From: an uncultured Flavobacteriales bacterium
GTDB taxonomy: Bacteria; Bacteroidota; Bacteroidia; Flavobacteriales_G; Salibacteraceae
Assembly: GCA_913057205.1 (NCBI GenBank)
Contig: CAJXNO010000025.1
Coordinates: forward strand, 1 to 37,507
Length of the DNA: 37,507 nucleotides
Direction: 5' to 3'
The notes beneath the pieces were generated by a model, which had not been told where the DNA came from, made no database searches, and worked only from the letters and a program-made list of their open reading frames with translations. Position 1 is the first letter of the stretch; every line of letters starts with the position of its first letter. This document shows, piece by piece, positions 1 to 37,507 of the stretch. Both the position numbers and the translations under genes were made by a program.

Positions 1-351
1 ATCCTAGAAAAAATAGATACGGAGGTGAAGTTTCGAGTGATCGATCCGGTAGGTTACTTTGACATTATCGAGTTGTTGAAGCATGCTTCCTTGGTTATGA
101 CCGACAGTGGCGGTTTGCAGAAGGAAGCGTTCTTCTTTAAAAATCCATGCGTGACCATGCGCGATGAAACCGAATGGGTGGAATTGGTGGAGCATGGTTT
201 TAATGCAGTAGTTGGCGCTGAAACGGATCGTATCCTTAGTGCCGTAAAGTCGATGCGCTCGAAAGCGGATTCACTTGATTTCTCCATTGATCTCTATGGT
301 CAGGGCAAGGCAACTCACCACATCACGGACGCCATCGTCTCAATGGAATGA
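1..351 (+). CDS. wecB: UDP-N-acetylglucosamine 2-epimerase (non-hydrolysing), C-terminal part
   Basis: This is the 3' end of a gene that enters from the left; the frame is open from base 1 and ends in TGA. The roughly 116 visible residues match the C-terminal Rossmann-like domain of the GT-B-fold WecB/MnaA family: the VTDSGGLQKEA stretch binds the UDP moiety, and RDETEWVELV with the following GxN is the usual end of the active-site region. The family interconverts UDP-GlcNAc and UDP-ManNAc in the cytoplasm for surface polysaccharide synthesis. The stop overlaps the start of the next gene (ATGA), so the two are probably co-transcribed, and an O-antigen ligase-like product downstream fits a glycan pathway. 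The N-terminal two thirds lie outside the window. Confidence 0.9.
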   Translation: MLEKIDTEVKFRVIDPVGYFDIIELLKHASLVMTDSGGLQKEAFFFKNPCVTMRDETEWVELVEHGFNAVVGAETDRILSAVKSMRSKADSLDFSIDLYGQGKATHHITDAIVSME

Positions 352-1601
352 TTGGATTTGATCGGCATAAGGTCTTTCTCTACCAGAACTATTTGCTCTA
401 TGCGATCGCTTTCTTTATACCGCTTTTTCCACGGCTGGTTCCTCCGTTGATTCTGGCATTTGGACTCCTGAGCTTGTTCACGATCTTTAAAGGCTTCAGC
501 CGGGTTCAAATGGGCGAGGTGCCCATGATCATGCTCTTTCTGTTCTTGGTGTATTTATTGGGTATGACCTACACAGAGAACACCTCGCGGGGCTGGTTCA
601 ACATCGAGGTGAAGCTCAGCTTGCTGGCTTTTCCCTTGGCCTTTTTTGGATTCAAGTTCGTCAATAAGACCAACTATAACCGAACTCTGAAGGCTTTTCT
701 GCTAGGTACAGTAATGGCAGTGACAATTTGTTACGCACAATCGGCCTACAAGGTCTTTTGGCTCGATCATCCCTACTACTACTTTGTGACTTCTCGCTTC
801 AGCGTGATCGTTCATCAGAGCTATTTCACTTTGTACATCATATTCTCCATGATCATTACGCTGCACTTCAATTGGCCCTTGCAGGTAAAAGAACCCTTGA
901 AGGCACTGCGCTTGGTCGGACTCTTGCTCTTTTTCTCGCTTGCTGTGATCTTGACCGGCTCCAAGACCGGCTTCATCATGTGGCTTTTGATCGCAATTTG
1001 CGTAACGATACTTTTTGTAGTCAGAATGCGCTACAAAGCCATTCCGATCATTGTGCTTGCCGCAGTGATGAGCCTTACCGGAGTGGTGATCCAACAAGCT
1101 CCGGTATTGCAATCGCGCTTGGTGAATGTGCTCACTGTGGCACAAAGTGATGATGTAGATCCAACAGCCAAAGAAAGCACTGCCGTGCGCTACTTGGTGT
1201 ATTCATCGGTGTGGACGGCGATTACCTCAACCCCGTGGTACGGATCGGGCACGGGCGACTTCCAAGATGTGCTTGACCAGATTTACAGCGATAAAGGTTA
1301 CGTGCAAGCGGCAGAAAAACACCTGAATGCGCATAACTTGTTCCTGCAAACGTGGATATCCATAGGGGTACACGGGTTGATGTTGATCCTCGGCGTTTTC
1401 ATTCTAATGTTCTACTACGCCATCCGAAGCAAGGACATGGTGCTGTTTGGATTCACACTGATCTTCTTTGTTATCTCCCTCACCGAGAGCACCTTCAATG
1501 TTCAGGCCGGGGTCGTGTTCTTCTCCTTTTTCGCAGTGTTACTCACACGTAGAAATCGATCAGTGCAGCCCTCGGGTTCAGATTCAGACGTGCAGAATTG
1601 A
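348..1601 (+). CDS. O-antigen ligase/polymerase-like membrane protein (Wzy_C/WaaL family)
   Basis: This 417-residue protein has about ten to twelve hydrophobic segments and a long extracytoplasmic loop at about 255-330. The loop ends in AHNLFLQTWISIGVHGL, which fits the HNxxLQxxxExGxxG signature of the Wzy_C domain of O-antigen ligases and polymerases. SGTGDF before it is also typical of the loop. Such proteins transfer or polymerise lipid-linked glycans on the periplasmic face of the inner membrane. The start overlaps the upstream epimerase stop by four bases, implying translational coupling. Ligase versus polymerase cannot be decided from sequence alone, so no symbol is given. The C-terminal tail is short, hydrophilic and cytoplasmic. 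Confidence 0.85.
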   Translation: MIGFDRHKVFLYQNYLLYAIAFFIPLFPRLVPPLILAFGLLSLFTIFKGFSRVQMGEVPMIMLFLFLVYLLGMTYTENTSRGWFNIEVKLSLLAFPLAFFGFKFVNKTNYNRTLKAFLLGTVMAVTICYAQSAYKVFWLDHPYYYFVTSRFSVIVHQSYFTLYIIFSMIITLHFNWPLQVKEPLKALRLVGLLLFFSLAVILTGSKTGFIMWLLIAICVTILFVVRMRYKAIPIIVLAAVMSLTGVVIQQAPVLQSRLVNVLTVAQSDDVDPTAKESTAVRYLVYSSVWTAITSTPWYGSGTGDFQDVLDQIYSDKGYVQAAEKHLNAHNLFLQTWISIGVHGLMLILGVFILMFYYAIRSKDMVLFGFTLIFFVISLTESTFNVQAGVVFFSFFAVLLTRRNRSVQPSGSDSDVQN

Positions 1602-1625
1602 CCTCCTTTTCCTTACTTCGCAAGC

Positions 1626-3044
1626 ATGCTGAAAAAGATACCCCTCCATTGGCAGGTCATCATCGCCTTGATTTTGGGAACGTTCTATGCCCTGTTGTCT
1701 GTCAACATGGGTTGGAATGAATTCACCTTGAACTACATCGACCCGTTCGGAAAGATCTTCATCAACGTACTGAAACTCATTGCGGTACCCTTGGTCTTGT
1801 TCAGCATCATCTCGGGCGTTGCAGCTTTGAAAGACATCTCCAAACTCGGTAAGATCGGCGCGAAAACGCTCTTGCTTTATGTCTCTACCACCATGGTTGC
1901 CGTTACAATTGGCTTGTTTGCCGTGAACGCGCTACGTCCTGGCGATAAGGTCAGCACGGAGCTGCTTGAAGATAACCGCATCGCTTACGAAGTCTGGACA
2001 AAAGATAACGCCATGCCCTTGTTGGACGGTAAGTGCATCTCTTGCGATGAAAGCAAGGCAGATCGAGTGGCTGCTGTACGCGAACGCTCGGATGCTGATA
2101 AGAGCAATGAGTGGGTGAGTGATAAGCTGACCAAGGCGGAGAACACCAAGAAATCGAGGCCACTGCAGCCGTTGGTTGACTTGGTTCCCAGCAATATCAT
2201 CAAGGCCCTGTTTGACATGGAGATGCTGCAGGTGATCTTCTTCGCCATTTTCTTTGGCGTTGTACTGGTGATGCTTCCTCCAGTCAAGTCGAAACCGGTG
2301 ATCGAATTCATTGATGGGGTCAATGAGGTCTTCATCAAAATGGTAGATGTAGTCATGAAGGCGATGCCCTTCTTCGTCTTTTGCTTACTCGCCGGAGCTG
2401 TAGTGAATGCAGCGGGCGATGACCCTGGAAAGCTCACCGAGCTCATCTCCTTTTTGATCTGGTATTCCTTGGCCGTTGCGTTGGGCTTGGCGTTCATGAT
2501 CTTCATCTTTTACCCGAGCTTGACCAGCCTTTGGATCAAGAAAATGAGTTTTGGAAGCTTCATGAAAGGGATTTCAAAGGCACAGTTGACGGCCTTTTCT
2601 ACTTCATCCTCAGTAGCGACGCTTCCGGTTACCCTGCACTGCGTAGAGAATAACTTGGGCGTATCTAAGCGAACCACAAGCTTCGTACTGCCGATCGGTG
2701 CCACGGTGAACATGGATGGTACCAGCCTCTATCAGGCCGTAGCTGTGGTGGCGCTGGCGCAATTCCACATGGTGGAGCTTACCTTGATCCAACAGTTGAC
2801 TATCGTTTTCACCGCAACATTGGCTTCGATAGGCGCAGCCGCCGTTCCGAGCGCCGGCTTGGTATTGATGATCATTGTGTTGGAGTCTGTTGGGCTTAAT
2901 CCCGCGTGGATCGCTTTGATTTTTCCGGTTGACCGCATCCTTGATATGTGTCGGACCGTTGTGAACGTGACCGGAGATGCTTCTGTTTCGAGCATCGTGG
3001 CCCATTCAGAAGGGGAGCTCAACATCCCTGAGAAACAATCCTGA
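1626..3044 (+). CDS. Dicarboxylate/amino acid:cation symporter (DAACS/GltP family)
   Basis: The protein has 472 residues and the hallmarks of the SLC1/GltPh fold: a TSSSVATLPVTL serine-rich re-entrant hairpin near residue 325, NMDGT in TM7 near 360, a second hairpin (AAAVPSAGLVLM) and the TM8 substrate-binding segment with DRxxDMxRTxVNVTGD, whose Asp and Arg read the substrate carboxylates. It should import glutamate, aspartate or C4-dicarboxylates with Na+ or H+. Between TM3 and TM4 it carries an extra hydrophilic stretch of about 80 residues (about 105-185) that includes a CISC pair (Cys137, Cys140). Bacteroidota homologues often have a loop here. The 5' flank TTACTTCGC is a weak Bacteroidota -7 element. 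Confidence 0.92.
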   Translation: MLKKIPLHWQVIIALILGTFYALLSVNMGWNEFTLNYIDPFGKIFINVLKLIAVPLVLFSIISGVAALKDISKLGKIGAKTLLLYVSTTMVAVTIGLFAVNALRPGDKVSTELLEDNRIAYEVWTKDNAMPLLDGKCISCDESKADRVAAVRERSDADKSNEWVSDKLTKAENTKKSRPLQPLVDLVPSNIIKALFDMEMLQVIFFAIFFGVVLVMLPPVKSKPVIEFIDGVNEVFIKMVDVVMKAMPFFVFCLLAGAVVNAAGDDPGKLTELISFLIWYSLAVALGLAFMIFIFYPSLTSLWIKKMSFGSFMKGISKAQLTAFSTSSSVATLPVTLHCVENNLGVSKRTTSFVLPIGATVNMDGTSLYQAVAVVALAQFHMVELTLIQQLTIVFTATLASIGAAAVPSAGLVLMIIVLESVGLNPAWIALIFPVDRILDMCRTVVNVTGDASVSSIVAHSEGELNIPEKQS

Positions 3045-3071
3045 TTCTGTCATATTTCTGAGGTGCTAGGC

Positions 3072-3098
3072 CGGATGCTTTACCGACCTTTGCATCCG
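3072..3098 (+). promoter_or_regulatory. Inverted repeat upstream of the MFS gene (operator or hairpin candidate)
   Basis: CGGATGC and GCATCCG form a perfect 7-bp inverted repeat around a 13-base spacer, 20 bases ahead of the TTG start of the MFS gene. There is no T-tract after it, so it is unlikely to be an intrinsic terminator of the upstream symporter gene. It could be a dyad operator or a 5' UTR stem. No experimental parallel is known to me. Confidence 0.35.
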
Positions 3099-3118
3099 CA
3101 AAAACGGACACTCCTCGT

Positions 3119-4396
3119 TTGAAATCAGAACGCATCATACTCTACTTGCTGGCTGCCAGTCAGTTCACCCATATCATGGACTTCATGATCATCATGCCGC
3201 TGGGTGAGATGCTCATGGAGGAGCTGCATATTAACTCGCAGGAGTTTTCCTTTTTGGTGGCGTCCTACACCTTGACCGCTGGCGTAACCGGACTCATCAG
3301 TGCCTTTTTTGTCGACAGCTTTGATCGGAAGAAATTCTTCCTGTTTGCCTACTCGGGCTTTTCTCTAGGTACCATTCTCTGCGGCGTAGTGGATGACTAT
3401 GCTGGGTTGATCACTGCTCGGATCCTCACAGGTGCCTTTGGAGGGGTGATCAGCAGTACGGTGATCGCCATTGTGTCTGATGCGATTGCATCAGAACGCA
3501 GGGCCTGGGGCTTGGGTGTGGTGATGAGTGCTTTTTCGATGGCTTCAGCCATTGGTTTGCCGGTCGGACTCTACTTTGCGTTCAACTTCGGTTGGAACTG
3601 GCCGTTCTTGGCCCTTGGTGCGGTGAGCGTGCTCAATGCGATTGCCGTGAACTTTACCTTACCTCCGGTACGCGAACACATAGATAATCCAGAGCCTGGC
3701 GTGGATTCTTGGGAGTTCATCAAGAATATTCCAAGGCACAAGAACCAGTGGATGGCGTTGACCTACACCATGTTGCTGATGTTCGGCCATTTCGCGGTGA
3801 TCCCGTTCATAACGCCTTATTTGGTGGAGAACGTCGGGTTTGAACGCCAGCAGATCACTTTGGTCTACTTAGTGGGCGGTGTGGCTACCATCATTACCAA
3901 CCCGCGGGTAGGGAAGTGGGCAGATCGCGTTGGAAGGCATAAGGTGTTTACCATCATGGCTTTTGCCTCCCTAGCACCAATCCTCGCGCTAACGAACCTT
4001 CCTCCAACGCCGGTGTGGGTCGCGCTGATCGTAACCGGTTCCTTCTTTGTGCTGGTGGGCGGGCGTATGGTTCCATCTACCGCCATCGTAACCTCCGTGA
4101 TCAAACCGAGGAACAGAGGGAGCTTCATGAGCTTGAATTCCTCCGTGCAGAACATGACCGCCGGCGTGGCAAGTGTAGTTGCTGGAGTCTTGGTAACCAT
4201 CCCGGAAGGCGGGAACCACGTTTATGGCTTTTGGAAAGTAGGTGCATTGGGCGTGGTCTTCACGTTGATCGCGATCTGGATGATGAAACAGATCAGGGCA
4301 TTTGAGATCAAGGAAGAAGAAGCGGAAGAGCGTTTGGCAAAAGAAGCAGAAGAGAAATCTGCCGCTCTACTTGAACAAAAGCGCATGCCTACTTGA
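3119..4396 (+). CDS. MFS transporter, drug-efflux/arabinose-efflux type
   Basis: This 425-residue, 12-helix major facilitator has the loop 2-3 motif region VDSFDRKKFF (a variant of GxxxDRxGRR) and its repeat WADRVGRHKVF in the second half. The first half also has RILTGAFGGVISSTVIAIVSD, the usual TM4-TM5 transition. I chose the TTG start because the next internal Met lies inside the first helix (HIMDFMIIMPLGEML) and would destroy it. The C-terminus has a charged Glu/Lys/Ala-rich stretch (about 395-420) that should form a short coiled coil in the cytoplasm. Substrate is unknown; the copper-protein genes that follow only 12 bases later may be a separate transcript because a good promoter lies in the gap. 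Confidence 0.85.
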   Translation: MKSERIILYLLAASQFTHIMDFMIIMPLGEMLMEELHINSQEFSFLVASYTLTAGVTGLISAFFVDSFDRKKFFLFAYSGFSLGTILCGVVDDYAGLITARILTGAFGGVISSTVIAIVSDAIASERRAWGLGVVMSAFSMASAIGLPVGLYFAFNFGWNWPFLALGAVSVLNAIAVNFTLPPVREHIDNPEPGVDSWEFIKNIPRHKNQWMALTYTMLLMFGHFAVIPFITPYLVENVGFERQQITLVYLVGGVATIITNPRVGKWADRVGRHKVFTIMAFASLAPILALTNLPPTPVWVALIVTGSFFVLVGGRMVPSTAIVTSVIKPRNRGSFMSLNSSVQNMTAGVASVVAGVLVTIPEGGNHVYGFWKVGALGVVFTLIAIWMMKQIRAFEIKEEEAEERLAKEAEEKSAALLEQKRMPT

Positions 4397-4404
4397 TATA
4401 TTTG
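4397..4404 (+). promoter_or_regulatory. Bacteroidota -7 promoter element (TATATTTG) for the cupredoxin gene pair
   Basis: TATATTTG is a perfect match to TAnnTTTG. A TTG at 4371-4373 lies 23 bases upstream, close to the usual -33 spacing. Only four bases separate the element from the ATG at 4409, which would place transcription start at or next to the start codon and give a leaderless mRNA. Confidence 0.5.
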
Positions 4405-4408
4405 AGGT

Positions 4409-5251
4409 ATGCGTCGTCTCCTGTTCATCGGCTTGTTATTGTTTAGTCTTGTGGTCTCTGCACAGGACGAAGTGGACGTATACATCGTTGAAGGCAAGGT
4501 AGATGCGGGTGGACCTAAGATTCCCTTCTTCACCTTCAACACCCGAGATCAATTCGATTCTACCAACGCGATCTTTACCTTTCCGCTGGGAATAGCGGTG
4601 ACGTTCAATGTTACCAACCTCGTTGACTTCACCTGTGGCTTTGAAGTGCGCGGTTGGGGAAGCATCGATGCCATTCCGAGCAATGAATCGCGTAGCCTCA
4701 CTTTAACTTTTGATGAATCGGGAACTTTCCTCGTACAGGACCCCATCGGTGATCACCGCGCATTGGGATTAGGAACCATGCTCGTCGTGAGCGACTTTGA
4801 CGGAGCGGAGTATTACGGCGTGTTTAACGAGCATGAACCAGACTGGATTGAGGCCATCGCAGAAGGAGGGAGCTATAACAGAAACATCTATCATCCGGAC
4901 GCTTTTACCATCAATGGATTCGGCTTTCCTAGAACCAAGAGCGATGCGCGTTCAATGATCATGGGCAATGTAGGCGACACCATCCGGGTGCACATGCTCA
5001 ATGCCGGACAGATGTATCACTTTCCCCATTGGCATGGATATCACGTTACCATCAAAAAGGCGAGTCACCACAAGAACTACATCGGTTGGAGCAAAGACTC
5101 GTACGGATTGGCACCCGGTGAAACCATGATGGTTGAGCTGGTGCCGGATAAGCCTGGAAGATATCCCATTCACAATCATAACCTTGTCACTACCACCGTG
5201 GGCGGAAACTATCCCGGTGGTATGATGATGCATATGCACATCCATGAATAA
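4409..5251 (+). CDS. Exported two-domain cupredoxin/multicopper-oxidase-like protein, type 1 copper Cys missing
   Basis: This 280-residue protein has a signal peptide (1 to about 18, ending SAQ). Domain 1 (about 20-130) is cupredoxin-like but lacks copper His motifs. Domain 2 (about 155-280) aligns with the C-terminal multicopper oxidase domain: HFPHWHG (H204, H207, H209) is the HxxHxHG motif, and HNH (H255, N256, H257) sits where the family has HCH. The type 1 copper Cys is therefore replaced by Asn, while the His pairs that feed a trinuclear cluster remain. The tail is Met/His rich (MMMHMHIHE). The 3' end overlaps the next cupredoxin gene by 8 bp, so the two products are probably made together and may share one active site. 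Function as an oxidase is inferred. Confidence 0.8.
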   Translation: MRRLLFIGLLLFSLVVSAQDEVDVYIVEGKVDAGGPKIPFFTFNTRDQFDSTNAIFTFPLGIAVTFNVTNLVDFTCGFEVRGWGSIDAIPSNESRSLTLTFDESGTFLVQDPIGDHRALGLGTMLVVSDFDGAEYYGVFNEHEPDWIEAIAEGGSYNRNIYHPDAFTINGFGFPRTKSDARSMIMGNVGDTIRVHMLNAGQMYHFPHWHGYHVTIKKASHHKNYIGWSKDSYGLAPGETMMVELVPDKPGRYPIHNHNLVTTTVGGNYPGGMMMHMHIHE

Positions 5252-6500
5252 GCTGCTGTTGTCCATAGCAATGATTGTGTGCTCTATTATGCTTCAAGCT
5301 CAGCCGCTGCGGTTCTATTCGGTGGTGTCTCTCATGAATGGTGAGTCTGATTTTGTGACCGATAGCAACACCATCGTAACCTTACCTACATGGGGGTACG
5401 GCTGGAATGCAGGCGGCGCATCTGTGATGACCGTGCCAGGACCAACCATCTACGCCAACGAAGGAGATAGTGTACACCTTCAGATGTCCAATCCATCCAT
5501 GGAAGGACATACGATTCACCTACACGGCTTAGATGTGGACGAAGCAAACGACGGAGTGCCACATCATACTGGTTTCATATTGGAAGGGGAGAGCTTTACG
5601 TACAAGTTCAAAGCTACGCACGCAGGCAACTTCCTGTACCACTGCCATGTGACCACCACCATGCACTTGGCCCTCGGGATGTACGGCAAGGTCATCATCT
5701 ATCCAGACGATAGCACGAACACCTTCTATCCGAACGGACCGACCTTCGACCAGCAATATGAGTTTCTACTATCCGATCTGGATGCACGATGGAACAAGGA
5801 CTACACGAGGATAGGGAGCTTTCTATCCTATGCTCCAGACATGTTCCTGATCAATGGTAAGAACAAGAGCATCTCCTATGCCGACACTTCCAACGTGATG
5901 CACGGCCAACAAGGCGATCAACTGCTGATGCGCTTCCTGAACGTTGGATATCGCGTAAACCGTGTGGTTTTTCCATCGGAGGTGAAGGCGGTGGTGCACA
6001 CTTCGGATGGACGGGTGTTGGACGAAGCATTTACCACCGACACCTTGATCATCTATCCCGGCGAACGCTTCAGTGTACTGGCCGAGATCTTGGACGAATC
6101 GCCAAGCTATGTGCGCATTGATTGGCTCGACCCGTATCGGCTGTCTTACTTGGGTTGTGAGTACATCCCTTTGAACAATGATGACTTCAGCTTCATTCCT
6201 TATGAAGAAGACAACAGCTTAACGGATTCCATAGCACTGGCAACTTTTTCCGAAAAGCGAGTGGTGCCAAACTTCAAGGTGTATCCAAACCCAATTGGAG
6301 AGGCGGTGGTGGTGGCGTCTGATGTTGAATTGAGGGAGTTTATCCTGACCGACCTGAGCGGATCAATGGTCTTTAAGTGCCCAGCGAAGCTTCAAACTGT
6401 GCAAATGATTACGCTTGGCGATCTGTCAGAAGGCCTTTACGTTTTGAGTGCCACGACCGTGAGTGGCGAGCTACTCACCGAACGATTGATTAAGCTTTAA
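5244..6500 (+). CDS. Multicopper oxidase-like protein with type IX secretion sorting domain
   Basis: This 418-residue protein has a signal peptide (1 to about 20, ending LQAQ). The first cupredoxin domain (about 20-155) has HTIHLHG (H89, H92, H94) and HCHVTTTMHLALGM (H133, C134, H135, H141, M146). That is a complete type 1 copper set plus two HxH arms of a trinuclear cluster. A second, copper-less cupredoxin-like domain follows (about 165-310). Residues from about 340 form a type A T9SS C-terminal domain (FKVYPNP... GLYVLSATT... ERLIKL), so the protein is predicted to cross the outer membrane and be cell-surface attached or released. It is co-translated with the upstream partner, which supplies the other two HxH motifs. 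Confidence 0.87.
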   Translation: MNKLLLSIAMIVCSIMLQAQPLRFYSVVSLMNGESDFVTDSNTIVTLPTWGYGWNAGGASVMTVPGPTIYANEGDSVHLQMSNPSMEGHTIHLHGLDVDEANDGVPHHTGFILEGESFTYKFKATHAGNFLYHCHVTTTMHLALGMYGKVIIYPDDSTNTFYPNGPTFDQQYEFLLSDLDARWNKDYTRIGSFLSYAPDMFLINGKNKSISYADTSNVMHGQQGDQLLMRFLNVGYRVNRVVFPSEVKAVVHTSDGRVLDEAFTTDTLIIYPGERFSVLAEILDESPSYVRIDWLDPYRLSYLGCEYIPLNNDDFSFIPYEEDNSLTDSIALATFSEKRVVPNFKVYPNPIGEAVVVASDVELREFILTDLSGSMVFKCPAKLQTVQMITLGDLSEGLYVLSATTVSGELLTERLIKL

Positions 6501-6708
6501 TCTGCTTCAAGAGTTCGTAGAACTACACGTGTTTCTTATCATCTCAGAATTGTTGAATTTTCTTGGGTCAAAGCTGTGCGCCGTTCCTATTATTGTGTCA
6601 TGAAAAAGTCGTGTTGAGGCTTATTTTTCTTTCCGGATTAGGATTTGTCGAACCGACTCCCTTGAACGATGCAAATTATTCTCAACGCCCTTTAATGAAC
6701 GGTGATAT

Positions 6709-7074
6709 ATGAAAAGTCTATTGAAAGCACTACTTTTTTTGACCGTGTTTGGTGGTCTAAGCAGTTGTGTGAGTGTAGCCCATTTACCTACGGATGATGC
6801 CAGCAAACCCCAAGCACTTCAGCCAAGTAAGGGCGTCAAGGTTTATGCAACCGATGATATTGGTCGGGAGTATGTTGTAGTGGGAGAAGTGATAGCATTG
6901 GTAGATGCAGGACAGAATTCTAAAAGGCCCGTTAGTTTCCTGAAAGGTCAAGCCCAGCAGCTTGGGGCAGATGCAATCATGAATTTACGATTGGAGTTCG
7001 GCGTTGGCTATTGGGTGGTCGGCATCCAGGCTACTGGAACGGCCGTTAGGTTTATCGAAAGCAATACCCAGTAA
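6709..7074 (+). CDS. Small lipoprotein of unknown function (paralogue of next gene)
   Basis: This 121-residue protein starts with a lipoprotein signal peptide whose lipobox is LSSC (Cys20). The body has a VKVYATDDIGREYVVVGEV strand pattern and a QQLGADAIMNLRLEFG motif. Such GADAI segments recur in small envelope folds of the YbjQ/DUF4156 type, where residues are read as 'pathway, then G-A-n-A-I-i'. I do not recognise a specific family. The following gene, two bases downstream, encodes a shorter protein with the same architecture (IYSGDIDANYTEIAVV... KLGANAIIHAKL), so this is a tandem duplication. The preceding 208-bp gap is AT-rich and shows no gene. Confidence 0.7.
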   Translation: MKSLLKALLFLTVFGGLSSCVSVAHLPTDDASKPQALQPSKGVKVYATDDIGREYVVVGEVIALVDAGQNSKRPVSFLKGQAQQLGADAIMNLRLEFGVGYWVVGIQATGTAVRFIESNTQ

Positions 7075-7076
7075 TT

Positions 7077-7409
7077 ATGAGAAAGGGGATCTTACTACTT
7101 ATTTGCTTTAGCGCATGGATGTTGTCGAGTTGTACTTATTACACCTATTACGTTCCTGAGGGAAGCAGCCTTCATACTGGTCCAAAAGCGGAGACGATCA
7201 AAATCTATTCTGGTGATATCGATGCTAACTACACCGAGATTGCGGTAGTAGCTATTATCGGTCCAGATAATGGTGATGCCGTAGTCAATACGCTCAAAAG
7301 AAAGGTGTCCAAGCTAGGCGCAAATGCGATCATTCACGCCAAACTCACCAAGTTGAATGCCTTGCCCATAAGCACTGGGATATCAGGTGTGGCGGTCAGG
7401 GTGGAGTAG
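7077..7409 (+). CDS. Small lipoprotein of unknown function (paralogue of preceding gene)
   Basis: The 110-residue product has a signal peptide with lipobox LSSC (Cys19) followed by a Tyr-rich stretch (TYYTYYVPEG). The middle and end repeat the layout of the gene before it: a TIKIYSGD strand, an ITEIA-like segment and KLGANAIIHAKL. It begins two bases after the upstream stop, so the genes are one transcript. Function unknown; an outer-membrane-anchored periplasmic role is inferred from the lipobox. Confidence 0.7.
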   Translation: MRKGILLLICFSAWMLSSCTYYTYYVPEGSSLHTGPKAETIKIYSGDIDANYTEIAVVAIIGPDNGDAVVNTLKRKVSKLGANAIIHAKLTKLNALPISTGISGVAVRVE

Positions 7410-7469
7410 GTAGACGCTGTAAGTAAAACGCCTTGCGCTGAGCCTCGTTGCGCCTATGATGCCAGAGTG

Positions 7470-7856
7470 CTATTCGTAGATCAGCGTACAAGTAAACCGT
7501 TCCGTTCCACGTATACCTTGCTTTACGGTACTCGACTCCAGGGTCATTACTTGGAAGAGTGAGTCTACAAGAAAAGTGTCCAGGCCATCATAAACACTAA
7601 AGCGAAATGATGGGCCTAGTTGCGTGGGACACGTGGGCGGTTCAGACGGTTTATCAGCCACTTGTGTGAGCAGAACCAGGTGTTGACCGGGCTGTAGCTC
7701 AACTACTTGAGGTCTACTAGCATTGGAAAAACTCGTATTCTCAACTGAGATCACCCGAGCAGTAAAGTTCTGGATCTGCAACACTTGTTCGCCTTGTTTG
7801 GCACAAGAAGTCAAAATGAAGGTAATTCCCAAGAGCATAAGGAGTTTGAGTCGCAT
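7470..7856 (-). CDS. Small lipoprotein, unknown function
   Basis: I place the start at the ATG beginning MRLKLLMLLG because it gives a proper lipoprotein signal peptide with lipobox ILTSC (Cys18). The open frame extends 31 codons further upstream, but that part is only the heptamer repeat read as YWLLAIGYWLLAIGY and is not credible protein. The mature domain of about 110 residues is probably a small beta-sandwich: it has alternating hydrophobic strands, PGQHLVLLTQ and FRFSVYDGLDTFLVDSLF. Three Cys remain in the mature chain besides the lipidated one. No known family is recognised. Confidence 0.65.
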   Translation of the reverse strand: MRLKLLMLLGITFILTSCAKQGEQVLQIQNFTARVISVENTSFSNASRPQVVELQPGQHLVLLTQVADKPSEPPTCPTQLGPSFRFSVYDGLDTFLVDSLFQVMTLESSTVKQGIRGTERFTCTLIYE

Positions 7857-7907
7857 ATAGAGTTTAGCGTAAGAACGATGCGATTTAGCTTTAATTGTCA
7901 GCTTCGG

Positions 7908-7963
7908 ATAGCCAATAGCCAATAGCCAATAGCCAATAGCAAACAGCAATTAGCAATTAGCCA
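7908..7963. repeat. Tandem heptamer repeat (ATAGCCA)n
   Basis: Eight consecutive 7-bp units: four exact ATAGCCA, then ATAGCAA, ACAGCAA, TTAGCAA and TTAGCCA. The units decay from one side, as in slipped-strand tandem growth. The array sits just upstream of the small lipoprotein gene on the minus strand and explains the false N-terminal extension of that frame. Confidence 0.85.
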
Positions 7964-8015
7964 ACCGCTTTCAGTAATAAACCCCAAGTCACAAGGCCAA
8001 AGAAGGAAGGTCAAT

Positions 8016-8033
8016 TACCTAATACCTAATACC
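8016..8033. repeat. Second heptamer repeat (TACCTAA)2.5
   Basis: Two full TACCTAA units plus TACC abut a GC-rich palindrome. The period (7 bp) is the same as in the array at 7908-7963 although the unit differs. Confidence 0.6.
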
Positions 8034-8050
8034 GCCGCGCTTCGCGCGGC
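8034..8050 (-). terminator. GC-rich palindrome at the end of the racemase operon
   Basis: GCCGCGC, a TTC spacer and GCGCGGC form a perfect 7-bp stem that touches the stop codon of the last operon gene. On the minus strand it is followed by GGTATTAGGTATTAGG rather than a T-run, so it is either a weak or factor-assisted terminator or a REP-like element linked to the heptamer repeat. Confidence 0.45.
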
Positions 8051-9117
8051 TAAACCACCTTCTTCTCAATATAATCCGAACTCATCAACGCCAGTGCGCC
8101 CATGTACTTCAATCGGAAGGGAACGAGGTCGCCTACTTTGTAGCGGGTTTGTTCTCCCAGGTCGAGTACAATCATATCGCTGCTGGCTCCTGTGATCTCA
8201 ATGTGCTTGTGCTCGGGGATGAGGAACTCCGGTGAGATGTCGAGTAGCCCCAGGTCAAGAATAGCTCGATAAGCAGTCTTGCCACGATCGGCATCGTCTA
8301 CTTCAAAGACCTCTCCAGACGGATTCGCTTCCATCTCACCGATTGGTACTTTGGGCTTTTCAATGATCTCAATGACTTCCGCGTAAAGCTTGATCACATC
8401 GCCTTTCATGCCCTTGATCACCTTGCCAGAGAAGAGGTTCAATCCGAAATACAGGGTTTCACCTACCCGAAAGTGGTTGATGCCTTTGGGCAGCTGCTTT
8501 TTCAGAATAAGCGGAATCACCACGCTGGTTCCGCCCGTCACCCACGGAATCTTCTGGTTGAATTTTACTTCTACCAACTGCTTGTACAGACTGAGCTGAA
8601 TCAACTTGTCGTGCGATGGCATCACCCCATGCAGGCAGTTCAGGTTGGTTCCAAAGCTTACCACCTCGATGTTCGGTAGCTCAAAGACTTGCTCGTAGAA
8701 ATCCACCAGGTCTTCACCTAATACGCCCTCACGTAGGTCGCCCATCTCCACCATGATCACCACTTTGTGCACCTTGTTCTGGCGCTTCGCCTCTTCACTC
8801 AGCCATTTAATGGTTTGGATCTGGGTGTTGAAACTTACATCTGCATACTTCACAATGCTCTTGATGCTGCGTTTTGCTGGAGGCTTGATATAAACGGTCT
8901 GGATGTCTGGATTGATCTTTTTCACCAATTGCAGATTGCTGATGCGTGAATCACAGATTTCCGGTATACCCGTTTCACAGAGGATCTTAACGTAGTCGTA
9001 GTTCCCGCAGAGCAACTTTGAAACAATGGACCAATGAATGTTTCGCTCTTCAAAGAATTGATGCAAGAACGTATAGTTGTGCTTAAGCTTCGCTTTATCA
9101 AAGGTGATGAATGCCAT
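8050..9117 (-). CDS. Alanine/ornithine racemase-like PLP enzyme (YhfX/Orr type)
   Basis: The 355-residue protein belongs to the fold-type III PLP enzymes of the alanine racemase superfamily, on the branch of alanine/ornithine racemases. WSIVSKLLCGN supplies the PLP lysine (Lys34). VEMGDLREGV, GTNLNCLHGV and VTGGTSVVIPL match the conserved barrel strands of that branch, and HFRVGETLYFG is its phosphate-side motif. These enzymes invert free L- or D-amino acids in the cytoplasm. It is last in a five-gene operon, seven bases after a canonical alanine racemase, so it likely has a different substrate, such as ornithine, lysine or another non-alanine amino acid. The substrate is not readable from the sequence. 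Confidence 0.85.
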   Translation of the reverse strand: MAFITFDKAKLKHNYTFLHQFFEERNIHWSIVSKLLCGNYDYVKILCETGIPEICDSRISNLQLVKKINPDIQTVYIKPPAKRSIKSIVKYADVSFNTQIQTIKWLSEEAKRQNKVHKVVIMVEMGDLREGVLGEDLVDFYEQVFELPNIEVVSFGTNLNCLHGVMPSHDKLIQLSLYKQLVEVKFNQKIPWVTGGTSVVIPLILKKQLPKGINHFRVGETLYFGLNLFSGKVIKGMKGDVIKLYAEVIEIIEKPKVPIGEMEANPSGEVFEVDDADRGKTAYRAILDLGLLDISPEFLIPEHKHIEITGASSDMIVLDLGEQTRYKVGDLVPFRLKYMGALALMSSDYIEKKVV

Positions 9118-9124
9118 ACCTGTT

Positions 9125-10270
9125 CTATTTCACTACCCGGGGAATGCCGCTCGGTAGTCGTGTCAATAACTCGTAATTCAATTGGTTTACCGCTTCGCTG
9201 AAACTTGCAACGGTGATCTCAAGGTCGCCGTCATGGCCGATCAAGGTCACCTCATCGCCCTTGCTGGGAGATGCCACTTCCGTAAGGTCTAGCGCAACGC
9301 AGTTCATGTTCACGGTACCGATCACTTGAACACGTGTGCCGTTTACCAAGGCCCTTCCTTGGTTGCTCAATGAGCGGGTAAATCCATGTCCGTATCCTAC
9401 GGGTACAATGCCCATGGTGATGTCGCGCTGGGCGAGGTAGGAGGTGCCATAACCCACAAATTCGCCTTTCTCGATCTGCTTCACACTCATCAAGTGACTC
9501 TTCCAACTGATCAGTCTGCGCAGTGGCTCTCGGTGAGAATGCTTTTTCGTGTACTCGATAAAGGTCTCCATACTGGGCCAGAAGCCGTATTGGAGAATGC
9601 CCACCCGTACCATGTCGAGCATCATCTCAGGAAAGCGCAACATGGCTGCAGAACAGCATGCGTGGCGGTACTTTGGTTTCAGCTCATGCTTGTTAAACCA
9701 CCGCAAGACACGCTTGAACTCCTTGATCTGGTCTTTGATGCGGTAGTAATTCTTAATGCTTTCTGCACCGGCAAAGTGGGTGCATAACCCAGTGAATTCC
9801 AAATGTGCAGCGTTCTCTTCCAGCAGCTGTGCTACCTGGTTCAAATCCTTGGACTCAAAACCAGTCCGGTGCATGCCGGTTTCTACTTCAATGTGCAGTT
9901 TCACTTGCTTGCCGAGGTCTTCTGCCAATCGGATGGCTTTCTGCAAGCGCTCCAATTCAAAGACCCACACCTCAATACCATTGTCAATCGCCCAAGCTAG
10001 TCCGCCATCGTCTACCGACCCCATGATCATGATCTTAGAACGGGGCTGTTTTACCTCAAACACGCGTTGCGCCTCATCTGTACTATACACCGAAAAGTGA
10101 TCGATGCCACAATCTTCTGCCAGCGGAACGTACTCTTCAATACCGTGCCCGTAGGCGTTTCCTTTCACAACGGAACTGAGTAAGCGTTCCGGACCGATCT
10201 GCTCTCTGATGAAGCTCAGGTTATTCTCCAGTGCCGCCTGCTCGATCTCGATGATGGAGGTTTCAAACAT
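9125..10270 (-). CDS. alr: Alanine racemase
   Basis: The 381-residue length is typical of Alr. SVVKGNAYGHG carries the PLP lysine (Lys36), with Gly in place of the usual Ala two residues on. EVETGMHRTGF is the conserved M-x-R-x-G segment. The catalytic tyrosine is in VGYGTSY, and GTVNMNCVALDLT completes the C-terminal domain. The enzyme makes D-alanine for peptidoglycan or uses D-alanine as a nutrient. The start overlaps the amidohydrolase stop by 8 bp, which indicates translational coupling. Because it sits with a transporter, an acetyltransferase and a deacylase rather than with mur genes, a catabolic or recycling role is possible; the cell-wall role is the default. Confidence 0.93.
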   Translation of the reverse strand: MFETSIIEIEQAALENNLSFIREQIGPERLLSSVVKGNAYGHGIEEYVPLAEDCGIDHFSVYSTDEAQRVFEVKQPRSKIMIMGSVDDGGLAWAIDNGIEVWVFELERLQKAIRLAEDLGKQVKLHIEVETGMHRTGFESKDLNQVAQLLEENAAHLEFTGLCTHFAGAESIKNYYRIKDQIKEFKRVLRWFNKHELKPKYRHACCSAAMLRFPEMMLDMVRVGILQYGFWPSMETFIEYTKKHSHREPLRRLISWKSHLMSVKQIEKGEFVGYGTSYLAQRDITMGIVPVGYGHGFTRSLSNQGRALVNGTRVQVIGTVNMNCVALDLTEVASPSKGDEVTLIGHDGDLEITVASFSEAVNQLNYELLTRLPSGIPRVVK

Positions 10271-11408
10271 CGTTTATCATGGATTTTACGGTTTCATAAA
10301 ACAAGGCAACGCCGGTTGCTGTGATCTCATCCGGGTAGTCGTAATCGGGATTGTGTAGAGCAGGGGTGTCTTCGCCAGAGCCCAGTCCCAACATGGCGCC
10401 TGGTATGTGCTGGGTGAACAATCCGAAATCCTCTCCCCACGGAAACGGTTCCGACTTTTCTTTCATAGACAGACCAAGTATTTCGCCCGCCTTGCGGATG
10501 TGTGCTACTACGCCTTCATCATTCTTGTTCGCTGCAAAGGCGGCCGTGATTTCGTAGGTAACCCCAAGTTGATCCTCAGAAGTGCGTTCGTTGATGTAGG
10601 CTTTCAAGCGCTCTGTTGCGGCTTCCATGGTCTCTTGGGTCCAGCTGCGAATGGTAAAGTGGATCTCTCCGTAACCCGCAGAGATGCCATAGTCCTGGGA
10701 GCCGATCATTACATGCACCGGGGTGAGCAGATGATAGTCAGTATGCTCTTCGTCTGTCTGCTCGTTTGCTTTCGCGAATGCGATGATGTCTGCGATGGCG
10801 TAGCTTGGATTATTTCCCTTCAAAGGTTCAGCTGCATGCGAGGTCTTGCCTTGAAGTTTTACGATGAGGCTGTGAACGGCTGGCGTGAAGCTCTCTGTTT
10901 TGTACAGCAATTGATGCATAGGCGCACCCGGAATGTTGTGCAAGGCAATCGCATGATCATAGCTGGATACGTCAAATGAATCATCCGCTAATACGCCCTT
11001 CGCGCCTTCACCGATCTCTTCTGCAGGCTGAAAGAGGATGCTAACCTTTCCACCCGATAGCGCTTCTTCGTGTAAACGTTCTGCCAACCCTAAGCCAATG
11101 GTGGTGTGACCGTCATGACCACACTTATGCGAAACACCTGCTTTGGTACTCTTATGATCAAAGGTGTTGATCTCCTCGATGGGAAGCGCATCAATGTCTA
11201 CTCGAACCAAGATAGACGGCCCGTCTCCAAAATCAAAATCAAGCAAAACTCCGTACTGGCCAACACTCCTTCCTTGCCTTCCAATCCGCTGCTCTAAAAA
11301 GGATTGGATGAAGGCTTGTGTTTCCTGCTCTTGTCCGGATAGTTCTGGCTTGCTGTGCAGCGTCCTGCGCGCCTCAACAAGATGTGATGCTGTTTTCATG
11401 GTGATCAT
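10263..11408 (-). CDS. M20 family amidohydrolase (N-acyl-amino-acid hydrolase type)
   Basis: The 381 residues show the M20D (HipO/AbgB-like) pattern: RRTLHSKPELSGQE at the start, HKCGHDGHTT with a metal-binding Cys and His pair, QPAEEIGEGAKG with the catalytic Glu pair, SHAAEP for the dimerisation-domain His, and FPWGEDFG with a terminal metal-ligand region. The family removes acyl groups from N-acyl amino acids or aminoacyl conjugates using two metal ions in the cytoplasm. An ATG two codons inside (MKTAS) is an alternative start. It overlaps the acetyltransferase gene upstream by 4 bp and alr downstream by 8 bp. In this operon it would release free amino acids for the racemases. Confidence 0.9.
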   Translation of the reverse strand: MITMKTASHLVEARRTLHSKPELSGQEQETQAFIQSFLEQRIGRQGRSVGQYGVLLDFDFGDGPSILVRVDIDALPIEEINTFDHKSTKAGVSHKCGHDGHTTIGLGLAERLHEEALSGGKVSILFQPAEEIGEGAKGVLADDSFDVSSYDHAIALHNIPGAPMHQLLYKTESFTPAVHSLIVKLQGKTSHAAEPLKGNNPSYAIADIIAFAKANEQTDEEHTDYHLLTPVHVMIGSQDYGISAGYGEIHFTIRSWTQETMEAATERLKAYINERTSEDQLGVTYEITAAFAANKNDEGVVAHIRKAGEILGLSMKEKSEPFPWGEDFGLFTQHIPGAMLGLGSGEDTPALHNPDYDYPDEITATGVALFYETVKSMINDV

Positions 11409-11839
11409 CGCGCCAGGCGCATTTCAAGGTATTTATTGGTGAATCCGAGCTTCTCGTATAGGAACTTCGCGGGATTTTTAGGTTCAACGTGCAACGCAAT
11501 GTCGCCTTTACACAGCTTGATGGCGTTGCGCATCAGTTCCTTCCCGTAGCCCTTGCCACGATGTGCTTTATCCATTGCAATGTAGACCAAAATATTCTCG
11601 GGAATAAACTTGCTCATGCCGGTTTCATTCACCACAACGGCTCCGATGATGGCTTCATCCACAATACCGAGCAGTACAAAGCCTCCACGATCATGCACGT
11701 AGTTCAAACATTTCTGAATGTCTTCCTTCGGGTCGCCGTATTCTTCCAAGTGCTTGTGAAGGAAGTCTACGATGCGCTGGTCGCTGTAAACTTCGTCTCG
11801 TCCTGATTTTGCATTGATGAGTTTGGGTTGCATCTCCAT
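11405..11839 (-). CDS. GNAT family N-acetyltransferase
   Basis: A 144-residue single-domain GNAT. The acetyl-CoA pyrophosphate loop is AHRGKGYGKELM (Q/R-x-x-G-x-G/A), preceded by the beta-4 strand ENILVYIAMD and followed by LHVEPKNPAKFLYEKLGF, the usual beta-5/alpha-4 motif. It should acetylate an amine of a small molecule or peptide. The neighbourhood (deacylase, two racemases, transporter) suggests an amino acid or derivative. The stop overlaps the amidohydrolase start (ATGA) and the start lies two bases after the symporter stop. Confidence 0.88.
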   Translation of the reverse strand: MEMQPKLINAKSGRDEVYSDQRIVDFLHKHLEEYGDPKEDIQKCLNYVHDRGGFVLLGIVDEAIIGAVVVNETGMSKFIPENILVYIAMDKAHRGKGYGKELMRNAIKLCKGDIALHVEPKNPAKFLYEKLGFTNKYLEMRLAR

Positions 11840-11841
11840 CT

Positions 11842-13284
11842 TTACGTGGTTTTCGTGATTTGATTAGGGTTATGTATGAGTTGTACGATCAGGTAACTGA
11901 TCAAGGATAAGGTGAGTCCTGCGGCTATGGGATCCAGTCCCAACGGGAGCTGCGCATCCACTAAAATCAATAATAGGGTAGTGCATCCGCCAAGGAACAT
12001 GGACGCGAAAGCCGCATAGCTCGATTTTCGCTTGCCATACAAGCCGAAGAGCACCGGGACAAACAACCCGGATACCATGAAGGCGTAGGAGTACAGCATG
12101 AGTTCCAATACGTTCCGCATGTACAATCCGATCAACAAAGCCACCGCTCCAATAGCGAAGGTCACCACTTGACTGATCCGCAGTTCTTGCTTGTGGCCAA
12201 ATGGGAAGAAGCGATGCAGGATGTCGCTCACTACATTGCCTGAACAGGCCATCAAGCAGCTGTCTGCTGTGCTGAGTATCGCGCTGAAGTAGGCAGACAT
12301 CATCAAGCCCATCAATCCAACAGGCAGGATCTCTCGCAACAAGAGCGGAAGACCCAGTTCAGGGTCCATGTCGCTCACCAAGGCATAACCTTCGGTCAAG
12401 AACATCCCCTGGTCGGCAGCTACCCGACCGAAGAGTCCAAGTGCCACTCCCATAAAGGCCATGATGGGCCATTCAAACAAGCCGGCGATGTACCATGCTT
12501 TGCGTGCCTCCTTTTCGCTTCTGCTCGCGTAAATGCGCTGATAGAGCGTCATACCGATGAACCAAATGGGAATGATCGTGATGGCCCAATTCAAAATGGT
12601 GGGACCGTCAATGTTCGTGAGTTCAAGCATTTCGGGCTGCACCGACATGCGAATGCCTTCCCAGCCACCGATGCTGTAGTAGCCGAGTGGGAGTCCGATG
12701 AAGATCAGTCCGGCCAGCAGGATGATCCACTGCACGGTATCTGTATAGATGACGGCCTTGATGCCGCCCAACACGGTGTAAACCACCGCGATGGCTCCCA
12801 TGATGATGAGGGCGTGTTCTAAGCTCAGGTCGGTAAAGGTGCTCGAGGCCAGCTTAGCACCCGCGAGGATCTGTGAGGAAGTGAATCCCAAGTAACCCAC
12901 AGCAGAGATGATCGCAGCGAGCAGCGCTACATTTTTACCATACCACTGCTCAAACAGCTGTGGAAAGGTGAAGAGGTTCACTTTTTTTCCGATCTCAAAG
13001 ACACGAGGAATGAGGAATGCAGCTGCGAGCCACGCTCCAATCAGTCCGGTAAACAACATCCAAGAACCGCTGAGTCCCATCGTGAAGCCCAATCCGCCGA
13101 GGCCAATGCTGAAACCACCGCCTACATCAGTAGCTACTACCGACAAGCCGATGTGCCAGCTGCCCATGTTGCGTCCGCCCACATAGTAGTCTTCTTGGCC
13201 TTGGTTACTGCGAAAGAAGTAGTAACCCACGCCGAGCATGGCCAACATGTAAACGATGAATATGGTGAGGTCTATCCAGTGCAT
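11842..13284 (-). CDS. Sodium:solute symporter (SSS family), first gene of racemase operon
   Basis: The 480-residue protein has about 13 transmembrane helices. The sodium:solute symporter pattern is clear: GRNMGSWHIGLSVVATDVGGG in TM1, a GGIKAVIYTDTVQW segment and AILSTADSCLMACSGNVVSDI in TM8, with Na2-site Ser/Thr residues. Substrate is unknown; with amino-acid genes behind it, an amino acid or N-acyl amino acid is plausible. The gene heads a five-gene minus-strand operon with gaps of 2 bp or overlaps, preceded by a 115-base leader and a TACCTTTG promoter element. Confidence 0.9.
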   Translation of the reverse strand: MHWIDLTIFIVYMLAMLGVGYYFFRSNQGQEDYYVGGRNMGSWHIGLSVVATDVGGGFSIGLGGLGFTMGLSGSWMLFTGLIGAWLAAAFLIPRVFEIGKKVNLFTFPQLFEQWYGKNVALLAAIISAVGYLGFTSSQILAGAKLASSTFTDLSLEHALIIMGAIAVVYTVLGGIKAVIYTDTVQWIILLAGLIFIGLPLGYYSIGGWEGIRMSVQPEMLELTNIDGPTILNWAITIIPIWFIGMTLYQRIYASRSEKEARKAWYIAGLFEWPIMAFMGVALGLFGRVAADQGMFLTEGYALVSDMDPELGLPLLLREILPVGLMGLMMSAYFSAILSTADSCLMACSGNVVSDILHRFFPFGHKQELRISQVVTFAIGAVALLIGLYMRNVLELMLYSYAFMVSGLFVPVLFGLYGKRKSSYAAFASMFLGGCTTLLLILVDAQLPLGLDPIAAGLTLSLISYLIVQLIHNPNQITKTT

Positions 13285-13404
13285 CCCGCAGGCTCTCTCG
13301 CTAAACTAGCGGATGAGCTTATGCTGTTTCGGATGATTCAACTTTGATGAAAAGTTCCGTGGTACGGTGGATAGCATTGTTCTTTGTGTTTTCAAAGTTC
13401 CCTA

Positions 13405-13437
13405 CAAAGGTAAACAACCAAAAATGGTATTGTTCAA
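13405..13437 (-). promoter_or_regulatory. Promoter of the symporter-racemase operon (TACCTTTG with TTG at -33)
   Basis: On the minus strand TACCTTTG (13412 to 13405) is an exact TAnnTTTG. TTG at 13437-13435 precedes it by 22 bases, as in Bacteroidota primary-sigma promoters. The predicted leader to the symporter ATG is about 115 bases; I see no riboswitch fold in it that I could name. Confidence 0.55.
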
Positions 13438-13446
13438 GACCACTGC

Positions 13447-14196
13447 TTAGCGGATGAATAAGCCTTTAACCTGCATCTTTTCATAGAAGGTAAAGAGGGC
13501 AGGAGCAACATCGCTGTAAGCGGTTGATACATCGGATTGAGCAGTTGCTTTGTTGTATGCCGTTTCTATTGGCAATGCAGCTTCAGCCAAGAGCTCAAGG
13601 ATGTTCGCTAAGAGTGGGGTCAAGTTGATGAAATGCACCTTTCCTTCGGTCTGATCACGAAAGCCTAAACAATGGTAATCACCTTGATCACTCGGCGTAA
13701 TCATTCGGGCATTCTTCTGATGTACAGGATAGGAGAACCGCATGATTTCATGCTCTGGGTTCAACACCCAAGCATCTTTACGTGGATCCTTACATGCGAC
13801 CTTCGGTATGCTTTTGTTTGGCATCATGTGGAGTTCAATTTCCTTCCACTCAAATGTCAGTAAATCAATTATAAAAGGGTGCTTAACCTTAAGTGAAGCT
13901 TGATTATGTTCTACGAACCCAATGAGCTCTTCTGGCATGCGCCAGATTTGTGGATGCGCGCAGCGGTGCTGCTCAAAAAAGTCGTTCACCAACACGGCCC
14001 ACTCTTTGGTTCGCAAGGCATTCTTCGCGAGGGGGTAGCTGCGATCAAGCGCGTCGCGTACATTGTTGAATACAAGTCGGCGATAGGTGGCGATGCGACC
14101 AGCGGTAATACCCTCCAGCGTTGGCGTTTCACCATCTCTGCAATATGCGGCAAGCTGTGCCTGCTGTTGGTGTGTATGCTTACTCAGCATCGACAT
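13447..14196 (-). CDS. hvfC: HvfC/BufC-like DUF2063 protein, partner of the MNIO enzyme
   Basis: The 249-residue protein has the N-terminal DUF2063 signature: helices with AAYCRDGETP, RIATYRRLVFNNVRDALDRSYPLAKNAL and FFEQH-like DFFEQHRCAHPQIWRMPEELIGFV. The C-terminal half is a winged-helix-like domain ending LFTFYEKMQVKGLFIR. DUF2063 proteins bind precursor peptides and present them to DUF692 oxidases in HvfABC/bufferin pathways. The gene overlaps the DUF692 gene by 17 bp; a second ATG two codons in would shorten the overlap. It is the last gene of the sigma-factor operon, and no clear terminator follows before the next gene. Confidence 0.85.
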   Translation of the reverse strand: MSMLSKHTHQQQAQLAAYCRDGETPTLEGITAGRIATYRRLVFNNVRDALDRSYPLAKNALRTKEWAVLVNDFFEQHRCAHPQIWRMPEELIGFVEHNQASLKVKHPFIIDLLTFEWKEIELHMMPNKSIPKVACKDPRKDAWVLNPEHEIMRFSYPVHQKNARMITPSDQGDYHCLGFRDQTEGKVHFINLTPLLANILELLAEAALPIETAYNKATAQSDVSTAYSDVAPALFTFYEKMQVKGLFIR

Positions 14197-15010
14197 GCTT
14201 CCATTGTGCTTGTGCGATGGCTTCTAACTGCTGCATTTCCATTTTTAGGGCATCAAGTTCGGGAATGTTGAAGTCGCGTTCGAGTAGGATCGGTACCGGT
14301 GCATCCAATTGCTGAATGGCATAGGCGTAGAGGTCATAGACCGGATTGATGATCGCTTCGCCGTGTGTATCGATGATGAGGTCGTCTGCAACCTGTTCAT
14401 GTCCTGCCATGTGGATGTAACGCACATTCTTCTTGTGTAGGCCATCTATGAAGGCCTTGGCGTCGTAGCCATGATTGAAGGCGTTCACGTAAATGTTGTT
14501 GATGTCGAACAGCAATCCGCAGCCAGACTGTTGTAAGATCTCATTGATGAACTCCAGCTCGGTCATTTCCGCAGCCAGAGGGGTGTAGTAGGATACGATC
14601 TCCAAGATCAGGGGTCTACCCAAGAAGTTCTGCACTTGATCGATGCGGTCTACCACATGAGCAATGGCGTCCTTTCGAAAGGGGATTGGTAGTAGGTCAT
14701 ACAAGTGAGCGTTGTCTACTTGGCTGTAGCTTAGGTGCTCTGAATAGACATCGATCTCCCAATCGTCTAGAAAGGTCTTGATGTTACGCAGCAATGAACG
14801 GTCCAGCGGGTCGGGACTGCCAATGGAAAGAGAGAGGCCGTGCGTGTAGATGGGATAGCGCTCAGCTACGCGCTCGAGTTGTTTTCTCCAATATCCGCCT
14901 ACCCCAAACCAATTCTCGGGAGCAACCTCCACGAAAGCGGGTTCTAGTCCAGGCGTTTCAAAGAAAGCCTCACCAAAGTCTTTTCGGTATCCTAGTCCAA
15001 CGTGCTGCAT
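14180..15010 (-). CDS. hvfB: HvfB-like MNIO (DUF692) peptide-modifying iron enzyme
   Basis: The 276-residue TIM-barrel protein has the full DUF692 ligand set: VAPENWFG, THGLSLSIG (His57), YSEHLSY (Glu91, His92), LEIVSYY (Glu137), FDINNIYVNAFNHG (Asp169, Asn171, His180), IHMAGH (His200, His204), IDTHGEAI (Asp214, His216) and LLERDFNIP (Glu244, Asp246). MNIOs bind two or three irons and oxidise peptide Cys residues; HvfB-type enzymes make oxazolone-thioamide groups. The start MQHVGLG is preferred to a TTG seven codons upstream because that TTG lies inside a terminator-like hairpin. It sits 51 bases after the precursor gene and overlaps hvfC. Confidence 0.93.
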   Translation of the reverse strand: MQHVGLGYRKDFGEAFFETPGLEPAFVEVAPENWFGVGGYWRKQLERVAERYPIYTHGLSLSIGSPDPLDRSLLRNIKTFLDDWEIDVYSEHLSYSQVDNAHLYDLLPIPFRKDAIAHVVDRIDQVQNFLGRPLILEIVSYYTPLAAEMTELEFINEILQQSGCGLLFDINNIYVNAFNHGYDAKAFIDGLHKKNVRYIHMAGHEQVADDLIIDTHGEAIINPVYDLYAYAIQQLDAPVPILLERDFNIPELDALKMEMQQLEAIAQAQWKHVDAE

Positions 15011-15048
15011 AACAAAAACATGCCAGAACAATTGACTGTCCTGGCATG
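15011..15048 (-). terminator. Terminator-like hairpin between hvfA and hvfB (attenuator candidate)
   Basis: On the minus strand CATGCCAG and CTGGCATG form a perfect 8-bp stem, extended by ACA/TGT after one mismatch around a six-base loop, and followed at once by TTTTTGTT. It starts 13 bases after the precursor stop. The hvfB start codon comes directly after the T-tract. This is the shape of a partial intrinsic terminator that would leave much more precursor mRNA than enzyme mRNA. Confidence 0.7.
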
Positions 15049-15061
15049 CATTAACGTTTGC

Positions 15062-15487
15062 TTAGTTCGGGTTGTTCCCGGTCTTCTTGTTCGAGTTGTC
15101 TAGTTCTTTCTTGCGAGAGCGTGGCGCGTCTGCTGACTTGCCTTTGGCGTCGTTGCTGCTCTTCATCTCGTGGTTGTCCTTAGCGGTGCCGCCACACTTG
15201 CCCTCACCACACTTTCCTTCGCCGCATTTGTGTTCAGCGGCTTTGGATTCTGATGCGCTTGATGAGCTCTTTTCTTCACCACACTTTCCTTCGCCACACT
15301 TGGCTTCCGGAGACTTGAATGGACTGCTCGTGTTTGAGAGCAATTCTGCACGCAGTTCTCCGCCTGTTCCGAGGTCGTCGAATGCGATGAGTTCGCTGGC
15401 AGTGGCTGTACTTCCTGCGATGGCTCCGGTCATCAGCGTGCCGGTCAATAAAGCGCCAAAGCGCTTGCTAACATTTCTGTTTTTCAT
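15062..15487 (-). CDS. hvfA: HvfA-like Cys-rich precursor peptide of a modified metallophore
   Basis: The 141-residue precursor has a basic N-terminus and one hydrophobic stretch (about 9-31, GALLTGTLMTGAIAGSTATA) resembling a signal or anchor, then SELIAFDDLGTGGELRAELL, a conserved HvfA-type leader. The core holds five Cys (64, 69, 88, 93, 98), each in xxKCG: EAKCG, EGKCG, EHKCG, EGKCG, EGKCG, in two clusters split by a Ser/Ala linker. A Lys/Asp/Asn-rich tail of about 40 residues follows. In HvfA the EGKCG cysteines become copper-binding oxazolone-thioamides. It lies directly upstream of hvfB and hvfC and downstream of a sigma/anti-sigma pair. Modification and metal are inferred from the family. 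Confidence 0.9.
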   Translation of the reverse strand: MKNRNVSKRFGALLTGTLMTGAIAGSTATASELIAFDDLGTGGELRAELLSNTSSPFKSPEAKCGEGKCGEEKSSSSASESKAAEHKCGEGKCGEGKCGGTAKDNHEMKSSNDAKGKSADAPRSRKKELDNSNKKTGNNPN

Positions 15488-15506
15488 ATAAAGATGGATT
15501 AATTGG

Positions 15507-15734
15507 TTACGTTGTTTGGTCGAGCTTCGCCTTTAGGATGGCCTTCTCATTGGAAGTCAGTCCTTCCTTTTCAGCAAAGTGCTTCATCTCTTGGTCGATC
15601 ATGGTTTGTTGACGGTCAAAGAAGCGACAGTATTTGCACAACAACAAATGCACAAACAGGCGAAACCGGTCCATCTGACGGGTCTTATGCTCGTGTTTCA
15701 TTACACTCAGTTGTGTAGCTTCCTTGCAGTTCAT
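15507..15734 (-). CDS. Zinc-finger anti-sigma factor (ZAS type), small
   Basis: The 75-residue protein has HLLLCKYCRFF, an H-x3-C-x2-C zinc motif (His29, Cys33, Cys36), and an N-terminal MNCKEATQLS that matches the opening helix of ZAS proteins. It lacks a transmembrane helix, so it would act in the cytoplasm. The C-terminal half is a basic amphipathic helix. Four bases separate it from the upstream ECF sigma gene. ZAS factors bind and inhibit their ECF partner until a signal (often thiol oxidation or metal) releases it. A direct metal or thiol response through its Cys residues is inference. Confidence 0.85.
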   Translation of the reverse strand: MNCKEATQLSVMKHEHKTRQMDRFRLFVHLLLCKYCRFFDRQQTMIDQEMKHFAEKEGLTSNEKAILKAKLDQTT

Positions 15735-15738
15735 CGTT

Positions 15739-16302
15739 TTAATTCAACCATGTTTGTTCCAGGCAAGACCTCAGCTGAAGCTTCGCCCGGTGGATCAATA
15801 TCCAGTAGTTGGAAGAACTCACCGACAATTCCTTACAGATCTCTTCTGTTTCCAGGTCTTCCAGGTACTTCATCGCGAATGCATCGCGCTGTTTTGCTTT
15901 TAAGCGCTTTAGGCATCCGTCCAACACTTGCATGAACTCCTTGGAGGCAATTGCCCGGTCTGTACTCCAGTCTTGTGGACGCTTGTCTGGCAACCAGAAA
16001 CCCTTTTCATCAAAGAAGTCGTCATCCGCATCATCTGCATCCTGACCTTGTAAATCAGACTGGATCACCTCTTTCTTTTTCTTGTAGTAATCGAGGATCC
16101 TACTTCTCAAGATCAAAAAGAGCCAACTTTTCTCCGATGCTTCTCCACGAAAGGTGTCTACCGTATTCAAAGCAGATACAAAGGTGTCTTGCACCAAGTC
16201 GCGCGCAATGTCGCGCTCCGGAATGCGTAGAAGGGCATAGTTCAGCAATACATCGCCGTAGCGATCGATCCAATGTTCAGGTTCAAGTTGGTGCTTGCTC
16301 AT
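15739..16302 (-). CDS. ECF-family RNA polymerase sigma factor
   Basis: The 187-residue protein has sigma-70 region 2 (LNYALLRIPERDIARDLVQDTFVSAL, SEKSWLFLILRSRILDYYKKKKE) and region 4 (LKRLKAKQRDAFAMKYLEDLETEEICKELSVSSSNYWILIHRAKLQLRSCLE) joined by an acidic linker (DADDADDDFFDEKG). I start at the ATG of MSKHQLEPE; an in-frame TTG seven codons upstream is less likely. It heads an operon with its anti-sigma and the hvfA-hvfB-hvfC genes, so it probably controls itself, the precursor peptide and the divergent metal operon. The window shows no second ECF promoter copy that I could recognise. Confidence 0.9.
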   Translation of the reverse strand: MSKHQLEPEHWIDRYGDVLLNYALLRIPERDIARDLVQDTFVSALNTVDTFRGEASEKSWLFLILRSRILDYYKKKKEVIQSDLQGQDADDADDDFFDEKGFWLPDKRPQDWSTDRAIASKEFMQVLDGCLKRLKAKQRDAFAMKYLEDLETEEICKELSVSSSNYWILIHRAKLQLRSCLEQTWLN

Positions 16303-16369
16303 TGGACTGAAAGGTAGGAACAAATACTGAATTCCGGTGTTTGGATTGCACAGACGAAAATCTCTTCCT

Positions 16370-16377
16370 TACTTTTG
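16370..16377 (+). promoter_or_regulatory. Promoter -7 element (TACTTTTG) of the metal receptor operon
   Basis: TACTTTTG matches TAnnTTTG exactly. TTG at 16346-16348 lies 21 bases upstream, giving standard spacing. Four bases separate the element from the GTG at 16382, again predicting a leaderless mRNA. It lies in the 79-bp gap shared with the divergent ECF sigma gene. Confidence 0.55.
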
Positions 16378-16381
16378 CATT

Positions 16382-16678
16382 GTGAAACAGTTGTTGTCTT
16401 ACATCTTACTTTTTTGCTTCACCTGGGTGTTGATGCCAAGGGATTGGACACACGACTGTGACCACACGGATATTCACGCCCACGATCATGAACAGACCGA
16501 GCTCTCTGAGGATTGCGAGATCTGTGATTTTGAGTTTGCCCCTTACGTTTCTGCGGATAATCCTGAGATGACAACTGCGCCTCAGCAAGGCTGTGCTTGG
16601 TCATCCGGTAACGTGGTAGTGCTTGCAAAACAAGTGCTCTTTGGAAAGGAAGGCCGTGCGCCGCCGTTGATTGCTTGA
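16382..16678 (+). CDS. Small exported His/Cys-rich protein (putative metal binder)
   Basis: This 98-residue protein opens with a signal peptide (about 1-18) and continues with a metal-ligand-rich patch: His24, Cys26, His28, His32, His34, His36, then Cys45 and Cys48 in DCEICDF. The rest is low in features. I chose the GTG start because the promoter -7 element lies between it and the upstream in-frame ATG at 16337. Small proteins of this layout (HxH patch, then CxxCxF) are common in front of metal-type TonB receptors in Bacteroidota. It is first in the plus-strand operon, 32 bp before the receptor. Binding of Zn or Cu is inferred. Confidence 0.65.
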   Translation: MKQLLSYILLFCFTWVLMPRDWTHDCDHTDIHAHDHEQTELSEDCEICDFEFAPYVSADNPEMTTAPQQGCAWSSGNVVVLAKQVLFGKEGRAPPLIA

Positions 16679-16710
16679 CACGTTTCGTCAACCAGCAATC
16701 ACAATAATCC

Positions 16711-19041
16711 ATGAAATACATCCTTTTTGGGGTGCTGCTTCTTGCAGCGCGCTACACATATGCACAAGAGTCGTGCACACTGACCCTCACAGGTAAGGTA
16801 ATCGATGAACACGATGCCTCAAGCTTGGGCTATGCCGATATCTGGGCAAAGCAAGCAGGCGTCTCAACGATTTCCGATGCTTCCGGTGCGTTCGAGATCA
16901 GTGGTCTTTGCCCTGGTCCGCTAGCGCTCAGAGTTGCTCACGTGGGTTGCGATACCCTGGATGTTGCCTTCATGATCCGTAGGGATACATCGATCCAACT
17001 GTTCATGGAGCACCACACGGAACTGCTAGAGATCGTACAGATTGAGGCAGCCAAGCCACACGAAGACATCATGGCGCGCCAAACGCTGTCAAAACAGAAG
17101 GTAGAACGCATGCAGGCCATGAGCTACGCAGAACTGCTCGATGATGAGCTGGGGGTGCAGATGAACCAAACGGGTGGTAACATCGCCAAGCCCATGCTGC
17201 ATGGCTTGAGTGGAAACAGAGTCGCCTTGCGCGATAATGGGGTGATCTTAGAAGGACAGCAATGGGGCTCAGAACATGCGCCAGAGATCGATCCCTTCGC
17301 AATGGAGGAGGTGGAGGTTGTATATGGCGCAAGCAGTTTACGCTATGGGCCAGAAGCCTTGGCCGGAGCTATCGTTTCCAAACGCAAGACAGAAACCATT
17401 CGGGCACTGAACGGCTGGGTACATATGAATGGTGCAAGCAATGGAAGATCAGGAAACGGATCGGTGATGTTGCGCGGTGCACCCATCAAATCGCTGCCGC
17501 TCTTTGCATTCGTACAAGGTACCGTGGGCCGATCAGGTGATCTCTCAGCGCCGAAGTATGTACTTGACAATACGGGTACATCCAACCTACATGGTCAAGT
17601 AGGACTGACCTATGTAAGTGAGCGTTTTGGAGCGCATACAGAATACCGCCGTTTCAATACCCAACTCGGCATTCTATCGTTTGCTCATGTGGGTAATTTG
17701 ACCGATCTCCGAAATGCGATTGAGTTAGAACGACCAGCTACCGCAACGAATGATTTCAGCTACAGCATCGAGGCGCCGTACCAAAACGTAGAGCACGAGG
17801 TGAGCGCTGCAGAACTGTGGTGGCGCCCACAGCTGGAGACTAAGCTGGAACTGAGCTTCAACCGTCAATACAACCTGCGTCAGGAGTTTGATAACTCCAT
17901 TTTCGCGTTGAACGGCGCCGATCTGCAGTATGAATTGACTACCCACAGCGGAGAGCTACGTCTAGATCATCGCTTTAACACGGTGTTCAAAACGGAGTTT
18001 GGGTTGATCGGGCAGCGACAAGCCAATACCTACACCGGCCGATTCTTTATTCCAAATTTCTTGGCCTATGAAGGAGGCGCCTATCTCATTCAGCATTTGA
18101 CCTTGCAGGAGCAGGAGGTTGAAGTGGGCGTTCGGTACGATGTGCGCCAGCAACAAGCCTTCATGTATAGGATGGATACCCTCTACCGCCCAGAACGCAA
18201 TTTCGCTGGATTGTCATGGAATGTGGGCTACGGTATCGACAAAGGCGTATGGTCCTTATCAACAAACGTGGCGCAAGGCTGGCGTCCACCAGCGATCAAC
18301 GAACTATACAGCAACGGATTGCACCATGGAGCTGCAGCCGTAGAGGTAGGCGATGAGCTACTTGATGAAGAACGCAGCTTCAGTTGGATGAATCAATTTG
18401 AAGTGCGAGACCTCTACTACGGGGGATTGCGTTGGAGCTTTATGGTCCGTGGACATGCGAGTTACTATGATCAATTCATCTACCTCGTACCAACAGGAAC
18501 ACCTGCGCTCACCATTCGCGGCGCATACCCAACGTTTGAATACCGTGGGGTAGATGCGGTGCTGGCGGGTGTAGACGCGTCTTTAGCTGCACGCTTTGGA
18601 GGAAGGTGGTCAGGTGCGCTGGGGGTGGAGATGGTTCGTGCACAGGAATGGAGCATCAAGCGTCCGTTGATCTTCATGCCTGCAGATCGGGCTGATCTGG
18701 AAGTTCGGTATGCCTTAGACCTTTTCAATGAAGGCCGATACATCGCTGTTACTGCAACCGGCGTAAATGAACAATTTCGAGTACCTGGAATCGACTATGC
18801 TCCGCCGCCGCCGACCTATTTCTTACTGGCAAGCGAGTTGGGTTGGGCCTTTCGTTTGAATTCGGATTTCCGTGTGATCACAGCGCTACGGGTATCGAAT
18901 ATCCTGAATACTTCCTATCGATCGTACACCAACAGGCTCCGCTATTTCGCTGATGAGATGGGTAGAAACTTCTCCTTGGTGATTCGGGTGCCCTTTGACT
19001 TTAGTCCGAAACAAGAACACATTCAAATCATCGAACAATGA
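16711..19041 (+). CDS. TonB-dependent outer-membrane receptor, ZnuD-like metal/metallophore type
   Basis: The 776-residue receptor has a signal peptide (1-18, ending TYAQ), a carboxypeptidase-regulatory-like domain (about 24-112), a plug domain (about 120-225: GGNIAKPMLHGLSGNRVALRDNGV, VEVVYGASSLRYGPEALAGAIV) and a 22-strand barrel. SFAHVGNLTDLRNAI, IEAPYQNVEHE and ELYSNGLHHGAAAVEVGD are the motifs of the ZnuD-like Bacteroidota subfamily, whose His and acidic loops bind metal. It should take up metal or a metallophore across the outer membrane with TonB energy. Next door are an HvfA metallophore operon and two metal-binding lipoproteins. Zn versus Cu is open. Confidence 0.9.
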   Translation: MKYILFGVLLLAARYTYAQESCTLTLTGKVIDEHDASSLGYADIWAKQAGVSTISDASGAFEISGLCPGPLALRVAHVGCDTLDVAFMIRRDTSIQLFMEHHTELLEIVQIEAAKPHEDIMARQTLSKQKVERMQAMSYAELLDDELGVQMNQTGGNIAKPMLHGLSGNRVALRDNGVILEGQQWGSEHAPEIDPFAMEEVEVVYGASSLRYGPEALAGAIVSKRKTETIRALNGWVHMNGASNGRSGNGSVMLRGAPIKSLPLFAFVQGTVGRSGDLSAPKYVLDNTGTSNLHGQVGLTYVSERFGAHTEYRRFNTQLGILSFAHVGNLTDLRNAIELERPATATNDFSYSIEAPYQNVEHEVSAAELWWRPQLETKLELSFNRQYNLRQEFDNSIFALNGADLQYELTTHSGELRLDHRFNTVFKTEFGLIGQRQANTYTGRFFIPNFLAYEGGAYLIQHLTLQEQEVEVGVRYDVRQQQAFMYRMDTLYRPERNFAGLSWNVGYGIDKGVWSLSTNVAQGWRPPAINELYSNGLHHGAAAVEVGDELLDEERSFSWMNQFEVRDLYYGGLRWSFMVRGHASYYDQFIYLVPTGTPALTIRGAYPTFEYRGVDAVLAGVDASLAARFGGRWSGALGVEMVRAQEWSIKRPLIFMPADRADLEVRYALDLFNEGRYIAVTATGVNEQFRVPGIDYAPPPPTYFLLASELGWAFRLNSDFRVITALRVSNILNTSYRSYTNRLRYFADEMGRNFSLVIRVPFDFSPKQEHIQIIEQ

Positions 19042-19069
19042 ATCAACAATTAAATCAAATCAAATCAAC

Positions 19070-19639
19070 ATGAAAACAACGTCTAAATTACTCTTGATGG
19101 CCTCGCTGATTGGCTTAACCGTTAGTGCATGTCGCACAGACGATGACCTCCCTGACGTTCCCCAGCCAGTGGTGAACGAGCCAGAGCAGATCACCACGGT
19201 GGAATTACACATTGAAAAAGCTTCAGACAGTTCGCACGTACACGCAACATGGAGCGATCCAGATGGTCCGGGCGGTAATGAGCCCACCATCGACGACATC
19301 ACCTTGGATACCGGTTCAGTTTATACGGTTGAAGTGCACTTCTACGATGAGTCAGGCGATAGTCCGGTGGAGGTGACGAGTGAGATTCGAGAGGAAGGGG
19401 ATGAGCATTTCGTATGCTTTGAATTAGCGCCAACCGAGCTCTCTGACGGAATTGCCATCACAGCTACAGATTCAGATGGGACCTATCCGATCGGACTGGA
19501 TTCTGAGTGGGTTACAACTGGAGCAGCCACAGGAACCCTCACGCTAAAGTTGAAGCATCAGGTAGGCGGCGAAAAAGACGGCACCTGTGAGCCAGGAGGC
19601 ACGGATGTAGAAGTAGTTTTTAACGTTACCATTCAATAA
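19070..19639 (+). CDS. Lipoprotein accompanying the metal TonB receptor
   Basis: The 189-residue lipoprotein has a signal peptide with lipobox TVSAC (Cys21) and an Asp-rich linker (RTDDDLPDVPQP). The body is built like the lipoprotein family that regularly sits beside ZnuD-like receptors in Bacteroidota: EQITTVELHI, then WSDPDGPGGNEPTID, TYxVEVHFYDES, an EVTSEIREEGDEHFVCFEL core with the DEH triad, and a C-terminal KHQVGGEKDGTCEPGGTDVEVVFNV. I place the start at the ATG 28 bases after the receptor stop. It probably acts on the outer membrane as a metal chaperone for the receptor. That role is inferred. Confidence 0.8.
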   Translation: MKTTSKLLLMASLIGLTVSACRTDDDLPDVPQPVVNEPEQITTVELHIEKASDSSHVHATWSDPDGPGGNEPTIDDITLDTGSVYTVEVHFYDESGDSPVEVTSEIREEGDEHFVCFELAPTELSDGIAITATDSDGTYPIGLDSEWVTTGAATGTLTLKLKHQVGGEKDGTCEPGGTDVEVVFNVTIQ

Positions 19640-19669
19640 ACCATCTATAAATCGAAAAACAACTCAATC

Positions 19670-20230
19670 ATGAAAAATAGAATGCAAGTAAAGTCCCTAA
19701 TGGGCGTAACATTGACGGCAGTAGTATTGATTACTGCTTCGTCTTGTAGCAAGACCAATCGCTATGCGAATCGTTTGGAAGGCGAAGTATGGAAAGTATC
19801 GTCCATTACCGTAGGTGGTGAAGATTTGGGAACCGAGTACCTTCCAGAATGGCACATGGAAGATTGCGATCATCACGAAGAGCTCTGTTATGGTCATTGG
19901 GAGGTAGGAACGGAGCACGCCGACTTCATCTGGCAATTCGATGAGGTAGGGCAGGTGTTTACCATCTCCAATCAGTCAGACGATGATCACTCGCATGATG
20001 ATCATGACCACAGCGGCGGCGACCATGATCATAGCGGTGACGATCACGATCACAGTGGTGATGATCATGACCACGACGTGCTTTCAAACGACGCAGTGGA
20101 TCAATGTGAGGAGTTCAGCGGAACCTACGAGGTAGTTGAGTCTAAGCGATTGAGAATGGAGTTCGTGAGCAGCTCAACCTTTGGCCATCCTGGTGAGGAA
20201 GTGCGCATGGTCATCGAGAAGATCGACTGA
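19670..20230 (+). CDS. Lipoprotein with His/Asp repeat tract (putative metal buffer)
   Basis: The 186-residue protein has a lipoprotein signal peptide with lipobox TASSC (Cys26), a lipocalin-like first half (LEGEVWKVSSITVGGEDLG, ADFIWQFDEVGQVFTIS) and a matching last part (CEEFSGTYEVVESKRLRMEF). Inserted between them (104-136) is a DDHDHSGD repeat with four near-copies and about 14 His. The first half also holds a DCDHHEELCYGH cluster. The tract should bind Zn, Cu or Ni cooperatively in the periplasm. The repeat DNA is degenerate rather than identical, so it has been kept by selection for the protein sequence. It is last in the operon. Confidence 0.8.
   Translation: MKNRMQVKSLMGVTLTAVVLITASSCSKTNRYANRLEGEVWKVSSITVGGEDLGTEYLPEWHMEDCDHHEELCYGHWEVGTEHADFIWQFDEVGQVFTISNQSDDDHSHDDHDHSGGDHDHSGDDHDHSGDDHDHDVLSNDAVDQCEEFSGTYEVVESKRLRMEFVSSSTFGHPGEEVRMVIEKID
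20032..20089 (+). repeat. Degenerate repeat encoding DHDHSGD tandem units
   Basis: Codons for DHDHSGD-type units repeat about every 21 bases inside the preceding lipoprotein gene, with third-base changes (for example GATCATGACCAC versus GATCACGATCAC). Confidence 0.6.
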
Positions 20231-20255
20231 TTCAGTTCAATTGATTGGCAAAAAG

Positions 20256-20283
20256 AAAAGCGGGCTGTGAGGCCCGCTTTTTT
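20256..20283. terminator. Bidirectional intrinsic terminator
   Basis: AAAAGCGGGC and GCCCGCTTTT form a 10-bp stem around a six-base loop, followed by a run of six T. It ends the metal operon on the plus strand and, with its A-run on the other side, the convergent Spy-like gene. Confidence 0.9.
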
Positions 20284-20286
20284 CGT

Positions 20287-20667
20287 TTATCGTTGTCCGT
20301 GTGCCGGACGTCTGGGTGTCATGGGATGCGCCGCTGGAACAGGTTTCTTCATCCGCTCGGCACGCAAGCGTCGAGCGATTTCCTGTTGCTCCGGAGTCAA
20401 TACGGCTTGTACCTGCTTTTTGGTTTCCAAGCGCAGCTTAACCAGTGCGTGTCGTGCATCTGCGCCGGGTTTGATAGCTGTTTTCTCTTTCATGTAAGCT
20501 TGCCGGATGCCTTTCAAGGTCTGTGCTTGTTCCGGCGAGAGGTTGAGCTGCGCGTAACGCGCTTTGATCTCTGCACGTATGGGTTTGTGATGGGGCTGTC
20601 TATTGGAAGCTACGACTATACTGCCGAGTCCAAGGACTATGATCCCTATTAGAATGATTGCTTTCAT
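20287..20667 (-). CDS. Spy/CpxP-like periplasmic protein (LTxxQ)
   Basis: The 126-residue protein has an N-terminal hydrophobic helix (signal peptide or anchor, 1 to about 21) and a helical body with two LTxxQ-like motifs: LSPEQAQTLKGIRQAYMKEKTAI and LTPEQQEIARRLRAERMKK. It ends in a basic Pro/His tail (PAAHPMTPRRPAHGQR). Spy/CpxP proteins bind unfolded proteins or metals in the periplasm under envelope or copper stress. It is convergent with the metal operon over a shared terminator, so its proximity may be functional, but it is separately transcribed. Confidence 0.75.
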   Translation of the reverse strand: MKAIILIGIIVLGLGSIVVASNRQPHHKPIRAEIKARYAQLNLSPEQAQTLKGIRQAYMKEKTAIKPGADARHALVKLRLETKKQVQAVLTPEQQEIARRLRAERMKKPVPAAHPMTPRRPAHGQR

Positions 20668-20756
20668 TTTGTTTGATTTTAATGGTTACAACGTGTAAAA
20701 AAGCAAGAGCAGTGCCAAAGTGATCACTGTTAAGCTTTATTGGGAATCGAATACCA

Positions 20757-21461
20757 TTAGAGATGAAGGTAAAAAGGAGCGAGCAAGGCCTTGGAAGCTT
20801 CGGTATAACTGAGATCATCCCCATATAGTATCAACGTGTCATCCTGTAAGCTCGATGCCGTCTTCTTCCATTCCGCTAAGAACCGATTCGCAGCTTTCTT
20901 CGCGTTGGGCTTAATCCTTAAGAGTTTATGGAGCGACCAGCCGAGCGTTTGCGCCTTGACCAGTGTTTCATCCAAACGCTCCATCGGGTAAACCATGCTA
21001 AAGCTGCCATCATCAGAACTCAAGCGGTAGGCATGCGAAAGCATTTCGTGCAGCGGTAGTTCGTCGTCATGCCTACTGCGATGCATGCGTTCATCACTGT
21101 GCACGGTAGAACCATGAAAGAAGGGAGGGTTGCAAACGATGTGGTCGAACAAGGGGTTGGCTTCGAAATCCTGTACAGATGCATGCAATGCAGTTAAGCG
21201 ATCCTTCCAAGGCGATGCTGTAAAGTTCTCGTGTGCTTGAACTGCATTCTGATCATCACGGTCGATGCCTGTTATGAGTGCGCTGGACCTCTGTGCCAGC
21301 ATCAGTGCGATCACTCCGCTGCCTGTACCTACATCTAGGATGCGCTTGTTGCGTTCCACATCAGCCCAAGCCCCGAGGAGGCATGCATCCGTCCCTACCT
21401 TGAACGCGGCCTTGCGCTGTTCAACACGAAAGCGCTTGAATTCAAACCAATCGTTCGGCAT
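20757..21461 (-). CDS. trmN6: tRNA1(Val) (adenine(37)-N6)-methyltransferase
   Basis: This 234-residue SAM enzyme has FKQ-like FEFKRFRVEQRKAAFKVGTDACLLGAW, the motif I ILDVGTGSGVIALMLAQR, the aspartate of GIDRDDQNAV, and the catalytic NPPFF that identifies adenine-N6 methylation. The family modifies A37 of tRNA1Val. The start lies 20 bp inside the purine nucleoside phosphorylase gene, so both are translated from one mRNA. No regulatory signal of its own is visible. Confidence 0.9.
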   Translation of the reverse strand: MPNDWFEFKRFRVEQRKAAFKVGTDACLLGAWADVERNKRILDVGTGSGVIALMLAQRSSALITGIDRDDQNAVQAHENFTASPWKDRLTALHASVQDFEANPLFDHIVCNPPFFHGSTVHSDERMHRSRHDDELPLHEMLSHAYRLSSDDGSFSMVYPMERLDETLVKAQTLGWSLHKLLRIKPNAKKAANRFLAEWKKTASSLQDDTLILYGDDLSYTEASKALLAPFYLHL

Positions 21462-22284
21462 CGATCCTTTGGATGGTGTTCTTAATCAATCGGATCAGTT
21501 TCTTTTCTGCCTTAGCGGCAACGGAGAGGAGTTCCGGGATATTGATCGCTTGTAGGTTGTCAGGATCGCATTCATCTGTGAGTACCACTACACAAGCCAC
21601 GGGCAGTCTAGCATGGTTTGCAACGATTACCTCTGGCGTGGTGCTCATCCCTACAGCGTCTGCACCGATGTTACGGAGGTAGCGGTACTCTGCTGCCGTT
21701 TCCAACATAGGGCCTTGTGCGGACACGTAAACGCCTTCGTTCAGATCCACAGCTTCTTCCTCAGCCGCCGCACGTAAAGCTCGATTCAATCCGGCGTTAT
21801 AGGCTTCACTCATATCAGGAAAGCGCGGACCCAAGCGCTCATCGTTGTTTCCGATCAGTGGATTGCCGGGCAAGAGGTGGATGTGATCGGTCACCAGCAT
21901 CAGGTCGCCTTTGTTCCAATCGATCCGCATCGTTCCAGCCGCACCAGAAAGCAGTACATAAGGAGCCCCCATCGCTTTAAAGACACGTATACCATATGCG
22001 ATTGACGCAAAGTCATGACCCTCGTAATAATGGAAGCGGCCTTGCATTACCAAGACACGCTTACCTTCCAGTATTCCGAACAGCAGCTTTCCTGAATGAA
22101 ACTCTACCGTGGCTTCCGGAAAATGCGGAATGTCATCGTAGGCGATGCTTTGGAGGATTTCCATCTGCGCTGTTAGGCCACCCAATCCGGTCCCGAGTAC
22201 GATGGCACCATCCAATCCATCTATGCCTCGTGCGCGCAAGAACGCGGCACTTTCTTCGATCTGATCAAACAAGGAACTAGTCAT
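21442..22284 (-). CDS. Purine-nucleoside phosphorylase
   Basis: The 280-residue protein has the trimeric PNP pattern: AIVLGTGLGGL for phosphate, ATVEFHSGKLLFG, MQGRFHYYEGH with the phosphate-site His, SGAAGTMRIDWNKGDLMLVTDHIHLL, VYVSAQGPMLETAAEYRYLRNIGADAVGMSTTPE with the base-site Glu and the Met-Ser-Thr, and VLTDECDPDNLQ ending with the Asn-like purine contact. It splits purine nucleosides with phosphate for salvage. I place the start at the ATG of MTSSLFDQ; an upstream extension is possible but would overlap the SDR gene more. The genes on both sides overlap by 8 to 20 bp. Confidence 0.92.
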   Translation of the reverse strand: MTSSLFDQIEESAAFLRARGIDGLDGAIVLGTGLGGLTAQMEILQSIAYDDIPHFPEATVEFHSGKLLFGILEGKRVLVMQGRFHYYEGHDFASIAYGIRVFKAMGAPYVLLSGAAGTMRIDWNKGDLMLVTDHIHLLPGNPLIGNNDERLGPRFPDMSEAYNAGLNRALRAAAEEEAVDLNEGVYVSAQGPMLETAAEYRYLRNIGADAVGMSTTPEVIVANHARLPVACVVVLTDECDPDNLQAINIPELLSVAAKAEKKLIRLIKNTIQRIDAERLV

Positions 22285-23041
22285 GCTTGCGATGGATGTA
22301 GAAACTATTGGCTTGAGATACACTGGTCAACACCATGTCATTGATGCACAGGTGAGGAGGGAGGGTGGTTACGTAGTAGGTCACCTCCGCGATGTCTTCT
22401 ACTGTCATCGGTTGATACCCTTTGTACACATCCTTTGCACGTTGTTTATCGCCATGGAAGCGAACTTCGCTGAACTCGGTCTCTGCTGCACCCGGAGCGA
22501 TCTGGGTGACCTTCACACCCGTACCAAGCAGGTCGATGCGCATGCCTTTGGTGATGGCGTCTACCGCGTGCTTGCTGGCGCAATAGACGTTGCCGTTCTC
22601 GTATACTTCTTTTCCTGCGGTGGATCCAATGTTGATGACATGCCCACTTCCGCGCTTCACCATTCCTGGAAGGATGGCCTTGGATACGTAGAGCAATCCT
22701 TTCACGTTCGTGTCGATCATCTTGTCCCAATCATCCAAGTCACCATCCTGCACATGACTGAGTCCGCTGGCAAGGCCGGCATTGTTCACGAGAACATCCA
22801 CCTGCTGCCATTCGGTTGGCAGGTGATTCAATACATCAAGCGTCTTCTGTCGGTCCCGAACGTCGAAATTCAGCGTTAGACAAGCGGTTTCGAAACGTGT
22901 TGTGATTTCCTTCTTAAGGTCATTCAATCGATCGGATCTTCTTCCGGTGACGATAACCCGGTATCCCTCCGAGGCAAATCGAAGTGCGATGGCTTTTCCA
23001 AATCCGGCCGTAGCACCGGTAATCAATGCAGTTTTCTCCAT
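22277..23041 (-). CDS. Short-chain dehydrogenase/reductase (YdfG-like)
   Basis: This 254-residue SDR has TGATAGFGKAIA for NAD(P), the VNNAGLASG strand, and a catalytic Ser-Tyr-Lys in INIGSTAGKEVYENGNVYCASKHA. VTGRRSDRLN after strand 2 has Arg residues, favouring NADPH. It resembles the serine/3-hydroxy acid dehydrogenase branch typified by YdfG, including the late EVTYYVTTLPPHLCINDMVL segment. The substrate is likely a small hydroxy acid or beta-hydroxy amino acid. It overlaps the phosphorylase gene downstream by 8 bp. Confidence 0.9.
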   Translation of the reverse strand: MEKTALITGATAGFGKAIALRFASEGYRVIVTGRRSDRLNDLKKEITTRFETACLTLNFDVRDRQKTLDVLNHLPTEWQQVDVLVNNAGLASGLSHVQDGDLDDWDKMIDTNVKGLLYVSKAILPGMVKRGSGHVINIGSTAGKEVYENGNVYCASKHAVDAITKGMRIDLLGTGVKVTQIAPGAAETEFSEVRFHGDKQRAKDVYKGYQPMTVEDIAEVTYYVTTLPPHLCINDMVLTSVSQANSFYIHRKHD

Positions 23042-23074
23042 GCCTCAAAACTAGCATTTGAGGCGGCTCTTATC

Positions 23075-23800
23075 TTATCGTAAAGCTTGATCTTTCATCA
23101 ACATCGACTCATCGTAAACCATCCTCCTCATCTTCCGATGAAAGGCATTGATCAGCTTGTTGTGAAAAAAAGGGTAGAGGTAACGATCGCGTACTTGGTG
23201 GCCGCTTCGGATAAAGGATGCGTGTTCGATCAAGGTGTAGCCGTCTTCTGTATCCATCATGCGAATTACTTGCATGCCTTGGTTAAGGCCGGCTTCTGTG
23301 TAGTCGATCTGAATCACGCCCAGTTCATCTTCCACCTTGGTGATCTCAAATGCCGTTGCTAAATGATAAAGCCCTTTGATAAGTTTAAGGTCCATGAACA
23401 AGACTTGACCTTGTTCAATGCCTTCGATCTTACCTTCTGGATAAACTACACGGTCTTTATTACGCTCATAGACCATGGCACAGGTAGATTTTCTGTTGGT
23501 CCAGGATTGGGTTGGACTGGCATTTTTGTAGGTCTCCCAAACCTTCCATTTCTCAGCCTTTACTCGGTAGGTCTTTTTGTATGCAAAGAAGTCACCAAGG
23601 TCGTGCATGCCATCACAAGAAGTCTTCAGGTCAGCAAGATGCTCAATGTGGGCGTTCTGTTGCTGTTGATCCAAATAGCTACGCACTTTACGAAAAGGAA
23701 TGGCATCCATGTCGATGTCTGAGTAAGACAACTGTGCATGACTTACATTCCCTATGAAAAGGACGAAGAATAGGCTTAAAGTCGTGTGAGTGAGTGACAT
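23075..23800 (-). CDS. Secreted protein of unknown function
   Basis: I start at the ATG of MSLTHTTLS, giving a 241-residue protein with a signal peptide ending SHAQ. The mature part (about 218 residues) has an alpha/beta pattern of a START/polyketide-cyclase-like lipid-binding fold: a helical start, KKTYRVKAEKWKVWETYKNASPTQSW and a C-terminal helix rich in aromatic and basic residues (RYLYPFFHNKLINAFHRKMRRMV). Cys residues (TSCDG, STCAM) may pair after export. I do not recognise a named family. The closing helix suggests a ligand-cavity cap, which is inference. Confidence 0.6.
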   Translation of the reverse strand: MSLTHTTLSLFFVLFIGNVSHAQLSYSDIDMDAIPFRKVRSYLDQQQQNAHIEHLADLKTSCDGMHDLGDFFAYKKTYRVKAEKWKVWETYKNASPTQSWTNRKSTCAMVYERNKDRVVYPEGKIEGIEQGQVLFMDLKLIKGLYHLATAFEITKVEDELGVIQIDYTEAGLNQGMQVIRMMDTEDGYTLIEHASFIRSGHQVRDRYLYPFFHNKLINAFHRKMRRMVYDESMLMKDQALR

Positions 23801-23848
23801 CAATTCGAAAAAGGAGCGCAAAAATGGAGAAAAAAGATGAACGTTCGC

Positions 23849-24811
23849 CTAACCTTGCGTTAAGTCATGGATGATCTCGCTGCATGGACGAATCGCATGG
23901 ATGTGCTCAATGCTTGGTCCTGCTACCCAAACGGTCTTGTATGTGGCCTTATTGGCAGCATTGCTGATCTGTTTCATCCCACGCAGTGCGATGAACATCT
24001 TGATGAACTTCTTCAGCGGCTTATACTTGTGCATGAGGCGTTCCAACCACGTAGCTTCTGTGCCGATCTTCTGAACGTAAGGGGTGTTGATCACAGTAAG
24101 GGCACTGCCAGACATTTTCGTGGTTCGGACGATGTCTTTGGCGGAGTAGTCGACCAGCGCTTGCTTGTAGGCATCCGTAACACCTGCTTCGTTGCTTGCG
24201 ATGAACACCGTACCAACGGAAACAGCTGCTGCGCCCCAAGATAAGGCCCGTTCTACATCCACTTTACGGGCTAGGCCACCTGCGGAGATAACAGGGATGT
24301 CCAGATTCTCGCAGAGTTCTTTGATCAGGGATTCCCCGGTAACGTTTCCTGCGTGTCCGCCTGCTTCTGCATTCACGGCAATAACCGCGTCTGCTCCCTG
24401 TTCTTGAACCTTCAGAGCGTAGTGCAGATCGATCACATCACAAAAGACCTTGATCCCTTTTTCATGCGCGCGTTCGATGCACTCCTTCGGGTTGCCGAGC
24501 GAGGTGATGATAAAGTCAACCCCTTTCTCCAAGCAGGTCGCTAACTGTTGTTTGTAGCGTACATTGCTTTTGTTCACGATCAAATTGATGCCAAACGGTG
24601 CCGACCCGTGCGCTTTCAATTCATCGATGGCTGCGCGCAGTTCTTCATCGGTACGGTAATTCAGGGCTGGAATCGCTCCGGTGATGCCATTGTCCATGGC
24701 TGCTTTGATCATCGCCGTGTTAGACACCAAGAACATCGGTGCCATGATGATGGGGAAGGGAGTATTAAAAAGCTGTTGGTGAGGTGCGGTATGAGCGGCG
24801 TCTACTGACAT
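23849..24811 (-). CDS. Nitronate monooxygenase/enoyl-reductase-like FMN protein
   Basis: The 320-residue barrel matches the 2-nitropropane dioxygenase/FabK family: FNTPFPIIMAPM at the start, ALNYRTDEEL, NLIVNKSN, a conserved EAGGHAG with the catalytic-region His, SAGGLARKVDVERALSWGAAAVSVGTVFIASNEAG for FMN phosphate binding, and a late helical cap. It uses FMN to oxidise nitronates or to reduce enoyl thioesters; the two cannot be told apart here. Seven bases separate it from the upstream peroxiredoxin gene. Confidence 0.87.
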   Translation of the reverse strand: MSVDAAHTAPHQQLFNTPFPIIMAPMFLVSNTAMIKAAMDNGITGAIPALNYRTDEELRAAIDELKAHGSAPFGINLIVNKSNVRYKQQLATCLEKGVDFIITSLGNPKECIERAHEKGIKVFCDVIDLHYALKVQEQGADAVIAVNAEAGGHAGNVTGESLIKELCENLDIPVISAGGLARKVDVERALSWGAAAVSVGTVFIASNEAGVTDAYKQALVDYSAKDIVRTTKMSGSALTVINTPYVQKIGTEATWLERLMHKYKPLKKFIKMFIALRGMKQISNAANKATYKTVWVAGPSIEHIHAIRPCSEIIHDLTQG

Positions 24812-24818
24812 GAGCCGA

Positions 24819-25268
24819 TCAATTCATCGCTTCCAGCGCTTTCAACGATTCTTCTACGTGTCGTTCGGTCTTCAATTGGCTGCTGAACTTTTGCACCAAG
24901 GTGCCTTCAGCATTGAAGATGTAAGTAACGCGTCCGGGAAGCAATCCAAAGAAGTTCGTAGGTACGTCGAATGCCTTTTGCAAACTACGCTGTGTATCGC
25001 TCAAAAGATCGAACGGAAGGTTGTGCTTCTCCTTGAAGTTTCTATGGTCCTCTGGACTATCTGCACTCACACCAATCACACGGGCACCCGCATCAGAAAT
25101 CTCCTCATACGCATCGCGAAAGGAGCAGGCTTCTTTGGTGCAGCCAGGGGTGTCATCTTTTGGGTAGAAGTAGATCACGAATGGACTACCTAAGAGGTCC
25201 TCGTTGGAGAGGTTGTTCCAATCTTGATCTGGTAAGGAAAACTCCGGAATCTTGTCTCCGATCTTCAT
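24819..25268 (-). CDS. bcp: Thioredoxin-dependent peroxiredoxin (Bcp type)
   Basis: The 149-residue enzyme has DDTPGCTKEACSFRD, with the peroxidatic Cys in TPGCTKEAC and the resolving Cys five residues later, as in BCP/PrxQ atypical 2-Cys peroxiredoxins. The start MKIGDKIPEFSLPDQD and the VIGVSADSPEDHRNFKEKHNLPFDLLSD segment agree. It reduces peroxides in the cytoplasm with electrons from thioredoxin. It lies between a flavoprotein and two exported proteins, with 7 and 31 bp gaps. Confidence 0.93.
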   Translation of the reverse strand: MKIGDKIPEFSLPDQDWNNLSNEDLLGSPFVIYFYPKDDTPGCTKEACSFRDAYEEISDAGARVIGVSADSPEDHRNFKEKHNLPFDLLSDTQRSLQKAFDVPTNFFGLLPGRVTYIFNAEGTLVQKFSSQLKTERHVEESLKALEAMN

Positions 25269-25299
25269 ACTTGCTTGAACGAAATTTTTCGGAAAAAGT

Positions 25300-25713
25300 T
25301 TAGCGCTTGAAGCCCATGAGCATCACCGCACAGGCACTCTCTCCAGCTATTGGATCAAGCTCTGCCTCAATGATCACATCGATGGTTGATTCCATCTTGA
25401 AATCCCAGTGGGGTGCGTTTTGGAAGTCGTCGTTTTTAAAGATCAAGTTGCGATCCTTGTCAAACATGCGGAAGACTAGGTTTCCGTCTTGTGTTCCACT
25501 GCATGCAGCCAAGCGATAAGTACTTCCTCCGTAGAGCGTTGCGTTGAACTCAGCTACTTGGTCAGTAAGTAGCAAGGCACGATAGTGCTGACCATCAGAC
25601 AAGTATTGATCCGTAATGTGTGCCTGACAAACATCAGCAGTGATGTCGCACTGAGCTGTTCCCATGAAGCTGCTGAATACGAATGCGGTAAGGGTGATCA
25701 AGTGTTTCATCAA
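25300..25713 (-). CDS. Small secreted protein of unknown function
   Basis: The 137-residue product has a signal peptide (1 to about 20, ending GTAQ) and a compact beta-rich mature domain with four Cys (ADVCQ, LAACSG, GESACA and QCD), probably two disulfides. The repeats YGGSTYRLAACSGTQDGNLVFRMFDKDRNLIF and DFKMESTIDVIIEAEL look like a jelly-roll. The family is not recognised. It overlaps the upstream lipoprotein gene by 4 bp and is thus the last member of the second symporter operon. Confidence 0.65.
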   Translation of the reverse strand: MMKHLITLTAFVFSSFMGTAQCDITADVCQAHITDQYLSDGQHYRALLLTDQVAEFNATLYGGSTYRLAACSGTQDGNLVFRMFDKDRNLIFKNDDFQNAPHWDFKMESTIDVIIEAELDPIAGESACAVMLMGFKR

Positions 25714-26618
25714 GGCGCGCTGGTTATGATTTTTTCACGAAGAGCAGTTACCTTGTCGATGATCTCGTTCAATAACGCATCATCCATGGTAACGGAACCC
25801 TGACTCTTTACTACGGTTACTTGCTGATCTGGTTTTGTCTCAGGTTCTACCCACGTGTAGGAAGTGCCTACCTTATTAAAGCTTTTCTCAAGATCGGCCA
25901 GGTCTGCTAAGATATCATCAAACTGGCCATTTGCATTTTCCTGGTCTACCAAACCGATCAAGTTTTGCAGGGTATTCTTTTGCTCTCCTACTCGGGTTCT
26001 GAGCGATGGGTTCTCCAAGCTCTGTGTTAGTTGGCTAACAAAGTAAAGCGACTCTACCCATCCGCCGTAAAGGATCATCGCACTGATGTCTTCATTCTCA
26101 TTTTCTTTCAGGTATTGATCACTCAACCGGTTCAATGCCGATACGAAGATCAATAGGGAGTCACGGTTTTCCATGTTGCCTTCAAACCGTTTCATCAGGT
26201 CTGAATAAAGCGCAGGAGAGATGCCAAGCTCCGTTCCAAGCTTCTTGCAGTTGGCAAGCAGTTTGAACGCTTTTTGGCTCTGTTGGTAGATCAAGAAGTA
26301 CCCAAGATCAGCACCGTAAACGCCGAGGTTCATGGCCTGTGCTTCTTTTGTGTTGTAGAGGCTTGCATCAACGGTCGGATTCAAAACACTCTCGTTGAAA
26401 TGTCCGCCTACTTCCTCCAAGAGCATCGCAGTTTCAAGTGGTGATGGAAGGTTGAAGAGCTTATCACCCACCTTCAAGATGGATGTTCCTTCTGCTTTTT
26501 CCGTTTGCTCTTTCTGTTCTTCTTTGGACTCTTTTGGGGTCTTCTTCTCGTCGCACGAATGGAAGAGAAGGCCTGCTACGACTGCTACAGGCAAGATGAA
26601 AAATGTGATATTCTTCAT
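25710..26618 (-). CDS. Lipoprotein of unknown function, linked to symporter
   Basis: I start at MKNITFFILP, which gives a proper lipoprotein signal with lipobox FHSC (Cys21); the longer frame reading has no signal and runs into the symporter gene. The 302-residue chain has a charged, Lys/Glu-rich linker (DEKKTPKESKEEQKEQTEKAE) and then an all-helical body (EVGGHFNESVLN, YSDLMKRFEGNMENRDSLLIFV, LREKI). I see no known catalytic motif. It lies 7 bases after the sodium:solute symporter gene and overlaps the small secreted protein gene by 4 bp, so it may help the transporter. Confidence 0.7.
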   Translation of the reverse strand: MKNITFFILPVAVVAGLLFHSCDEKKTPKESKEEQKEQTEKAEGTSILKVGDKLFNLPSPLETAMLLEEVGGHFNESVLNPTVDASLYNTKEAQAMNLGVYGADLGYFLIYQQSQKAFKLLANCKKLGTELGISPALYSDLMKRFEGNMENRDSLLIFVSALNRLSDQYLKENENEDISAMILYGGWVESLYFVSQLTQSLENPSLRTRVGEQKNTLQNLIGLVDQENANGQFDDILADLADLEKSFNKVGTSYTWVEPETKPDQQVTVVKSQGSVTMDDALLNEIIDKVTALREKIITSAP

Positions 26619-26625
26619 GGAAGAT

Positions 26626-28566
26626 TTAATTGCTTCCGAAGATATTGGTTTTTTTAAGAAACACTCGCAATGCAAATGCGGATAAAATGGCAATGCCAAA
26701 ATAAGTACCTGCAGCTGTGAATTCTAAAAGAATAAGCTTCCCAAGACCGAAAAGAGAAGAAACTATGAACGAGATCATCGCCAACCAGTTTAGACTGAGC
26801 CACTTTAGTTCGCGATTGTCGCCCCTGAGTTCATGGAATTCCTGAGGCCACCATCCCAAGGGTTTGATACGCTCAACAAAAGCTTTGATGTGTTCACTAC
26901 TCGGAGCACGGGTGAGGAAGGTAACGCTGATCCAAATCACGGTGGTGAATCCGACCGTTACAAAGAAACTGCCGTACTGCTCCTCAAAGGCTGGCCCAAG
27001 CGCATCATTCAAGTAAAAATAGCAGAAGGCATAGGCAACCAATGGTGCAACCGTAGCGCTGATCTCAGACCAAGCGTTGATCCGCCACCAATACCATCGC
27101 AGGATGAGTACCAATCCCAGGCCTGCGCCGCATTGCATGATGAAGGCCCAGACGCCACTGATGCTCGTGATAAGTGGGGTGATGCCCGCACCGATAATCA
27201 TGATGAAAATAGAGGCCAGTCGACTCCAGCGGATAAGAAGCCTATTGTTTTCGGTAGGGTAAAGCGGCAACATCAGGTCGTTGATCAAGTAGCTCGCACC
27301 CCAGTTGATCTGGGTGGAGATGGTGCTCATGTAAGCGGCTATGAAGGCGACCAGCAGAAGACCTCGGATGCCATTTGGGAGGTAGTCGCGCATCGCCATC
27401 ACAAACCCCATGCGAGGCTCGTAATGGTAGGTAACTTGCTCTTCGAAACCTTTACCTGCATAGTTGGGAAAGGAGGTCATGAACTGTTCCTTATCGCCGA
27501 TTCCAGTTGCAGCAAACGGCGCTAGGCCTGAAGGAGTGTCGTCTGAAACCGAGAAGGGCTGGCTATAGGTGTTCAATGCTTCTTGAAGCTCCCCTGTAGG
27601 CTGGTAGAGAACGATGGCGCAGAGCGCCACGATGATCCAAGGCCATGGACGGATACAGTAATGTCCTACTTGAAAGAGCAGGGTGGCCCACACGGCACCT
27701 TTTTCATCCTTGGTGCTCATCATCCGTTGTGCGATGTAGCCGCCGCCACCAGGTTCAGCCCCAGGATACCAACTCGCCCACCATTGTACACCGATAAAGG
27801 CCAAGAATACTCCAATGCTCAATCCAAATCCTTGAATGATTCCTGTTCCTTCGTCATCAGCCCGCTCCAAGCTAGGAACAAAGGATAGACTGCCCGTCGG
27901 TAGCTTTTCTTTTAAGGCCTCCATACCGCCCACTTCATCGCTTTGGATGACCAAGACCGCTAGAATGATGCAGCCGATCATGGCGATGGTGAATTGAAAA
28001 GCATCCGTGATGGCCACGCCTTTCAGTCCAGACAAAGCAGCATAGAAGAGGGCCAAAACCATCATGCCAATGGTGATGAGTAGCGCCGTGTTCGAAGCTA
28101 ACCCAAAGAATACCTCCAATAAACTCTGCATGGCGAGGTTCACCCATGCGATGATGATCGCATTCATGAAGAGTCCGAGGTAGACCGATTTAAACAAGCG
28201 CAGGTAGCGTGCAGGCTTTCCCTCGTAGCGTAATTGTATGAACTCCAGTTCGGTGAGGATGTTTGCCCGACGCCAGAATGTAGCGAAGAAAAAGGTGGTG
28301 AGTGCTCCGCCGAAAATGAATGACCACCAAAGCCAGTTCTTCGCGATGCCGCCCTGTGCAACAAGTTCAGAAACCGCTAAGGGGGTGTCGGCCGCAAAGG
28401 TGGTCGCAACCATGGATAGTCCTGCGATGTACCAAGGCAAGTTACGTCCGCCTAAAAAGAAATTGCTGATGCTCTTTCCTGCAGCATTCCTGTAATAGAG
28501 TCCAATGCCCAGTGAGAACAGCAAAAAGGAGACGATGATCAGCCAGTCGAGCGTTGATAATGCCAT
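26626..28566 (-). CDS. Sodium:solute symporter (SSS family), second copy, long
   Basis: The 646-residue protein is longer than the usual 480-550, with an extra extracellular loop and a C-terminal tail. It has FFLGGRNLPWYIAGLSMVATTFAADTPLAV in TM1-TM2, GLKGVAITDAFQF in the sixth-helix region, and AAYMSTISTQINWGASYLINDL with the serine pair of the Na2 site. About 14 helices are present. The long loop (about 310-400) carries acidic residues. The substrate is unknown; SSS proteins of this length in Bacteroidota often move sugars or organic acids. It heads an operon with two exported proteins. A weak promoter match (TACTATTG, 28575-28582) lies near the start. Confidence 0.88.
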   Translation of the reverse strand: MALSTLDWLIIVSFLLFSLGIGLYYRNAAGKSISNFFLGGRNLPWYIAGLSMVATTFAADTPLAVSELVAQGGIAKNWLWWSFIFGGALTTFFFATFWRRANILTELEFIQLRYEGKPARYLRLFKSVYLGLFMNAIIIAWVNLAMQSLLEVFFGLASNTALLITIGMMVLALFYAALSGLKGVAITDAFQFTIAMIGCIILAVLVIQSDEVGGMEALKEKLPTGSLSFVPSLERADDEGTGIIQGFGLSIGVFLAFIGVQWWASWYPGAEPGGGGYIAQRMMSTKDEKGAVWATLLFQVGHYCIRPWPWIIVALCAIVLYQPTGELQEALNTYSQPFSVSDDTPSGLAPFAATGIGDKEQFMTSFPNYAGKGFEEQVTYHYEPRMGFVMAMRDYLPNGIRGLLLVAFIAAYMSTISTQINWGASYLINDLMLPLYPTENNRLLIRWSRLASIFIMIIGAGITPLITSISGVWAFIMQCGAGLGLVLILRWYWWRINAWSEISATVAPLVAYAFCYFYLNDALGPAFEEQYGSFFVTVGFTTVIWISVTFLTRAPSSEHIKAFVERIKPLGWWPQEFHELRGDNRELKWLSLNWLAMISFIVSSLFGLGKLILLEFTAAGTYFGIAILSAFALRVFLKKTNIFGSN

Positions 28567-28648
28567 CTTGCTTACAATAGTAAATCCTGAACCCGTGTTC
28601 CTCCAGATGACAGGTGTCGAGTTTTAAACATCTTCTCGTTTCTCGTTC

Positions 28649-28656
28649 TACTTTCG
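28649..28656 (+). promoter_or_regulatory. Promoter -7 element candidate (TACTTTCG) of priA
   Basis: TACTTTCG is a one-mismatch TAnnTTTG ending five bases before the priA ATG. It lies in the 95-bp gap divergent from the second sodium symporter. Moderate support only. Confidence 0.4.
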
Positions 28657-28661
28657 CAACG

Positions 28662-31112
28662 ATGCCAAGAGATCACTACATCCAAGTCATTCTTCCCATT
28701 GCCCTCCGCGGGGTCTTTACCTATCGGGTTACTGCAGAGCAAGCCGCTGAGATTGAAGTCGGGAAGCGGGTAGTGGTGCCTTTCGGTAAACGTCGCTACT
28801 ATGCCGGATTGGTGTATAAGTCGGATTCGGCTCTGCCAAAAGGTACCAAGCCCAAGGATGTTGCCTACATCGTAGACGATCTGCCTGTGGTTACCACTGA
28901 ACAGTTGCAGCTTTGGGAGTGGATTGCGCACTACTATACTACAGGCCTTGGCGCTGTGATGAATGCCGCCCTTCCGAATGCGCTGAAATTGAGCTCGCAG
29001 ACTACGATCTGCTTGAATCCAGCTTTTGATGCGTATCCTGAGTTAACAGATGATGAGCGCATGGTCTTGGCAAACCTGCCCGGTGAAGACAGCATCGGGG
29101 TGAAGGAGTTAGAGCGACTTGGCGGGAAAAGGAGCATGCAACGCGCTGTAAATGGACTCCTAAAAAAAGGCGTGGTGCTCATCAGTGAAGAAATTGGGGC
29201 AGAAGTGAAGCCGAAGCTGGTCAAGCATGTCGTGCTCGCAAGTAAATATGCTCAAGATGCCACGCTGAATGAACTCTTGGTTGAGTTAGAACGTGCGCCT
29301 AAACAGATGGAGGCGGTGATGCGCTACCTCGGTGAACAAGCAGTAGATGATTTCCAGCGCCCCGTGTCGAAAGACCGCCTGGCTCGAAGGTTTGATGTGC
29401 GTACAGCAACCCTCAATGCCTTGGTTGAGAAGGGGGTGTTTGAGTGGCAGGATAGGTATCCTGAGACAGAGGTGAATAGGTTGGATTCAGGGTTTCAACT
29501 AAATGATAGTCAGAAAGTAGTATTCGATGATTTAAATGAAAAATTTAAATCAAATAAGGTGGCGTTGTTGCATGGAGTAACGGGGTCTGGAAAGACCTTA
29601 ATCTATGCAGAATTGATCCGGGCCAATGCGATGGCGGGAAAGCAAACGCTTTACTTGGTTCCTGAGATCGCGCTCACCACACAGTTGGTATCTCGTCTCA
29701 AGGCGCTGTTGGGGGATGAGATATTGGTCTATCATTCACGCTTCTCCAATAAGGAAAGGCTCACCACTTGGTTGAGGCTCTTGGAGAGCGGTGGTTCAGA
29801 GATCATCGTGGGGCCTCGTTCAGCGCTGTTCTTACCGATGAATAACCTTGGTTTGATCATCGTTGATGAGGAGCATGAATCTTCCTTTAAGCAGCACGAA
29901 TCTGATCCGCACTATCATGCCCGCGACGCGGCTGTGTGGCTGGCACATCAACGCGACGCAAAGGTGGTGTTGGGTTCTGCAACGCCTTCCGTAGAAAGCT
30001 ACTTCAACGCGAAACACGGAAAGTATGCATTGGTTTCATTGAATGAACGACACGATGGTGCGCAGCTACCTCTTATCCGGGTAGTGGACATGACCAAGCA
30101 AAAACGGGCAGACCAAATGGGCTCGAGTTTCAGCGGAGAATTGGTTGAAGCCATTAAGTCTAAACTCGTACAAGGCAAGCAGGTGATCTTGTTTCAGAAC
30201 AGACGAGGCTATGCACCTTACTTGCTTTGCGAAGCTTGCGGTTGGAGCTCGGAGTGTGTGAATTGCGACGTGAATTTGACCTATCACAAATACTTCGATA
30301 AGATGCTCTGCCACTATTGTGGATACGGCATCAAGAAACCGAAACACTGTCCGAGCTGTGCTTCCGCCAAGATCAAGATCAAGGGTTTTGGTACGGAAAA
30401 ATTGGAGGGCGAGCTCGAAAACCTTTTTCCGAAAGCCCGCATTGGCAGGATGGACCTAGATACCACGCGAAAGCGCAATGCCTTCCAAAACCTGATCGAT
30501 GCCTTCGATGATCAAGTGATCGACATCTTAGTGGGTACGCAGATGGTAGCGAAAGGACTCGACTTTGAGAATGTAGGATTGGTAGGCGTTATGAATGCCG
30601 ATGCCTTGTGGAATCGTCCCGATTTTAGGGCATTTGAACGCGCCTATCAGTTGCTCACGCAGGTGGCTGTACGCGCTGGTCGCAAGAAAGGAAAAGGGGA
30701 GGTGATGATCCAAACCTTCCGTCCTGAGCATCCGGTGATCGATTTGGTGGTCAACCGGAAATACGAAGACATGTATCGGCATCAGTTTGCAGAGCGTCAG
30801 TCGTTCCAGTATCCGCCTTTTGTGCGTATGGTTAAGTTTCAGTTGATGCATCCCGATCCCAACAAGACCAAGGAGGCGGCCATTACCTTTGGGAAGGAGC
30901 TTCGGCAGCACTTCAAAACGGGCGTACTCGGACCGGAGGAACCCTCCATTCCAAGGGTTCGTGGCCGGTTCATTCGACAATTATTTCTGAAGGTCAGTAC
31001 AAAGTCTTCCGTTGCGGAGGTCCGCAAGATGATTTGGTCATGCGTAGACCTGCACGAAGGGCACGAAACCCATCGCGCTGTGAAGCTCAGAATAGATGTT
31101 GATCCTTATTGA
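28662..31112 (+). CDS. priA: Primosomal protein N' (replication restart helicase)
   Basis: The 816-residue PriA starts MPRDHYIQVILPIALRGVFTYRV, the usual 3'-DNA binding domain. The helicase has GVTGSGKT (Walker A), DEEHESSFKQ (DEEH, Walker B), GSATPSVES and a QMVAKGLDFENVGLVGV motif with a later RAGRKKG. Eight Cys of the zinc lobe are in CEACGWSSECVNC and CHYCG...HCPSC. It restarts stalled replication by loading the replisome. The frame opens upstream at 28614, but the ATG at 28662 agrees with the family start. The stop overlaps that of the next gene on the other strand by 7 bp. Confidence 0.95.
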   Translation: MPRDHYIQVILPIALRGVFTYRVTAEQAAEIEVGKRVVVPFGKRRYYAGLVYKSDSALPKGTKPKDVAYIVDDLPVVTTEQLQLWEWIAHYYTTGLGAVMNAALPNALKLSSQTTICLNPAFDAYPELTDDERMVLANLPGEDSIGVKELERLGGKRSMQRAVNGLLKKGVVLISEEIGAEVKPKLVKHVVLASKYAQDATLNELLVELERAPKQMEAVMRYLGEQAVDDFQRPVSKDRLARRFDVRTATLNALVEKGVFEWQDRYPETEVNRLDSGFQLNDSQKVVFDDLNEKFKSNKVALLHGVTGSGKTLIYAELIRANAMAGKQTLYLVPEIALTTQLVSRLKALLGDEILVYHSRFSNKERLTTWLRLLESGGSEIIVGPRSALFLPMNNLGLIIVDEEHESSFKQHESDPHYHARDAAVWLAHQRDAKVVLGSATPSVESYFNAKHGKYALVSLNERHDGAQLPLIRVVDMTKQKRADQMGSSFSGELVEAIKSKLVQGKQVILFQNRRGYAPYLLCEACGWSSECVNCDVNLTYHKYFDKMLCHYCGYGIKKPKHCPSCASAKIKIKGFGTEKLEGELENLFPKARIGRMDLDTTRKRNAFQNLIDAFDDQVIDILVGTQMVAKGLDFENVGLVGVMNADALWNRPDFRAFERAYQLLTQVAVRAGRKKGKGEVMIQTFRPEHPVIDLVVNRKYEDMYRHQFAERQSFQYPPFVRMVKFQLMHPDPNKTKEAAITFGKELRQHFKTGVLGPEEPSIPRVRGRFIRQLFLKVSTKSSVAEVRKMIWSCVDLHEGHETHRAVKLRIDVDPY

Positions 31113-31990
31113 CCCCAGCCAAGTTTGATTTCCCGCACCCCAAGTGGCGTTTGCAGTACAGCAACATCGTCACAGGTGCCATCTCCGTAATCCAAGGTGC
31201 GCTCACCATAGTTTTCAGGAACAATGGTTACTATACCTCTGGTGATGTATTGGCAGTCGAGTTGAATGCGTAAAGGTGAATCGATTTCTACGTCAAAAGT
31301 GTAGCCTTCGCGCGTAACTCCGAGCCCGCTGCCGGTCACCTCATACACATCGTCTGTAATGCCATCCCATCCTAAGAATGATCCATTTTCAATGGTGAAG
31401 AATCCGGTCTCCTGACCTTCAATCCATGTTCGGGTGCGGGTAGATTGCCACTTGATCGCTTCGCCTTCTGGATCGATGGCGGTACCATTCTTGATCTCAA
31501 TGGCATATTGCAACTGACTAGAACCATTGGCTCCAAGGTTCTCTACTATGCGCGTGCCTAAAAGGTTCCAATCGTTCACATAGTACTCATCCGGCGTAGT
31601 AGTTAGAACGCTACCAACCTCGCGATAAGGCCCCGTCATGTTGTAAACCAACTTTCCCTTACGCACCTTGCCATCGCGGCCGGTACATCCTTCTGTACCA
31701 AAGTCTAAGGTAACTTGCAACGGGAATGGATCTCCCAAGGTATCAATGGTCAACTCTGCGCAAAGGTTCCACACACTGTCACCTTCTTCTGCGTTGTACG
31801 TGCTCCCATCTACTTGGCTCCCGAGGTCGTCGTACAAGGTGTTCACTACGGCTTGGTCGGTAGAGATGTCACGCAGCACTTCGGTCTCCTGCTCGTCTTC
31901 TTCGCTGATTACGGGGTCTTCGTTACGGTTGCAAGAACTGGTGATTGCCAAAAGGCCGATGGCAAAAAGAAAGTAGGAATGCTTTTTCAT
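31106..31990 (-). CDS. Lipoprotein of unknown function
   Basis: The 294-residue lipoprotein has a signal with lipobox ITSSC (Cys20) and an acidic linker (NRNEDPVISEEDEQETE). The mature domain is beta-rich with four Cys, and motifs LVYNMTGPYREVGSVLTTTP, GSGLGVTREGYTFDVEIDSPLRIQLDC, YGDGTCDD. It is similar in layout to orphan Bacteroidota surface lipoproteins. The 3' end runs 7 bp into priA on the other strand, leaving no space for a terminator. No function can be assigned. Confidence 0.7.
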   Translation of the reverse strand: MKKHSYFLFAIGLLAITSSCNRNEDPVISEEDEQETEVLRDISTDQAVVNTLYDDLGSQVDGSTYNAEEGDSVWNLCAELTIDTLGDPFPLQVTLDFGTEGCTGRDGKVRKGKLVYNMTGPYREVGSVLTTTPDEYYVNDWNLLGTRIVENLGANGSSQLQYAIEIKNGTAIDPEGEAIKWQSTRTRTWIEGQETGFFTIENGSFLGWDGITDDVYEVTGSGLGVTREGYTFDVEIDSPLRIQLDCQYITRGIVTIVPENYGERTLDYGDGTCDDVAVLQTPLGVREIKLGWGQ

Positions 31991-32020
31991 TTCGTAGGGA
32001 TTATGATGGATGAAAGTACT

Positions 32021-32728
32021 TCAAAGCTGCGTCTCTTCAAAGAACTGCCAAAGATTATCTGCCGTACAAGGGGCTGTGATCTCGAGTTCTTCGTCTTTTA
32101 CGGGGTGCTGAAACCGCACGCGGCGCGCATGTAAGTGTATGCTGCCGTCTGGGTTACTCCGTTTCGCTCCGTACTTCAGGTCGCCTTTGATGATGCATCC
32201 TGCATCGGAGAGCTGTGCCCGAATCTGATGATGCCGTCCCGTTTCCAAAGCCACTTCTAAGAGGGAATAATGGTCGGATTGCGCCAGGAGCTTATATGAA
32301 AGAGCCGCAAATTTGCGGTTTGCGGCTTCGGTGGAATGTACATAGGATTTGTTCTGCTTTTCGTTCTTGATCATCCAACCGGTTAGTCGTTGATGCGGTT
32401 TGCTTGGTGAGCCCTCAACAACGGCCCAATACGTCTTTTCGATGTCTTTGCGGCGAAACAAATCACTCATTCTGCTCAATCCCTTGCTGGTCTTCGTGTA
32501 GATCACAATACCGCTTACCGGACGGTCGATTCGATGAGGAATCCCAAGGTATACGTTGCCCGGCTTGTTGTCGCGCGCTTTGATAAAGTCCTTCACCTTG
32601 TCGGCAAGGGTATCGTCTCCGGTCTTGTCGCCTTGCACCAACTCACCCGCCTGCTTGTTGACTACAATGAGGTGGTTGTCTTCGTAAAGGATCCGGTGCG
32701 CGTTGAAATCAGTACTGCTCCTGCTCAT
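32021..32728 (-). CDS. RluA-family RNA pseudouridine synthase
   Basis: The 235-residue enzyme has [16 protein letters not shown] with the catalytic Asp, [15 protein letters not shown] and [12 protein letters not shown], all standard RluA-family motifs. It lacks an S4 domain, so it resembles short RluA/TruC-like members. Its substrate, rRNA or tRNA, cannot be chosen from the sequence. Its start lies 20 bp inside panB, so the two genes are co-translated. Confidence 0.92.
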
Positions 32729-33548
32729 TGGGGAAATCGCGTCGCTTTACATCTTCAATGTAGCCTGAGATCGCGTCTGTAATGGTGGTGTGCAAATCGG
32801 CATAACGTCTTAAGAAGCGGGGAGAGAACTCTTTATTGATACCGAGCATGTCATGCAACACCAGTACTTGTCCATCTACCTGATTTCCCGCGCCTATACC
32901 AATCACCGGAATCGACACGGAACGGGCTACTTCACCCGCCAACTCGGCTGGAATCTTTTCTAACACGATCGCAAACACTCCAGTTTCCTCTAGGATCTTG
33001 GCATCCTCCAGCAAACGCTTGCGCTCCTCGGCCTCCTTTGCTCTTACCGCGTAGGTTCCGAATTTATAGATGCTTTGTGGTGTTAATCCCAAGTGTCCCA
33101 TCACAGGAATACCGGCCGTCAGGATGCGGTCAATGGATTCTTTTACCTCTCTACCGCCTTCTAGTTTTACGGCGTGGGCCCCTGCTTCCTTCATAATACG
33201 GATAGAAGAGGTGAGGGCTTCCTTCGAGTTGCCTTGATAGCTACCAAAAGGCAGGTCAACCACAACCAGCGAGCGCTCGGTAGCTCGAATCACCGAGGCG
33301 GCATGGTAGATCATTTGATCAAGGGTGATGGGCAAGGTGGTCTCGTGTCCCGCCATGACGTTCGAGGCGGAGTCGCCCACCAAGATCACGTCGATACCGC
33401 TCAGGTCTACTAGGCGTCCAAGGCTGAAGTCATAGGCCGTGAGCATGCTGATGGGCTCACCCTGCTGCTTCATTTGTTGTAAAACGTTGGTAGTGATTTT
33501 CTTGACCGTACTACCGATCGGTGAAAGGGATTCGTCGAATGTTTTCAT
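32709..33548 (-). CDS. panB: 3-methyl-2-oxobutanoate hydroxymethyltransferase
   Basis: The 279-residue PanB has [37 protein letters not shown] (metal-binding Asp), [31 protein letters not shown] with the catalytic-site Glu, and [22 protein letters not shown]. It adds a hydroxymethyl group from 5,10-methylene-THF to ketoisovalerate in pantothenate synthesis. I start at the ATG of MKTFDESL; a GTG three codons upstream is possible. No other pantothenate gene is near. Confidence 0.95.
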
Positions 33549-33617
33549 GTTGAACACCGTTTAAGCTTCGATTCCTACCGAATTTCAATTCTGGGTGTGT
33601 TGTGCCCGTGAGGAATG

Positions 33618-33625
33618 TATTTTTG
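33618..33625 (+). promoter_or_regulatory. Promoter -7 element (TATTTTTG) of the DUF4249 gene
   Basis: TATTTTTG is an exact TAnnTTTG with 29 bases to the ATG, so a leader of about 24 bases is expected. The -33 region is not clear. Confidence 0.45.
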
Positions 33626-33654
33626 GCATCGGAACGCAAACCTAAAAGATTTTT

Positions 33655-34842
33655 ATGTCAAGATTCACTTCCATCGGTATTCTGTTCAGCTTCTTCTTTA
33701 CGATCCTCTTCACAAGCTGTGAAACGGAGATCGACATCATTGCACCGCAGCGCGACGTTACCATTATTTATGGTTTGCTGGAAGCCAACAAGACCCGCCA
33801 CTTCATCCGCATCAACAAGGCTTTTGTAGGAGAGAAAGCAGCGAGCGAGCTGGCGCAGGAGCCTGGTATCAATGAGTACACCGATGCAGAGCTGACCGCT
33901 TTCGTGCAAGAGTTGGATGGCAACGATACCTCTGTTGTGATTCAAGAATGGATATTGAATGATACTACCATCACCTCGAAAGAAGAAGGGGAGTTTTATA
34001 ATGAGGAGAACAAGATCTACTATTTCGATACGGGATTGAATCCGAACAACATGTACCGAATTGTAGCACTTGTGAACGTTGAAGGGGAAGACCCAAAGCG
34101 GGTGTCAGCCGTCACAGGATTGATCGGAAGGGCTTCGTCCGAAGGAGACCTGGAACAGGTGTTCCTCACCAAGCCAAACCTTATCGGTGCCAGCAGCGAT
34201 CCGAGCCAGGCCGATCGAGCAGAAGTGGAGTTCGTAGGTCCAACGGACTATACCAATGCCTATGACATCACTTGGCTGAGCGCTCAAAGCGGCGTTTCTT
34301 ACACAAGTTATTATCGATTCTACTACACAGAGGTGAACAAGACCACAGGTGAACGCAGACGTGACTCTATCTTGTTTCCAATCGGTAGCCGCAGGGTAGA
34401 TCCAAACAATACGGCCCCCATCAATTTCACCATTAATCCGGAAGAGTTCTTCATCACCATTGATCGCGTAGTGGATGATATCGATACGCAATCGGCTGAC
34501 TTTTACCGCTATGCCAGTGATACACTACAGTTTTTCCTGGAGATTGCGGATAATGATTTGGCAACATATATCGAGGTGAATAGGCCTGCAACCGAGATCG
34601 TGCAAGAACAACCCGAATACACCAATGTGGTCAACGGCATTGGGATCTTCGCTAGTAGACTGATCGTCTCTACGCGCAGCAGACAACGCGAGTTTGAAAG
34701 TGGCCGGGTTTTGAGAAGCAGAACCTTAGAAGAGCTGCTTTACAGCAAGTCCGTTCTTCCACAGAACACCTATTCAACCATCAATAAAGGTTTCCAGCTG
34801 GAGAGTGGTCGTTGCAACGACGTGACACAGAACTGCCGCTAG
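33655..34842 (+). CDS. DUF4249-family lipoprotein
   Basis: The 395-residue protein has a lipoprotein signal with lipobox LFTSC (Cys22) and the usual DUF4249 start CETEIDI-APQRDVTIIYGLLEANKTRHFIRINKAF. The body is a two-layer beta-sandwich pattern with an NNMYRIVALVNVEGEDPKRVSAVTGLI stretch. These proteins generally come as the partner lipoprotein of a TonB-dependent receptor, but no receptor lies next to this gene; its neighbours are panB and dnaK. Function is not established. It may be an orphan partner. Confidence 0.8.
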   Translation: MSRFTSIGILFSFFFTILFTSCETEIDIIAPQRDVTIIYGLLEANKTRHFIRINKAFVGEKAASELAQEPGINEYTDAELTAFVQELDGNDTSVVIQEWILNDTTITSKEEGEFYNEENKIYYFDTGLNPNNMYRIVALVNVEGEDPKRVSAVTGLIGRASSEGDLEQVFLTKPNLIGASSDPSQADRAEVEFVGPTDYTNAYDITWLSAQSGVSYTSYYRFYYTEVNKTTGERRRDSILFPIGSRRVDPNNTAPINFTINPEEFFITIDRVVDDIDTQSADFYRYASDTLQFFLEIADNDLATYIEVNRPATEIVQEQPEYTNVVNGIGIFASRLIVSTRSRQREFESGRVLRSRTLEELLYSKSVLPQNTYSTINKGFQLESGRCNDVTQNCR

Positions 34843-34847
34843 CATTT

Positions 34848-34907
34848 GTGACATGATGTCACCCTTCTGTCAGCCTTTCGCAGCCTAGCACAGGGCATTT
34901 TCTGACA
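34848..34907 (+). promoter_or_regulatory. TGTCA/TGACA repeat cluster upstream of dnaK
   Basis: GTGACATGATGTCAC is a 15-bp palindrome, followed by CTGTCAG (34867-34873) and CTGACA (34902-34907). The four half-sites lie 30-90 bases upstream of a sigma-54-like promoter, a distance suited to an enhancer-binding activator. No binding protein is known to me from the window. Confidence 0.5.
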
Positions 34908-34937
34908 ATACTGCACAGTTACCCCATCGTTTTTTCG

Positions 34938-34952
34938 TGGCACATGCTTTGT
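34938..34952 (+). promoter_or_regulatory. Sigma-54-like promoter (TGGCAC-N5-TTGT) of dnaK
   Basis: TGGCAC, five bases, TTGT matches the -24/-12 consensus TGGCACN5TTGC except for the last base. It gives a start about 38 bases before the dnaK ATG. No TAnnTTTG element is convincing in this leader. Confidence 0.5.
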
Positions 34953-35000
34953 CCTTAGACCGGCAATTGCGAATCATTCGAAAACGAAAAACACAATAGG

Positions 35001-36905
35001 ATGGGAAAAATTATAGGAATAGACTTGGGAACGACCAACAGCTGCGTTGCCGTTATGGAAGGTAACGAGCCAGTGGTGATCCCTAACAGTGAAGGAAAGC
35101 GCACAACGCCTTCTGTCATCGGTTTTGTTGACGGAGGTGAGCGCAAGGTAGGTGACCCTGCAAAACGTCAGGCCATCACCAACCCAACGAAGACGATTTA
35201 CAGTATCAAGCGTTTCATGGGGGTTACCTATGACGAAGCTTCTAAAGAGGTGGATCGCGTACCTTATAAGATTGAGAAAGGAGACAACAACACACCACGT
35301 GTGCGCATTGATGATCGACTCTACACGCCACAAGAGCTTTCAGCCATGGTGCTTCAGAAGATGAAGAAGACCGCTGAAGATTACTTGGGTCAAGAGGTGA
35401 CCGAAGCAGTGATTACGGTTCCTGCCTACTTCAACGATGCACAGCGTCAAGCCACCAAGGAAGCAGGAGAGATCTCTGGCTTGAAGGTGCGACGCATCAT
35501 CAATGAACCAACCGCAGCGTCACTGGCGTATGGCCTTGACAAGAAAGGTCAAGACATGAAGGTGGTGGTATTTGACTGTGGTGGTGGTACACACGACGTC
35601 TCTATCCTTGAATTGGGCGACGGCGTATTTGAAGTAAAGGCTACCGATGGTGATACGCACTTGGGTGGTGATGACTTCGACCAGGCGATCATCGATTGGT
35701 TGGTGCAAGAATTCAAGAACGATGAAGGTGCTGACCTGAGCAAGGATCCTATGGCGCTTCAACGCTTGAAGGAAGCTGCTGAGAAAGCAAAAATCGAATT
35801 GTCTAGTTCGTCTAGCACTGAGATCAACTTGCCGTACATCATGCCGGTAGATGGCGTGCCAAAGCACTTGGTGAAGAGCTTGTCTCGCTCTAAGTTCGAT
35901 CAGTTGACCGAAAGTTTGGTAGAGCGTACCATCGAGCCATGCAAGAGCGCATTGAAGCAGAGTGGTATGAGCGCAAGCGACATCGATGAGGTGATCCTTG
36001 TGGGTGGATCTACCCGAATCCCTGCTGTACAGGATGCCGTGAAGAAATTCTTCGGTAAAGATCCAAGCAAGGGCGTGAATCCAGACGAAGTAGTTGCCAT
36101 CGGTGCAGCCATTCAAGGTGGTGTGTTGAGCGGCGATGTGAAGGATGTATTGCTCTTGGATGTTACGCCACTTTCCCTTGGTATTGAGACCATGGGCGGC
36201 GTGTCAACCAAGTTGATCGAAGCCAATACGACCATTCCAACCAAGAAGTCAGAGACCTTCTCAACGGCGAGCGATAATCAGCCATCGGTTGAGATCCACG
36301 TGCTTCAAGGAGAGCGTCCAATGGCCAAAGACAACCGTACCATCGGTCGATTCCACTTGGATGGTATCCCACCAGCCCCACGCGGTGTGCCACAGATCGA
36401 GGTGACCTTCGACATCGATGCCAACGGTATCTTGAACGTTTCTGCTAAAGACAAAGCAACCGGAAAAGAGCAAAGCATCCGCATCGAAGCTTCATCAGGT
36501 TTGAGCGAGGCAGAGATCGAGAAGATGAAGAAGGAAGCAGAAGCGAATGCAGAGTCTGACAAGAAAGCGAAGGAGGAGATCGACAAGCTGAATACAGCAG
36601 ATAGCATGATCTTCCAAACCGAGAAGCAGCTCAAGGAATTTGGCGATAAGCTGCCGGAAGATAAGAAGCAGCCGATCGAAGAAGCGCTTGCAGAGCTCAA
36701 GAAAGCACATGAAGCGAAGGATATGGCGGCCATCGATGCATCGATGGAAAAGTTGAATACCGTATTCCAAGCAGCTTCACAGGAGATGTACAACGCCCAG
36801 CAGCAGGCTGGTGGTGATGCATCGGCTGAAAATGCTGATCAAGGCGCAGGAAGCGATGAAGAAGTCACAGATGTTGACTTCGAAGAAGTGAAGGACGATA
36901 AGTGA
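35001..36905 (+). CDS. dnaK: Chaperone DnaK (Hsp70)
   Basis: The 634-residue Hsp70 starts [16 protein letters not shown] and has [30 protein letters not shown] and the interdomain linker [19 protein letters not shown]. The substrate domain ends with a helical lid and an acidic tail ([15 protein letters not shown]). It folds proteins in the cytoplasm with DnaJ and GrpE, neither of which lies beside it. The phosphate-1 motif reads DCGGGTHD; most bacterial DnaK have DLGGGTFD, so the Cys and His are less usual. A strong terminator follows. Confidence 0.97.
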
Positions 36906-36945
36906 TGAGGGATAATTAAGGTATCGCCTTGATGCAAAAAGTTAA

Positions 36946-36979
36946 GGGTCGCCGGTTTCGGCGGCCCTTTTCTTTTTTC
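36946..36979 (+). terminator. Intrinsic terminator of dnaK
   Basis: GGGTCGCCG and CGGCGGCCC pair as a 9-bp stem with one G-U pair around a GTTT loop, followed by TTTTCTTTTTT. Confidence 0.9.
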
Positions 36980-37036
36980 TACACAAAAACGAGCCTTTGG
37001 TGTTGACTCTACGTATTTCTTTGCACCTCGGATAGC

Positions 37037-37507
37037 ATGTCGCAAAAACTCGCCAAAATCACCCTTATCCTGATCGGATTGCTCACGATCGGAGCTGCCT
37101 GGAACATCCAGTACCTGCGTTTCGATTACGAATTCGAGAACTTCTTTCCGACAGAAGACCCCATGCTCAATTTCTACACCGAGTACAAGGAGAAGTTCTA
37201 CACGGACGTAGATTTCGTGCTGATGGCGATCAAGAACGATGCAGGCATCTTCGATGAGGAGTTCCTTCAGAAGGCACAAGCCATGAAGGAAGGCCTGCAG
37301 GAGATTGATGAAGTGGATCGCATCATCTCTCCATTCGATGCGAAGAACTATGCGCTAGGGCCCTTTGGACCGATCGCCATTCCATTTCTGCATCCAGATG
37401 ACCCTTCGTGCTATGAATCGTATAGTACGCGGATCTATACCTACAATAAGCAATTTGTTTCCCTCGTTTCAGATGATGGGAAAAGCATTTCCATGATTAT
37501 CGAGACC
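37037..37507 (+). CDS. MMPL/RND-family transporter, N-terminal part
   Basis: The gene is cut by the right window edge; 157 residues are visible. After the first helix (ITLILIGLLTIGAAWNIQ) comes a typical start of an RND porter loop: LRFDYEFENFFPTEDPMLNFYTEYKEKF, with the DYxFExFFP pattern common to MMPL-type exporters of lipids and hopanoids. The start is the ATG of MSQKLAK. A TATTTCTTTG stretch lies 13 bases upstream. The substrate is not readable. It could be part of a lipid or glycan export system. Confidence 0.85.
   Translation, partial: MSQKLAKITLILIGLLTIGAAWNIQYLRFDYEFENFFPTEDPMLNFYTEYKEKFYTDVDFVLMAIKNDAGIFDEEFLQKAQAMKEGLQEIDEVDRIISPFDAKNYALGPFGPIAIPFLHPDDPSCYESYSTRIYTYNKQFVSLVSDDGKSISMIIET

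Follow-up and report, generated by a model that had tools for sequence, protein, structure and literature searches.

Gene sets for copper-binding peptides under the control of an ECF sigma factor and a ZAS anti-sigma factor are already known from Neisseria (sigE-mseR) and Haemophilus (RpoE2-HrsE). The Neisseria cluster NMB2140-NMB2145 / NGO1948-NGO1943 encodes SigE-MseR, DoxX, an EGKCG precursor, a DUF692 enzyme and a DUF2063 protein, the same six kinds of protein that are treated here (read in locus L189), and the regulon includes msrA and msrB. The Neisseria sigma-E consensus is given as GTMAGBWTT-N12-13-CGTCTAAH in extracts of PMC2893595. In H. influenzae, according to the excerpted text of PMC7907618, the anti-sigma factor is a 67-aa ZAS protein, and the DoxX/DUF692/DUF2063 cluster (hvfABCX, oxazolin) as well as msrAB are sigma-dependent.

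We analysed a cassette in the window, the whole stretch of 37,507 nucleotides, and found that it is of the captophorin/oxazolin type (Table 1). All five ORFs were confirmed on the minus strand in the closely packed run that the initial annotation had described, namely genes for an ECF sigma factor, a ZAS anti-sigma factor, a precursor with KCG repeats, an MNIO of HvfB type and a DUF2063 protein of HvfC type. The family profiles bore out its reading as an HvfABC-type modified-peptide cassette with a linked sigma/anti-sigma pair.

Table 1. Features of the cassette in the window
Feature	Position	Strand	Basis
ECF sigma factor, TIGR02943 type, 187 aa	15739..16302	-	profile matches
ZAS anti-sigma factor, 75 aa, C3/H29/C33/C36	15507..15734	-	ORF and profile matches
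HvfA-like precursor, 141 aa	15062..15487	-	ORF and profile match
Precursor leader, conserved stretch AFDDLGTGGELRAELL	15338..15385	-	motif shared among candidate precursors
Precursor core, five KCG units, residues 61-100	15188..15307	-	ORF translation
HvfB-type MNIO (DUF692/PF05114), ATG at 15010	14180..15010	-	profile matches
HvfC-type partner (DUF2063 and NGO1945_C), relative of 3DEE	13447..14196	-	profile matches
Candidate sigma-dependent promoter within the sigma gene, TGTAAGG-N15-CTTCCAA, towards anti-sigma and hvfABC	15809..15837	-	PWM

The MNIO, searched with 14180-15001 or 14180-15031 as query, matched PF05114 (2.7e-98) and the NF003818 'HvfB family' model (366.6 bits, cut-off 360), and was the only PF05114 match in a profile search of the genome. 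Site-3 residues N175, D242 and H244 are essential in HvfB according to extracts of PMC13419390; in an alignment via 3BWW, with HvfB numbering that we infer to run one above that of 3BWW, they correspond to N168, D211 and H213 of the window enzyme, and the metal-ligand set noted earlier was thereby matched at the three residues that the comparison covered. The DUF2063 partner was confirmed by PF09836 (4.9e-18) and PF22106 (2.7e-9), with NF050145 'HvfC' (140.6 bits) just below its cut-off of 142. The precursor matched NF050137 'HvfA family' at domain level (40.8 bits against a cut-off of 19.5) and reached only 29 bits with the HvfA equivalog NF050188 (cut-off 95). Its five KCG units were as first described (AKCG, GKCG, HKCG, GKCG and GKCG, three of them GKCG), a leader motif of the AFDDLGTGGELRAELL type was present in 76 of 83 candidate precursors, and the N-terminus, judged by eye, showed a positive start, a hydrophobic stretch and an ATA-S site, making it a candidate Sec-type signal peptide. 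Homologues of the cassette make copper-binding peptides, in agreement with the copper-binding groups at Cys that the initial annotation had cited as known. The chemistry needed correction: the published modification of homologous peptides is now 5-thiooxazole. Two other identities were rejected, that of a Buf1/Buf2 bufferin (no match to DUF2282, the Buf1 precursor family; MNIO at 277.5 bits with NF050167 (BufB), cut-off 310) and that of methanobactin (58.6 bits with the MbnB equivalog TIGR04159, cut-off 325).

The same gene order elsewhere, which the initial annotation had proposed to look for, was found as sigma and anti-sigma genes upstream of the MNIO gene in 63 of 92 loci picked by likeness to the window MNIO, a figure that omits eight loci with less than 2.4 kb upstream. 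Of 138 relatives that were confirmed, the best 80 were kept, which weights the set towards close ones. The 100-locus set leaves out ten same-contig duplicates and the short loci L001-L022 and L036-L052, which are places later taken wider plus eight distant MNIO places (L015-L022); L091 and L131 were counted despite doubtful taxon labels (Beijerinckiaceae and Patescibacteria). Carriers include isolates with strain names (Chitinophaga, Sediminibacterium and Hydrotalea). With one phmmer query, a DoxX gene was detected in 53 of 89 loci (for example PF07681 in L091), and phmmer gave no DoxX match downstream of the window cassette. DoxX is frequent, not universal, in captophorin/oxazolin clusters. 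The sigma/anti-sigma linkage pointed out at the outset was upheld; sigma/ZAS control of this very gene set has itself been published, linked in Neisseria and unlinked in Haemophilus.

The sigma factor scored 163.1 bits with TIGR02943 (cut-off 162.2) and was present in 12 of 13 genus genomes. The anti-sigma factor stayed below the NF052368 cut-off (39.6 against 50 bits) and contained the H-x3-C-x2-C motif seen before, plus Cys3; Cys3, His29, Cys33 and Cys36 were invariant in 66/66 linked anti-sigmas. Lengths ranged from 75 to 115 aa across 63 listed loci, and the window protein, at 75 aa, has no room for a membrane anchor plus an outer domain. A short ZAS anti-sigma with an N-terminal Cys and H-x3-C-x2-C lies next to the ECF sigma, as in SigE-MseR and RpoE2-HrsE, the comparison being drawn on these features rather than on TIGR02943 membership of the Neisseria and Haemophilus sigmas.

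The 66 linked pairs were all loci having both sigma and anti-sigma genes, and 60 of them yielded a gap to the precursor. The motif GTMAGG-N15-CGWCTA was found in 38 of these 60 gaps between anti-sigma and precursor, with a spacer of 15 in 37 of the 38 (shuffle control: mean 0.675, maximum 3 in 200 rounds). It matches the Neisseria sigma-E consensus, and a PWM built from 37 intergenic sites (scores of the training sites: lowest 16.7, median 24.3) selected, in the gonococcus, the promoter that precedes doxX (22.3, with the next match at 3.1). With this promoter sequence the regulon becomes predictable across phyla. In the 66 linked loci the PWM found 1 site upstream of sigma, 54 within the sigma gene and 50 after the anti-sigma gene, the last count being partly circular because of the 37 training sites and the intragenic and Neisseria figures not. 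A search for exact gapped k-mers enriched in the region ahead of the sigma gene yielded A/T-rich words only, and a candidate upstream of the window sigma (GTAAGG-N10-CGTCTG) was rejected for wrong spacing and a PWM score of -2.0. Because of this distribution of sites, the sigma gene is probably not on the sigma-driven transcript, and the earlier proposal of a single such transcript for all five genes became doubtful.

In the window, the intergenic promoter was absent from the 19-nt gap between anti-sigma and precursor. The top PWM match of the whole window was the copy within the sigma gene (15.3, next 10.1), which scored below every trained site; its -35 was intact and its -10 had diverged, reading CTTC instead of CGTC(TA). 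The Neisseria-type consensus was seen on targets in many relatives and partly at the msrA of the same genome; the window cassette had the CTTC variant only. CTTC was common to 8 of 9 family members, and may reflect decay rather than a shifted preference, although the 7 genus msrB sites likewise read CTTC. The window sigma could control only msr-type genes, with hvfABC on a housekeeping promoter or decaying, a reading in line with the lost intergenic promoter, the diverged -10, the absence of DoxX and the presence of the sigma in four genus genomes with no detected MNIO (G297, G299, G303 and G305; 78-94% complete). The ORFs are intact, however, the KCG core is retained, and the intragenic -35 was kept in 9/9 family members, and we regard this reading as rather unlikely.

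Similar promoters preceded msrA in 9 of 13 loci of the window genus and msrB in 7 of 11, the latter number omitting the truncated loci L254 (from the genome of the window) and L255. Shuffle means were 0.02 for msrA and 0.024 for msrB (maximum 1 in 500), for a pattern fixed after inspecting earlier PWM scores of the msr loci. The site at the genome's own msrA starts 49 nt ahead of its ATG. Only 2 of 34 msr loci outside the genus scored at least 10 with the PWM, and a sigma-type site was also found before msr genes in three other carriers (L160, L182 and L184). A one-mismatch scan of the own genome gave no enrichment (17 versus 70 in the reversed control), nor did a scan of 17 whole carriers (40 versus 42; 36 versus 14 without two Chitinophaga genomes), in which 30 of the 40 sites became loci, all read except L167's own site. 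Two own-genome candidates were discarded: an AhpD-like site (L193, PWM 20.0) was not found in three genus relatives having the gene, and the single perfect match (L149) preceded no nameable gene.

Because msrA and msrB of the genus carry a like promoter and msrAB belong to the Neisseria and Haemophilus regulons, the likely regulon points to oxidant damage, and copper handling would be one branch of the response. This is likelier than metal stress as such, which the initial annotation had named as the inducer, and it connects the copper peptide to the repair of methionine sulfoxide. Excess copper (or gold or zinc) could still be the physiological inducer of a plain metal-buffering operon, with msr control secondary: relatives bind Cu(I), Cu(I) could occupy the ZAS cysteines, and bufferins aid growth in copper; a passage of PMC13097082 (section 11) also speaks for it. 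We consider this unlikely given the msr sites in the genus and the three further carriers, the induction of the H. influenzae cluster by HOCl via RpoE2 (extracts of PMC7907618), the lack of copper induction of Microbulbifer EGKCG genes in the excerpted text of PMC12538549, and the lack of a copper-efflux gene at the 11 non-cassette sites read, a small sample.

The promoter copy within the sigma codons was a full site in 49/66 loci. Lys164 was encoded by AAG in 54/54 (expected 16.6), Ser171 by TCT in 34/55 (expected 10.2) and Cys163 by TGT in 65/66 (expected 33.7), the three most biased among 48 conserved columns, and codon 170 read xCG in 50/64 (expected 16.1). In clean background, cut into 1535 windows of 320 nt each, only 5 windows had such a site. 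The site was kept in two sigma-anti pairs with no adjoining hvf (L262 and L270); its -35 was missing in L269, a sigma locus that lacks hvf and whose sigma frame is broken by a stop. Judged from sequence, the codon choice is best explained by selection on DNA. RNA structure, translation or shared ancestry might instead have produced the bias at a site that is not a promoter, as the poor -10 of the window copy, the 17/66 sigma genes with no full site and the similarity of AAGGA to a ribosome-binding motif would allow. We found, however, that the bias sits on promoter positions at the right spacing, with other conserved Lys columns and Cys137 unbiased and Cys187 biased the opposite way, to TGC. 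It survived clustering at 70% identity (41 clusters; AAG in 31/31 versus an expected 10.0), and residue 164 covaried with the intergenic -35 base (35 K/A, 10 Q/C, 0 Q/A, 1 K/C and 1 E/C). Together with the rarity of such sites upstream of sigma and in the background, this renders the objection quite improbable. We consider it quite probable that, in Bacteroidota and Ignavibacteriota, the helix-turn-helix codons of the sigma gene contain a copy of the sigma factor's target promoter, kept by synonymous-codon selection. It would give a direct line to the anti-sigma without raising sigma, a built-in shut-off loop superimposed on a redox regulon that comprises methionine sulfoxide reductases and a copper-binding thiooxazole peptide and is common to Neisseria and Haemophilus, and a case of dual coding for protein and promoter with a possible feedback role.

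A metallophore for uptake, working with the divergent cassette at 16337-20230 (TonB receptor, small His/Cys protein and His-rich lipoprotein, separated from sigma by 35-80 bp according to which start codon is taken; L054, L055, L056 and L140 have a similar receptor and small protein), is very improbable, as receptor relatives occurred in 5 of 100 non-redundant loci by one phmmer query (85 with at least 6 kb upstream), L262 has the receptor by sigma/anti-sigma with no adjoining hvf, and L057 has PNP and methyltransferase genes upstream of sigma instead.

The explanation that we favour, and find reasonably probable as a whole, is a captophorin/oxazolin-type operon in a redox stress regulon, with a sigma switch held by a zinc-binding anti-sigma, an intragenic promoter and an msr arm. 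The cytoplasmic anti-sigma would keep the ECF sigma inactive until, by analogy with MseR and RsrA, the Cys3/His29/Cys33/Cys36 site is oxidised at its thiols or taken by a thiophilic metal; the freed sigma would bind GTMAGG-N15-C(G/T)TC promoters. Most linked relatives would use two promoters, one in the gap ahead of the precursor gene and one in the sigma gene, and the genus would also use those of msrA and msrB. For the window, the sigma-gene copy, as the sole candidate found, would drive anti-sigma-hvfA-hvfB-hvfC. The brake would rise along with the output, the sigma itself not. HvfB and HvfC would turn the KCG cysteines into 5-thiooxazoles, and the peptide would leave by Sec and bind periplasmic Cu(I), while MsrA and MsrB repair oxidised methionines.

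The Neisseria system resembles the present one in the spacing of the ZAS motif and in its promoter consensus, and differs in gene order: with doxX-A-B-C-sigma-anti and the promoter upstream of doxX, the Neisseria sigma is autoregulated. The gonococcal sigma gene has no strong intragenic PWM match, its precursor has no visible leader motif of the kind carried by the precursors analysed here, and the window has no adjoining doxX. Unlike in the window, the H. influenzae sigma pair adjoins msrAB and not the hvf cluster. Buf1 bufferins with sigma/NrsF likewise combine MNIO, DUF2063 and an ECF sigma; they differ in their DUF2282 precursor and in NrsF, which is a membrane protein, and the window MNIO lies below the BufB cut-off. 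The captophorins (fontiphorin, oxazolin and gonophorin) and bulbicupramide share EGKCG repeats and an MNIO with a DUF2063 partner, as here. In extracts of PMC13097082 the phylogenetic tree spans Pseudomonadota, and our results extend the sigma/ZAS-controlled captophorin cassette from there to Bacteroidota and Ignavibacteriota.

The five minus-strand genes described in the initial annotation were all present as stated, and profile matches upheld their family assignments. The precursor scored above the cut-off of the HvfA-family KCG domain and below that of the HvfA equivalog, the DUF2063 partner (HvfC) scored 1.4 bits short of its model cut-off, and the anti-sigma factor was below that of NF052368. 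The MNIO (HvfB) was the single PF05114 match in the window's 2.83-Mb genome. In 76 of 83 candidate precursors the leader contains an LGSG-x-E-x-R-type motif, a candidate recognition sequence for HvfC.

Coordinates of the cassette and neighbouring features in the window
Feature	Position	Strand
Sigma factor	15739-16302	minus
Anti-sigma factor	15507-15734	minus
Precursor (HvfA)	15062-15487	minus
Leader motif of the precursor	15338-15385	
MNIO (HvfB)	14180-15010	minus
DUF2063 partner (HvfC)	13447-14196	minus
Top PWM match	15809-15837	
Divergent cassette	16337-20230	plus
LTXXQ-methyltransferase-PNP block	20287-22323	
Multicopper-oxidase-like pair	4409-6500	plus
Alanine-racemase-family pair	8050-10270	minus

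PF05114 was found in 21 of 296 phylum-sample genomes, the window's included (14 of the 21 above 300 bits), and 17 of 41 relatives, again counting the window's genome, matched the HvfB model. We assembled 100 non-redundant loci, the window among them. Among the 92 loci with at least 2.4 kb upstream, genes preceding the MNIO in the same orientation included sigma in 65, the anti-sigma in 66 and both in 63; the set was picked by similarity to the window MNIO, and these figures do not equal phylum frequencies. The pair was absent from the phylum-sample loci L024-L030. Where 2 kb downstream was available (89 loci), HvfC followed the MNIO in 88 and a DoxX relative was present in 53; no DoxX match was found downstream in the window or its genus neighbours L053-L057.

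Anti-sigma residues Cys3, His29, Cys33 and Cys36 were found in all 66 linked pairs. Because these proteins are only 75-115 aa long (63 listed), they are too short for a membrane anchor and an outer domain. Sigma Cys163 and Cys187 were present in 66 of 66 and Cys137 in 65 (ORF numbering, +7 relative to the 187-residue protein).

A motif first spotted by eye and counted afterwards, GT[ACT]AG-N and CG[AT][CA] separated by 15 (37 sites) or 16 nt (1 site), was found in 38 of 60 gaps between the anti-sigma and precursor genes, starting 54-79 nt ahead of the precursor, against a mean of 0.675 sites (maximum 3) in 200 rounds of shuffling. It agrees with the sigma-E consensus of Neisseria, GTMAGBWTT, 12-13 nt, CGTCTAAH (PMC2893595), which was compared only after the motif had been found. 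A matrix of 37 intergenic sites (PWM) ranked the gonococcal site before doxX highest in an 8.5-kb stretch (22.3; next 3.1), as it did a site ahead of the DUF2282 gene on an Enterobacter plasmid (18.1; next 10.0) and, with a close runner-up, one past the anti-sigma gene in Ciceribacter (14.4; 12.8), while the Acinetobacter stretch reached 7.3 at most. No promoter was found in the 19-nt gap of the window, nor in that of L054-L057.

A second strong match lay inside the sigma gene, at codons 163-172 (C-K/Q-E-L-x-I-x-x-S-N), pointing to the anti-sigma gene. Scores of at least 15 occurred in the sigma gene in 54 of the 66 linked loci, after the anti-sigma gene in 50, in both places in 46 and upstream of sigma in 1; beyond the region, the background was 5 in 1,535 windows of 320 nt. 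The full intragenic site was present in 49 of 66 sigma genes. Protein conservation accounts poorly for this pattern. Lys164 was AAG in 54 of 54 (16.6 expected from per-locus codon use), Ser171 TCT in 34 of 55 (10.2 expected) and Cys163 TGT in 65 of 66 (33.7 expected); no other of the 48 conserved columns deviated as far. At the three remaining conserved Lys positions, AAG was not favoured beyond a mild lean at Lys75, Cys137 codons were unbiased, and Cys187 leaned toward TGC. Codon 170 was xCG (TCG, CCG, GCG, ACG) in 50 of 64, against 16.1 expected. With one sequence for each of 41 clusters at 70%, the counts were AAG 31/31 (10.0 expected), TGT 40/41 (21.0) and xCG 30/40 (9.6), with the full site in 29; at 55% (20 clusters), AAG was used in 14 of 14 (4.4 expected). 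Retention of Cys163 may be partly due to TGT being promoter sequence.

Residue 164 also covaried with the intergenic copy, Gln (CAG) pairing with GTCAG and Lys (AAG) with GTAAG: 35 loci were K/A, 10 Q/C, one K/C (L102), one E/C (L131) and none Q/A (Fisher 2.7e-9, E row left out, ancestry uncorrected). Alignment with E. coli sigma-E places residue 164 within helix one of the HTH of region 4.2, outside the recognition helix, which makes linkage through the DNA sequence likelier than a protein-DNA contact. In four non-Bacteroidota stretches, no strong sigma-gene site was among the four best matches (best there 5.8).

The window's top PWM match was TGTAAGGAATTGTCGGTGAGTTCTTCCAA. All 9 members of its family retained the intragenic -35, and 8 of them had CTTC as the -10. 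GTAAG-N16-C[GT]TC, a pattern selected after the msr loci had been PWM-scored, was found in the genus upstream of msrA in 9 of 13 loci (8 CGTC, 1 CTTC) and of msrB in 7 of 11 (all 7 CTTC), against shuffle means of 0.02 and 0.024 (maximum 1 in 500). In the window's genome, TGTAAGG-N15-CGTCCA starts 49 nt ahead of the msrA ATG, and msrB is interrupted by a contig end. Beyond the genus, the same search gave just 2 of 34 msr loci scoring at least 10 (L226, L238). The sigma factor was present in 12 of 13 genus genomes, and four sigma loci had no adjoining hvf genes. L262 and L270 kept sigma and anti-sigma intact together with TGTAAGG-N15-CTTC, as one expects were the intragenic site to serve the anti-sigma gene. 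L272 retained this site, with a stop in the sigma frame and no anti-sigma gene seen; L269 had a stop in sigma, and the site was missing.

The perfect pattern showed no excess in 17 other carrier genomes (40 sites versus 42 in the reversed control); minus the genomes of L059 and L066, the counts were 36 versus 14. The two cassette sites made up 19 of the 40. Of the 11 sites read outside the cassette, one lay ahead of msrA (L184) and two ahead of msrB (L160, L182). Further sites preceded genes for a cyclopropane-synthase-like protein (L159), a redoxin (L163), a pyridine nucleotide-disulphide oxidoreductase (L177) and a cytochrome b561 (L181, common to L167).

The divergent cassette encodes a small His/Cys-rich protein, a TonB receptor and, judged by eye, two lipoproteins, one of them with His-Asp repeats, and looks like metal uptake; hemin- and ZnuD-like scores of the receptor were far under the cut-offs. 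It sits between sigma and the LTXXQ-methyltransferase-PNP block; in L057 the methyltransferase-PNP pair is directly upstream of sigma. The two adjacent multicopper-oxidase-like proteins (PF07731; PF07732) are about 7 kb off the hvf cassette. The first of the two successive alanine-racemase-family proteins has no C-terminal domain match.

We propose that these genes would form a redox-switched regulon that combines chelation of copper with methionine repair in the envelope, with feedback via an anti-sigma promoter set within the sigma gene; we infer what activates it, that the promoters work, and that the peptide is modified and binds copper. In the literature searched, with subscription papers mostly outside it, we found no earlier report of an intragenic sigma-gene promoter feeding its own anti-sigma gene, nor of a sigma/ZAS-hvf-msr regulon in Bacteroidota. 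The nearest precedent found is in Caulobacter, where a promoter within cabp feeds sigV (PMC13171946); FliA sites also occur within E. coli genes (PMC4183435).

A sigma/ZAS-controlled cassette of such a kind is already known from published work on Neisseria and Haemophilus. Captophorin-type peptides bind copper and contain 5-thiooxazoles (PMC13097082, PMC13419390), and the EGKCG genes of Microbulbifer did not respond to copper (PMC12538549). The MNIO landscape paper (PMC12452194) describes Buf1 with sigma and NrsF and an EGKCG group of RiPP, MNIO, DUF2063 and DoxX; the available main text has no word starting with 'bacteroid'. In the meningococcus, operon NMB2140-2145 comprises doxX, three hypothetical genes, sigE (NMB2144) and mseR (NMB2145); MseR Cys34 is essential, Cys4 and Cys37 matter and His30 is dispensable, and sigma-E did not respond to the oxidants tried (PMC2893595); mseR deletion raised the operon and msrA/msrB (PMC3240639). 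The gonococcal region (L189) contains doxX, a 102-residue KCG precursor, MNIO, DUF2063, sigma and a ZAS protein. Its N. gonorrhoeae record (2.17 Mb) is listed in PLSDB as a plasmid and has the size of a chromosome. In H. influenzae exposed to HOCl, a cluster of DoxX, DUF692 and DUF2063 genes is under the control of RpoE2 and the 67-residue HrsE, as is msrAB (PMC7907618).
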